Shown: piece after piece, positions 1-45,845 of the stretch | How positions within the stretch are numbered: position 1 is the stretch's first letter | Layout: each line of letters begins with the position of its first letter | NCBI GenBank assembly: GCA_039908345.1 | Contig: JAMOBD010000038.1 | Coordinates: forward strand, 1-45,845 | Length of the DNA stretch: 45,845 nt | DNA from: Magnetospirillum sp. WYHS-4 | GTDB taxonomy: Bacteria; Pseudomonadota; Alphaproteobacteria; Rhodospirillales; GLO-3 | Reading direction: 5' to 3' | Notes under the pieces: generated by a model | Database searches by the model: none | What the model was told of the DNA's origin: nothing | The model's input: the letters and a program-made list of their open reading frames with translations, nothing else | Made by a program: the position numbers and the translations under genes

Positions 1-82
1 GCTTTTCCGCCTGGCGGCGGAGCAGGCGTTCGGTGCGCTCGCGGCGCTCCTGCCGCGGAACCGGCGTGTCAGGATTTCGCAC
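1..82 (-). CDS. Partial unknown gene downstream of plsY
   Basis: A reading frame runs off the left edge from a GTG at 82, overlapping the last codons of the plsY remnant in another frame. An AGGAGA-type ribosome binding site lies about 11 bases upstream of the GTG. The visible product (about 27 residues) starts MRNPDTPVPRQERRER and is strongly charged. No family can be recognised from so little. In related bacteria dprA often follows plsY, but the residues seen do not prove that. Existence rests only on the start signal and the open frame. Confidence 0.3.
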   Translation of the reverse strand, partial: MRNPDTPVPRQERRERTERLLRRQAEK

Positions 83-410
83 CTATCTTGCTCTCCTCGC
101 CGGCGAGCAAGCGCTTGATGTTGGCGGTGTGCTTTCCAAAGATCAAAATCGTCATGATCAAAATGAACAGCATGCCTGCCTGGCCGGACACAGAATAATA
201 AATGAAAACAGCAACCACCGCGGTGAGCGCGGCCAATGAAGAATACCGCTTCCAGGCGGCGAGGCCAGCCCAGACGAGCGCGAACACGAGGGCTGCGGGC
301 CAGTGCATGCCGATCAGCACGCCGACCCAGGTCGCCACCCCCTTGCCGCCTTCGAATTTCAGCCACACGGGAAACATGTGGCCGAGGACGGCGCCCAGCG
401 CCTGGCCGGC
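69..410 (-). pseudogene. plsY: 5'-truncated plsY (glycerol-3-phosphate acyltransferase)
   Basis: The C-terminal half of PlsY is clear. This membrane enzyme transfers the acyl group of acyl-phosphate to glycerol-3-phosphate, the first acylation of phospholipid synthesis. Conserved motif 2 (GHMFPVWLKFEGGKGVAT) and motif 3 (KRYSSLAAL) are present, followed by hydrophobic helices and a charged tail ending GAKS. The N-terminal half, with the SGNxGATN motif and first helices, is missing. Upstream of about 410 the open frame continues to 683 but encodes arginine- and glycine-rich antisense sequence of a SPOR gene and manC, not PlsY. The break is at about 405-425, where the sequence is a GGCCGGC-rich imperfect palindrome. 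PlsY is usually essential where it is the only such enzyme, so an intact copy should exist elsewhere, or the junction is an assembly error. Confidence 0.75.
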
Positions 411-414
411 CGCC

Positions 415-623
415 ATGCCGGCCTCAAGGCCGCGGTCCTGGCTGCCGAAGTCAAGGGCAAGGCGGCCTACCGCGTCGTCGTCGGCCCTGTCGCACCATCC
501 GAAAGCGAGGCAGTCGAAGACCGCCTGGAAGCCGCCGGCATCCGCGACGCCTGGACGTTGCGCACCAAGACATCGGCATCGCCTCGCCCCCCCTACCCCA
601 TGTTGGCCTCGCTGGACCGATAG
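415..623 (+). pseudogene. 5'-truncated SPOR-domain protein (C-terminus only)
   Basis: Frame 3 from about 415 encodes AGLKAAVLAAEVKGK, then AAYRVVVGPV, a run of helix-forming residues and AAGIRDAWTLRT, ending at TAG 621-623. This matches the second half of a SPOR repeat (beta strand, YRVxVGP, helix, final strand), the domain that binds denuded septal peptidoglycan. No start codon, signal peptide or first half of the domain precedes it; upstream sequence in this frame is antisense to plsY. It is therefore the tail of a gene whose front is missing, meeting truncated plsY head to head. The intact protein may have been a peptidoglycan-binding or carboxypeptidase-type envelope protein, but the sequence does not say which. 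Confidence 0.6.
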
Positions 624-663
624 CGCATGGACCTGGCCGCGGCGGCCGGCTATAAGATTCCCG

Positions 664-2079
664 ATGCGCATCCATCCGGTCATTCTTTCCGGCGGTTCGG
701 GGACGCGGCTTTGGCCGTTGTCGCGGGCCCTCTATCCGAAACAGCTTCTGCCCCTGGTTTCCCAGGAAACCATGTTGCAGGAGACCGTCGGGCGCGTGTC
801 CCATCCGCCCTTCGTCGCCCCCTTGGTGATCTGTAACGGCGAACACCGCTTCATCGTCGCCGAGCAACTGCGCGCCATGGGCATCCGGCCGGCCGGCATC
901 GTCCTGGAGCCGGAGGGCCGCAACACCGCCCCGGCGGCGGCGGTGGCCGCCCTGATGGCACAGCAGGACGATCCGGAGGCGGTGGTCATGCTGCTGCCGT
1001 CCGATCACGTGATCCGCCAGCGCCAGCGCTTCCGCGATGCCATCGAGGCCGCGGCCGCGGCCGCGGCGGCCGGCCATCTGGTGACCTTCGGCATCGAGCC
1101 CACCGGTCCCGAGACCGGCTACGGCTATATCCGGCGGGGTGGCCCTTTGGCGGGCCTGCCGGGATGCTTCGCCGTCTCCCGCTTCGTCGAAAAGCCGGAT
1201 CGGACCACGGCCGAAGGCTTCCTGAAGACCGGCGAATATGCCTGGAACAGCGGCATGTTCCTGTTCGGCGCCCGCGATTTCCTGGAGGAACTGGGCCGCT
1301 TCCAGCCCGCTCTGCTGGACTCCTGCCGGGCCGCGGTCGCCAAGGGCCGGCGCGACCTGGACTTCTTCCGGCTGGACGGCGACGCCTTCGCCCACAGCCC
1401 GTCGCTGTCCATCGACGTCGCGGTGATGGAAAAGACAGACCGGGCCGCCGTGGTCCCCGCCGACCTGGGCTGGAACGACGTGGGGTCATGGTCGGCGCTT
1501 TGGGAGCTTGGCGAGCAGGACAGCGCCGGCAACGTCGTGCACGGCGACGTCTTCGCGCAGGACGTGACGGGAAGCTATCTGCGTAGCGAAGGTCCCATGC
1601 TGGCCGCCCTGGGTGTCGAGGACATGGTCGTCGTGGTGACCCAAGACGCGGTGCTGGTGGCACCGCGCGACCGCGCCCAGGACGTGCGCGCCGTGGTCGC
1701 TGGCCTTGAGGAAAAAAGTCGCGGCGAGCATATCAACCACGTCCGGGTCCACCGGCCCTGGGGCTGGTACGAAACCGTGGATGCCGGCCCCCTGTTCCAG
1801 GTCAAGCGCATCTGCGTCAATCCGGGCGCCAAGCTGTCGTTGCAGTACCACGACCATCGCGCCGAACACTGGGTGGTGGTTTCCGGCACCGCGCGCATCG
1901 TCCACGGCGTCGAGGAGATGGTGCTGGAGCACAACCAGTCCACCTACATCCCCATCGGGGTGCGCCACCGTCTGGAAAATCCGGGCGAGGAGCCTTTGCA
2001 CATCATCGAGGTGCAGTCCGGCGACTACCTGGGCGAAGACGATATCGTCCGCCTGGACGACGTCTACGCAAGGACTTGA
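664..2079 (+). CDS. manC: Mannose-1-phosphate guanylyltransferase / mannose-6-phosphate isomerase
   Basis: Bifunctional enzyme (471 aa) making GDP-mannose from mannose-1-phosphate and GTP, with a C-terminal isomerase-type cupin; it supplies mannose for surface polysaccharide. The N-terminal nucleotidyltransferase domain opens MRIHPVILSGGSGTRLWPLS with the pyrophosphorylase signature at residues 10-21. FVEKPD and NSGMFLF follow. The cupin starts near residue 360 at PWGWYE, and HRAEHW near residue 398 carries metal-binding histidines. Length is normal. The open frame extends upstream to 202, but that part is not ManC-like; ATG 664 starts exactly at the family's N-terminus. It lies 40 bases after the SPOR remnant, so that remnant's original promoter may have driven it. 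No other sugar-nucleotide genes are nearby. Confidence 0.95.
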   Translation: MRIHPVILSGGSGTRLWPLSRALYPKQLLPLVSQETMLQETVGRVSHPPFVAPLVICNGEHRFIVAEQLRAMGIRPAGIVLEPEGRNTAPAAAVAALMAQQDDPEAVVMLLPSDHVIRQRQRFRDAIEAAAAAAAAGHLVTFGIEPTGPETGYGYIRRGGPLAGLPGCFAVSRFVEKPDRTTAEGFLKTGEYAWNSGMFLFGARDFLEELGRFQPALLDSCRAAVAKGRRDLDFFRLDGDAFAHSPSLSIDVAVMEKTDRAAVVPADLGWNDVGSWSALWELGEQDSAGNVVHGDVFAQDVTGSYLRSEGPMLAALGVEDMVVVVTQDAVLVAPRDRAQDVRAVVAGLEEKSRGEHINHVRVHRPWGWYETVDAGPLFQVKRICVNPGAKLSLQYHDHRAEHWVVVSGTARIVHGVEEMVLEHNQSTYIPIGVRHRLENPGEEPLHIIEVQSGDYLGEDDIVRLDDVYART

Positions 2080-2080
2080 T

Positions 2081-2488
2081 TCAGCGCTTGCCGTAGGCCT
2101 TGCGACAGGCGTCCTCGACGGCCGCCGTTTCGGGCTTGCCCAGAGGCTTGCCGTTCCACAGCACCCGCCCGCCTTCCTGGACCGTGACCTTGCCCAAGGC
2201 CGGTTCCGCCTTGATGCCCTGGGCGGACAGGCCGTACTTGGCGGCCAAGTCATAGTTCAAGTCGAAGGAAACGTCCTTGGGCAGATCGAGGCGGGGCGAA
2301 TCGTCGGTTTCCGCCGGCTTGACCTTGCGACCGCGCACATCGGTACCGGGATTGTACTCGGCACTGGCCGCCGGCTGATGGCGGACGAGGCGCTTGCAGT
2401 CCTGGCGGCTCACCACAAGAGTGGTCTTGTCCGCCGCCCAGGCCGGCAGCGCCATCGACAGGGCCAACAGGAAAAGTCCCAAGCGCAT
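2081..2488 (-). CDS. Small exported protein of unknown function
   Basis: The 135-aa product begins with a typical Sec signal peptide (MRLGLFLLALSMALPAWA, cleavage before ADKTT), so it should be periplasmic. The mature part holds two cysteines (in QDCKRL and EDACRK) that could form a disulfide, and a terminal basic helix. No enzyme motif is recognised. It converges on manC with one base between the stop codons and is divergent from the NCS2 permease, with 70 bases between the starts. Function unknown; the signal peptide is the only solid assignment. Confidence 0.75.
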   Translation of the reverse strand: MRLGLFLLALSMALPAWAADKTTLVVSRQDCKRLVRHQPAASAEYNPGTDVRGRKVKPAETDDSPRLDLPKDVSFDLNYDLAAKYGLSAQGIKAEPALGKVTVQEGGRVLWNGKPLGKPETAAVEDACRKAYGKR

Positions 2489-2558
2489 GTCGGCAGTCTA
2501 CCACAAGGGGCGGAGGGAAGGGTATAATTCGTCCGCCTGACAGCCAGAAGGACCCGCC

Positions 2559-3848
2559 ATGCTCGACCGATTCTTCCGCCTTCGGGAAAACGGGACCACG
2601 GTCCGAACCGAACTGATGGCCGGACTGACCACCTTCCTGACCATGGCCTACATCGCGTTCGTCAACCCGCAGATCCTGTCCCAGGCGGGCATGGACCCCG
2701 GCGCGGTCTTCGTCGCCACCTGCTTGGGCGCCGCCTTCGGCACCCTGGTGATGGGCTTGTATGCCAACTACCCCATCGGACTGGCTCCCGGCATGGGGAT
2801 CAACGCCTATTTCACCTTCGGCGTGGTGCTGGGCATGGGATTGTCCTGGCAGGTGGCGCTGGGGACCGTCTTCGTGTCCGGCATCCTGTTCGTCGCCATC
2901 AGCCTGGCGCCAGTCCGCGAATGGATCATCGACAGCATCCCGATGTCACTGAAAATTTCGATTTCCGCCGGCATCGGCCTGTTCCTGGCGGTGATCGGCC
3001 TGACCGGCGCCGGTATCGTGGTGGACCATCCGGTGACCCTGGTGGCGCTGGGCAAGCTGTCCGATGCCAAGGTGCTGCTGGCCATCGCCGGGTTCATCGC
3101 CATGGTGTCCATGAGCGCCCGCGGAGTTCCCGCGGCGGTACTGATCGCCGTGCTGGGCGTCACCGCGGCTGGCTGGGCCTTCGGGCTGATCGAATACCGG
3201 GGACTGGTGTCGCTGCCACCCAGCCTCGCCCCGACCTTCCTGAAGATGGACCTGGCGGGGGCCCTCGATCTGGCCACCCTGCCGGTGATCTTCGCCTTCC
3301 TGTTCGTCAAGGTCTTCGACACCACGGGGACCCTGATCGGCGTCGCCCACCGAGCGGGCATGCTGGACAAGGACGGCAAGCTGCCCCGCCTGCGCAAGGC
3401 GCTGCTGGCCGACAGCAGCGCGGCCACCGTGGGCGCCGTTCTGGGCACCTCGCCGGTGACCAGCTACATCGAAAGCGCTTCGGGCATCCAGGCGGGCGGG
3501 CGCACCGGCCTGACCGCGGTCGCGGTGGGCGCCTTGTTCCTGCTCTGCCTGTTCTTCGCCCCCTTGGCCGGCATGGTGCCCGCCTTCGCCACGGCGCCGG
3601 CCCTGCTTTTCGTCGCCTGCCTGATGGCGCGCGGCCTGGCGGAAATCGACTGGCAGGACATGACCGAGGCGGCGCCCGCCCTGGTCACCGCACTCGGCAT
3701 TCCGCTGACCTATTCGATTTCCACCGGCATCGGCCTGGGCTTCATCACCTATGCGGCGGTCAAGATCCTGGCCGGCCGGACGCGCGAAGCCGGTACCGCC
3801 GTCCTGGTCCTGGCCGCCGCCTTCGTCGCCAAGTTCGTGGTGCTGTAG
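2559..3848 (+). CDS. NCS2-family (AzgA-like) purine permease
   Basis: Inner-membrane carrier (429 aa) of the nucleobase-cation symporter-2 family, AzgA/GhxP branch, which imports adenine, guanine or hypoxanthine with protons. The start LRENGTTVRTELMAGLTTFLTMAYI is characteristic. Hydrophobic segments fill the chain (about 12-14 helices). The GLAPGMGINAYF motif near residue 74 and the later DTTGTLIGVA and TSPVTSYIES segments are substrate-site signatures of this branch. A TATAAT -10 candidate lies at 2523-2528, but no good -35 is seen. The stop codon is part of a short inverted repeat shared with the convergent MarR gene. The exact purine cannot be told from sequence. Confidence 0.92.
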   Translation: MLDRFFRLRENGTTVRTELMAGLTTFLTMAYIAFVNPQILSQAGMDPGAVFVATCLGAAFGTLVMGLYANYPIGLAPGMGINAYFTFGVVLGMGLSWQVALGTVFVSGILFVAISLAPVREWIIDSIPMSLKISISAGIGLFLAVIGLTGAGIVVDHPVTLVALGKLSDAKVLLAIAGFIAMVSMSARGVPAAVLIAVLGVTAAGWAFGLIEYRGLVSLPPSLAPTFLKMDLAGALDLATLPVIFAFLFVKVFDTTGTLIGVAHRAGMLDKDGKLPRLRKALLADSSAATVGAVLGTSPVTSYIESASGIQAGGRTGLTAVAVGALFLLCLFFAPLAGMVPAFATAPALLFVACLMARGLAEIDWQDMTEAAPALVTALGIPLTYSISTGIGLGFITYAAVKILAGRTREAGTAVLVLAAAFVAKFVVL

Positions 3849-3861
3849 AGGGAACCTACAG
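3843..3861. terminator. Convergent hairpin between permease and MarR gene
   Basis: CTGTAG (3843-3848) and CTACAG (3856-3861) form a 6-bp inverted repeat with a 7-base loop. Each arm contains one of the two convergent stop codons. No T-tract follows on either strand, so this would be a weak terminator or a 3'-end stabiliser at best. Confidence 0.3.
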
Positions 3862-4311
3862 ACTGCCGTAGTGGATATAGTCGGTCCAGATGCGCTCGAT
3901 GCGGCGCATGGCGGCGCAGATGGATTCGATTTCCTTGCCGCCCAGGTCGCGGTCGGCCAGGGCCTGGGCGTTGCGTTCCTCCAACTCGCGCACGTGCTTG
4001 ACCACGGTCTGCGCCTTGGCCGTCAGGCTGATGCGCACCGAACGGCGGTCGTGCGGGCTGCGTTCCTGTTGCAGGTAGCCCATCTCGACCAGCTTCTTGA
4101 TGTTGTAGGACACGTTGGAGCCCTGGTAGTAGCCCCGTTCCACCAGATCGCGGATGACGATCTCCTCCTCGCCGATATTGGCCAGCAGCAGGGCCTGGAC
4201 GCCGTTGATGTCCTTGATGCCGATCCGATTGAGATCGGCACGCAGCACGTCGAGGAATCGCCGATGCAGCCGTTCGATCAGCCGCGTCAGTTCAAGGTAT
4301 TCCTTCTTCAC
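3856..4311 (-). CDS. MarR-family winged-helix regulator, LdtR-like
   Basis: A 151-aa regulator from GTG 4311 (an in-frame TTG at 4323 is possible; GTG gives MKKEYLELTRLIERLHRRF and has a GGGGG ribosome-binding tract just upstream). The winged helix-turn-helix spans roughly residues 30-105: a helix with VQALLLANIG, then NVSYNIKKLVEMGYL as recognition helix, and the wing with SPHDRRSVRISLT. It resembles the LdtR subgroup of alphaproteobacteria, whose Liberibacter member controls an L,D-transpeptidase gene; that subgroup call is from memory of motifs. It is convergent with the permease and downstream of the TPR gene on the same strand. A perfect palindrome at 4360-4371 lies 49 bases upstream and could be an autoregulatory operator. 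Confidence 0.85.
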   Translation of the reverse strand: MKKEYLELTRLIERLHRRFLDVLRADLNRIGIKDINGVQALLLANIGEEEIVIRDLVERGYYQGSNVSYNIKKLVEMGYLQQERSPHDRRSVRISLTAKAQTVVKHVRELEERNAQALADRDLGGKEIESICAAMRRIERIWTDYIHYGSL

Positions 4312-4359
4312 CGCAGCCCCCAACCCAGTTGTCCCCCAACCTGTATCCGGCCCCAGGCC

Positions 4360-4371
4360 GCCTTATAAGGC
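4360..4371. promoter_or_regulatory. Palindrome GCCTTATAAGGC upstream of MarR gene
   Basis: This perfect 12-bp palindrome lies between the MarR start (4311) and the end of the upstream TPR gene (4393). A twofold-symmetric site here fits an operator for the dimeric MarR protein. On the plus strand it is followed by TTTTT, so it could also act as a small terminator for plus-strand transcripts. Choosing between these needs binding or transcript data. Confidence 0.35.
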
Positions 4372-4392
4372 TTTTTGCCGTCCAGGGCAATT

Positions 4393-5745
4393 TCACTTTC
4401 CCTTTTCGAGCCTCTCAAGTTCGGTTTTCGCCGCCCAGAATTGACGGAACCCGCCGGCCTCGGTCTCCAAGGCCTTGCGGAAATGGGCGATTGCCTCGTC
4501 CTTGCGGCCGGAGATCAGAGCCGCCTGTCCCAGATAGAACCGGGCCACGCATTCCCGTTCCTTTCCGCCCTTCGCTCCCCCCTTGGCGGCCAATTCCAGA
4601 AGCCTTGCCGAATCGATGCGCCCCACCAGGTGTTCGACCACCGGGCCCGGCCATTGCGCCAAATCGAAACGCGCGGCATTGGCCTTCAGGGTATCCATGC
4701 CTCTCGCCCCACCGCGTTCGCGGCTGACGTATAGCCATAGCGCGGCATAGGGAGCTAGGCGGGAGTCCTTGCCGCGCAATGCGGTGCCAAAGTCCTCGCC
4801 AGCCTGGCCGAAGCGGCCCATCTGAAAGGATAGCACTCCCCGCCCCATGGCGGCATCGCCATGCCCGGGCGACAGCCGGAGCACCGAGCCGTAATCGTCG
4901 TGCGCCTGCAAGGCCAGCCCCTTACGTTCGCGGGCCCAGGCGCGGCCGAAGAAGGCATCGGCATTGCGTGGCGCCAAGCGGGCCGCCTGAGAAAAATCGC
5001 CGATAGCCTCATCAAGGCGATCCAGGGCGATACGACTCCACCCCCGCCCCAGGTAGGCCTCGACATTGCCGGATTCGGCGAAGATGGCCTGGTCGTATCG
5101 TTCGATGGCCAGTTCGTAGCGTCCTTCCCGCTCCAGGCGCCGAGCCTCGATGAGGTGCTGGCGGACTTCGCCGGGCTTGGCGTCGGCGGACTTGGGCTTT
5201 TCCTCCGCCTCCCGTCCCTTGACGTCCTTGAGGGCGGCGAGGGTCTGCGGCGGCAACTTGGGTTCCAACTTGGCGACGTCGACCGGAGCGGCCATCGGAG
5301 GTAAGGGTGGTGTCATCCCTGGAAGCAGCCAGGGCGGGGTGATGGCAATGGGAGGCTTTGCCACGGCCGGCGGTGGCGCGGGTGCGGGCGCCGGTTCGGG
5401 CGGCGGAGCGGAAACAGGGGCCGGGGCCGGGGCGGGTGTCGGCTCGGGCGGAGCCGGCGCCGCAGGGGCCTTCTCCTTTTCCGGTTCGGACGGTTGGGGC
5501 TGGGCAACCGCCTGCGGCGGCTGTGGCGGCGGCGCTTCCCCGCCCATGAGGAAGAAAGCGGCCCCCCCGCCCAGAATCAGGACCGCGGCCCCAACCCCGC
5601 CACCCAGAACGAGCAGACGCTTGCGCCCTCCCGCGTCGTCGGTGGGAGTCGCCGCCTTGGCGGGGTCGGCCGACACGGGGGCCGGGGCATTGCCGGTGTC
5701 CCGTTCCTTCTGCGACTTCTTCAGAGCATCCAGGATGAACGACAT
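4393..5745 (-). CDS. GspB/MshN-like inner-membrane TPR protein
   Basis: This 450-aa protein opens with MSFILDALKKSQKER, the cytoplasmic N-terminal signature of GspB/ExeB proteins that partner ExeA ATPases. One membrane helix follows at about 43-67 (LLVLGGGVGAAVLILGGGAAFF), then a long Pro/Ala periplasmic linker to about residue 165, then tetratricopeptide repeats from about 195 (RYELAIERYDQAI, RLDEAIGDFSQAARLAPRNADAF). A final TPR-like helix pair contains GRKDEAIAHFRKALE. It is the last gene of the minus arm of the Tad locus, directly after the ExeA-like ATPase. The pair resembles MshM-MshN of MSHA pili and GspA-GspB of type II secretion. It may couple the ATPase to secretin or peptidoglycan remodelling for pilus passage; that role is inferred. 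Confidence 0.8.
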   Translation of the reverse strand: MSFILDALKKSQKERDTGNAPAPVSADPAKAATPTDDAGGRKRLLVLGGGVGAAVLILGGGAAFFLMGGEAPPPQPPQAVAQPQPSEPEKEKAPAAPAPPEPTPAPAPAPVSAPPPEPAPAPAPPPAVAKPPIAITPPWLLPGMTPPLPPMAAPVDVAKLEPKLPPQTLAALKDVKGREAEEKPKSADAKPGEVRQHLIEARRLEREGRYELAIERYDQAIFAESGNVEAYLGRGWSRIALDRLDEAIGDFSQAARLAPRNADAFFGRAWARERKGLALQAHDDYGSVLRLSPGHGDAAMGRGVLSFQMGRFGQAGEDFGTALRGKDSRLAPYAALWLYVSRERGGARGMDTLKANAARFDLAQWPGPVVEHLVGRIDSARLLELAAKGGAKGGKERECVARFYLGQAALISGRKDEAIAHFRKALETEAGGFRQFWAAKTELERLEKGK

Positions 5746-5754
5746 GCGGCCCCG

Positions 5755-6732
5755 CTACCGTACCGGTCCAGAAGGCGCGCCGGTCAGGGCCTGGCCGATC
5801 TTTTCGACTCCACGCGCCAAACCGAGGCCCAGAGGATCGGCCAGGACCAACCCGGCAACCAGGACGCCGGCGGCAGCGGCAGCCATCCAATGCACCAGCC
5901 GCGAGCGGCCGCGCCCGCCCCGGTCCTTGCCCAGGACCTCCCTGGCCGCCGCCCTCGCGATCCCGGCGTCGACGGCCTTGACCCCCTTGGCGTAGGCCCC
6001 AAGCAGGCAGCGGTCGCAAATCACGTTGATCAAGCGCGGTACGCCGCCGGAAGCCTTGAATATCTCCTTCACGGCAGCCGGCTTGAAGGTCCCGGGCCAG
6101 AGGCCGGCGACCTCGAGGCGGTGGCGGATGTAGCCCCCTGTCTCGTCGCGGGTCAGGGGCATCAGGTGGTAGCGCGCGGTAATCCGCTGCGCCACCTGGC
6201 GCATCTCCTGGCGACTCAGGATTTCCAGCAATTCGTGCTGGCCGACCAGGACGATCTGCAAAAGCTTGGTCGAGGCGGTTTCCAGGTTGGTGAGCAGGCG
6301 GACCTGCTCCAGCACCGCGGGTTCGAGGTCTTGCGCCTCGTCGATGATCAGCACCACGCGCCTTCCCTGGCCGTAAGATTCCAGCAGGTGTGCGTTGATG
6401 CGGTCGACAAGCTCCTTGCGGCTGTTGGGCGGTTGGGGATAGGCGACGCGCAACTCGTCGCAGATGACCGCCAGCAGTTCCAGGTCGGTCAGCTTGGGGT
6501 TGAGGCATAGGGCGACCTCGATGTCGGCCGGCATCTCGGCCAGCAGGCAGCGGCAGACCATGGTTTTGCCGGTCCCCACTTCGCCGGTCAGCATGACGAA
6601 TCCGCTGCCGTCGCGGATTCCGTAGAGCAGATGCGCCAAGGCTTCCCGGTGCTTGGCGGTCAGATAGAAGAACCGCTCGTCGGGAACGATGGCGAAAGGC
6701 TTGGTCTGGATGCCGAAGAAGTCCAGGTACAT
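5755..6732 (-). CDS. ExeA/MshM-like AAA ATPase
   Basis: A 325-aa AAA ATPase of the ExeA/GspA family. ATG 6732 gives MYLDFFGIQTKPFAIVPD, the usual family N-terminus; an in-frame TTG at 6765 is less likely because it overlaps the Flp pilin gene. Walker A is GEVGTGKT and Walker B VVLIIDEAQDL. The sensor region includes LQIVLVGQHELLEIL, and QVAQRITARYHLMPL carries the arginine-rich element. A membrane helix near residues 275-295 (WMAAAAAGVLVAGLVLA) anchors it. The ATP-binding part is cytoplasmic; ExeA partners help insert or assemble the secretin through the cell wall. Here it lies between a Flp pilin gene and its GspB-like partner, which suggests service to the Tad secretin CpaC rather than a type II system, since no gsp genes are seen. 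Confidence 0.88.
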   Translation of the reverse strand: MYLDFFGIQTKPFAIVPDERFFYLTAKHREALAHLLYGIRDGSGFVMLTGEVGTGKTMVCRCLLAEMPADIEVALCLNPKLTDLELLAVICDELRVAYPQPPNSRKELVDRINAHLLESYGQGRRVVLIIDEAQDLEPAVLEQVRLLTNLETASTKLLQIVLVGQHELLEILSRQEMRQVAQRITARYHLMPLTRDETGGYIRHRLEVAGLWPGTFKPAAVKEIFKASGGVPRLINVICDRCLLGAYAKGVKAVDAGIARAAAREVLGKDRGGRGRSRLVHWMAAAAAGVLVAGLVLADPLGLGLARGVEKIGQALTGAPSGPVR

Positions 6733-6761
6733 CGGGAATTCGGTCGCCTCGCGCCCAACGA

Positions 6762-6944
6762 TCAAGTGGCGTTGGTGATGTTGTTGTACATGTTGCCCAC
6801 CTTGTCGACATAGTTGGTGATCGCGACCACGATCGCGATCACGATCCCGGCGGCGATCAGGGCATATTCGATCGATGTCGCCCCGTTCACGCTTCGGAAC
6901 AGCCGCCGAACCTCGCCCGCCAGTCGTGTCACCGTTTTACTCAT
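6762..6944 (-). CDS. flp: Flp-type (type IVb) pilin
   Basis: A 60-aa pilin from ATG 6944, chosen because AGGA lies nine bases upstream; the ATG at 6950 has it only three bases away. After a basic leader comes NGATSIEYALIAAGIVIAIVVAI, the type IVb prepilin site: cleavage after Gly by the CpaA peptidase, with Glu five residues into the mature chain and the adjoining Tyr of Flp pilins, then the hydrophobic polymerisation helix. The short C-terminus ends NNITNAT. It differs clearly from the two tandem Flp pilins at 24.3-25.0 kb (different tail and leader). It sits in the minus arm between the Crp-type regulator and the ExeA-like ATPase, so it is probably expressed separately from the other two. 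Confidence 0.88.
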   Translation of the reverse strand: MSKTVTRLAGEVRRLFRSVNGATSIEYALIAAGIVIAIVVAITNYVDKVGNMYNNITNAT

Positions 6945-6990
6945 GGCCATAGATCCTATCCCATCCCGAGCCGGCGCACCACGACCCGAA

Positions 6991-7704
6991 TCACATACTG
7001 GCCAGAAGCTGCAGCCGAGGATAATCTCGTATAATCAGTGACTTATGCTTTCTTTCGACGATTTCCCCACGTGCCAGCTCACCGATGGCGCTCCCCACTT
7101 CCTCGCGCTCGACCCCAACGATCGAGGCCAAGTCCTGGTGGTTGGGACAGGATCGGATCACCCAGGTCCCGTCGCCCTGGGGGTTGGGCTGGGCCAGACG
7201 CAGGAGTTCCATGTAGATTCTCTGGTAGGCGGTCAGGCTGCTGAGAGCGGTCACCTTGCCGTTCATGGCCCGGACAAGGCCTGCGAAACGGCGCAGCAAC
7301 AACGTGGCCATCTCAGGGCAGCGAAGCAGGAGTTCGTTGAACTGGGCCGCGGACAGCGCCGCCAGCAGGGTTGGTTCGCTGGTCATTACCCGAGCCGAGC
7401 GGCGGTTGCCGTCGATGGCGGAAAGTTCGCCGAAATTGTCGCCGCTTCCCAAATCGGCCAGCACGACCTCCTGCCGCCCGTCCAGGAAGTCGACGATGCG
7501 CACCCTCCCCCGCACGATGAAATAGACATCGGTGGTCGCTTCGTTGCGATCAATCACGATCCGGTTCGCCGCCAAGTCGATCCAGCGTGCCGACCGTTCG
7601 ATCTCGGCCAGGATGTCGCGCGGCACGACTTCCAACAGCCCCACGTTTCGCAAGGAACGCAGAACGCCAGCTTCCGCCTGGTGATTTGGTCTGACCGCCT
7701 GCAT
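6991..7704 (-). CDS. Crp/Fnr-family transcription regulator
   Basis: A 237-aa regulator from ATG 7704, preceded by GAGGG; the open frame runs to a TTG at 7755. The N-terminal cyclic-nucleotide-binding barrel (about 20-135) contains YFIVRGRVRIVD and the phosphate-cassette-like FGELSAIDGNRRSA. The dimerisation helix follows, then a Crp-type helix-turn-helix near 185-225 (HQDLASIVGVEREEVGSAIGEL). There is no FNR-type N-terminal cysteine cluster, so it is not an Fe-S oxygen sensor; the ligand could be cAMP, c-di-GMP or something else. Flanked by tadD and flp on the same strand, it probably controls the pilus locus. Confidence 0.88.
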   Translation of the reverse strand: MQAVRPNHQAEAGVLRSLRNVGLLEVVPRDILAEIERSARWIDLAANRIVIDRNEATTDVYFIVRGRVRIVDFLDGRQEVVLADLGSGDNFGELSAIDGNRRSARVMTSEPTLLAALSAAQFNELLLRCPEMATLLLRRFAGLVRAMNGKVTALSSLTAYQRIYMELLRLAQPNPQGDGTWVIRSCPNHQDLASIVGVEREEVGSAIGELARGEIVERKHKSLIIRDYPRLQLLASM

Positions 7705-7762
7705 CGATCCCTCGTCCAACCGTCGCCGGCGATTATCGGCGCCAAACGCCACCAATTCAAGT

Positions 7763-8536
7763 TCAGGGGCCCTTGGTGCCCTTCTCGGCCCGGAGCGCCC
7801 GAAAGACTTCGAGGTTCCGCTGGAGAATGTCCTCGCGCAAATCCCCGCGCGCCAGGGCTTCGAACTCCTTCAGGTTCCCTTTGAACCCGTGCAGGATCGC
7901 CAGATTCTGGCGAATCTGCGGCGAACCGCGCTGGCGCGTGTCGAGAAGCCCCTGCAGGATGCGAATCGCCTCATCGATCCGGCCCGACTGGGCGAGGGAA
8001 AGAGCTTGGTTGTTGAGAATGACCGGATTGCCGGGGGCCATCTCCAAACCCGCCTTGTAGGCGGCCTGGGCAGCCGCGGAGTTGTTCAGGGCATCGTAGG
8101 CGATTCCTGTCAGGGAATAGATTTCCCAGTTGCGCGGAGCCTTGCCCCGGGCCCTGTCGAGGTCGGCCAGGGCCTGGGCCGCCTGTCCCTCCGCCAATTG
8201 GATCTTGGCCGCCGCGACCAGGAAGGCCGAATCGTCGCCAAGGGCCTCCCGCCCTCTGGCCAGTGCCGTCCGCGCCTCGTCCCAGGCGCCGATTCGGCGA
8301 AGACTGTCCAGATAGCCGACCGCGGCGTCGCGATCCGCGGCGTCGCGCTCGAATATCTTGCCGTACTGTTCGGCCGCCGTCGCGTAGTCCTTCTGGTCCC
8401 GCGCCTCGACCGCCGCCGCACGCAAGGCTTCCGAGACGGCACTTCCCCGCCCCTCCCCCGATCCGGAAACGCAGCTTCCCAGAACCGCCAGGGCCAACAC
8501 CGCCCCTCCCAATCCTGCAACCCGTCGCCATGCCAT
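7763..8536 (-). CDS. tadD: TadD-like TPR lipoprotein
   Basis: A 257-aa protein with a lipoprotein signal: hydrophobic stretch and lipobox LGSC with lipidated Cys22. TPR repeats fill the rest (KDYATAAEQYGKIFERD, WEIYSLTGIAYDALNNSAAAQAAYKAG, RIDEAIRILQGLL). TadD proteins are outer-membrane lipoproteins needed for Tad pilus assembly, thought to help the secretin act like a pilotin. The start ATG 8536 has GGAG nine bases upstream. It is the first gene of the minus arm, divergent from cpaB. Confidence 0.82.
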   Translation of the reverse strand: MAWRRVAGLGGAVLALAVLGSCVSGSGEGRGSAVSEALRAAAVEARDQKDYATAAEQYGKIFERDAADRDAAVGYLDSLRRIGAWDEARTALARGREALGDDSAFLVAAAKIQLAEGQAAQALADLDRARGKAPRNWEIYSLTGIAYDALNNSAAAQAAYKAGLEMAPGNPVILNNQALSLAQSGRIDEAIRILQGLLDTRQRGSPQIRQNLAILHGFKGNLKEFEALARGDLREDILQRNLEVFRALRAEKGTKGP

Positions 8537-8773
8537 CGTCTTTTACTCCGAACACCTCGCCTCATCATACGTTCCGCGGCAGCATCGGGAAACCGGCGAA
8601 TCTCAGAAATCGGTTGATCTGTAATGGATTGTTTGGAAGATTGGTTCCTACTCTCCGCTCCCCTTCCCGAGCGGAAGGCGATTCGTGTCCGGAGGGCTGG
8701 TGGAGCGTCGGGGTGATTGAGATCGGGCCGCCGGGTTGTCCGGGGGCGCGGTTTGCGATGGGGTCGAGAGTTC
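8537..8773. promoter_or_regulatory. Divergent intergenic region tadD / cpaB
   Basis: These 237 bases separate the two arms of the Tad locus and must hold promoters for both. An inverted repeat TCCGCTC / GAGCGGA with an 8-base loop lies at 8654-8675. AACCG / CGGTT half-sites flank 15 bases around 8590-8615. No convincing -35/-10 pair is visible on either strand, so promoter positions are not assigned. Confidence 0.35.
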
Positions 8774-9757
8774 ATGAAGGTTCTCATCGTCGGCATCCTG
8801 GTTCTCGCCTTGGGCGTCGCCGCGGTCAGCACGTACTTGATCAAGAGCTTCCGCACCCCCGAGGCCATCGAGCAGCTCGAGAAGGAAAAGTCGGTCCCGA
8901 AGAAGTCGGTCCTGGTGGCGACTCGCAACATGACCACGGGTGAAACGGTGCGAGGCGAAGACTTGGTCTGGCAGGCCTGGGTCGACGAAGCCCTGCGGCC
9001 CGAATACCTGGTACGCCTTGAGGGCGGCCAGCCCGATGACGAAAGGGAGTTGATGCAACCCTATATCGGCGCCCTGGTCCGCTTTCCCATCGCGTCGGGC
9101 GAACCGGTGGTGGCCGATAAGCTGTTCCGCCGCGAGGACCCCGGATTCCTGGCCGGCATGTTGACTCCCGGCATGCGGGCCGGCACCTTGCGGGTCAGCG
9201 AGGAGAATGGCGCCGGCGGCTTCGTATTTCCGGGCGACCGCGTGGATGTCCTGTTGACCCACAACTTGGCGGCCCAGACAGCGGGAGGGCAACGGCAAGG
9301 CCGGAGCGAGGTCGAACCCGCGAGTCGGGACGTCCTGACTTGGACCACCGAAACCATCCTGGTAAATCGGCGGGTGTTGGGCATCGGCCAACAGGTGGAC
9401 GGTTTCGAGACCCAAGCCAAGGTCGTCCCCACGGTGACCCTGGAATTGACCCCGCGCGAAGCCCAGGTGTTGGGCGTCGCGACATCCCTGGGGCGTCTGT
9501 CCCTGTCCTTGCGACCGCTTGCCGACGCGGCGGCGGCCGGGGACGCGGAAGGCGACCGGAGCTATACTACCGACGTGGAAGTCAGCACCTTCCTGAGCGG
9601 TCAGGCGGCGGCCAAGCGCGACGAAGAGGCCCGGCGCCGCGAGGAAGCAGCGGCGGCCTTGATGAAGGATGACCGGCCGCGGGCCTCCCGCCCGTCCGCT
9701 CCCGCCGTTACCATTTTCCGGGGCGCCGCCAAGGCAACCCAGGAGGTGGGGCGATGA
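8774..9757 (+). CDS. cpaB: Flp pilus assembly protein CpaB/RcpC
   Basis: A 327-aa protein anchored by an N-terminal helix (MKVLIVGILVLALGVAAVST) and otherwise periplasmic. An SAF-like domain follows at about 45-115 (KKSVLVATRNMTTGETVRGEDL, IASGEPVVADKL), then the RcpC/CpaB domain with FVFPGDRVDVLLTH and LTPREAQVLGVATSLGRLSLSLRP. CpaB is thought to help the secretin channel assemble. ATG 8774 is used because it starts the membrane helix; the open frame begins at 8717. Its stop overlaps the start of cpaC (ATGA). Confidence 0.92.
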   Translation: MKVLIVGILVLALGVAAVSTYLIKSFRTPEAIEQLEKEKSVPKKSVLVATRNMTTGETVRGEDLVWQAWVDEALRPEYLVRLEGGQPDDERELMQPYIGALVRFPIASGEPVVADKLFRREDPGFLAGMLTPGMRAGTLRVSEENGAGGFVFPGDRVDVLLTHNLAAQTAGGQRQGRSEVEPASRDVLTWTTETILVNRRVLGIGQQVDGFETQAKVVPTVTLELTPREAQVLGVATSLGRLSLSLRPLADAAAAGDAEGDRSYTTDVEVSTFLSGQAAAKRDEEARRREEAAAALMKDDRPRASRPSAPAVTIFRGAAKATQEVGR

Positions 9758-11289
9758 CGCGCCCGTCGATGTCCATCGCCCTTTGCGGACTGGCCCTGCT
9801 GGCGGCATGGAACGTCGCCACCGCCCAGGAGGTGCCGAGTCGCCATTTTCCTCAGTCGGAGATCTCGCCCCCCCCGGCCCGGCCCGGTGCGCTAGCGCCG
9901 ACACCGCGCGCCATGCCCGTTCCCGGTGTCTCCGCGGCGCCCCTTGCCGCTCGCGCGGGAGCGGGAACCGACATTCCCCGCGCCGTTCCCGAGAACGGCG
10001 TACTGACCGTTCCCTTCAACAAGGCCCGAATCGTCGATCTCCCCACCGCGGCCAGCAACGTGATGATGATCAACGAGGGCATTGCCGACGTCCATATCGA
10101 CTCGGCCCGCCCCACCCAGCTTCTGATCCTGGCCCGCAGCATGGGATCGACCAACCTGATGGCCCTTGACCGCCAAGGCCAAGTGATCTTCCAGACCGAG
10201 GTCCGGGTGGACGTGGACACGGCCGCGCTCAAGAGCGCCCTGGCCAAGGTCATGCCCAACGAACAGATCGAGGTCGCCCCCTACCAGGGTGCCATCTTCA
10301 TGACTGGAAGCGTCCGGTCTCCGCGCGCCGCTTCCCAGGTCGTCGACTTGGCGACCCGGTTCCTGCCGGCCGGCACGGAACTGGTCAACATGCTGCAGGT
10401 CAAGGGCAGCCAGCAGGTCATCCTCAAGGTGCGGGTGGCCGAAATGTCACGCGCCGTCGTCAAGGATCTGGCCACCAGTTCTCGCTTCACCCGAACGATC
10501 AACGGGCGGGCCGTCTCCCTGTCATCGACCACATCGATGATCGCGGGCAAGACCGCGGTCGGCGCCGGGTCGGTCGCCTTGCGTCTGTTCGGGTTCAGCA
10601 ACGCCTCCTTCTCGGCGTTGGAACAGGAAGGCTTGGTGCGGACCTTGGCGGAACCTACCCTGGTCGCCCTGTCCGGCGAGACCGCCAATTTCCTGTCGGG
10701 CGGCGAGACGCCTTATCCCAGCGCCATGGACGAAAACGGCAACATCACCTACGCTTTCCGTACGACGGGTATCAAGCTGAACTTCACCCCGCTGGTGATG
10801 GACGACGGGCGGATCAATCTCCAGGTCGCCTCGGAGGTCAGCGAGATCGACACCAACAACCGCGTCCAGTTCAACGCCAATTTCGTGGTCAACGGCACCA
10901 AGACCAAGCGCACGGAGACTGTCATCGACCTGTCCAGCGGCGGCAGCCTGATGATTTCCGGCCTGCTGCGCGACGAGACATCGAGCAACATCAACGGCGT
11001 GCCGCTGCTCAAGGACGTGCCCGGCCTGGGTTCCCTGTTCCGTAGTTCGGACTACACCAACACCCAGGTCGAACTGGTAGTCCTGGTCACCGCCTACCTG
11101 GCCAGCCAGGTCAACGACCCGGCGGCCATGTCCATGCCCACCGATTCCTACCTCCCGCCTTCGGACATCGACCTCTACCTGCTGGGCCGCCTGCATCGCG
11201 AATTCAATCGGGAAGGGCCCGTCCCCTTCGGCCGCATGCCCATCACCCTGGAGGGCCCCTACGGCTACATCATGGAGGCCTCGCCATGA
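9754..11289 (+). CDS. cpaC: Tad secretin CpaC/RcpA
   Basis: The outer-membrane secretin (511 aa) through which the Flp pilus leaves the cell. A signal peptide ends near NVATAQE. The N-terminal pilus domain (ARIVDLPTAASNVMMINEGIADVHI) is followed by a BON-type domain and the secretin core: VILKVRVAEMSRAVVKDL, AEPTLVALSGETANFLSGGE and the C-terminal GSLMISGLLRDE, VPLLKDVPGLGSLFRS and VELVVLVTAYL. The last 70 residues form a tail after the barrel. It overlaps cpaB by four bases and cpaD by four, so it is translationally coupled to both. Confidence 0.94.
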   Translation: MTRPSMSIALCGLALLAAWNVATAQEVPSRHFPQSEISPPPARPGALAPTPRAMPVPGVSAAPLAARAGAGTDIPRAVPENGVLTVPFNKARIVDLPTAASNVMMINEGIADVHIDSARPTQLLILARSMGSTNLMALDRQGQVIFQTEVRVDVDTAALKSALAKVMPNEQIEVAPYQGAIFMTGSVRSPRAASQVVDLATRFLPAGTELVNMLQVKGSQQVILKVRVAEMSRAVVKDLATSSRFTRTINGRAVSLSSTTSMIAGKTAVGAGSVALRLFGFSNASFSALEQEGLVRTLAEPTLVALSGETANFLSGGETPYPSAMDENGNITYAFRTTGIKLNFTPLVMDDGRINLQVASEVSEIDTNNRVQFNANFVVNGTKTKRTETVIDLSSGGSLMISGLLRDETSSNINGVPLLKDVPGLGSLFRSSDYTNTQVELVVLVTAYLASQVNDPAAMSMPTDSYLPPSDIDLYLLGRLHREFNREGPVPFGRMPITLEGPYGYIMEASP

Positions 11290-12077
11290 GGACATGGATT
11301 CTGCTGGCCACCGTTCCCCTCGCCCTGGCAGCCTGCGCCGAACCGAATACCGGAACCGACTACCAGGTGAGCCATCCCCTGGTGGTTCGGGACGAAACTG
11401 TGCGCTTGACCCTGAAGACTCCGGTTTCCGCCGAAGGCATGGCCATCGAGGACCAGTTGCGCCTGCACCGCTTCGTCGACCACTTCCGGGCGCGCGGCCG
11501 TGGTTCTATCCGGGTGCAGGCCCTGGGCGGCCAGGGCGGCTACGAGACCGGGGCCTGGATGGACGGGGCGCGGGGGCTTCTGCTACGGGCCGGCCTGCGC
11601 GGCGAGGAGATCGCCCTGGCCACGGAGGGGACAGGCGACGACGGCGGCTCGCCGGTCGTCGTCCTCAGCTTCACGGGCAGCACGGTGGACGTCCCCAACT
11701 GCGGCAAGGTGTCGCTGAACATCTCCTTCAATCCCAACAATCTCCCGATGCCCGACTGGGGGTGCTCGGTGCAGCGCAACCTGGGCTTGATGGTGGAAAA
11801 CCCCCGCGATCTTCTGCAGGCCCGCCCGGAAACCAGCCGCGACCCGGCGCGGACCGTCACCACCGTCAACGACTACCGGGCCGGGTCCGTGACCGCCACC
11901 TCGAAGAGCAACGAACAGCAACACGGCTTCATCGGCAGCGAAAGCACGGGGCGCGCGACGCCCGGCGGCGATACGGCGCGCTCGGTGACCCCCAGCGGCT
12001 CCACCGCCACGGCGGCACCGGCTCCGACCCCCGCACCGGCTCCGTCGCCGGCTCCCATGCCCGCACCCTCGCAATAG
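11286..12077 (+). CDS. cpaD: Tad pilus lipoprotein CpaD
   Basis: A 263-aa lipoprotein with lipobox LAAC (Cys17). The CpaD domain includes YQVSHPLVV near the start, HRFVDHFRARGRGSIRV and the family's conserved end PDWGCSVQRNLGLMVENPRDLL. A low-complexity Pro/Ala tail closes the protein. CpaD is a periplasmic or outer-membrane partner of the secretin. Overlaps with cpaC and a 27-base gap to cpaE show operon membership. Confidence 0.9.
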   Translation: MRTWILLATVPLALAACAEPNTGTDYQVSHPLVVRDETVRLTLKTPVSAEGMAIEDQLRLHRFVDHFRARGRGSIRVQALGGQGGYETGAWMDGARGLLLRAGLRGEEIALATEGTGDDGGSPVVVLSFTGSTVDVPNCGKVSLNISFNPNNLPMPDWGCSVQRNLGLMVENPRDLLQARPETSRDPARTVTTVNDYRAGSVTATSKSNEQQHGFIGSESTGRATPGGDTARSVTPSGSTATAAPAPTPAPAPSPAPMPAPSQ

Positions 12078-12104
12078 CCCCAGGCCCTTCGGAGTGACCG
12101 CCCC

Positions 12105-13298
12105 GTGATCCTGCGAACGACCATCGGCGCCTTCCTGATTTCCCCGCAAAGCACGGAGGCTTTCGAGTCCTTGCGGGAGGATCGCCTGTTCCTGCGCAGC
12201 GACATCGTCCTTCAGCAAGGCGGACTGAACGCCGCCTGTAGTTACCTGGGCGACCATGAAACGCCGCCCGTCCTGATCGTCGAGACCGAGGCGCGCGGCG
12301 AGGCGCTGCTGGCCGAACTGGCCCGCCTGGCCGAGGTCTGCGCCCCGAAGACCCGGGTCTTCGTCATCGGCCACGACAACGACATCCACCTTTATCGAAC
12401 CCTGATCCGCGAGGGCGTGAGCGACTACTTCCTGGCCCCGGTGACCACCGACATGCTCCGGCAGTCCTTCCAGGACAACTTCACCGAAGCCGACGCCGCC
12501 AAGAACGCCCGCCTGATCGCGTTCCTGCCGGCGCGGGGCGGCGTGGGCAGCAGCGTTCTGGCACACCATACGGCCTTCGCCCTGTCCAAGCTCTATCACG
12601 AGCAGGTCATCGTCCTCGACCTTGACCTCCCATACGGCACCGCCGGCTTGGTGTTCAACGTGTTGGCGCGACAGTCGGTCGCCGACGTGCTAGGACAGCT
12701 CAGCCGCCTGGACGAGATGCTGCTCGAACGCTACCTGGTGCCTTACGAGCCCAGCGAGAACAAGGTCAGCGTCCTTCCCGCCCCGTCGACCCTGACCTCC
12801 GGCGTCAACGTGACATCCGAGGGCTTGGCGGTACTCCTGAAGTTCGTCCGCCGCATGGCCGGCTTCGTGGTCCTCGATCTGCCCCATGTCTGGGAGCCCT
12901 GGCTGCGCGACTTGATCGTCGAGGTCGAAGATCTGGTGATCGTCGCCGAGCCCGATCTGGCTTCCTTGCGCGACGCCAAGAACATCATCGAATTCCTGGG
13001 CCCCAACCGCGGCGAGTCGCCCACCCGGGTGGTACTCAACAAGATCGGCGAGGCCAAGCGGGCCGAACTCTCGGAGAAGGAATTCCGGGATGCCCTGGCC
13101 CTGACCCCGGCCTTGCAGATTCCGGCAGATCCCGGCGCCTTCAGCGGCGCGCTCAACAACGGCGAACTGATCTTCAAGGGCGCAGCCAAGAGCAAGGCCG
13201 CCCTCGCCATCAACGAACTGGCCAAGATGGTCAGCGCCCGCGTCGACGCAGCGGCCGAAAAGGAAAAGAAGAAGTTCTCCCTGTTCAAGAAGAAGTAG
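12105..13298 (+). CDS. cpaE: Tad localisation ATPase-like protein CpaE/TadZ
   Basis: This 397-aa MinD/ParA-like protein places the Tad machine, typically at a pole. The first 125 residues form a receiver-like domain. The ATPase domain follows with a deviant Walker A: LPARGGVGSSVLAHH, lacking both the signature and the P-loop lysine of MinD. Such loss is common in TadZ proteins, so nucleotide hydrolysis is doubtful. VIVLDLDLPYGTAGLVFN and GFVVLDLPHVWEPW are the later ATPase-fold strands. The C-terminus is lysine-rich. The start is GTG 12105, with GGAG upstream. Confidence 0.9.
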   Translation: MILRTTIGAFLISPQSTEAFESLREDRLFLRSDIVLQQGGLNAACSYLGDHETPPVLIVETEARGEALLAELARLAEVCAPKTRVFVIGHDNDIHLYRTLIREGVSDYFLAPVTTDMLRQSFQDNFTEADAAKNARLIAFLPARGGVGSSVLAHHTAFALSKLYHEQVIVLDLDLPYGTAGLVFNVLARQSVADVLGQLSRLDEMLLERYLVPYEPSENKVSVLPAPSTLTSGVNVTSEGLAVLLKFVRRMAGFVVLDLPHVWEPWLRDLIVEVEDLVIVAEPDLASLRDAKNIIEFLGPNRGESPTRVVLNKIGEAKRAELSEKEFRDALALTPALQIPADPGAFSGALNNGELIFKGAAKSKAALAINELAKMVSARVDAAAEKEKKKFSLFKKK

Positions 13299-13307
13299 TC
13301 GAGCGCC

Positions 13308-14777
13308 ATGTTCGGACGCAAGGGAAACGCGGACATCCCCGCCCCGAAGAAGCCCTTCGCCCCCCCGGCGCCGGAGGCCGCTCCCCCGCCGGCGCCTCCG
13401 CCCGCGGAAGACGCTTCCCGACCGGCATCGGCGTCTCCGCCCCCCCCGAAAGCTCCGCCTCCTCCCCCGCCCGCGGCGGGAACCCAGGCCCGCCAAGCCT
13501 CGGACGTGGAGCGCCTGGCGGAAATCAAGGTCACCGTATTCAACGACCTTCTGGAGGCGGTCGACCTGGGCGAGCTGTCCAAGATGAAGCCCGAACAGGT
13601 GCGCGAGGAAATCAGCGACATGGTCGCCGAGATCATCAGCATGCGCAGCTTGGTGCTCAGCGTCCAGGACCAGCAGCAGGTGGTCGCCGATATCTGCAAC
13701 GACATCCTGGGCCTTGGCCCCCTGGAACCCCTGATCGCCCGCGACGACATCGCCGACATCATGGTCAACGGCCCCCACAAGGTCTACATCGAGACCGGGG
13801 GCAAGATCGAACTCACCGACGTGAAGTTCCGCGACGCGGCGCAGTTGATGAACATCTGCCAGCGCATCGTCACCGCGGTCGGCCGGCGCGTCGACGAATC
13901 CAGCCCCATCTGCGACGCCCGCCTGCTCGACGGTTCCCGCGTCAACGTGATCGCCCCGCCGCTATCCATCGACGGCGCGGCCCTCACCATCCGTAAGTTC
14001 AAGAAGGAAAAGCTCACCCTCGAGAACTTGGTCAACTTCAAGAGCATCACTCCCGAAGGCGCCACCGTGCTGAAGGTCGCGGCGGCCAGCCGCTGCAACA
14101 TCCTGGTATCGGGCGGCACGGGCTCGGGCAAGACGACGCTGCTCAACTGCCTGACCCGCTACATCGACCCCGGCGAGCGCATCATCACCTGCGAGGACGC
14201 CGCCGAACTGCAACTGCAGCAGCCGCACGTGGTCCGCCTGGAAACCCGCCCGCCCAACCTGGAAGGCATGGGCGAGATCACCATGCGCGACCTGGTGAAG
14301 AATTGCCTGCGCATGCGCCCGGAACGGATCATCGTCGGCGAGGTGCGCGGCGCCGAATCCTTCGACCTCCTTCAGGCGATGAACACCGGCCACGACGGGT
14401 CCATGGGCACGGTGCACGCCAACAACCCGCGCGAGGCCATCTCGCGCATGGAAAACATGATCGCCACCGGCGGCTTCAACCTGCCCGCCAAGGCGGTACG
14501 CGAACAGATCGCCGCGGCGCTGGACGTCATCGTCCAGGCGCAACGCCTGCGCGACGGCTCGCGCAAGATCACCCACATCACCGAGGTGGTGGGCATGGAA
14601 GGCGAAGTGGTCATCCTGCAAGACCTGTTCGTCTTCGAGTTCCAGGGGGAAGACGAGCACGGCAAGCTGATCGGCCGCCACCGCCCCACCGGGCTGCGCC
14701 CCGTCTTCTGGGACAAGGCGCGCTATTTCGGCCTGGACCGCCAATTGGCCGAAGCCCTGGGCATGGGAGCGCTCTAG
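13308..14777 (+). CDS. cpaF: Tad motor ATPase CpaF/TadA
   Basis: The 489-aa secretion ATPase that powers Flp pilus extension (and retraction in some species), cytoplasmic at the membrane base. A proline-rich N-terminus (about 1-65) precedes the N-terminal domain and the RecA-like core. Walker A is [12 protein letters not shown] near residue 265. The Asp box ([12 protein letters not shown]), Walker B region ([14 protein letters not shown]) and His box ([13 protein letters not shown]) are all present, so it should be active. It is followed three bases later by tadB. Confidence 0.95.
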
Positions 14778-14780
14778 CCC

Positions 14781-15776
14781 ATGGGCCCCTCCCTCGACGA
14801 TTTCATCATCAAGGTCATCGTCGGTTCGGTGATCGGGATGGTCATGATCGGCTTGGGAATCGTGCTGACCACTTACGTGGTTCGGCCGCGCATTTTGTTG
14901 CGTCGGCGCCTGGCCGCCATCGGGGTGCTGGGGGACGGCCGCGAGGGCTCGGAGAAGGCAGAGACCCGTCGCCAGAAGCGCATCCAGGAAAAAATCAAGC
15001 AGTTGGAACAGAAGGGCGGCAAGAAGGGCTTCGTCGACCAGGTGCGCCTCAGCCTGTTGCAGGCCGGACTGGAAGTTCCGGCTTCGGCCTATTTCATCGC
15101 CTGCGGCATCGGCGCGGTCTTCCTGCCGATCTTCTATTTTCTCACCGGCCTGCCGGTGGAAGGCGCGGCGCTCGCGGCCCTGATCGGCGGTTTTGGACTG
15201 CCGCGCTGGGTACTCGGCTACCTCGCCCACCAGCGCCAGAAGCGCTTCACCCAGCAGTTCGCCGACGCCATCGACGTGGTGGTCCGCGGCATCCGCTCCG
15301 GCCTGCCCGTTTCCGAATGCTTCAATGTCATCGCCCGCGAGTTCCAGGACCCCGTATCCACCGAGTTCCGCATGATTATCGAGGGCCAGAAGCTGGGCCT
15401 GACGCTGGAGGACCTGATGCGCCGGGGCCTGGAACGGATCCCCACCTCCGAGTATAACTTCTTCGCCATCGTGCTGCAGATCCAAAAGCAGACCGGCGGC
15501 AACCTGGCGGAAACGCTTTCCAATCTCTCGGCGGTGATCCGCGAGCGCAAGAAACTGCGGGACAAGGTCCAGGCGCTGTCCAGCGAGGCCAAGTCGTCGG
15601 CCATGATTATCGGCAGTCTGCCCTTTCTGGTGGGCGGCATCCTGGCCCTGGTCAACTGGTCCTATCTGTCGGTCTTGTTCAACGATCCCATCGGGCACAT
15701 CCTGATAGGCGGCGGCCTGGCCTGGATGGCCATCGGCGTCCTGGTGATGGCCAAGATGATTAATTTCGAGGTGTGA
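14781..15776 (+). CDS. tadB: Tad inner-membrane platform protein TadB
   Basis: A 331-aa membrane protein with an N-terminal helix, a charged cytoplasmic region (KRIQEKIKQLEQKGGKK) and a T2SSF domain containing QFADAIDVVVRGIRSGLPV, ERIPTSEYNFFAIVLQIQKQTGGNLAETL and two C-terminal helices. With TadC it forms the platform linking the CpaF motor to the pilin. Its stop is directly followed by the tadC start (TGAATG). Confidence 0.93.
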   Translation: MGPSLDDFIIKVIVGSVIGMVMIGLGIVLTTYVVRPRILLRRRLAAIGVLGDGREGSEKAETRRQKRIQEKIKQLEQKGGKKGFVDQVRLSLLQAGLEVPASAYFIACGIGAVFLPIFYFLTGLPVEGAALAALIGGFGLPRWVLGYLAHQRQKRFTQQFADAIDVVVRGIRSGLPVSECFNVIAREFQDPVSTEFRMIIEGQKLGLTLEDLMRRGLERIPTSEYNFFAIVLQIQKQTGGNLAETLSNLSAVIRERKKLRDKVQALSSEAKSSAMIIGSLPFLVGGILALVNWSYLSVLFNDPIGHILIGGGLAWMAIGVLVMAKMINFEV

Positions 15777-16739
15777 ATGGGCAACCTGGACCAGACCCAG
15801 TTGATTCTGCTCGGTTCCGCCGTCCTGGCGGTGCTGGCCGTGGCGTCCTTCGCCCTGCCTTTCCTGAAGGGCCGCAAGCGCGCCCAGCGCATCGAATCCG
15901 TAGTCACCCGACGGCGCGGCGAACTGAGCCGGCAGCTTCTCGACAACTATTCCCAAGCCGGCAAGCAGCGCAAGCCGCGCCAGCAGGCGGTGATGGAAGT
16001 GATCCAGCAGGTGTCCCGCAAGCTGCGGCTGGAAGGAGCCCTGACCCAGGACAAGACCAAGATCTTCCTGGCCCAAGGCGGCTTCCGCAGCCGTTCGGCC
16101 CTACCGACCTACGCGGTGGCGCGCATCGCCGGCATCTTCGCCGGCATTCCCATCGCCATGGTGCTGCTGTCTTTGATGGATAGCGGCGATACGGGCATCG
16201 CGCTCAAGATGGGCATCTGGGTGCTTGGGGGATTCGTCGGCTTTAATATGCCGAAGATCCTGGTTTCCAACGTGACCCAGAAGCGCCAGCAGGAAATGGG
16301 CCGGGCCTTTCCCGATGCCCTGGACCTGATGGTCATCTGCGTCGAGGCCGGCCTGTCCATCGAAGGCGCCTTCGACCGCGTGACCCGCGAAATCGCCGAG
16401 GCCTCGCCCATCCTGGCCCAGGAAATCGGACTGACCAGCGCCGAACTGGCCTTTTTGGGCGACCGCTCGCGGGCCTACCAGAACTTCGCCGACCGCACCG
16501 GCCTGCCGGCCGTCAAGTCCCTGTCCACCACCTTGATCCAGACCGAGCGCTACGGCACTCCGGTCGGCGTCGCGCTCCGCGTGCTGTCCCAGGAAAAGCG
16601 CCACGACCGCATGTCGACCGCGGAAAAGAAGGCAGCATCGCTGCCGGCCAAGCTCACGGTGCCGATGATCGTCTTCTTCCTGCCTGTGCTGTTCGTCGTG
16701 GTGCTGGGCCCCGCCATCATCCAGACCACGAGGATGTAG
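15777..16739 (+). CDS. tadC: Tad inner-membrane platform protein TadC
   Basis: The second T2SSF platform protein, 320 aa. The first helix is LILLGSAVLAVLAVASFALPFL. A charged loop, two middle helices, the core FPDALDLMVICVEAGLSIEGAFDRV and RTGLPAVKSLSTTLIQTERYGTPVGVALRV, and a last helix (IVFFLPVLFVVVLGPAII) follow, as in other TadC proteins. It starts one base after the tadB stop and is followed five bases later by the PilZ gene. Confidence 0.93.
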   Translation: MGNLDQTQLILLGSAVLAVLAVASFALPFLKGRKRAQRIESVVTRRRGELSRQLLDNYSQAGKQRKPRQQAVMEVIQQVSRKLRLEGALTQDKTKIFLAQGGFRSRSALPTYAVARIAGIFAGIPIAMVLLSLMDSGDTGIALKMGIWVLGGFVGFNMPKILVSNVTQKRQQEMGRAFPDALDLMVICVEAGLSIEGAFDRVTREIAEASPILAQEIGLTSAELAFLGDRSRAYQNFADRTGLPAVKSLSTTLIQTERYGTPVGVALRVLSQEKRHDRMSTAEKKAASLPAKLTVPMIVFFLPVLFVVVLGPAIIQTTRM

Positions 16740-16744
16740 GCGCC

Positions 16745-17083
16745 GTGACCTCCGACCCGCCCGCCGCCACCGACAACCGCGTCGCCCCCCGCCGCAAGGC
16801 CCTGTTCGGCGGCCGCATCTTCGCCGAAGGGCTCGGAGCCTGGGACTGCCTGATCCGCGACATTTCGGCAAGCGGCGCCAGGGTCCGGGTCGACGACCGG
16901 ACTCCCCTGGTCGCCGGCACCTCCGTCGACCTGAAGGTCAACAAGTTCGAAGACCTGCGCCGGGCCGAAATCATGTGGATCCGAGGCCAGGAAATGGGCC
17001 TGCGCTTCCTGGTTCCCCTGACCCGTGTCCCCAAGGCCATGGAACGCTTCTTCACCCTGGTCCGAAGCCAGGACGGATCATGA
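16745..17083 (+). CDS. PilZ-domain protein (probable c-di-GMP receptor)
   Basis: The 112-aa product is a single PilZ domain. RVAPR (residues 12-16) gives the RxxxR arm and RDISASGARV the D/NxSxxG motif, the two elements that bind c-di-GMP; both are intact. Start is GTG 16745. It is the last gene of the cpaB-tadC run, so it may make pilus output respond to c-di-GMP. Its stop overlaps the stop of the convergent TadE gene in the sequence TCATGA. Confidence 0.88.
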   Translation: MTSDPPAATDNRVAPRRKALFGGRIFAEGLGAWDCLIRDISASGARVRVDDRTPLVAGTSVDLKVNKFEDLRRAEIMWIRGQEMGLRFLVPLTRVPKAMERFFTLVRSQDGS

Positions 17084-17485
17084 CAGCGGCACCATGGATT
17101 TTGCCTGCAGGTTGATGGTGGGAATCCCGGCGATCGGTATCACCGAATTGAAGCTGTAGCTGGCCGTGATCGAGACGTAGGTTACGCCGGCGACGATCGA
17201 TGTGGCGGGCAAGGGCACCGTGACCGCGCCGCTGTCGACGAAGGACTCCGCCATCTTCGACTTGGCATATGTCTGCAGCGTCGCCATGGAAGCCGAGGTA
17301 TTGACGATGGCGTAGCGGGTCGTCTCCTCCAAGGCGTATTGCAGGACGCTTTTTATCCACATCGCGCGCCCCACCTCGAAGATGCCGAAAACCATGGCGA
17401 GGAAGACCGGCGCGACCAGCGCGAATTCGAGCGCCGTTGCCCCCTTCCGACATCGCCCGACGGCCCGGAGAAGCGACCATCCCAT
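17078..17485 (-). CDS. TadE-like minor pilin
   Basis: A 135-aa pseudopilin. After the short leader MGWSLLRAVGRCRK comes GATALEFALVAPVFLAMVFGIFEVGRAMW, the TadE pattern of cleavage Gly, Glu five residues in, a hydrophobic helix and a following acidic residue. The rest is a small periplasmic domain. ATG 17485 is used; the longer open frame to 17911 is antisense of the next gene. It is the last of three minus-strand TadE/TadG genes, two bases after the previous one. Confidence 0.85.
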   Translation of the reverse strand: MGWSLLRAVGRCRKGATALEFALVAPVFLAMVFGIFEVGRAMWIKSVLQYALEETTRYAIVNTSASMATLQTYAKSKMAESFVDSGAVTVPLPATSIVAGVTYVSITASYSFNSVIPIAGIPTINLQAKSMVPLS

Positions 17486-17487
17486 CC

Positions 17488-17928
17488 CTATTCCTCTCGC
17501 ACCGTGACGGTCTCGGCCAAGCTGTAGGTCGGCTTGAAGTAGGCGAAGATCGGCGTATAGCTGTAGGAAGCGGTCACGGAAATGAACTTCTGCACCGTGA
17601 CTCCCGATCCGCTGCATGTGCAACTGGGAGCCGTTCCGGAAGGCGTGCTGCCGTTGGAGCACTCGCAGGAGCGGCTGCTGACGACCGTGATGCCGGTCAG
17701 GTTGGTCGATCCCTGCACGACCGTCTGGATGGTGCTGGAACTGTACCCCTTGAGGATCGCGTATTGGGCACCGGCCCGCGCCGCACCGGCCAATTCCATC
17801 TTGTGGAACATGCCGAGCCCCAGGTCGATCACTCCCATCGCGACCACGAGCAGCGTCGGGGCCAGCAGAGCGAACTCGACGGCCGAAGCGCCCCGTTCGT
17901 TCCCAACCCATCGACGAATTATGCCCAT
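17488..17928 (-). CDS. TadE-like minor pilin with Cys-rich insert
   Basis: A 146-aa protein from ATG 17928 (MGIIRRWVGNERGASAVEFALLAPTLLVV) with the TadE-type prepilin site and helix. The periplasmic part includes an unusual four-cysteine segment, CECSNGSTPSGTAPSCTC, which could form two disulfides. The chain ends in the strand pattern SYTPIFAYFKPTYSLAETVTVR that recurs in the plus-strand TadE protein at 19964 (SYTYTPILKNILTANFTLSE), so the two are paralogues. Ten bases separate it from the TadG-like gene upstream. Confidence 0.85.
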   Translation of the reverse strand: MGIIRRWVGNERGASAVEFALLAPTLLVVAMGVIDLGLGMFHKMELAGAARAGAQYAILKGYSSSTIQTVVQGSTNLTGITVVSSRSCECSNGSTPSGTAPSCTCSGSGVTVQKFISVTASYSYTPIFAYFKPTYSLAETVTVREE

Positions 17929-17938
17929 GAAGCAGCCC

Positions 17939-19213
17939 CTACTCCACCAGAGTCGACAAATTCGCACCAGCAAGGGTCACGCCTGCCGATCCGCAGTTGC
18001 TGCTGTTGGCGCCCGATGTTCCCGTAAACTCGACAGTATCTCCGATCAACTGAACGCAACTGGTTCCACCACCCGAGTTCCCGGAATAATCGATCTTACG
18101 CTTCGGCGTATAGACGGCACCGGTAATGTTGAAATTCGTACCGCCAGTGATGCGGTTGGTGCCGCTCGAACTCGCGGCCTCGCTTTGATAGAACAACATA
18201 CCAGAATATGCCCCGGACGTTGGGGCGCTCATGTTTACTGTTCTCGTGCCAGTAAAATCAATATTACCAACGTTAGAGGCACTGCTCCCCATAAGTATTA
18301 TTGATACACCATTACCTGATATTGTTCCACTCCCAGATACATTGAATGCTCCGTCGTACATCACATATGTACCTGGAGATAGATTTATCGAATTATTCCC
18401 AGACGCGGTAATTCCACCGCAGTATGTCCCCGGAGACAGATTGTTGGTTCCGGAGGAATTGATGCTCAAGTTATTGTGGTCGCATCCCGTAAATGCGGGA
18501 ACACTTCTATCCTCGTAGGGATCGGCGTATTTTCTTGCGCCCTCCTGAACGCCGCCGCAGGACGTCGTGCTGAAATGCGCCTCGTCTGCAGTTGCCCCCA
18601 CAGTCCGAACACAATCGGCCGTCACCAGCGTACCACCAGTGGCGATCAGCGACGTGGAACTGGAGGAATTCGTTACGACATCGCAGTTGAGGAGCGAGAC
18701 GGTAACGGTGCCTGTAATGCGGAAAGCCCCGGAAGCCGAAGAGTTCAACGCAACCACGCAGCCGTTTCCGGCCTGCATCTGCATCTTCGCTACCGCCCGG
18801 GTGGACGCGGTGACGCTTGTGGACTGCACGAGATAGCGCAGGAAGAGCGTCTGGATGGGCTTGGTAAGGCGAACTTCGACCGCCAGGCTGTCCCCCGTAT
18901 AGGAGCCGCTGGTGGGCGGGATGTTGACCACGATGGTTCCGCCGCCCGACGTCGTGAACCCGTTGCGCTGGGCTTCCGTGGTCGCTTCCGAAGTGATGGT
19001 GGAAGTGCTGCTGCCATTGTACTTCTCGATCGCCGCGGCGACCGCGGCGGCATCCACGGCCGACTGAAGCTCCCGTCGCGCCGCGTACCAACTGCCGACT
19101 TCCACTCCGAACCCGACGGCGCCTAGGACGACCGGCATGAGCAAGGCGAATAGAATCGCTATCGCACCAGACTCGTCGTGGCGGAACCGCTTAAGGGGTA
19201 CTGGCCAAGTCAT
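17939..19213 (-). CDS. TadG-like protein with Gly/Ser/Asn-rich repeat region
   Basis: A 424-aa protein from ATG 19213, with GGAAGG close upstream (other in-frame starts at 19225 and 19279). The N-terminus (ESGAIAILFALLMPVVLGAVGFGVEVGSWYAARRELQSAVDAAAVAAA) is the TadG signature. No von Willebrand A domain follows. From about residue 150 the chain is rich in Ser, Gly, Asn and Thr with short repeats such as NLSPGTYCGGITASG and NLSPGTYVMYDGAFNVSGSG, as in beta-solenoid or surface domains. The DNA of this part (about 18,190-18,560) is visibly more AT-rich than its neighbours. A surface adhesin role at the pilus is possible but inferred. Confidence 0.82.
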   Translation of the reverse strand: MTWPVPLKRFRHDESGAIAILFALLMPVVLGAVGFGVEVGSWYAARRELQSAVDAAAVAAAIEKYNGSSTSTITSEATTEAQRNGFTTSGGGTIVVNIPPTSGSYTGDSLAVEVRLTKPIQTLFLRYLVQSTSVTASTRAVAKMQMQAGNGCVVALNSSASGAFRITGTVTVSLLNCDVVTNSSSSTSLIATGGTLVTADCVRTVGATADEAHFSTTSCGGVQEGARKYADPYEDRSVPAFTGCDHNNLSINSSGTNNLSPGTYCGGITASGNNSINLSPGTYVMYDGAFNVSGSGTISGNGVSIILMGSSASNVGNIDFTGTRTVNMSAPTSGAYSGMLFYQSEAASSSGTNRITGGTNFNITGAVYTPKRKIDYSGNSGGGTSCVQLIGDTVEFTGTSGANSSNCGSAGVTLAGANLSTLVE

Positions 19214-19286
19214 AGGACCTTCCATGCCATATCTATGACCAAAATAATATGGCTGATGGCCTATGACGAACAGTGACAAGTGTCAC
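19209..19286. promoter_or_regulatory. Divergent control region with nested inverted repeats
   Basis: Between the two divergent TadE/TadG clusters lie three perfect inverted repeats: GTCATAGG / CCTATGAC (19209-19216 and 19260-19267), GCCATAT / ATATGGC (19226-19232 and 19247-19253), and GTGACA-AG-TGTCAC (19273-19286). CTATGAC also occurs at 19233-19239, giving three copies of that heptamer counting both strands. The stretch is AT-rich compared with its surroundings. This arrangement suggests binding sites for a dimeric regulator that controls both directions. Confidence 0.5.
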
Positions 19287-19424
19287 GCCCCCCCCAGGAA
19301 AGAGTGGAACATACTCAAGGAGTGGCTTTCGCGAACTCGCATCCCCGTGCTATTGCCAGAAGGGCATGGGGGCGCCACGACGAAGGCGGGCCGGACTCGC
19401 CCGCCCCGGGAAAAGGCCAAGCCC

Positions 19425-19967
19425 ATGCCACGCCGCTCCGTACCGACCCCGAATGATCGATGGTTTCGGTTCCTGCGCCGCACGGCACGAGACGAGCGCG
19501 GCGCCACGGCGGTGGAATTCGCCCTCATCCTGCCGGTTTTCGCCTATCTGCTGATCGGCATCATCGAGATGGCGATGCTGTTCTTCACCACCACCGTGGT
19601 CGACGGCGCCGTGCACGAGGCCGGGCGCCGGATCCGGACCGGCCAGGCCCAATTGTCGGGCAACACCTTTTCCACCTTCCAGGCGGCGCTGTGCAACAAT
19701 TTGCAGTACGTCTACAGCTGCGCCAACATCTCGCTGGACGTGCGGACATTCGGCAGCTTCTCGTCGGTGTCGGTCCCCATCCAACTGGATGCGCAAGGCA
19801 ATCCGATCACCCAGTTCAACGTGGGGGGCGCCAAGGCCATCACGGCCATCCGGGTGATCTACAAGTGGACCTTCTTCACCCCGATGATCGGCTACTTCTT
19901 CGGCGACGCCGCCAACCAGCGGCAGTTGACCTCGCTGACCATCTTCCGCAACGAGCCCTACCAATGA
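19425..19967 (+). CDS. TadE/TadG-like minor pilin
   Basis: A 180-aa protein from ATG 19425, preceded by AAAAGG; the open frame extends back to 19263, but that part is not pilin-like. RDERGATAVEFALILPVFAYLLIGIIEMAMLFF is the TadE prepilin site and helix. The periplasmic domain has two cysteines (LCNN, SCAN). It overlaps the next gene by ATGA and heads the plus-strand TadE cluster. Confidence 0.87.
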   Translation: MPRRSVPTPNDRWFRFLRRTARDERGATAVEFALILPVFAYLLIGIIEMAMLFFTTTVVDGAVHEAGRRIRTGQAQLSGNTFSTFQAALCNNLQYVYSCANISLDVRTFGSFSSVSVPIQLDAQGNPITQFNVGGAKAITAIRVIYKWTFFTPMIGYFFGDAANQRQLTSLTIFRNEPYQ

Positions 19968-20494
19968 CCGCCCGTCGTATCCTCGTCCATCTTGCCGGTG
20001 ACCGGCGCGGCGCCGCCGCCATCGAATTCGCCCTGATCGCTCCGGTGATGATTACCCTGCTGGCCGGCATCATGGAACTGTCTTACTTCCTGATGGCGGA
20101 ACGGCGGGTCGTCGAATCTTCCCACGCGGTCGCCGACCTGATCGGCCAGGGAACCGACCTGTCCGCCGCCGAGGTGGACGACATCCTCTACGCCGCCCGC
20201 CAGATCATGACCCCCTTCCCCGACAGCGCCCTGAAGATCGGCGTGGCCAGCGTCACCTACGACGCCACCACCGGGGCCCCATCCCTGGCCTGGACGGCAA
20301 ATTACAACAGCGGCAGCGTCTCCAACCCGACCACCAAGGCCACCGGCAAGGGCCAAGCCGGGGAGAGTGTGATCATCGTTACTTCCTCATACACTTACAC
20401 GCCTATACTGAAGAATATTCTTACCGCCAATTTTACTTTATCGGAAACCACCTACGCTCGCCCGCGCACTTTATCATACGTGGGTAAGTACTAG
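19964..20494 (+). CDS. TadE-like minor pilin
   Basis: A 176-aa protein beginning MTARRILVHLAGDRRGAAAIEFALIAPVMITLLAGIMELSYFL, a clear TadE signal and helix. The periplasmic part (ADLIGQGTDLSAAEVDDILYAARQIMTPF, SVTYD) is the usual TadE domain, and its end resembles the minus-strand protein at 17488. Its start overlaps the stop of the gene before. It is followed nine bases later by the vWA TadG gene. Confidence 0.88.
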   Translation: MTARRILVHLAGDRRGAAAIEFALIAPVMITLLAGIMELSYFLMAERRVVESSHAVADLIGQGTDLSAAEVDDILYAARQIMTPFPDSALKIGVASVTYDATTGAPSLAWTANYNSGSVSNPTTKATGKGQAGESVIIVTSSYTYTPILKNILTANFTLSETTYARPRTLSYVGKY

Positions 20495-20503
20495 AGGTTC
20501 GCC

Positions 20504-21961
20504 ATGAAGAACTCCGCCCCCACCCGCCGTCCCGCAGCAACGTCGAATGGCCGGGCCCCGCATCTTTGGCGCGCCGAGGATGGCGTGGTCGGCATCATCT
20601 TCGCCCTGGCGCTCATTCCGCTCGGCATCGCCACCGGACTGGCCGTCGACATGGGACGGGCCTATCTGGTCGAACAGCGGCTCAACCAGGCGGCCGACGC
20701 GGCCGGCCTGGCCCTGGCGGCGGCCATGGATACGGGCCAGAACCTGCAGACCGTGCTGCAGACCATTTTCACCGCCAACTATCCGGTGACCAACCTGGGC
20801 ACCACGGCGACTCCTTCCTATTCCGTCAACGGGGAAGTCATCACGGTCACCGCCCAGGCCACCGTCCCCATGGCCTTCGCCCAACTGGTCGGGATCAATT
20901 CGGTCACCGTCCACGCCACGTCCCAGATCACCCGCAAGCAGACGGGGCTGGAGGTCGCGCTGGTGCTCGACAATACCGGCTCGATGAACAGCGGCGGCAA
21001 GATCGGGCAGTTGCGGACCTCGTCGAAGGAACTGGTCAGTACCCTGTTCGGTAACCAGACAGCCCCCACCAACCTGAAGATCGGCCTCGTGCCCTTCGTG
21101 ACCACGGTCAACATCGGCACGGGGAACGCCGCCTACGTCAACAACACCCACAACTACGCGCCGGACACCTGGAAGGGCTGCATCGAAGAAAGGACCTATC
21201 CCCACGACGTGCTCGACACCACGACGGGGGCGGGCGGCCTATGGCCTACCTACTATTGGCCGAAGGAAGCCAGTTCCGGGACCTGCAACAACGAATGGAC
21301 GACCACGGTGGACACCACGCCCATTAACACCGAGGGCCCCAATCAGGCCTGCCCGGACCCCATCGTCCCCCTGACTAACGCCAAGGCGACCTTGATTACC
21401 GCCCTCGACAACATGGAACCCTGGATGGGCAACGGCACCATGGTCAACATCGGCGCGGTCTGGGGATGGCGCGTGCTGTCGTCGGCCCCGCCCTTCACCG
21501 AAGGCGTGGTGGAAGGAACCAGCGGCTGGAAGAAGGTGATGATCATCCTGACCGACGGCGACAACAACCTCATGCCGCCAACCTGGGGGAGTTGCAACAC
21601 CAACACCGTCACCCTGGACGGCGCCGCGCCCCCGGCCAACCACAACCCGGAAGGCGTGGGGCTCAATTCGCAATACACCGGCTACGGCTATGCCTGGCAG
21701 GGCCGGCTGGGGACGTCGTTCCGCGCCGCGGCGGAGACCCAGTTGGACAACCGCCTGGCGGAAGTCTGTTCCAACATCAAGGCGGCCGGCATCACCGTCT
21801 ACACCATCACCTTCGGCACCACGACGGCGACCATCCAGGGCATCATGCAGGCCTGCGCCTCGACCACCGACAAGTACTACAATTCGCCCACCAACGCGCA
21901 GCTCAGCCGGGCCTTCCGGGCCATCGCGGCCGAGCTGAAAAAAATCCATCTCAGCCAATAG
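20504..21961 (+). CDS. tadG: TadG with von Willebrand A domain
   Basis: A 485-aa protein with the TadG N-terminus (EDGVVGIIFALALIPLGIATGLAVDMGRAYLVEQRLNQAADAAGLALA). A vWA domain begins near residue 148: VALVLDNTGSM supplies the DxTxS metal-site motif and IILTDGDNN the later strand. The middle carries cysteine-containing loops. vWA TadG proteins are envelope components of Tad pili and may bind surfaces through the metal site. It ends the plus-strand TadE/TadG cluster; an 11-bp stem hairpin follows 14 bases after the stop. Confidence 0.9.
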   Translation: MKNSAPTRRPAATSNGRAPHLWRAEDGVVGIIFALALIPLGIATGLAVDMGRAYLVEQRLNQAADAAGLALAAAMDTGQNLQTVLQTIFTANYPVTNLGTTATPSYSVNGEVITVTAQATVPMAFAQLVGINSVTVHATSQITRKQTGLEVALVLDNTGSMNSGGKIGQLRTSSKELVSTLFGNQTAPTNLKIGLVPFVTTVNIGTGNAAYVNNTHNYAPDTWKGCIEERTYPHDVLDTTTGAGGLWPTYYWPKEASSGTCNNEWTTTVDTTPINTEGPNQACPDPIVPLTNAKATLITALDNMEPWMGNGTMVNIGAVWGWRVLSSAPPFTEGVVEGTSGWKKVMIILTDGDNNLMPPTWGSCNTNTVTLDGAAPPANHNPEGVGLNSQYTGYGYAWQGRLGTSFRAAAETQLDNRLAEVCSNIKAAGITVYTITFGTTTATIQGIMQACASTTDKYYNSPTNAQLSRAFRAIAAELKKIHLSQ

Positions 21962-21974
21962 AGCCTTGGTATAG

Positions 21975-22002
21975 TGGCGCTCCCGCAATCCCGGGAGCGC
22001 CA
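21975..22002 (+). terminator. 11-bp GC hairpin between tadG and the synthase-like gene
   Basis: TGGCGCTCCCG (21975-21985), loop CAATCC, and CGGGAGCGCCA (21992-22002) pair perfectly. There is no T-tract, and the GTG start at 22008 follows six bases later, so the stem would cover the ribosome-binding region of the next gene. It may be a terminator, an attenuator or a translation-blocking hairpin. Confidence 0.5.
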
Positions 22003-22007
22003 TCGCC

Positions 22008-24179
22008 GTGATCGTCCTTCTGACCCTGACCTCGTTCCTGGGCGCTTTTCTGTTGTTCGCGATCCAGCCGCTGATCGCCAAGCTGCTCCTGCCCCACCTG
22101 GGCGGCGCGCCGGCGGTGTGGAACACCTCCATGGTCTTCTTCCAGGCCGCCCTGCTGGCCGGCTACGCCTACGCGCATCGGCTGGCCCAGGCCGTCGGCG
22201 ACGGGCGCCGTCAGTACTTGGTGCACGGCGCCCTGCTGCTGGCTGGGCTGACGGTCTTGCCGCCGATCCTGCATACGGACTGGATTCCCGCGGCGTCCGC
22301 CAACCCCATCCTGCCGGTCCTGGCCCTGTTGGCCGCCGCGGTCGGCCTGCCGTTCCTGGCGCTGTCGGCGACGGCGCCCCTGGTGCAGCGATGGCTGGCG
22401 GGCAGCCCGCAAGGAGAAGCGGAAAACCCCTATTTCCTGTACGCCGCCAGCAACCTGGGTAGTTTTTCGGCGCTGCTGGCCTATCCGTTCCTGATCGAGC
22501 CCTGGCTCGACCTGCCCACCCAGGCGGTCGCCTGGACGGCCGGCTACGTCCTTTTGATCCCGTTGATGGGGGCGGCGGCGCTGGTCACCCGCGCCGGCCC
22601 CGTTCCCGCCCCCCCCGCCACCCAGCCGCCGGGACCGCTGCCCCGCCTGCGCTGGGTGCTGCTCGCCCTGGCACCGTCCAGCCAGTTGCTGGGGGTCACC
22701 ACCCATATCACGACGGACATCGCGGCCGTGCCGCTGCTTTGGGTGGTTCCCCTGGCGGTCTATCTCCTGACCTTCGCCATCGCCTTCGCCCGCCGCCCCT
22801 TTCCGCCCCGCGAGGCCGTCCTGCGGCTGGAGGCTTTGCTGGTTCCCCTGCTCGGCATGCAGATCTTCTGGAGTTCGAGCCAGCCGGCGGTATCGATTCC
22901 GTTTCATCTCGCGACCCTGTTCGCGGTGGCCCTGGCCTGCCATGGCGAACTGGTCCGGCTGCGGCCGGCACCGGCACGGCTGACCGAGTTCTACCTCTGG
23001 ATTTCCTTTGGCGGCGTACTGGGCGGCGCCTTCAACGCCTTGGCGGCGCCGCTGCTGTTTTCCAGCCCTCTCGAATATCCGCTGGCGCTGCTGCTGGCGG
23101 CTTTCCTGCGTCCCGGCGTCTGGCCGCGCGACGTCCGGTCCTGGGCCTTCCAGGGCGGCTTGCCCGTTGTCTTGGCTGCGCTTCTCGCCCTGGCCGCCGA
23201 CGACGACCTTCCCGGCCTCAGGTTTTCCGATCCCTCGACGCTTGCCTTCCTGGCCCTGGCCCTGGCGGCCGCCGTCGCCGCCTATGCCAACGCGGGGCGA
23301 CCGCTGCTGTTCGCCGGCTGCACCGCCGCCCTGATGGCGGGCGGATGGACCGCCCAGAGCGGACAGGACGAGGTGGTGGCCAGGGTCCGCAGCTTCTTCG
23401 GCATCCATCGGGTCACCCGGACGGACGGCGCGGCAGGCACCTTCCACGTGCTGGCCAACGGATCCACCTTCCACGGCGCCCAGGACCGCAGCCCGGCGGG
23501 ACAGTCCGAGCCGCTGGCCTACTACGGCCGCAGCGGCCCCCTGGGCCAGGCGTTCGATGCCCTGGCGCCGGCGCGCCATGTGGCGCTGGTCGGGCTGGGT
23601 ACCGGCAGTTCGCTCTGCCATCGGGCCGAAGGCCGCCGCTGGACCATCTACGAGATCGACCCCACGGTCGTGGATATGGCCCGCGACGCCCGCCTGTTCA
23701 GCTTCTTCGGGCAGTGCGCGCCCGATGCCGCCGTGGTGCCGGGGGACGCCCGGCGACGGCTGGCCGAATCCGCGCCGGGCGCCTTCGACCTGCTGATCCT
23801 GGACGCCTTCAGTTCGGATGCCATCCCGGTCCACCTGCTGACCCGCGAGGCCATGGCCGTCTATTGGCGGACCCTGGCGGAAGGGGGCGTCCTGGCCTTC
23901 CACCTGTCGAACCGCTACCTGGACCTGGAACCCCTGATCGCCGCCCTGGCGGCCGATGCCGGCCTGTCGGTTCGCTGGCAGGAATACAACCCCGACCGGG
24001 AGGAATCGGCCCGCCGCCATACCCCAAGCAACTGGGCGGTGCTGGCCCGGCGCGACGCCGACCTGGGGCGGATGGCCGCCGACCCTCGTTGGCGGCTTCC
24101 GGTCGCCGACCCCGCCGTCGAAGCCTGGACCGACACCCGAAGCGATCTCGCCACCTTGCTGATCCGGGGCCGGAAATAG
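22008..24179 (+). CDS. Membrane-bound spermidine-synthase-like protein
   Basis: A 723-aa fusion. The first 450 residues are about a dozen hydrophobic helices (opening LTLTSFLGAFLLFAIQPLIAKLLLPHLGGAPAVWNTS). The C-terminal 220 residues form a spermidine-synthase/SAM-methyltransferase fold: VALVGLGTGSSLCH near residue 525, YEIDPTVVDMA and FDLLILDAFSSDAIP. Such membrane fusions are common and mostly uncharacterised; real polyamine synthesis is unproven. Start is GTG 22008 immediately after a hairpin. It lies inside the Tad locus between tadG and flp genes, so a link with pili is possible. Its last 36 codons are duplicated downstream. Confidence 0.85.
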   Translation: MIVLLTLTSFLGAFLLFAIQPLIAKLLLPHLGGAPAVWNTSMVFFQAALLAGYAYAHRLAQAVGDGRRQYLVHGALLLAGLTVLPPILHTDWIPAASANPILPVLALLAAAVGLPFLALSATAPLVQRWLAGSPQGEAENPYFLYAASNLGSFSALLAYPFLIEPWLDLPTQAVAWTAGYVLLIPLMGAAALVTRAGPVPAPPATQPPGPLPRLRWVLLALAPSSQLLGVTTHITTDIAAVPLLWVVPLAVYLLTFAIAFARRPFPPREAVLRLEALLVPLLGMQIFWSSSQPAVSIPFHLATLFAVALACHGELVRLRPAPARLTEFYLWISFGGVLGGAFNALAAPLLFSSPLEYPLALLLAAFLRPGVWPRDVRSWAFQGGLPVVLAALLALAADDDLPGLRFSDPSTLAFLALALAAAVAAYANAGRPLLFAGCTAALMAGGWTAQSGQDEVVARVRSFFGIHRVTRTDGAAGTFHVLANGSTFHGAQDRSPAGQSEPLAYYGRSGPLGQAFDALAPARHVALVGLGTGSSLCHRAEGRRWTIYEIDPTVVDMARDARLFSFFGQCAPDAAVVPGDARRRLAESAPGAFDLLILDAFSSDAIPVHLLTREAMAVYWRTLAEGGVLAFHLSNRYLDLEPLIAALAADAGLSVRWQEYNPDREESARRHTPSNWAVLARRDADLGRMAADPRWRLPVADPAVEAWTDTRSDLATLLIRGRK

Positions 24180-24195
24180 GGATATGGCGGCTGCG
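24071..24195 (+). repeat. Direct repeat, copy 1 (3' end of synthase-like gene)
   Basis: This 125-bp segment recurs at 24537-24661 with one mismatch (T at 24086, G at 24552). Copy 1 is the true end of the synthase-like gene plus 16 bases beyond the TAG. It begins a duplicated unit that continues with promoter-like sequence and a flp gene. Confidence 0.9.
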
Positions 24196-24254
24196 GGTAC
24201 CATTCAATAGAGCGCAAAACTCGCATAAACAGCAACAATAGAGAGCAAATAGGG

Positions 24255-24342
24255 TTGACTTCGCCTCTGGGTTTTGACATGCTCCGAAGCGAAGTGTCGA
24301 ACGAACTTCACCTCGGAACTGCTGCAATCGGAGTTTCAAACG
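24255..24342 (+). promoter_or_regulatory. Leader region of flp copy 1
   Basis: The leader begins TTGACTTCGCC at 24255 and is conserved in front of flp copy 2 (24732-24819) at a constant distance from the ATG. ACTTCGC and GCGAAGT form an inverted repeat with a 24-base spacer, and GAAGT / ACTTC a second one nearer the gene. In copy 2 the second stem keeps pairing through a T-G wobble. GGAG lies ten bases before the ATG. TTGACT and TTGACA are possible -35 elements, but no good -10 is seen. Confidence 0.45.
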
Positions 24343-24516
24343 ATGGCTAGGAATCTCATCCAAGCTGCCACGGGCCTCTGGAAAGACGAGTCCGGTGCGA
24401 CCGCGATCGAGTACGGCCTTATCGCCGCCGGTATCGCGGTGGCCATTCTCGTCGCGATCACCACAGTCGGCAACGGCCTGCAAAACACGTTCAACAACGT
24501 CTCCAACAAGCTGTAA
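24343..24516 (+). CDS. flp: Flp-type pilin, tandem copy 1
   Basis: A 57-aa prepilin from ATG 24343 (the open frame to 24274 is leader). ESGATAIEYGLIAAGIAVAILVAITTVG carries the cleavage Gly, mature Glu5 and the polymerisation helix; the tail is QNTFNNVSNKL. It is very similar to copy 2, with about 14 nucleotide differences in 174, several of them amino-acid changes in the leader (TGLWKD against NRLWAD). Likely a major pilus subunit. A small hairpin CGCC-TTTTG-GGCG follows the stop. Confidence 0.92.
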   Translation: MARNLIQAATGLWKDESGATAIEYGLIAAGIAVAILVAITTVGNGLQNTFNNVSNKL

Positions 24517-24536
24517 CCGCCTTTTGGGCGATCGAC

Positions 24537-24661
24537 GATGGCCGCCGACCCGCGTTGGCGGCTTCCGGTCGCCGACCCCGCCGTCGAAGCCTGGACCGAC
24601 ACCCGAAGCGATCTCGCCACCTTGCTGATCCGGGGCCGGAAATAGGGATATGGCGGCTGCG
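24537..24661 (+). repeat. Direct repeat, copy 2 (orphan tail of synthase-like gene)
   Basis: This is a near-identical copy (124 of 125 bases) of 24071-24195. It carries the last 36 codons of the synthase-like gene in frame from an ATG at 24538 to TAG 24643-24645, without the rest of that gene, so it is a dead fragment. With the two flp genes it marks a partial tandem duplication with unit offsets of 466 bases (tail) and 477 bases (leader and flp). The rest of the 303-base gap between the flp genes is spacer with the hairpin CCCCCG / CGGGGG (24704-24722), then the second leader. Confidence 0.9.
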
Positions 24662-24731
24662 TGCGCCATCCAACCGGGTGCGATCCCACGGGAAAATCCG
24701 TATCCCCCGTCACAATCGGGGGGCCTGAGTG

Positions 24732-24819
24732 TTGACTTCGCCTCTAGGTTTCGACATGCTTTGAAGCGAAGTGTCGAACGGGCTTCACCTCGGAGCTGCT
24801 ACAATCGGAGTTTCAAACG
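24732..24819 (+). promoter_or_regulatory. Leader region of flp copy 2
   Basis: This is the counterpart of the copy 1 leader, with TTGACTTCGCC, the ACTTCGC / GCGAAGT inverted repeat and GGAG before the ATG. Conservation in the duplicated unit suggests that it is functional promoter or 5' untranslated sequence. The spacer just upstream is unlike that of copy 1. Confidence 0.45.
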
Positions 24820-24993
24820 ATGACTAGGAATCTCATGCAAGCTGCCAACCGCCTCTGGGCGGACGAGTCCGGCGCGACCGCGATCGAGTACGGTCTTATC
24901 GCCGCCGGTATCGCGGTGGCCATTCTCGTCGCGATCACCACGGTCGGCAACGGCCTGAAGAACACCTTCAACAACGTCTCCAACAAGCTGTAA
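24820..24993 (+). CDS. flp: Flp-type pilin, tandem copy 2
   Basis: A 57-aa prepilin (MTRNLMQAANRLWADESGAT at the start). The prepilin site and helix are identical to copy 1; the tail is KNTFNNVSNKL. The hairpin ATCGCC-TTCCC-GGCGAT (24993-25009) directly after the stop may stabilise or terminate the pilin mRNA. The prepilin peptidase cpaA follows 129 bases later. Confidence 0.92.
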   Translation: MTRNLMQAANRLWADESGATAIEYGLIAAGIAVAILVAITTVGNGLKNTFNNVSNKL

Positions 24994-25122
24994 TCGCCTT
25001 CCCGGCGATCACGGCGGCTGGCGCGCCGGTAGCCCTCGGGGTGAAGGCGCGGTTGACGGACACGGGACGGCTTTCCTCGCGGGAGCGGGGGAAGCCGTTC
25101 CCGGTTTCGGGAGACCTTCTTC

Positions 25123-25641
25123 ATGGCTTTCGCCCTGCAAGCGGGCCTGATGGCCCTGGCGCTGGTGGCGCTGATTGCCGCGATGTTGTCCGACTTCACC
25201 AGCATGCGCATCCCGAACCTGTTCTCGGTAGGGGTGGCCCTTCTTTTCCTTCCCGTCGCCATCCTGGCGGACCTGCCCTGGCAGGCTATCGCCATCGATC
25301 ACCTGGCGACCGCCGCCGGCATTCTCCTGGTCGGCATCCTGGTCTTCGCCCGGGGCTTGATGGGGGGTGGCGACGTCAAGCTGCTGGTCGCCGTCGGCCT
25401 CTGGACCGGCTGGAAGCCGTTGCCCGAATACCTCTTGTTGACTGCCCTGCTAGGTGGAGTCGTCGCCCTGTTCGCCCTCTCCCTGCGACGCCCTCCCGGG
25501 TCGCTGCTGCTGGTCTGGCTACCGGTCCTGCGCCATGGCTTCGGCGACGGCAAGAACGTCCCCTACGGGCTTGCCATCGGTGCCGCGGCCCTCTGGATGG
25601 CGCCCCGTCTCGACACCTTCCCCAAGGCTTGGTTGCCATGA
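25123..25641 (+). CDS. cpaA: Prepilin peptidase CpaA/TadV
   Basis: A 172-aa membrane aspartic protease that cleaves Flp and TadE/TadG leaders. The two catalytic aspartates are at residue 24 (AMLSDFTSMRIPN) and residue 84 (GLMGGGDVKLL). Helices fill the rest, and VPYGLAIG near the C-terminus is the conserved A24 ending. It lacks the methyltransferase domain of PilD, as expected for Tad systems. Its stop overlaps the next ATG. Confidence 0.93.
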   Translation: MAFALQAGLMALALVALIAAMLSDFTSMRIPNLFSVGVALLFLPVAILADLPWQAIAIDHLATAAGILLVGILVFARGLMGGGDVKLLVAVGLWTGWKPLPEYLLLTALLGGVVALFALSLRRPPGSLLLVWLPVLRHGFGDGKNVPYGLAIGAAALWMAPRLDTFPKAWLP

Positions 25642-26486
25642 AGCTCCTGCGTTACGGCCCTCCCGGCGGCGAAAGGCCGGGCTTGCTGGCCCCCGACGGC
25701 AGCCTGCGCGACCTGTCGGCGGTGGTCGCCGACGTCACCCCGGATGTTCTGGCGCCCGAGCGGCTGGCCGCCCTGGCGGCCCTCGATCCCGCTACCCTGC
25801 CCATCGTTCCCGGCACCCCACGCCTGGGACCGCCGCTGGCCGGCATCGGCAAGATCCTCGGCATCGGCTGGAACTACGTCGAGCACTGCGCCGAAACCGG
25901 CACCCCGCCGCCCAAGGAGCCACTGGTCTTCGCCAAGGCGACCACCGCCCTGGCCGGTCCCCACGACATCCTGGTGCTGCCCCGCGGTTCCACCCATACC
26001 GACCACGAAGTCGAACTGGCCGTCGTGATCGGCCGGCGCGCCCTCTATGTGGAAGAAGCGGACGCTCTGGCCCATGTGGCCGGCTACGCGGTGATGAACG
26101 ACATCTCGGAGCGGGAATACCAGAAAAAGCGCGGCGGGGAATTCCTCAAGGGCAAGAGCTTCGACGGCTTCGCCCCCCTCGGGCCCTGGCTGGTCACCCG
26201 CGACGAGGTAGCCGATCCCCAGAACCTCCCCCTGTGGCTGGACGTCAACGGCGAACGCCGCCAGGACGGCAATACCTCGGCCATGGCCTTCGGCGTAGGA
26301 TTCCTGGTGTCCTACCTGAGCCAGTTCATGACCCTGATGCCGGGCGACGTGATTACCACGGGGACCCCGCCGGGCGTCGGCTGGGGCCGCGATCCCCAGG
26401 TCTTCCTGAAACCCGGCGATGTCATGACCCTGGGAGTGGCCGGACTAGGCAGCCAGCGCATCGAGGTTGCCGGATGGCCGGCATGA
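25638..26486 (+). CDS. Fumarylacetoacetate-hydrolase-family protein
   Basis: A 282-aa enzyme of the FAH superfamily, which splits or decarboxylates small keto acids using Mg2+. The core has ILGIGWNYVEHCAETG, DHEVELAVVIGRRA (metal-binding acidic residues), GKSFDGFAPLGPWLV and TGTPPGVGWG. The substrate (acylpyruvate, oxaloacetate or a catechol-pathway acid) cannot be told. ATG 25638 overlaps the cpaA stop (ATGA); the open frame upstream is a cpaA shadow. Sharing an operon with the pilus peptidase may be only packing. Confidence 0.9.
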   Translation: MKLLRYGPPGGERPGLLAPDGSLRDLSAVVADVTPDVLAPERLAALAALDPATLPIVPGTPRLGPPLAGIGKILGIGWNYVEHCAETGTPPPKEPLVFAKATTALAGPHDILVLPRGSTHTDHEVELAVVIGRRALYVEEADALAHVAGYAVMNDISEREYQKKRGGEFLKGKSFDGFAPLGPWLVTRDEVADPQNLPLWLDVNGERRQDGNTSAMAFGVGFLVSYLSQFMTLMPGDVITTGTPPGVGWGRDPQVFLKPGDVMTLGVAGLGSQRIEVAGWPA

Positions 26487-27304
26487 TCGTCGCCCAGCTT
26501 TCCGATTTCCACTTCCGGAGCGACGGCATCCCCATCAAGGGCAAGGTGGACGGCGCCAAGGCGCTGGCCGCCGCCCTCGATCACATCAAGACGCTCACGC
26601 CAGGGCCCGACTTGGTTCTGGTCACCGGGGACCTGATCGACAAGAGCGGCCGCCCCGACTACGGCCCGGTGAAGGAAGGCTTGGCGAGCCTGGGCGTTCC
26701 CGTCTACGCGATCCCCGGCAACCACGACGACCGGGAAGCCATGCGGACGGCCTTCGCCGATTTGGGCTACCTGCCCGCCGAGGGCGAATTCCTCCATTAC
26801 ACGGTCGAAGGCCACTCCTTGCGCCTGATCGGCCTCGACACCCAGGTGCCCGGCACCTACCTCGGGGAACTCTGTCCGGCCCGACTGGCCTGGCTGGAAG
26901 ACCGGTTGGCCGAGGCTCCCGATCGCCCCACCCTGCTGTTCATGCATCATCCGCCCTTCCGGACCGGCATCCATTTCATGGACCGCTCGCCCTTTCGGGG
27001 TGCCGAGCCCTTCGACGCCCTGTTGCGCCGCCATCCCCAGGTGCTGCGCCTGCTTTGCGGCCATCTCCACCGGCCGGTCGAGGCTCGTTTCGGCGGCACC
27101 GTCGCTTCCACGGCCCCGGCCATCGCCTTCCAGATGTCCCTGGATCTGCGGCCCGGGGCGGAGTCCACCTTTGTCCTGGAGCCGGCCGCCTGCCCGGTCT
27201 TCCTCTGGCGCCCCGACACCGGTCTGGTCGGCCACCTGAGCCCGATCGGCGACTACGGCCCCCGCCATCCCTTCACGAGCGGCATGACGGCCGGAACCCA
27301 ATGA
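26474..27304 (+). CDS. Metallophosphoesterase, CpdA-like
   Basis: A 276-aa calcineurin-type phosphoesterase with all metal motifs: LSDFHF (DxH), VTGDLID, PGNHDD, MHHPP and CGHLHRP. The layout is that of CpdA-type 3',5'-cAMP phosphodiesterases, but substrate proof is absent. ATG 26474 is preferred because GAGG lies seven bases upstream; ATG 26483 would overlap the FAH stop. Degrading cAMP would fit with the Crp-type regulator of the same locus, a speculative link. Confidence 0.87.
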   Translation: MAGMIVAQLSDFHFRSDGIPIKGKVDGAKALAAALDHIKTLTPGPDLVLVTGDLIDKSGRPDYGPVKEGLASLGVPVYAIPGNHDDREAMRTAFADLGYLPAEGEFLHYTVEGHSLRLIGLDTQVPGTYLGELCPARLAWLEDRLAEAPDRPTLLFMHHPPFRTGIHFMDRSPFRGAEPFDALLRRHPQVLRLLCGHLHRPVEARFGGTVASTAPAIAFQMSLDLRPGAESTFVLEPAACPVFLWRPDTGLVGHLSPIGDYGPRHPFTSGMTAGTQ

Positions 27305-27311
27305 AACCCAT

Positions 27312-27340
27312 TTGCATCGAATTGACGTCTACGCCATAAT
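27312..27340 (+). promoter_or_regulatory. Candidate promoter of the hemerythrin genes
   Basis: TTGCAT (27312-27317) and CATAAT (27335-27340) are separated by 17 bases, 27 bases ahead of the first hemerythrin ATG. The match to sigma70-type elements is fair. No clear FNR-type site is seen. Confidence 0.4.
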
Positions 27341-27367
27341 TTCAAATCATCCCAAACAAGGCATCTC

Positions 27368-28168
27368 ATGCATTTTGTCGATCCCGACAGCATCCCCACC
27401 ACCGGCAACGCGGCGATCGATGCCCACCATCGTCACATCGCCCACGCGGTGAACCATGTCTACGAAGCCTGGAAGGGATGGGACGGCATCGGATCGCTGG
27501 ATACGAGCCTGGCGGCAGCCTTGCGCGACGTGGAAATCCACTTGACGGTGGAAGAGATCATCACCCGCGGCGCCGGATACCAGGAATGGAAGTTCCACGA
27601 AACCCTGCACGATGCGCTGCGGTCCCGCCTGCGCGACGTGGCCGAACACGCCGGGGCCGTCCCCCACCGTCACCTGAGCCTGATGCAGGCCTTCGAATTC
27701 TTCGACCAAATGATCTTCCAGCATGAATTCTTCGACGACCAGGACTTCTGGGACACCTTCCGCCGCCATGCCGAGGCCCCGCGCGGTCCGCGCTTGGTGA
27801 CCTGGGATTCGCGGCTGGTCTTGGGGGAGAACGGCGTCGATTCCCGGCATTCGGAATTGGTGGCGGCGCTGAACGCCGTGCACGAGGCGATCGCCGACCG
27901 GGCCGCCTGCGATGACGTCCTGGCCCGTTTCGATATCCTGCGGGACGACTGGCTGGCCCACCTGGAGACCGAGGTCACGCGGATCGGCAGGCCGGAATCC
28001 CAACCCGCCAAGCAGGCCCGCGAAGCCATCGACATCCTGCGTGCCGACTTGGCCCTTGCCCGCCGCCATTGCGAGGACGGCGATTGCGAAGCCACGGGGG
28101 CCTTCCTGGTCAACCAGGCACGCTTCTGGCTGTTGGACCACATCACCTATCAGCACCGGCTGTTCTGA
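27368..28168 (+). CDS. Double-domain bacteriohemerythrin, second site degenerate
   Basis: A 266-aa soluble protein with two hemerythrin-like four-helix domains, which bind O2 at a non-heme di-iron site. Domain 1 has a full ligand set by pattern: His21, His58-x3-Glu62, His77-x3-His81, His119 and Asp124. Domain 2 keeps His161, His198-x3-Glu202 and His258, but the HxxxH pair is replaced by Gln212 and Gln216, and the last Asp by His263. Domain 2 therefore probably binds iron poorly or not at all. AAGG lies before the ATG. The paralogous gene follows ten bases later; hemN is next. Confidence 0.85.
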   Translation: MHFVDPDSIPTTGNAAIDAHHRHIAHAVNHVYEAWKGWDGIGSLDTSLAAALRDVEIHLTVEEIITRGAGYQEWKFHETLHDALRSRLRDVAEHAGAVPHRHLSLMQAFEFFDQMIFQHEFFDDQDFWDTFRRHAEAPRGPRLVTWDSRLVLGENGVDSRHSELVAALNAVHEAIADRAACDDVLARFDILRDDWLAHLETEVTRIGRPESQPAKQAREAIDILRADLALARRHCEDGDCEATGAFLVNQARFWLLDHITYQHRLF

Positions 28169-28178
28169 AGCGCCCGGC

Positions 28179-28976
28179 ATGAGCTTCGTCGACCCCGACC
28201 ACATCCCGAACACCGGCAACGCCGCCATCGACGCCCATCATCGGCGCATCGCCGTCCAGGTCAACGACCTGTTCGATGCCTGGAAGGCGGGGGGAGCGCC
28301 GACAGCCCTCAACAGCCGCCTTGATGAGGTGCTGCTGGAGATTTCGGATCATTTCGCCGCCGAGCGTTCCCTGGTGCGGGGGGCCGGCTACGCGGAGTGG
28401 GACACCCACGAGCCCATCCACGACACCATGCGGGAACGCATGGGGTCGATCCGCGCCGCCGTCGCCCAGGCTTCCAGCCATACCGACGGCATGATCGACG
28501 CTTTCCGCTTCTTCGAGGACCTGATCTTCAAGCACGAGTTCTTCGACGACCAGGACTTCTGGGACGCCTTCGCCCACTTGCCGCGGCGGGGAGGCGAAGA
28601 CCTGATCTCCTTTGGACCGGAACACCGGATCGGCCGGACCGCCATCGACGCCGAGCACGAGGAACTGGTTCGCCTGCTCAACGGCATCCACTCGGCTCTC
28701 GCGGACGGAGAGCCGGAACCGCTGCTCTGTATTCGCGTCCAGGCCCTGCGCAACGCCGCCATCACCCATTTCACCCACGAGGAAGACACCATGCGGTCGA
28801 TGGGGCATCCCGATCTCAAGGAGCACACGGTGCTCCACCGGGTCATGCTGCGCGACCTGGAGGACGCCATCCATCTCTGCCGCGAGGGCCGGCGGGACGA
28901 CATGAAGGACTTGGTGTCCACCGGCATCCGTTATTGGCTGCTCGACCACATCGCCGTCTGGGACCGGCGCATCTGA
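28179..28976 (+). CDS. Double-domain bacteriohemerythrin, both sites intact
   Basis: A 265-aa paralogue of the preceding protein. Domain 1 ligands fall at exactly the same positions (His21, His58, Glu62, His77, His81, His119, Asp124). Domain 2 is complete: His160, His197-x3-Glu201, His216-x3-His220, His257 and Asp262. ATG 28179 starts MSFVDPDHIPNTGNAAIDAHH, matching the paralogue; the longer open frame upstream is a shadow. Likely roles are O2 storage, delivery or sensing in a microaerobic cell; membrane and chemotaxis domains are absent. Confidence 0.88.
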   Translation: MSFVDPDHIPNTGNAAIDAHHRRIAVQVNDLFDAWKAGGAPTALNSRLDEVLLEISDHFAAERSLVRGAGYAEWDTHEPIHDTMRERMGSIRAAVAQASSHTDGMIDAFRFFEDLIFKHEFFDDQDFWDAFAHLPRRGGEDLISFGPEHRIGRTAIDAEHEELVRLLNGIHSALADGEPEPLLCIRVQALRNAAITHFTHEEDTMRSMGHPDLKEHTVLHRVMLRDLEDAIHLCREGRRDDMKDLVSTGIRYWLLDHIAVWDRRI

Positions 28977-29037
28977 CGCTTGGACAGGCCCGACGTTCCA
29001 GGCTAACGTGGCGCCACCGAAGCCAAGGACGGGCACC

Positions 29038-30387
29038 ATGACCGGCGATCTCCTGACCAAGTACGACCTGCGGGTTCCCCGCTACACCAGCTACCCCACC
29101 GCGCCCCACTTCTCCGAAGCGGTGGATGGGGATCTCTACCGGGAATGGCTGGGAACCTTGGCCCCGGAGACCGGCCTGTCGCTCTATTTCCATATCCCGT
29201 TCTGCGATTCCATGTGCTGGTTTTGCGGCTGCTACACCAAGATCGTGAAGCGCTATGAACCGGTGCGCGAGTACCTGGACAGCCTGCTGGCGGAAATCGA
29301 CCTGGTGGCCGCCGCCCTGCCCGGCCGCTTCCGGGCCCGCCATCTGCACTGGGGCGGCGGCAGCCCAACCATGCTGCGGGGCGACGACTGGCTGGAGATC
29401 ATCGACCGCCTGCGCGCCCGCTTCGACGTGGCGCCCGACGCAGAAATCGCCGTCGAGCTGGACCCCCGCACCGCCACCGAGGACTACGTGAAGGCCCTGG
29501 CGGCGGCCGGGGTCAACCGGGCCAGCATCGGGGTGCAGGACTTCGATGCCGAAGTCCAGGCGGCGATCAACCGCATCCAGCCCTTCGAGATGACGAAGCA
29601 GGTGGTCGACTGGCTACGCAAGCACGGCATCGCACGGGTCAACATGGACCTGATGTACGGCCTGCCCCGGCAGGACACGGCGCGGGTGCTGCGCGAGGTG
29701 GAACTGGCCGCCAGCCTGAAGCCGGCACGAGTCGCCCTGTTCGGCTACGCCCATGTCCCCTGGATGAAGAGCCACCAGAAGATGATCGACGAAGCCGCCC
29801 TGCCCGGCACCCAGGAACGCTGGGAGCAGTTTTCGGCGGCGTCGGAGCGGCTGGAGGACCTCGGATACAGGGCGGTCGGACTCGACCATTTCGCCTTGCC
29901 GGACGACAGCCTGGCGGTGGCATTGGGCGAAGGCGGGCTGCACCGCAATTTCCAGGGCTACACTACCGACCGCGGCCAGGTGCTGATCGGCATGGGCGCC
30001 TCCGCCATCGGCCAATTGCCCCAGGGCTACGTGCAGAACGCGCTGCCGCTCAAGGACTACGGCAACGCCATCGCCCAAGGCCGCTTCGCCACCCGCAAGG
30101 GCCTGGCGCTCACCGCCGAGGACCGCCTGCGGGCCGACGTGATCGAGCGCCTGATGTGCGACCTCGCCCTCGACCTGGACGCCGTCTGCGCCCGCCACGG
30201 CGTCACGCGCGACCACTTCGCCGCCGACCTGAAGAAGCTGGAACCCTTGGCCGCCGACGGCCTGCTGATCCTGGACGGCGGCAAGGTGGCCGTGACGACG
30301 GCCGGCCGCGCCTTCGTCCGCCTGGCCGCCGCCGCCTTCGACGCCTACCTGGAACAAGGCCAGAAGCGCCACTCCAAGGCCGTATGA
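29038..30387 (+). CDS. hemN: Oxygen-independent coproporphyrinogen III oxidase
   Basis: A 449-aa radical-SAM enzyme that decarboxylates coproporphyrinogen III without O2 in heme synthesis. HIPFCDSMCWFCGCYTKI carries the CxxxCxxC cluster motif plus the extra cysteine typical of true HemN rather than HemW. HWGGGSPTML is the SAM-binding glycine motif, and the C-terminal HemN domain is present (FQGYTTDRGQVLIGMGASAIG). ATG 29038 is chosen from the family N-terminus (LLTKYDLRVPRYTSYPT). A loose -35/-10 pair, TTGGAC 18 TAACGT, ends 28 bases upstream. Position after the hemerythrin genes suggests low-oxygen physiology. Confidence 0.94.
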   Translation: MTGDLLTKYDLRVPRYTSYPTAPHFSEAVDGDLYREWLGTLAPETGLSLYFHIPFCDSMCWFCGCYTKIVKRYEPVREYLDSLLAEIDLVAAALPGRFRARHLHWGGGSPTMLRGDDWLEIIDRLRARFDVAPDAEIAVELDPRTATEDYVKALAAAGVNRASIGVQDFDAEVQAAINRIQPFEMTKQVVDWLRKHGIARVNMDLMYGLPRQDTARVLREVELAASLKPARVALFGYAHVPWMKSHQKMIDEAALPGTQERWEQFSAASERLEDLGYRAVGLDHFALPDDSLAVALGEGGLHRNFQGYTTDRGQVLIGMGASAIGQLPQGYVQNALPLKDYGNAIAQGRFATRKGLALTAEDRLRADVIERLMCDLALDLDAVCARHGVTRDHFAADLKKLEPLAADGLLILDGGKVAVTTAGRAFVRLAAAAFDAYLEQGQKRHSKAV

Positions 30388-30418
30388 TCCCTTGGCTTGT
30401 ACGGCGGCGGCCGCCGTG

Positions 30419-33400
30419 TTACCTCGGAGCACACGGGGCGTAGCTCAGCCTGGTAGAGCGCCTGCTTTGGGAGCAGGAAGCCGCTGGTTCGAATCCAGTC
30501 GCCCCGACCAAGCTTTTCAACAGGAAAGCGACGAACTCGTCCTCCGGAACCGGCTTGCTGAACAGGTATCCCTGGGCCCGGTCACACCCCATGGTACGCA
30601 GAATGCCGAGTTGCGCTTCGGTTTCCACGCCCTCTGCGATGACCTTGATATCGAGCGCATGGGCCATTCCGATAATGGCTGCGGCGATGGCCCGGCTGTT
30701 CTTCTCCGCTACCAGTTCCCGGACGAAAGCACGGTCGATCTTCAGGTAGTGCACCGGCATACGGAGCAACTGGCTCAATGACGAATATCCGGTTCCGAAA
30801 TCATCCACCGCGATGGCCAAGCCAAGCTCTCCCAAGCCGTTCAGGGTTATCAGGTTCGCCTCGACATCGCGCATCAAGGAGGATTCCGTGATTTCCAACA
30901 GAACCCGGTCGTATGCCGTTCCGGCAGAGGCAATGGTCCTTTGGAAACGGGGGATCAGGTCCGTATCGTCCAACTGCCGTGTGGAAACGTTGACCGAGAC
31001 ATAAGGAGCCGCGTCCGTCCCGGCCCGCGCCTGCCAGCGGGCCTGCGCCGCACAGGCTTCCTCCAGGACCCATTGGCCGATCAGTGAAATCGCTCCCGTT
31101 TTTTCGGCCACCGGAATAAACCGGTCGGGCGATACCGGCCCGTCGGCCGGAAACCAGCGAATCAGCGCCTCGGCCCCGACGATGCACGTCGAGGCGACAT
31201 CCACGATGGGCTGGTACATAAGCCGCATCTCATCTCGTTCCAGGGCGGTCCTGAGCCCATTGCCGAGAGCCAATTCGCGCTTGGCCCTTTCGTGAATCTC
31301 GTCATTGAATATCTTCCAGTTGTCCCGCCCCTGGTCCTTGGCCAAATACATGGCGGCATCCGCGTTGCGCAACAGATCTTCGGGCGTTACCGCGTCCCCA
31401 ATGCCGAAGGCGATACCGACACTGGCCGAGATGTAAAGGGTCTGACCCCGGATCCGGAAGCAATTGCGCAGTTCCTCGACCACCCTTTGGGCCACGGTGG
31501 CCAGTTGGGCGTCGTCGTCGATCTGTTCGCAGAGGATGACGAATTCGTCACCGCCAAGCCGTGCCAATGTGTCGCCCGGCCGCACGATGCCGATCAGTCG
31601 TTTGCTCGCCTCAATCAGCAACTCGTCACCGACGTCATGGCCATGGCTATCGTTGACCAGTTTGAAACCATCGAGATCGATGAACAGCAGCCCCACCAAT
31701 TTGGTCGATCGCTGGCCGCGGCTCAGGGCATTGGATATCCGGTCGCGAATCAAAGCCCTGTTCGGCAGGTTCGTCAGGGGATCGTGCGTCGCCTGCCAAG
31801 TCAATTCCTCCTCGATCTTCTTGCGTTCCGAGACATCTTGGAGGGTCGCGACCAGGACCCAGCCATCCTCGCCATGAACTTTGGAAATCGACGCCTGCGC
31901 CGGAAATTCGGACCCGTCCTTGCGATAGCCGGCGATGGCACCCCGGCGCCCCATGGGGATGGACATGTCGTCGGAGTGCAGAAACCGCTCAAGGAAACGG
32001 GCATGGATCTTCCGCGACTGGGGCGGCACGAGAAGGTGGACGGGCAGGCCCAGCAATTCGGATTCCGCATAGCCGAACAGGGTACAGGCACTTTCGTTGG
32101 CCTGGAGAATGTGCCCCCCTTCGTCCGTCGCGACGATCGCCGTGTCGGCAATGGAAAGAATCTGGCTCAAGGCCCGTTTGCTCGCCACGGCATGGGAATC
32201 GAGGGAAGACATGTCCAGACAGGTCAGGGCATAGCCGTTCGGCTCCTGGGCATCGTCGTGCATCGGCTCGACGCGAACGAACCGAGCTCCCGTTTCGCCG
32301 TCGAGAAGGAGGGCTTCCAGGATTCCCGACCAGGGCGCCGCGAGGGCCTTATTGTCGAGAATCTCGTCAAAAATCCCAGGGTGCTTCCAAAGGTCGCCGC
32401 CCGCACGGCCAAGAAAAGCCTGTTGATTGCGGGATCGCCAGAGGCGCAGAAATGGCTCGTTGACGTAGGCGACCGTCTTGTCCCTGGATAACAAAGCTAT
32501 CCCCGTCATGTCGAACAGACGGTCGAGCGGCGGCGATGGCGGCCGAAGAGCCCGGCGTTCAACCTCATCCCCGCTCGGCAGGTCGAATAGATGACGGTAG
32601 CGCGTCGGAATCACCGGCGCGATCTGCCCGAAATTCTCGATAAGTTCGAAGGTGCCATCCTCCCGGCAGCAAGCCAGGTAACCGTTGACCGCGGCATGAT
32701 GGGTCAGTGGGTCCATACTGACCTCGCCCTGAGGTCCGGTTACGGACACCTGTTCCAACGCGACGATCAGATCCTCGACACCAAGGGAGCCGGCTCGGCG
32801 AACCGCTTCGGCAAACGCCTTGACGCAGAGATACGTACCTTCGCCGAAATTGGTCAGCAGACCATTTCCCCCGGGCCAGATTCCAGTCACCCCCGGCAAG
32901 TTCGAGAGGCGTTCCAGGTAGGCCCGGTTGGCCGGCGTGTCGACGGACATGAAGTAGGTGTTACTGGAATAGAATCCCGCCCGAACCTCGGGCGGAAGAT
33001 AGCCGACCATGGATTCGTCGTAATGCCCCATGACCACCGCCATGCGATCCTTAAGGCCGAGTTCCGAGAAGCGGGTCAGCAGGTTGATCTGATCGGCGCC
33101 GGCGAAATAGGGCACGAACACGTCGGCGCCCGACTTGGCGAGTTCGTCCAGCAACTCGTCGATATCCGCCGAACCGATAGGCAGATAGGTCTCGCCCACT
33201 ACCTCGCCGCCAAGGCCGGCCAGTGCCATCTTGGCCGCGTCGATCGAGCCGCGCGGCCATTCGTAATTGCTGCCGGCAAAGAACATCTTTGGGCCGAAGC
33301 GATCGGCCATGTAGGGAATCATGCGGTCGATCTGCTGGTTGGGCAGGGCCGCGAAATGGAAAAAGTAGCGCGACGAGATGCTGCCCTCGTAGAAAGAGAA

Positions 33401-33721
33401 GTTCAAATGCGGAACCCGGCGCGGGTCGGCCACGCGGTTGGCGACGGCAATCCGCGAATTGGACAGAAGGTTGCCGATGATACCGACGCATCCCATCTCA
33501 TCGACCAGACGTTCGGCCGCCGGGACTGCCGTTTCCGGAAGACTGCCATCATCCACGATCACCAGTTCCAAGGGCCGCCCCAGCAATCCCCCGGCCGCGT
33601 TCACCTCGTCGCAGGCAATGCGGCCGGCCCAAGTGATTTCCGGCCCGTACAGAGCGACCAAGCCGGTGAGCGGCGCCATCAGCCCCAAGCGAACGGTCGT
33701 GACGTCATCATGCTTTATCAT
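30419..33721 (-). CDS. Cytosolic PBP-PAS-PAS-GGDEF-EAL c-di-GMP enzyme
   Basis: A 1100-aa protein from ATG 33721. Residues about 8-370 are a type-1 periplasmic-binding-protein fold (VRLGLMAPLTGLVALYGPE, AAGGLLGRPLELVIVDDG) of the amide/urea receptor type, but no signal peptide or membrane helix exists, so it should sense a ligand in the cytoplasm, as AmiC does. PAS domains lie at about 397-510 and 520-640. GGDEF is intact (RLGGDEF near 724) with an RxxD inhibitory site (RPGD) five residues before it. The EAL domain has GAEALIRW near 852 and DDFGTGYSSL, so both activities look possible. The natural end is near FLLKS; the frame then reads 27 residues antisense through tRNA-Pro to TAA 30419-30421. 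Confidence 0.88.
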   Translation of the reverse strand: MIKHDDVTTVRLGLMAPLTGLVALYGPEITWAGRIACDEVNAAGGLLGRPLELVIVDDGSLPETAVPAAERLVDEMGCVGIIGNLLSNSRIAVANRVADPRRVPHLNFSFYEGSISSRYFFHFAALPNQQIDRMIPYMADRFGPKMFFAGSNYEWPRGSIDAAKMALAGLGGEVVGETYLPIGSADIDELLDELAKSGADVFVPYFAGADQINLLTRFSELGLKDRMAVVMGHYDESMVGYLPPEVRAGFYSSNTYFMSVDTPANRAYLERLSNLPGVTGIWPGGNGLLTNFGEGTYLCVKAFAEAVRRAGSLGVEDLIVALEQVSVTGPQGEVSMDPLTHHAAVNGYLACCREDGTFELIENFGQIAPVIPTRYRHLFDLPSGDEVERRALRPPSPPLDRLFDMTGIALLSRDKTVAYVNEPFLRLWRSRNQQAFLGRAGGDLWKHPGIFDEILDNKALAAPWSGILEALLLDGETGARFVRVEPMHDDAQEPNGYALTCLDMSSLDSHAVASKRALSQILSIADTAIVATDEGGHILQANESACTLFGYAESELLGLPVHLLVPPQSRKIHARFLERFLHSDDMSIPMGRRGAIAGYRKDGSEFPAQASISKVHGEDGWVLVATLQDVSERKKIEEELTWQATHDPLTNLPNRALIRDRISNALSRGQRSTKLVGLLFIDLDGFKLVNDSHGHDVGDELLIEASKRLIGIVRPGDTLARLGGDEFVILCEQIDDDAQLATVAQRVVEELRNCFRIRGQTLYISASVGIAFGIGDAVTPEDLLRNADAAMYLAKDQGRDNWKIFNDEIHERAKRELALGNGLRTALERDEMRLMYQPIVDVASTCIVGAEALIRWFPADGPVSPDRFIPVAEKTGAISLIGQWVLEEACAAQARWQARAGTDAAPYVSVNVSTRQLDDTDLIPRFQRTIASAGTAYDRVLLEITESSLMRDVEANLITLNGLGELGLAIAVDDFGTGYSSLSQLLRMPVHYLKIDRAFVRELVAEKNSRAIAAAIIGMAHALDIKVIAEGVETEAQLGILRTMGCDRAQGYLFSKPVPEDEFVAFLLKSLVGATGFEPAASCSQSRRSTRLSYAPCAPR
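30434..30510 (+). tRNA. tRNA-Pro (anticodon TGG)
   Basis: The 77-nt cloverleaf is complete. The acceptor stem CGGGGCG (30434-30440) pairs with CGCCCCG (30500-30506), followed by A and an encoded CCA. The D arm contains AGCTCAGCCTGGTAGAGC. The anticodon stem is CCTGC / GCAGG with loop TTTGGGA, giving TGG. The T arm contains GGTTCGAATCC. No terminator follows; the 3' end abuts the coding region of the antisense GGDEF-EAL gene. Confidence 0.97.
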
Positions 33722-33764
33722 GGCGCGATATTTAGCCGCCGGCAGGACGAAAAAGAAAGGTTCT

Positions 33765-34298
33765 TCACCCCCGCCCCTGCAACAAGGCACGGGACATGTC
33801 GCCCAGCAGGCGACGGAACGGACGGTCGTTCGGGCCCTGGATGTTGCGCGCCCAGCCCTCGGCATCCGACAGGGGATCGCCGTCGGCGCAAAGCACCGCC
33901 CGCACCGTCAGCTTGTCGGGATTGAAGGACAGTTCGGGATGCCGGCCGTCGCAAAGCCGATGGGCCGGCATGGCGGTCAAGCCGCCGAACATGACGATGA
34001 CCCGGATATTGGGGTGGGGCGCCTCGGATTCGCGGCCGGTGAAGGTCACCACCCGCCCCATGACCCCATCCGGCAAGCGGTCGCGCACCAGATTTCCAAA
34101 CAGGGGCTCCTCCATGCCGAAGGGATTTCCCAGTACTTGGGCCAGTATCGGCCCATCCTTCGAGGCATAGGTGAGCACGCTATCGATCAGCGCTTGGCCC
34201 TTGCTGAAATTGGAGACCACGGAGGGCCCGTTCTCACAGGCCGACAGCAAAGGAGCCAGCCCGGCGGCCAGCCACCGCAACACCCTGCCGAATTCCAT
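33765..34298 (-). CDS. Lipoprotein of unknown function
   Basis: A 177-aa protein with a lipoprotein signal (LLSAC, Cys21). The mature part has FSKGQALIDSVLTYASKDGPILAQVLGNPF and a later LRDxGRHPELSFNPDKLTVRAVLC-like segment with two cysteines (in HRLCDGR and AVLCADG) that might pair. No known domain is recognised. It follows the acyl carrier protein gene by 51 bases on the same strand and precedes the GGDEF-EAL gene by 43, so it is likely co-transcribed with both. Confidence 0.72.
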   Translation of the reverse strand: MEFGRVLRWLAAGLAPLLSACENGPSVVSNFSKGQALIDSVLTYASKDGPILAQVLGNPFGMEEPLFGNLVRDRLPDGVMGRVVTFTGRESEAPHPNIRVIVMFGGLTAMPAHRLCDGRHPELSFNPDKLTVRAVLCADGDPLSDAEGWARNIQGPNDRPFRRLLGDMSRALLQGRG

Positions 34299-34349
34299 CC
34301 CAGGTCCCCCGACCGGTTATCATGCGGCCTGATCGTAGCCGTCCCCTGC

Positions 34350-34598
34350 CTAGCGGGCAAGCAATCCGGTCAGATAGGCCGTCGCGCTGTCCAGGCTGGA
34401 CAGCCTCGGGTAATCCAGTTCGGGAATGTGGATGGTGAAGGTGCGCTCCAGGGCCAGGGCGAAGTTCAGGCAGTCCACGGAATCGAATTCGAACTGGTCG
34501 CGGAAGTTCACGTCGGGCTTCAGGACGCCCTCGTCCAGGTCGGGAGCCACCTCCTTCAGCACCATCAACACCTGCGCACGGATTTCGGCTTCGGTCAT
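34350..34598 (-). CDS. Acyl carrier protein
   Basis: An 82-aa acyl carrier protein. FEFDSVDCLNFALALE contains the phosphopantetheine site, Ser40, in the DSxD motif (DSVD in place of the fatty-acid ACP DSLD). The helix pattern and acidic character fit the fold. It is not the housekeeping acpP, which normally sits with fabD/fabG/fabF and has a different sequence around the serine. It overlaps the upstream two-TM gene by four bases. No ketosynthase or transferase lies nearby except acs upstream, so its acyl partner is unknown. Confidence 0.9.
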   Translation of the reverse strand: MTEAEIRAQVLMVLKEVAPDLDEGVLKPDVNFRDQFEFDSVDCLNFALALERTFTIHIPELDYPRLSSLDSATAYLTGLLAR

Positions 34599-35134
34599 GA
34601 TCGTTCCTTCTCCTTCCGATCGCCCCCGGCATCCAGGAACTTTGCTACCATACCGGCGGCGGCGGCCCCGGCCAGGGCCACCCCCACTGCGGAAGCGTTG
34701 AAATAGGCACTGGCAACGGCTCCGGCGACCAGGGCAAAGCCGAGGAGCAAAGCGGATTTCATCGCCAGCTTCTGGAGGTCGCGCAGATCGTTCCGTTCCT
34801 GTCTTCGACCCTCGATCTCTTCTTCTTGACGCATCAAGTCGATCTCGGCCTGCCTGAGGGTAAGCTTGGCGACCTGATCCGCGAAATGGGCATCCGGGGC
34901 AAGCTTGTCGAGAAATTCTATCTCCTCGATATCGAACGTACCGTCGGGGACATGCCGGGTTTCCAAGCGGATCAGGTGGCTTAGATGCTCGATGACCACC
35001 GAAACCTTGTCGTCGTCGACGACGCCCCGCAAAGCCTGCTTGACTGCATCCTCGACTTCGATGGGAAGCGACACAGTATCTTCTTCCGGTGCCGGGGCGC
35101 CTGGAACAGGGTGGGTACCCTGGGACTCGGCCAT
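34595..35134 (-). CDS. Coiled-coil protein with C-terminal TM hairpin
   Basis: A 179-aa protein of unknown family. The acidic N-terminal half includes IEVEDAVKQALRGVVDDDKV. A charged helical stretch with coiled-coil character follows (AEIDLMRQEEEIEGRRQERNDL), then two membrane helices at about 126-145 and 149-167, and a short basic end. Its stop overlaps the acyl carrier protein start, indicating translational coupling. It could anchor an ACP-dependent process to the membrane; that is inference. Confidence 0.72.
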   Translation of the reverse strand: MAESQGTHPVPGAPAPEEDTVSLPIEVEDAVKQALRGVVDDDKVSVVIEHLSHLIRLETRHVPDGTFDIEEIEFLDKLAPDAHFADQVAKLTLRQAEIDLMRQEEEIEGRRQERNDLRDLQKLAMKSALLLGFALVAGAVASAYFNASAVGVALAGAAAAGMVAKFLDAGGDRKEKERS

Positions 35135-35138
35135 CGGT

Positions 35139-35471
35139 TCAGCCTTCCTTTTCGGTTTCCGAAGCGGAAGGGGTCAAAGGGGTGGCATAGAGGCTGGAAA
35201 GGGCGGACAGCCCGTCGAGAAAGCCCTTCCGAAAAGCCTTCTTCCGCAGAGCTTTCCGGCTCTCGCCGCTAGCCCGGATCTGAAAGGCCCTCGACTTGTC
35301 CAATCCAAGGAATTCGCCTTTCCCCAGGCAAGCACGACGGAGTTCGCCAGCCGATGCAAGAACGGCCCCATTGAACTTGGAAGTCAGATCCAGCTTTCGG
35401 GGAAGCGCCAGTCGCAGGCCGGGCGTTCCTTCCTCTTTCGCCAGGCCGGAACGTAAGACTATGCGGCGCAT
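35139..35471 (-). CDS. Unknown 110-aa protein, first gene of ACP operon
   Basis: The protein begins MRRIVLRSGLAKEEGTPG and contains a basic middle (SGESRKALRKKAFRKGFLDGL). It has no signal peptide, membrane helix or recognised motif. It is directly downstream of a promoter-plus-palindrome and four bases ahead of the two-TM gene, which supports it as a real gene rather than a chance frame. A DNA- or RNA-binding role is possible from its charge, but no helix-turn-helix is evident. Confidence 0.55.
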   Translation of the reverse strand: MRRIVLRSGLAKEEGTPGLRLALPRKLDLTSKFNGAVLASAGELRRACLGKGEFLGLDKSRAFQIRASGESRKALRKKAFRKGFLDGLSALSSLYATPLTPSASETEKEG

Positions 35472-35498
35472 TCGGGAACCATCGGTGATATGGAGCTT

Positions 35499-35514
35499 CT
35501 AATCCATGGATTAG
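35499..35514. promoter_or_regulatory. Perfect 16-bp palindrome, candidate operator
   Basis: CTAATCCATGGATTAG is fully symmetric. It starts eight bases downstream of the -10 element of the minus-strand promoter at 35523-35550, so it covers the expected transcription start. That placement is typical of a repressor site. No regulator gene is adjacent. Confidence 0.5.
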
Positions 35515-35522
35515 GTGCGGTC

Positions 35523-35550
35523 ATAGTACATAATCGCCGCCACCTGTCAA
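35523..35550 (-). promoter_or_regulatory. Sigma70-type promoter of the ACP operon
   Basis: On the minus strand TTGACA (35550-35545), a 16-base spacer and TACTAT (35528-35523) form a near-consensus promoter, one of the best in the window. It lies just after the acs stop and 52 bases upstream of the first ATG of the four-gene unit. Confidence 0.6.
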
Positions 35551-35581
35551 ACCACGGTCCGGTGACAAGCCCGCCGCTCGG

Positions 35582-37294
35582 TCAATCGTCCAGCGTCGAG
35601 ATGTCGCCTTCCGGCAGGCCCAGTTCGCGAGCCTTCAGCAGGCGGCGCATGATCTTACCCGAACGGGTGCGGGGCAGTCCATCCAGGATCGCGATCTCGC
35701 GCGGGGCCAGTGCCGCGCCCAGGCGCTTGCGGGCGAATCCCACCAACTCGCGGACCAGGGCGTCGGACGCCACCTGCCCCGCCTTCAGGGAAACGAAGGC
35801 CTTGATCGATTCGCCGGTCACCGGATCGGGCTTGCCGATCACCCCGGCCTCGGCCACCGCCGGATGTTCGAGCAGCAGGCTTTCCACCTCGAACGGGCTG
35901 ACCAGATGGCCCGACGACTTGATGACATCGTCGGCCCGCCCGACGAACCAGTAATAGCCATCGGCATCCCGCTTGGCGATGTCGCCGGTCAGATACCAGC
36001 CACCGACGAAACGCTTGGCGGTACGTTCCGGTTCGTCCAGATAGCCGCGGAACTGGGACGGCCAGCCCACCTTGAGCGCCAATTCGCCCTCGGCGTCCGT
36101 CTCGGCTGCCGGTTCCAGCCCGCCGCCCGGCCCGGGCCGCAGGATGGCCGCCTCGATGCCCGGCAGGGGCTTGCCCATGGAACCGGGACGGACGTCCAGG
36201 GTGGGATAGTTGGCGATCATGATCGCCCCGGTCTCGGTCTGCCACCAAGTGTCGTGGAAGGGGGAACCGAAAACCTGTTGGCCCCAGACGACGCCTTCGG
36301 GATTGAGCGGCTCGCCGACGCTGGCCAGCAGGCGCAAAGACGAATAGTCGAAGCGGCGGAACGGCTCGACGCCTTGGCGCATCATCATGCGGATAGCGGT
36401 GGGCGCCGTGTACCAGACGGTGACGCGCTGGTCCTGCAAGACCCGGCACCAGCGCTGAGGGTCGAAATCCTCCTCGTCGACGATCAGGGTGACCCCGTTG
36501 GCCAACGGCGCCACGATCCCGTAAGAAGTCCCGGTCACCCAGCCTGGATCGGCCGTGCACCAGAAAATATCCCCAGGCCGCAAGTCGAGCGCCAGCTTGC
36601 CGGTCAGGCGATGGGCCACCACCGCCTCGTGCACGTGCAGGGCGCCCTTGGGTTTGCCCGTGGTGCCGCTGGTGAAGTGCAGCAGTGCCGGGTCCTCCGG
36701 GGCCGTCGGGGGAATGGCGAAAGTGTCCGACATCGCCGCCAGGCTGGCGTCCCAATCGGCACCGATGACGATCACCCGCTCCAGACTCGGCACCTGGTTC
36801 CGGATCGCCGCCACCTTGCGCTCGTAGAGGGCTTCCGTGGTCACCAGAACCTTGGCCTCGCCCAATTGCAGGCGGGTGAGGATGGGTTCCGGCCCGAAGG
36901 CCGAAAACAACGGACAGAAGACCGCCCCGGCCTTCAGGCTGCCCAAGGCCGCCACGTAGAGTTCCGGCACCCTGCCCGCCAGACCGAAGACCCGCTCGCC
37001 CTTCTTCACCCCGAGGGAGACCAGCAGGTTCGCGAAGCGGTTGGTGCGGGCGGCCAGGTCGGCGTAGCCGATGTCCTCGACGGTACCGCCCTTGCGCAGG
37101 CAGCGCAACGCGACCCGCCCACTCGCCGCGTGGCGGTCCACCGCCTCGAAGGCGATATTGAGGCCCCCGCCCGGCAGGCCGGCCAACTCGGCCCGCGCCG
37201 CCTCCCAGGTGAAGGATGCCCGCGCCGTCGCGTAGTCCGGCAGGTTGGGCGACACCCGATAGGGCCCTGACTTGCGGATCGTTTCCCACGCCAT
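35582..37294 (-). CDS. acsA: Acetyl-CoA synthetase (AcsA-type, AMP-forming)
   Basis: A 570-aa acyl-CoA synthetase that activates acetate (or another short acid) with ATP to acyl-AMP and then acyl-CoA. Motifs are [20 protein letters not shown] (nucleotide loop), [29 protein letters not shown] and the C-terminal [11 protein letters not shown] with catalytic Lys near 547, the residue that Pat enzymes acetylate. Length and order fit Bacillus AcsA rather than the longer enteric Acs. It is divergent from the Pat-type gene, with 93 bases between the starts. Confidence 0.93.
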
Positions 37295-37387
37295 CTGACA
37301 GTTACCGTTCGGTCATTTGCTATTCTCCGCAATTTCGGCGATGATTTTTGCACCTGCGAAGAATTGGATCAACCAGGAACGTTTTTC

Positions 37388-40069
37388 ATGACCGTCCGTA
37401 ATCTCGACAAGCTCTTCAAGCCCAAGTCCATCGCCCTCATCGGCGCCAGCAACCGGCCGCAGTCGGTGGGTGCGGTGCTGGCGGGCAACCTCTTCCTGTC
37501 CGGATTCGAGGGACCGGTCATGCCGGTCAACCCCAAGCACCAGGCGATCCACGGCGTGCTGACCTACAAGGACGTGGCCAGCCTGCCGGTCACCCCCGAC
37601 CTGGCGGTGATCAGCACCCCGCCCCACGCCATACCGGGCATCGTTGCCGAACTGGGGGCGCGCGGCACCCGGGCGGCGGTGGTCATCACCGCCGGCTTCG
37701 GCGAAGGTGCCGACGAGGCGGGACGGGCGCTGAAGCAAAGCCTGCTCGACGCCGCAAAACCCTATTCCTTCCGCATCATCGGGCCCAATTGCCTGGGCAT
37801 CATGGCGCCTCGCATCGGGCTCAACGCCAGCTTCTGCCACGTCTCGCCCAAGACCGGCCCCATCGCCTTCGTCGCCCAGTCGGGTGCCATCGTCACCTCG
37901 GTGGTCGATTGGGCCCACAGCCGCGGCATCGGCTTCTCCCATCTGGTGTCGCTGGGCGACATGGCCGACGTGGATTTCGGCGACATGCTCGACTATCTGG
38001 CCAACGATCCCAACACGCGGGCCATCCTGATGTACGTGGAGGCCGTGACCAGCGCCCGCAAGTTCATGTCGGCGGCCCGCGCCGCGGCGCGCATGAAGCC
38101 GGTGATCGTGGTCAAGGCCGGCCGCTATGCCGAAGGCGCCAAGGCGGCGGCCTCCCATACCGGTGCCCTGGCCGGGCTGGATTCCGTCTACGACGCCGTG
38201 TTCAAGCGCGCCGGCATGTTGCGCGTAATCAGCCTGACCCAGCTTTTCGACGCCGTCGAGGTGCTGGCCATGATGACCCCGCCGGAGGGCGACCGCCTCG
38301 CCATTCTGACCAACGGCGGCGGAATCGGCGTGCTGGCGACCGATGCCCTGGTGGCCCTGGGCGGCCGGCTCGCCCAGTTGCAGCCCGAGACGATCCAGAA
38401 GCTCAATGCCGTGCTGCCGCCCACATGGTCGCACGGCAACCCGGTCGACATCATCGGCGATGCGCCCGGAAAGCGTTACGAGGATTCCCTGCGCATTCTC
38501 CTGGCGGACAAGGGGGTAGACACCACCCTGGTGCTCAACTGCCCGACCGCCGTCGCCTCGCCCATCGACGCCGCCCGCGCGGTCGCCACGGTGGCCGGAG
38601 AACGCAAGGGCCAACGGGTCCTGACCAGTTGGGTGGGCGACAGCGCGGCGCGCGAATCCCGCCACCTGTTCGAGGAAAAGCGCATCCCGACCTATGACAC
38701 GCCGGAGCAGGCGGTGCGCGCCTTCACCTACCTCGTGAACTATAAGCGCAGCCAGGAACTGCTGATGGAGACCCCGCTCTCCATGCCGGAGGATTTCACG
38801 GTCGATGCCGACCGCGCCCGCACCATCGCCAAGCGGGCGGTCGAGGACGGCCGCGATTGGCTGACCGAACCGGAGGCCAAATCCATGCTGGCGGCCTACG
38901 GCATCCCCACGGTGCCGACCCATATCGCCTGCACGCCCGACGAAGCGGCGGGAATCGCCGCCGAACTGGGCGGCCCGGTGGTGCTGAAGGTGCTGTCGCC
39001 CGACATCACCCACAAGTCGGATATCGGCGGGGTGCTGGTGGACATCGCCGGCCCGGCTCTGGTCAAGGCGGCGGCCGCCGAGATGCTGGACCGCATCGGC
39101 AAGGCAAGGCCCGACGCCCGCCTGGAGGGCGTCACGGTACAACCCATGGTGCGTCGCCCCGGCGCCTACGAGTTGATCATGGGTGTGCTGTCCGACCCGC
39201 AGTTTGGACCGATCATCCTGTTCGGCCACGGCGGCACGGCGGTCGAGGTGATCGACGACAAGGCCCTGGGTCTGCCGCCACTCAACATGCGCCTGGCTCG
39301 CGAATTGATGTCGAACACCCGCATCTACAAGCAGTTGACCGGCTTCCGGGGCCTGAAGGCGGTCAACCTGGATGCTGTGGCACTGACGCTATTGAAGATT
39401 TCCCAACTCGTGGTCGACGTCCCGGAGATATCCGAATTGGATATCAACCCGCTGCTGGCCGACGAATGGGGCGTGGTCGCCCTCGATGCCCGCGTCAAGG
39501 TCAAGGCCGCTCACGGCTCGGGCGCCGACCGCCTGGCCATCCGGCCCTATCCGAAGGACTTGGAACAGGAGGTACCGCTGGGCGACGGGCGGCTGCTGTT
39601 CCTGCGCCCGGTGGTACCCGAGGACGAGCCCTCCCTGCAGGAGACCTTCGCCCGCCTGACGCCGGAGGAAATCCGGTTGCGCTTCTTCGTGCCCATGCAG
39701 ACCATGTCGCACCTCCAGGCGGCGCGCTTCACCCAGATCGACTACGACCGCGAAATGGCGCTGATCCTCACCGAACGGGGCATCCCCGGGAAGACGCCCA
39801 TCTACGGCACGGTGCACATCAACGCCGACCCAGACCTGCAGAAAGCCGAATACGCCATTATGGTGGAGCAGGAGATGACGGGCCTCGGCCTGGGCGTCTT
39901 CCTCATGCGCCGCATCATCGAATATGCCAAGTCGCGTGGCATCGGGGAAATCCACGGCGACGTGCTGCGCGAGAACGGCACCATGCTGAAGCTTTGCCGG
40001 GCCTTGGGCTTCACGCAGTCCAACAACCCCGACGACACCAGCATCGTCAAGGTGGTGCTGAAGCTGTAG
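37388..40069 (+). CDS. Pat/YfiQ-like acyl-CoA synthetase-GNAT acetyltransferase
   Basis: An 893-aa fusion from ATG 37388 (AGGAA nine bases upstream; a TTG at 37364 is possible). Order: CoA-binding Rossmann domain (SIALIGASNRPQSVGAVLAGNL), succinyl-CoA-ligase-like domains (GPNCLGIM, SHTGALAG with a histidine at the phosphohistidine position of ADP-forming ligases), ATP-grasp (about 490-700, GGPVVLKVLSPDITHKSDIGG) and a C-terminal GNAT domain from about 734 with GLGLGVFLMRRII. Pat proteins of this build acetylate and silence Acs at its catalytic lysine. The divergent acs gene supports that target. Confidence 0.9.
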   Translation: MTVRNLDKLFKPKSIALIGASNRPQSVGAVLAGNLFLSGFEGPVMPVNPKHQAIHGVLTYKDVASLPVTPDLAVISTPPHAIPGIVAELGARGTRAAVVITAGFGEGADEAGRALKQSLLDAAKPYSFRIIGPNCLGIMAPRIGLNASFCHVSPKTGPIAFVAQSGAIVTSVVDWAHSRGIGFSHLVSLGDMADVDFGDMLDYLANDPNTRAILMYVEAVTSARKFMSAARAAARMKPVIVVKAGRYAEGAKAAASHTGALAGLDSVYDAVFKRAGMLRVISLTQLFDAVEVLAMMTPPEGDRLAILTNGGGIGVLATDALVALGGRLAQLQPETIQKLNAVLPPTWSHGNPVDIIGDAPGKRYEDSLRILLADKGVDTTLVLNCPTAVASPIDAARAVATVAGERKGQRVLTSWVGDSAARESRHLFEEKRIPTYDTPEQAVRAFTYLVNYKRSQELLMETPLSMPEDFTVDADRARTIAKRAVEDGRDWLTEPEAKSMLAAYGIPTVPTHIACTPDEAAGIAAELGGPVVLKVLSPDITHKSDIGGVLVDIAGPALVKAAAAEMLDRIGKARPDARLEGVTVQPMVRRPGAYELIMGVLSDPQFGPIILFGHGGTAVEVIDDKALGLPPLNMRLARELMSNTRIYKQLTGFRGLKAVNLDAVALTLLKISQLVVDVPEISELDINPLLADEWGVVALDARVKVKAAHGSGADRLAIRPYPKDLEQEVPLGDGRLLFLRPVVPEDEPSLQETFARLTPEEIRLRFFVPMQTMSHLQAARFTQIDYDREMALILTERGIPGKTPIYGTVHINADPDLQKAEYAIMVEQEMTGLGLGVFLMRRIIEYAKSRGIGEIHGDVLRENGTMLKLCRALGFTQSNNPDDTSIVKVVLKL

Positions 40070-40083
40070 AGCCGCAGAAACGA

Positions 40084-41496
40084 CTAGACCTTGGCGATAC
40101 GCAGGACGTTGGTGGCGCCGGGAGTGCCGAAGGGTACGCCCGCCGTCACCACGAGCTGCTGGCCGGCCACGGCGAATTCCTCCTTCACCGCCACCGACAC
40201 CGCCTTCATCACCATGTCGTTGAAGAAACGCAGGTCGCTGGTCAGCACCGGATGCACGCCCCAGGCCAGGGCGAGACGGCGCGCCGTCGTCTGATTGGCG
40301 GTCAGGCCGAGAATGGGCACCTCCGGCCGTTCGCGGGCCGCCCGAAGGGTCGTCGAACCGGTCGAGGAAAACGCGACGATGCAAGCCGCCGAAATGGTAT
40401 GGGCCACCTGGCGGGCGGCAGCGGTAATGGCGTCGGCCGCCGTCGATTCGGGCATGCGCCGTTCGGCGTCGGTCACCTTGCGGTAGAGAGGGTCACGCTC
40501 GATACGGCGGATGATGCGGTCCATCATGCGCACCGCCTCGATGGGATAGTCGCCGACCGCCGTTTCCGCCGACAGCATCACCGCGTCGGCGCCGTCATAG
40601 ATGGCGGTCGCCACGTCGGAGGCCTCGGCGCGGGTGGGCATCGGCGCATGGACCATGGAGTCGAGCATCTGGGTCGCCACCACCACCGGCCTGCCCTTCT
40701 GTTGGCAGGCATGGATGATTTCCTTTTGCAGCACCGGCACGTCCTCGGCCGGAACCTCGACGCCCAGATCGCCGCGCGCCACCATGACCGCGTCGGCCAG
40801 TTCGACGATCTCGGCCAACTGGTCGATGGCCGCCGGCTTCTCGATCTTGACCAGAATCGCCGCGCGGCCGTCCACCAGCCGCCGGGCCTCGGCCACATCC
40901 TCGGCTCGCTGCACGAAGGACAGACCCACCCAGTCGACGCCCATCTGCAACCCGAATTCCAGGTCGCGGCGATCCTTGGGAGTCAGCGGGGAAAGGTCGA
41001 GCACCGCGCTGGGCACGTTGACGCCCTTGTGGTCGGAAAGCAGGCCGCCCACCACCACCTCGGTCTCCGCCCAATCGTCGCCGCAATCCAGGATGCAGAG
41101 ACGGACGCGCCCGTCGTCCAGCAGCAGTTCGGTCTGCGGCGACAAGGCCTTGAAGACCTCCGGATGGGGAAGCTGGACACGCCGGGTGTCGCCCGGGTCC
41201 CTCGCCATGTCGAGGCGGAAAAGCTGTCCCGATTCGACCCGGGCCTTGCCGCCCTCGAACTTACCCACCCGCAGCTTGGGCCCCTGCAGGTCCTGCAGGA
41301 TGCCGATCGGCCGTCCGAAGGACTTCTCGATGCAGCGGATGGTATCGAAGCGGGCCTTGTGGCCCTCGTGGGACCCGTGGCTGAAGTTCAGGCGAAACAC
41401 ATCGGCACCGACCTTGAAGAGTTCGGTCAGGCGTTCCTTGGATTCGCTAGCTGGGCCCAGGGTGGCGATGATCTTGGCATTACGGAGGCGTCGCAT
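40084..41496 (-). CDS. pyk: Pyruvate kinase
   Basis: A 470-aa enzyme that makes pyruvate and ATP from phosphoenolpyruvate. RRLRNAKIIATLGPAS opens the barrel; GADVFRLNFSHGSHEGH, ILQDLQGPKLRVG, ILVKIEKPAA (catalytic Lys and metal Glu), MVARGDLGVEVPAEDVP and VATQMLDSM are all intact. The C-terminal allosteric domain follows (IVAFSSTGSTTLRAARERP). ATG 41496 fits the family start; ATG 41508 would add four residues. It converges on the Pat gene. Confidence 0.95.
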   Translation of the reverse strand: MRRLRNAKIIATLGPASESKERLTELFKVGADVFRLNFSHGSHEGHKARFDTIRCIEKSFGRPIGILQDLQGPKLRVGKFEGGKARVESGQLFRLDMARDPGDTRRVQLPHPEVFKALSPQTELLLDDGRVRLCILDCGDDWAETEVVVGGLLSDHKGVNVPSAVLDLSPLTPKDRRDLEFGLQMGVDWVGLSFVQRAEDVAEARRLVDGRAAILVKIEKPAAIDQLAEIVELADAVMVARGDLGVEVPAEDVPVLQKEIIHACQQKGRPVVVATQMLDSMVHAPMPTRAEASDVATAIYDGADAVMLSAETAVGDYPIEAVRMMDRIIRRIERDPLYRKVTDAERRMPESTAADAITAAARQVAHTISAACIVAFSSTGSTTLRAARERPEVPILGLTANQTTARRLALAWGVHPVLTSDLRFFNDMVMKAVSVAVKEEFAVAGQQLVVTAGVPFGTPGATNVLRIAKV

Positions 41497-41690
41497 GGGC
41501 GGCACCATACGCCGCCCGCTCCGTCATTGCCAGCCGCCAAAATGGGTAGTCCCCGAACTATCCACAGGAGCGACCTGGACCGGCTCCACTTCCCCGATGC
41601 TATCTGGACAAGGCTGGGCTATGTTCGAGGAAGGGTTCTCCAAGGGAAGGGGCGGCACCGGCAAACCGGAAGCCGCCGGTCGGAAGCGAG

Positions 41691-42854
41691 ATGAAGGGCG
41701 AGGGGCATGTTCCGCACGCGTCGCCGGCCTGTCGGCAATGGCAGGCCCATTTGCGTGCCGCCGCCCATCTGGAGGAACTGAAGGGCCACATCCGCCAAGC
41801 GGTCGACGAATTGATCCCGCCCGGTGTCTTGCCAACGGGCACGCGGTCGGAAATCGTTAATCTGTTCCTCGACGCCATCACCCGATCGAGGGACTTCTCG
41901 ACCGCCCGCGAGAAGGCCGTCAAGGCTCTGTTGCCTCTGTCCCTGCTGGGTCAGTTGGTCGAACGCCAAGCGCCGCCGGAAGTCGCCCCCGTCCAGCCGG
42001 TCGAGCAGCCGCCCGGCTACCAGGAGAAGTTCGAGTCGGTCTTCACCGACAGTCTCTGCCAATTCCTGCGTGAGCGAATCGAGGCGCTCCATGTCCCGGA
42101 ACGGGGTGGTTCCGCCCTGCCTTACCCGCTGTCGCCCACTTTCGGCGAGATCTTCATCCAGGCGGTGGCCGAGCACATCGCCCCCACCATGCTGTCGGCC
42201 CGCCGAATATCGCTGCTCGCCCAGAGCATCCCTTTCGAGGACCTGCGCCCCGAGACCTTCTACGAGCTCTTCCTGCGTCCGGAGCGGGAAAACGTGGTGC
42301 TTTTCCTCTGGGACGACCGCTGGTCCCATATCCAAACCCTGCTGACCAAGGCCGGAGGCGCCCGCGCCGCCGACAAGGGAAAGAATCGCAAGGGCCTGCT
42401 CGGCATGTTCGGCGGCAAGGACAAGAAGGAAGCGGCCAGTCCGCGCGATGCGATGGCCCTGCATGCCGAAGCCTTCTGGGAAATGCTGGAAAGCCATGCC
42501 GGCCCCGATATCTACGAGGCGCCCCGCATCTCCGACATCCCCTTTCTGAAGGTTCTGTTCCGCTACATCCCCGCCCAGATTCGCGAAGGCCAAGCCGGAA
42601 TCCGCCAGATGCTCGCCCAGGAGAACGACAAGGCCCTCGATGGCCGCGAAGGCTCCAGCCGCCAATACCTCTGCAAGTTGGTGCGCGGCCTGCCCGCCCA
42701 TTGCGGGGAGCTGATCGCCCTGTGGGCCTATTTCACCTGCGGCAGTGACTTCGGCCCCAAAATCCTCAAGGGATTCCGTACCAGCTACGGCAGCGGTACC
42801 GAGGAACAGGCCAAGGCCATTCCCTTCTTCGCCCGCTGGACGCCCCTGGCCTGA
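41691..42854 (+). CDS. Conserved-looking 387-aa protein of unknown function
   Basis: A soluble, mostly helical protein with no signal peptide or membrane helix. Segments such as EELKGHIRQAVDELIPPG, PERENVVLFLWDDRWSHIQTLL, KNRKGLLGMFGGKDKKE (a lysine-rich loop) and FFARWTPLA at the end are not tied to any family I know. Start ATG 41691 has GGAAG upstream; 41497-41690 appears non-coding. It converges on glycerate kinase with no gap between the stop codons. Codon usage resembles its neighbours, so it is native rather than recently acquired. Confidence 0.7.
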   Translation: MKGEGHVPHASPACRQWQAHLRAAAHLEELKGHIRQAVDELIPPGVLPTGTRSEIVNLFLDAITRSRDFSTAREKAVKALLPLSLLGQLVERQAPPEVAPVQPVEQPPGYQEKFESVFTDSLCQFLRERIEALHVPERGGSALPYPLSPTFGEIFIQAVAEHIAPTMLSARRISLLAQSIPFEDLRPETFYELFLRPERENVVLFLWDDRWSHIQTLLTKAGGARAADKGKNRKGLLGMFGGKDKKEAASPRDAMALHAEAFWEMLESHAGPDIYEAPRISDIPFLKVLFRYIPAQIREGQAGIRQMLAQENDKALDGREGSSRQYLCKLVRGLPAHCGELIALWAYFTCGSDFGPKILKGFRTSYGSGTEEQAKAIPFFARWTPLA

Positions 42855-44066
42855 TCACAACACCAGGATGGCGCGGAAATCGTTGACGTTGGTCAGCGTA
42901 GGCCCCGTGACCACCAGATCGCCCAGAGCCGCGAAATAGCCATGGGCATCGTTATCCGCCAGACGGGCAAGGGCATCGGGTCCGCGCCGCAGGGTGTCGG
43001 GACCGATGACGGCGCCGGCGTTGTCCTCGCTGCCGTCGATGCCGTCGGTATCGCAGGCCAGGGCGTGGATACGCGGGTGCCCGTCGAGGGCCAGGGCCAG
43101 GGCCAGCAGGTATTCGGCGTTGCGCCCGCCGCGGCCGTTGCCGGTTACGGTCACCGCGGTCTCGCCGCCCGACAGGAGCACCGTTCCCGGCGCGGCCATC
43201 ATGGCGAGCCGGGACTGGGATGCGGCCAGAACCCGGGCCTCGCCTTGCAGGTCGTCGCCCAGGATCAGCGGCGAGAATCCGTCCCTGCGCACTGCGGCGG
43301 CAGCCGCTTCCAGAGCATCTCGGGCCATGGCCACGATGCGTGTCTCGCAGCCCGCCAGCCGGGGATCGCCGGGCTTGGGGCTCTCGTCGAAGCCGGGAGG
43401 CGGTGCGATCCGGTGGCGATCCAGGATGGCGCGGGCTTCGGCGACGGTGGTCGGATCGGCCACCGTCGGTCCGGAGGCGATGGTCGCCGGATGATCGCCC
43501 GGCACGTCGGAAATGGCCAGGGTCAGCACCCGGGCGGGATGGGCCGCGGCGGCCAGGCGTCCCCCTTTGATGGCCGAAAGATGCTTGCGCACGCAGTTGA
43601 TTTCCGCGATAGGCGCACCCGACCGGAGAAGGGCGTCGGTGATTCGCCGCTTGTCGGCCAGCGTCACCCCCGGCGCCGGCAAGGCCAGCAGCGCCGACCC
43701 CCCGCCGGAAATCAAGGCCAGCACCAGATCATCCCGGCTCAGACCCGCCACGGCGGTCAGCATCCGGCGCGCCGCCGCCGCGCTGGCTAAATCGGGAACG
43801 GGATGGGCGGCCTCCAGAACCTCGATACGGCGGCAGGTCAGACCATGGCCGTAGCGAGTCGCCACGACGCCGCCCAGAGGGGCCGCGTCCGGCCATTCCT
43901 TCTCGACGGCCCGTGCCATGGCCGCCGCCGCCTTTCCCGCCCCGACCACAACCGTGTGGCCCGGCGGCGGCGGCGGAAGACAAGCCGGAAGGCGGCCTTC
44001 GGCGGTCACCGCCGCCAGAGCTTGGTGGAACCAGGATTCGAGAAGCCGACGCGGAGTCTTGTCCAT
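42855..44066 (-). CDS. Glycerate 2-kinase (MOFRL family)
   Basis: A 403-aa enzyme of the GckA/TtuD family, which phosphorylates glycerate to 2-phosphoglycerate (some were first named hydroxypyruvate reductase). HTVVVGAGKAAAAMA is the N-terminal glycine motif, LVLALISGGGSALLALP the central one, INCVRKHLSAIKGGRLA the conserved lysine segment, and GRGGRNAEYLLALALAL plus CDTDGIDGSEDNAGAVI form the MOFRL domain. With pyruvate kinase two genes away, it may feed serine- or glycolate-derived carbon into lower glycolysis. Confidence 0.92.
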   Translation of the reverse strand: MDKTPRRLLESWFHQALAAVTAEGRLPACLPPPPPGHTVVVGAGKAAAAMARAVEKEWPDAAPLGGVVATRYGHGLTCRRIEVLEAAHPVPDLASAAAARRMLTAVAGLSRDDLVLALISGGGSALLALPAPGVTLADKRRITDALLRSGAPIAEINCVRKHLSAIKGGRLAAAAHPARVLTLAISDVPGDHPATIASGPTVADPTTVAEARAILDRHRIAPPPGFDESPKPGDPRLAGCETRIVAMARDALEAAAAAVRRDGFSPLILGDDLQGEARVLAASQSRLAMMAAPGTVLLSGGETAVTVTGNGRGGRNAEYLLALALALDGHPRIHALACDTDGIDGSEDNAGAVIGPDTLRRGPDALARLADNDAHGYFAALGDLVVTGPTLTNVNDFRAILVL

Positions 44067-44115
44067 GGGCCCATGCTAGCCGTACCATGGGCTCCTGCAA
44101 GGAGGATGCGACGCC

Positions 44116-44379
44116 ATGGCGGGATTCTTCAGGAAGGCGATGGCCGTACTGGGCCTGGAAGCAAGGAAGCCACCAGCCCGCAAAGCAACGCCCAAGGACT
44201 CCCCCCCCAGGAAGGCGGGTCCGGAACGCCAAGCGCTGATGCGTCAGGCGCTCGATTTGCGCAAGGACAAGAAGAAGATCCTGGAAAGTCTGGGAGAGGA
44301 AGACCGCGCTCGCCTTCTCACCATGGCCATCCTGGCCTTCACCGACGCCGCGAAGGGCAAGGACAATGACGGCAAGTGA
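44116..44379 (+). CDS. Small lysine-rich protein overlapping meaB
   Basis: An 87-aa protein with a strong ribosome binding site (AGGAGG ten bases before the ATG). The N-terminus is MAGFFRKAMAVLGLE. A basic middle (ARKPPARKATPKDSPPRKAG) leads to a helical end (RQALMRQALDLRKDKKKILESLGEEDRARLL). It has no known domain. It overlaps meaB by 14 bases, so the two are probably translated together. It could be a MeaB-linked accessory protein, but there is no direct evidence. Confidence 0.7.
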   Translation: MAGFFRKAMAVLGLEARKPPARKATPKDSPPRKAGPERQALMRQALDLRKDKKKILESLGEEDRARLLTMAILAFTDAAKGKDNDGK

Positions 44380-45343
44380 CTTGGCGGCGGAGTTGCTGTC
44401 CGGAAGCCGGCGGGCCCTGGCCCGGACCATCACCCTGATCGAATCCACCCGTCCCGACCATCGCGAACAGGCGGAAGCCCTGCTACAGACCATCCTGCCC
44501 CGCACCGGCGTTTCGATACGCATCGGTATCTCGGGCATTCCCGGCGTCGGCAAGTCCACTTTCGTCGAAGCCCTGGGCCTGCACGTGGTCGAACGGGGCC
44601 ACCGGGTTGCCGTGCTCGCGGTCGACCCCTCCAGCCCCCGCTCGGGCGGCTCGATCCTGGGCGACAAGACCCGCATGGTCGAACTGGCCAAGGACGACCG
44701 GGCCTTCATCCGCCCATCCCCCTCCGGTGGCACCCTGGGCGGAGTGGCGCGCCGCACCCGCGATGCCCTGCTGGCCTGCGAAGCCGCAGGATTCGACGTC
44801 ATTCTGGTGGAAACCGTGGGGGTCGGCCAGTCGGAGACGGCGGTCGCCGATCTCACCGACCTGTTCCTGCTATTGCTGCCGCCGGCCGGCGGCGACGAAC
44901 TGCAGGGCATCAAGAAGGGTATCGTCGAATTGGCCGACCTGATCGCCGTCAACAAAGCCGATGGCGACCTGGCGACGGCGGCCGAACGGGCGCGGCGCGA
45001 CTACGCCAGCGCCCTGCATCTGCTGCGCCCCGCCACCCCCGGCTGGACTCCGGAGGTACTGAAATGCTCCGCCCTGGAAGGCAAGGGCATCGACGATATC
45101 TGGGATGCCATCCGGCGCTACCGCGCGGCCTTGGCGCCGTCGGATGCCATCGCCGCGAAGCGTGCCGCCCAGGCGCGGGCCTGGATGTGGAACGAGGTCA
45201 ACGAAACGCTCTTGCACCGCCTGCACGACAGCCCCCAGGTCAAGACCCTGGTCGACGACCTGGAACCGCGCGTGGTGGACGGACGAGTCACGCCGGGCGA
45301 TGCGGCAAGGAGAATTTTAGCCGCCTTTTCCGCGAAGCTGTGA
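44366..45343 (+). CDS. meaB: Methylmalonyl-CoA mutase chaperone GTPase MeaB
   Basis: A 325-aa G3E-type GTPase that protects and reloads B12-dependent methylmalonyl-CoA (or ethylmalonyl-CoA) mutase. GISGIPGVGKSTFVEALG near residue 55 is the P-loop, VLAVDPSSPRSGGSILGDKTRM the family-defining stretch, VETVGVGQSETAVADL the G3 region, and AVNKADGD the guanine-specificity motif. The C-terminal dimerisation arm is present. No mutase gene lies in the window. The stop codon is inside the palindrome at 45340-45353. Confidence 0.93.
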   Translation: MTASDLAAELLSGSRRALARTITLIESTRPDHREQAEALLQTILPRTGVSIRIGISGIPGVGKSTFVEALGLHVVERGHRVAVLAVDPSSPRSGGSILGDKTRMVELAKDDRAFIRPSPSGGTLGGVARRTRDALLACEAAGFDVILVETVGVGQSETAVADLTDLFLLLLPPAGGDELQGIKKGIVELADLIAVNKADGDLATAAERARRDYASALHLLRPATPGWTPEVLKCSALEGKGIDDIWDAIRRYRAALAPSDAIAAKRAAQARAWMWNEVNETLLHRLHDSPQVKTLVDDLEPRVVDGRVTPGDAARRILAAFSAKL

Positions 45344-45369
45344 CGGCCGTCACCGGAAACGTTTTTTTT
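45340..45369 (+). terminator. Candidate rho-independent terminator after meaB
   Basis: The palindrome GTGACGGCCGTCAC (45340-45353) contains the meaB stop and can fold as a 5-bp stem. A run of eight T residues follows at 45362-45369. Seven or eight bases lie between stem and T-tract, so it is not a perfect terminator. Confidence 0.4.
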
Positions 45370-45468
45370 GCCCCTATTGTCGGTCATAATCGCGCCGTAA
45401 AAGGCACGACGATTCTGCCGGCCCCCTGGGGAACCGGCCGAACGGGGAATCGAAGGGACGATACTGGA

Positions 45469-45845
45469 ATGGCGGACCAGCAAGAATTCGAAGCGCTGCG
45501 GCATGAATTGCTCGGCCTGTTCAATTATATGAACCGGGTCCGAACCGAAATCGCCGCCATCAGCCGTCCGGTCGAGGAGGAGTACCAGTTCGGCAGCATG
45601 GCCGAACAACTGGATGCCATCGTCAAGGCGACCGAGCGCGCTTCCAACACCATCATGGAAACCGTCGAGTTGAACGACGAACTGCTCGCCCAGTTGCGCA
45701 ATTCCCTGAAGGACCCCAAGCAAACCGCCCTGATCGAGCGGATCATCGACAACAGCGCCCAGATCTTCGAGGCCTGCTCGTTTCAGGACATCACCGGCCA
45801 GCGGGTCAACAAGCTGGTCCGTTCCATCAAGTATGTCGAAGAGCG
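45469..45845 (+). CDS. cheZ: CheZ-like chemotaxis phosphatase (partial, right edge)
   Basis: The first 125 residues of a CheZ-family protein, which removes phosphate from CheY-P. The N-terminal helix (FEALRHELLGLFNYMNRVRTEI) and the long helix with ERASNTIMETVELNDELLAQL lead to ACSFQDITGQRVNKLV, the conserved CheZ active-site segment with the catalytic Gln in FQDxTGQ. The gene runs off the window. It is preceded by 125 bases containing the meaB terminator candidate; CATAAT near 45386 is a possible -10 element without a good -35. Confidence 0.85.
   Translation, partial: MADQQEFEALRHELLGLFNYMNRVRTEIAAISRPVEEEYQFGSMAEQLDAIVKATERASNTIMETVELNDELLAQLRNSLKDPKQTALIERIIDNSAQIFEACSFQDITGQRVNKLVRSIKYVEE

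Follow-up and report, generated by a model that had tools for sequence, protein, structure and literature searches.

An acyl carrier protein gene associated with acetate- and pyruvate-activating genes in Magnetospirillum sp. WYHS-4 and other bacteria

Acyl carrier proteins (ACPs) usually work in the synthesis of fatty acids, polyketides or the cell wall. In the acetate:ACP ligase (MadH) system and in citrate lyase, an acetyl thioester is held on an ACP and not on CoA, and in DltA/DltC and the acyl-ACP synthetases (AasS) an AMP-forming ligase uses an ACP as acceptor. To our knowledge, the AcsA system, in which an acetate--CoA ligase is accompanied by the acetyltransferase Pat, has no ACP component. 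The ACP MdcC of malonate decarboxylase likewise bears an acetyl thioester in place of CoA, carries phosphoribosyl-dephospho-CoA and is located with the decarboxylase subunits, according to an excerpt of PMC5534430. The locus described here differs from each of these. Whereas malonate decarboxylase, MadH and citrate lyase are acetyl-ACP systems, the gene partners of the present ACP are acs and pdhABC; it shares the ligase-to-ACP likeness of DltA/DltC and AasS, but its ligase belongs to the acetate--CoA family and DltC models stay under cut-off. The acetate--CoA ligase (ACS) itself passes the PRK04319 (AcsA-type) cut-off and Pat-like domains are present nearby. Related loci contain the same E1 and E2 families as pyruvate dehydrogenase (PDH) E1alpha/E1beta/E2 operons, but with acs in front, a dedicated acp behind and FNR-type boxes near several loci. 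Searches of open-licence papers gave no description of an acs(-pdhABC)-acp operon.

The window analysed is a 45,845-nucleotide stretch of Magnetospirillum sp. WYHS-4 (contig JAMOBD010000038.1, positions 1 to 45,845). An earlier note on it had described four packed genes, and an ORF check found all four on the minus strand: g1 (35139..35471, 110 aa), g2 (34595..35134, 179 aa), the ACP (34350..34598, 82 aa) and g4 (33765..34298, 177 aa). Spacing is tight, with a 4-nt gap between g1 and g2, a 4-nt ATGA overlap between g2 and the ACP, and 51 nt between the ACP and g4. All four are also predicted by a home-made codon model that had related loci as its training set, g1 being the weakest (score 12 versus 38-47). 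A GGDEF/EAL gene follows g4 after 43 nt, and co-transcription of this c-di-GMP gene is possible; its product has no tblastn partner in the DNA around 41 other ACP loci and lies outside the conserved context. The statement that no acyl-handling enzyme accompanies the ACP holds inside the interval considered by the earlier note and fails just beyond it: an AMP-forming ACS gene (35582..37294, minus strand) ends 110 nt upstream of g1. It lies upstream of acp on the same strand, with 986 nt between the end of the ACS match and the ACP.

Comparison with other ACP loci identifies this ligase as the conserved partner. The ACP set (A1) was built from ACPs similar to that of the window, with genomic context disregarded. 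In all 41 non-window loci the ACP comes directly after one of two genes, that of PDH E2 in 35 loci and that of ACS in 6, and the commonest gene order is acs-pdhA-pdhB-pdhC-acp. Every one of the 24 non-window loci with 4.3 kb or more of upstream sequence contains ACS, a count that sets aside 11 loci with 1.5-kb flanks and five (L014, L016, L047, L055 and L068) ended by contig or record edges. E2 and acp overlap by 4 nt at 20 of the 24 junctions mapped. In a plasmid search, 12 of 13 ACP matches overlap an annotated E2 gene and the 13th lies in a record without annotation; three of the 13 were taken into the locus comparison. Around the AcpP-like control loci (n=11), neither an ACS nor an E2 match occurs within 1.5 kb. 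The loci are not all independent (L009/L010 are from one genus, L054/L062 from one genome, L070/L079 from one genome and L066/L068 from one genus), and L079, counted for adjacency, is partly degenerate with an E2 stretch of 77 residues. Besides ACP, ACS, E1 and E2, none of the gene families present in at least 3 of 31 mapped loci looks by inspection like a condensing enzyme, and no conserved user of acetyl-ACP was recognised adjoining acp in the mapped loci. A thiolase-like ORF was noticed by inspection after the ACP of L071, on the opposite strand (1858-3063).

Since pdhA-pdhB-pdhC are absent between acs and acp both in the window and in six other acs-acp loci, we regard the window as a PDH-less variant of this module. 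The arrangement in this clade is pat diverging from acs-acp, and in the window g1, g2 and a promoter stand between acs and acp. The seven acs-acp loci, the window inside, form one clade of the ACP tree (support 98/89), which was computed from 84 columns with a midpoint root, with L079 left out and the bootstrap not settled. In the ACS tree, which contains three long rows, the resolution of the acs-acp type is not firm (63/78; a single group in 60% of bootstraps).

The ACP belongs to an apparently unnamed family distinct from AcpP. It passes the Pfam PP-binding cut-off (24.2 bits, cut-off 20.8) and has its phosphopantetheine serine in DSVD (residue 40). Scores fall well under cut-off for AcpP-type models (23-29 bits, cut-offs 66-106; TIGR00517 25 bits, cut-off 70.45) and for DltC models (17.6-18.4 bits, cut-offs 52-68; TIGR01688 17.6 bits, cut-off 52.35). 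A profile search of 385 genomes of the class returned 20 strong matches in 19 genomes at 74.8 bits or more and all others at 54 bits or less; the window ACP, itself among the nine sequences from which the profile was built, reaches 123.8 bits versus at most 54 for AcpP-like proteins. The serine is kept in 42/42 family ACPs, which suggests that the ACP thiol is used. At Ser+5, 38 of the 42 have Asn, as does the window ACP, versus Glu in 11/11 AcpP-like rows; positions Ser+11 to +13 show mixed letters with many His, Lys or Arg, and +12 is still Glu in 12/42. The start codons of several family ACPs are guesses. The 42 do not include a weak match in one genome (G044, L006/L011; 28% identity, E 6.3e-4), whose sequence marks it as a different kind of ACP.

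Housekeeping AcpP (TIGR00517/PRK00982) shares the ACP family and the DSxD phosphopantetheine site, but it has Glu at Ser+5 and sits beside fab genes, whereas the window ACP has Asn and does not. The earlier note had named identity with acpP as one way its idea could fail. That identity is ruled out by the model scores, the Ser+5 residue and the absence of fab neighbours, and the genome has a separate AcpP-like gene (G000:C42) beside a FabF-like ORF, as judged by inspection. Family members occur in the Alphaproteobacteria Aliiroseovarius, Leisingera and Methylocystis (and Azospirillum, by match alone), in further genomes of the window's class and phylum, and on MAG contigs labelled Acidobacteriota and Desulfuromonadales.

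The motifs of the partner enzymes are largely intact. The window ACS scores 850.8 bits against NCBIfam NF003313 (cut-off 729), has 9g79 as a solved relative, and retains the WW motif and the A10-type Lys found in 26/26 ACP-linked ACS. Within a 60-genome sample of the order, ACS of this type (E 1e-120 or better) occurs in five genomes, and four of the five are the very genomes that gave a strong ACP match. In one relative of the order (G057), an ACS 54-55% identical stands with neither ACP, E1/E2 nor Pat within the surrounding 14 kb, so ACS does not need the ACP. Divergent from acs in the window is a gene for a Pat-like protein (37388..40069, plus strand) with NDP-forming acyl-CoA-synthetase, ATP-grasp and GNAT domains (Pfam CoA_binding_2, Succ_CoA_lig, ATP-grasp_5 and Acetyltransf_1); it scores far below the cut-off of the NCBIfam Pat model ActPatMycb56 (44.1, cut-off 460). 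Pat diverges from acs in 5/5 other acs-acp loci with enough upstream sequence, with ACS and Pat of L008 located by tblastn. On the PDH side, the E2 of L066 has lipoyl, E3-binding and catalytic domains, and the E2 motif reads DHRxxDG in 22 proteins and DHRVSGG in both from Leisingera. Compared with the ACP-linked type, the E2 matches of the WYHS-4 genome show 29% and 30% identity, plus a 94-residue stretch at 43% ended by a contig edge.

FNR-type boxes of at least 9/10 precede acs in 6/16 PDH-type operons versus 19/211 other genes of the loci, counting genes with at least 60 nt of free upstream DNA and at least 150 nt of sequence; 5/16 PDH-type operons have no box even at 8/10. In the acs-acp clade the count at 9/10 is 0/4, and L009 and L010, outside that count, reach 8/10. 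FNR control of the window's own acs was rejected, its best site being 7/10, a score common in shuffles.

The neighbours within the four-gene set behave differently from ACS. Among the 60 sampled genomes g1, an orphan ORF with no family match, and g2 are each found in their own genome only, with two further marginal matches to g2 among the 385. By inspection g2 is helical with two hydrophobic segments; a structure model made without an alignment is also helical, at low confidence (pLDDT 62.8, pTM 0.27). A known defence or phage cassette was considered for g1/g2 and rejected: neither has a PADLOC match, and the one PHROG match, to a membrane protein, is weak (g2, E=0.0011). No relative of either was found in plasmids, nor of g2, which alone was scanned, in viral contigs. 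The putative lipoprotein g4 (lipobox LSAC by inspection) belongs to a family present in 29/60 sampled genomes, its own included. Apart from its own genome, three of the 60 gave a strong ACP match, and all three lack this family; at nine other loci inspected its neighbours vary. A tblastn comparison with the DNA around the 41 other ACP loci (11 of these with 1.5-kb flanks only) gave no partner for g1, g2 or g4. The earlier note had stated that its operon idea would fail if the neighbours were not conserved around this ACP, and for the four-gene unit that is the case. The four-gene set is not the conserved unit, and the conserved partner is the ACS that the earlier note had left outside its interval. 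The note's idea of an undescribed ACP gene group is borne out in a broader sense: the ACP belongs to a conserved and apparently undescribed association, with acetyl-activating genes as the partners.

The promoter and palindrome reported earlier are both present. A sigma-70-like promoter (TTGACA-16-TACTAT; 35523..35550, minus strand) between acs and g1 matches the consensus at 10/12 and is the sole such match in 33600-37500, where shuffles give a mean of 0.6. The perfect 16-bp palindrome CTAATCCATGGATTAG (35499..35514) begins 8 nt past the -10 hexamer, where the g1-g2-acp transcript probably starts. Perfect 16-bp palindromes occupy seven positions in the window (two overlapping) versus 1.4 expected from composition, and are not rare here. 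A genome-wide search found a single copy of this one even with two mismatches allowed, and a regulon operator was rejected on this ground; the palindrome could at most act locally as an operator, or form a hairpin at the 5' end. By inspection it could fold with a 6-bp stem and a 4-nt loop. With two orphan genes and an internal promoter placed between acs and acp, transcription of acp in this genome probably has two sources, its own promoter and read-through from acs.

The constant position of this ACP family beside acetate- or pyruvate-activating genes suggests a carrier handling acetyl units apart from ordinary fatty-acid synthesis. We propose an acetyl-activating module, acs(-pdhA-pdhB-pdhC)-acp, in which the ACP serves as dedicated carrier, a reading that we find credible while stopping a little short of calling it probable. 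It is based on the fixed adjacency, the distinct ACP clade with its serine kept, the intact ACS motifs, the mostly intact E2 motifs and the FNR-type boxes that precede many PDH-containing operons. The serine would be converted to give holo-ACP, whose arm thiol would replace CoA-SH as acetyl acceptor. Holo-ACP would receive acetyl from ACS-bound acetyl-AMP and, in PDH-containing loci, also from acetyl-dihydrolipoyl-E2, and acetyl-ACP would form a pool separate from acetyl-CoA and from fatty-acid synthesis. In the window clade ACS would be the only acetyl source left beside the ACP, and the divergent Pat-like acetyltransferase probably tunes ACS. Its fuller form, a CoA-sparing relay in which ACS and a low-oxygen PDH pass acetyl to the dedicated ACP rather than, or besides, CoA, with acetyl-ACP as a separate currency and the window as an ACS-only case, is put forward with more doubt than confidence. 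Against the carrier reading we count that G057 has a related ACS with no ACP nearby, that the ACS clears an ordinary acetate--CoA ligase cut-off, that the window lacks PDH beside the ACP, that no conserved acetyl-ACP user was recognised beside acp, that FNR-type boxes are patchy and that the Leisingera E2 motif is changed. ACS and PDH could make plain acetyl-CoA, with the ACP doing something else.

One such role is that of a regulatory or scaffold subunit, the ACP binding ACS or E2 and altering assembly or activity, acylated or not, with no acetyl transfer. Mitochondrial ACP works as a complex subunit, a profile comparison places complex I ACPs among the nearer relatives of known structure, and the 4-nt overlaps suggest translational coupling; the invariant phosphopantetheine serine speaks against it, and we consider this role unlikely. 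Another is help with lipoylation, the ACP supplying octanoyl from fatty-acid synthesis for attaching lipoate to the E2 encoded in its own operon. Octanoyl-ACP is the established lipoate precursor, and E2 and acp are directly adjacent, usually overlapping, in most loci. But a whole clade of seven loci, the window included, keeps acs-acp with no adjoining E2, the invariant partner where testable is ACS and not E2, and helix II is changed at Ser+5 and at +11 to +13, positions which we take to be contacts for fatty-acid-synthesis partners. This makes lipoylation a rather improbable explanation. Acetyl-ACP can also prime fatty-acid or polyketide-like pathways, and priming of a local short synthesis with its other enzymes unlinked would fit an ACP adjoining acetyl-making enzymes and the thiolase-like ORF of L071; set against the want of any recurrent condensing enzyme among the mapped families, it strikes us as decidedly doubtful. 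An envelope operon of four co-functional genes drawing on enzymes from elsewhere, as the earlier note proposed, has contiguity, the g2-ACP overlap, its own promoter and palindrome, the hydrophobic segments of g2 and the lipobox of g4 in its favour, but we reject it as very improbable, since g1, g2 and g4 were not found again at the other ACP loci and the conserved partners are ACS, directly upstream here, and PDH E1/E2.

In these loci the closing cistron of acetate- and pyruvate-activating operons is an ACP, away from the usual ACP settings. If the dedicated-carrier reading is true, the module would mark a branch point of central carbon metabolism that has gone unrecognised and that may serve at low oxygen.

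Across the 41 loci that we compared with the window, the acyl carrier protein (ACP) gene is always directly 3' of a gene for a 2-oxo-acid dehydrogenase E2 subunit (35/41, including a partial E2 match at L079) or an acetate--CoA ligase (ACS; 6/41: L008, L009, L010, L012, L052 and L058). Mapped E2-acp junctions are 4-nt overlaps in 20 of 24 cases, the remaining gaps being 1, 1, 8 and 29 nt, and in all 24 loci whose upstream sequence extends for 4.3 kb or more it includes a same-strand ACS gene. The most frequent order is acs-pdhA-pdhB-pdhC-acp (PDH-type), with E1alpha and E1beta fused in some loci; it can be seen in the annotated records of Leisingera methylohalidivorans (NC_023136) and Methylocystis rosea pGW6_1. 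Plasmid matches overlap an annotated E2 gene in 12 of 13 cases, the thirteenth record having no annotation, and in a Leisingera aquaemixtae plasmid the E1/E2 stretch is broken up before the ACP, with no acs within the stretch fetched. Neither an ACS nor an E2 hit lies within 1.5 kb at any of 11 control loci of genes resembling AcpP, the housekeeping ACP. Both Leisingera ACP-linked E2s examined (L066:10844-12004 and L068:1987-2751) read DHRVSGG, versus DHRxxDG in the 22 others; the Asp is lost and acp kept.

The window ACP (34350-34598, minus strand) belongs, on sequence criteria, to a distinct family. It scores just above the Pfam PP-binding cut-off and under that of all 17 NCBIfam models listed; an alignment of 30 relatives matched 20 NCBIfam families (best E-value 2.4e-12), none named for this gene context. 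A single-sequence search matched 5 of 60 sampled genomes at E 0.001 or better: its own, three at 48–51% identity and one weak match (G044, 28%) that was left out of the family. Scanning a named genome collection added five loci, from a MAG labelled Acidobacteriota, an uncultured Aliiroseovarius, a Rhodobacteraceae MAG, an alphaproteobacterial MAG and a Desulfuromonadales MAG. A profile of nine ACP rows (A1) gave 20 strong matches (74.8 bits or more) in 19 of 385 class genomes, separated by a gap from the AcpP-looking sequences that start at 54 bits, and 14 of 398 phylum genomes match at 1e-15. The phosphopantetheine Ser is kept in all 42 ACPs collected. In AcpP, Glu at Ser+5 and its neighbours dock fatty-acid-synthesis enzymes; this residue is Glu in 11/11 AcpP-like rows and Asn (38), Ser (2) or Lys (2) in the 42 ACPs. 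The window ACP has Asn, and an AcpP-like gene scoring 42 bits lies elsewhere in its genome, next to a FabF-like ORF, so the window ACP is not the housekeeping acpP, an outcome that the earlier note had named as one that would refute its operon idea.

That note had also described four packed minus-strand ORFs (g1, g2, ACP and g4; 33765-35471) behind a promoter-like site and a palindrome, all of which re-examination bore out. The promoter-like site matches at 10/12 (but shuffling the scanned region yields, on average, 0.6 sites as good). The palindrome is single-copy in the 3.65-Mb genome, also with two mismatches allowed; its perfection alone means little, since perfect 16-bp palindromes occupy 7 positions in the window against 1.4 expected from composition. 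Conservation of the four genes as a unit did not hold: g1, g2, g4 and the GGDEF/EAL protein had no tblastn partner in the available DNA of the 41 other ACP loci. None of g1, g2 and g4 matched a Pfam model, and only g2 had an NCBIfam match (E 1.1). Within the window's genome g1 and g2 sit between acs and acp; neither was found in any other of the 60 sampled genomes, and g2 had two marginal matches in the 385. We found no terminator-like site between acs and g1, so read-through from acs, in addition to the internal promoter, is plausible. The lipoprotein-like family of g4 (33765-34298, minus strand; loci L081-L099) occurs in 29 of 60 genomes, its own included, with varied neighbours at nine other loci inspected. 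The GGDEF/EAL protein (30419-33721, minus strand; 1100 aa), 43 nt behind g4, combines PBP-like (Peripla_BP_6), PAS, GGDEF and EAL domains, with no obvious signal peptide by inspection. Three small Flp-pilin-like ORFs, also labelled by inspection, lie around a Tad-like region (6762-6950, 24343-24516 and 24835-24993).

The window's locus represents a PDH-less acs-acp type. Its ACS (35582-37294, minus strand; 570 aa) scores 850.8 bits against the PRK04319 acetate--CoA ligase cut-off of 729, and it and all 26 ACP-linked ACSs examined keep the WW motif, which we take to mark the acetate pocket, and the A10-type Lys, presumably catalytic. A Pat-like gene is divergent from acs in the window (37388-40069, plus strand) and in all five other acs-acp loci where upstream sequence is visible, but in none of the 19 PDH-type loci whose upstream sequence reaches 4.3 kb or more. 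In the ACP tree (84 columns, midpoint root, bootstrap not settled), the seven acs-acp ACPs, including that of the window, form one clade (98/89) whose neighbours are three rows of the PDH type (96/91), so a single origin of the acs-acp type from the PDH-containing one is probable. The ACS tree is weak and does not conflict with this.

TTGAT-N4-ATCAA boxes, which we take as the FNR/FixK consensus, precede acs in 6 of 16 PDH-type operons when 9 or 10 of the 10 letters must match (11 of 16 when 8 are enough) and, at 9 or 10, in none of four acs-acp operons tested; the window's best site is 7/10. Other genes of those loci have such boxes in 19 of 211 cases (Fisher p 0.0037), confined to seven loci and with ten in two Leisingera plasmids, and single-letter shuffles of 23 upstream regions gave 0.04 boxes versus 6 found. 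The Leisingera control boxes adjoin USP, Hsp20, CBS, DUF2267 and, in one plasmid, ppsA genes. Islands with several boxes surround the acs-pdh-acp operon at L066, L068, L059 and L061, those of Leisingera holding the same gene kinds, with ppsA in L066. In the window, two tandem hemerythrin-like ORFs followed by a HemN-like ORF (27368-30387, plus strand; labelled by inspection) suggest oxygen-related biology near the ACS-ACP locus.

An ACS of the ACP-linked kind (E 1e-120 or better) occurs in 5 of 60 genomes, four of them being the genomes with a strong ACP match. Counting against strict pairing, the fifth, G057, a relative within the order, has an ACS at 54–55% identity, and the surrounding 14 kb gave no match to ACP, E1/E2 or Pat. 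The window's own genome has no second ACP of this family, and its matches to the ACP-linked E2 stand at 29% and 30% identity, with a further stretch of 94 residues at 43%. This last one, a lipoyl-domain stretch that may or may not be of the ACP-linked type, runs into a contig end (L107; G000:C28:11-298).

We found no naming of an acs-pdhABC-acp or acs-acp operon in the open-licence papers searched, at most a weak sign of novelty. ACS and E2 reactions each end with acetyl passed to a thiol, and because both are neighbours of the ACP we propose that its phosphopantetheine arm would be the thiol taking acetyl from them. Rival roles are a regulatory subunit or a primer for unlinked synthesis; that of octanoyl donor for lipoylation is weakened most, since a whole clade has no E2 adjoining the ACP. 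For an acetyl-bearing ACP there is a precedent in MdcC of malonate decarboxylase (PMC5534430). For a carrier that keeps its phosphopantetheine site, acting as an acetyl-accepting thiol would be the simplest role to fit both enzymes.
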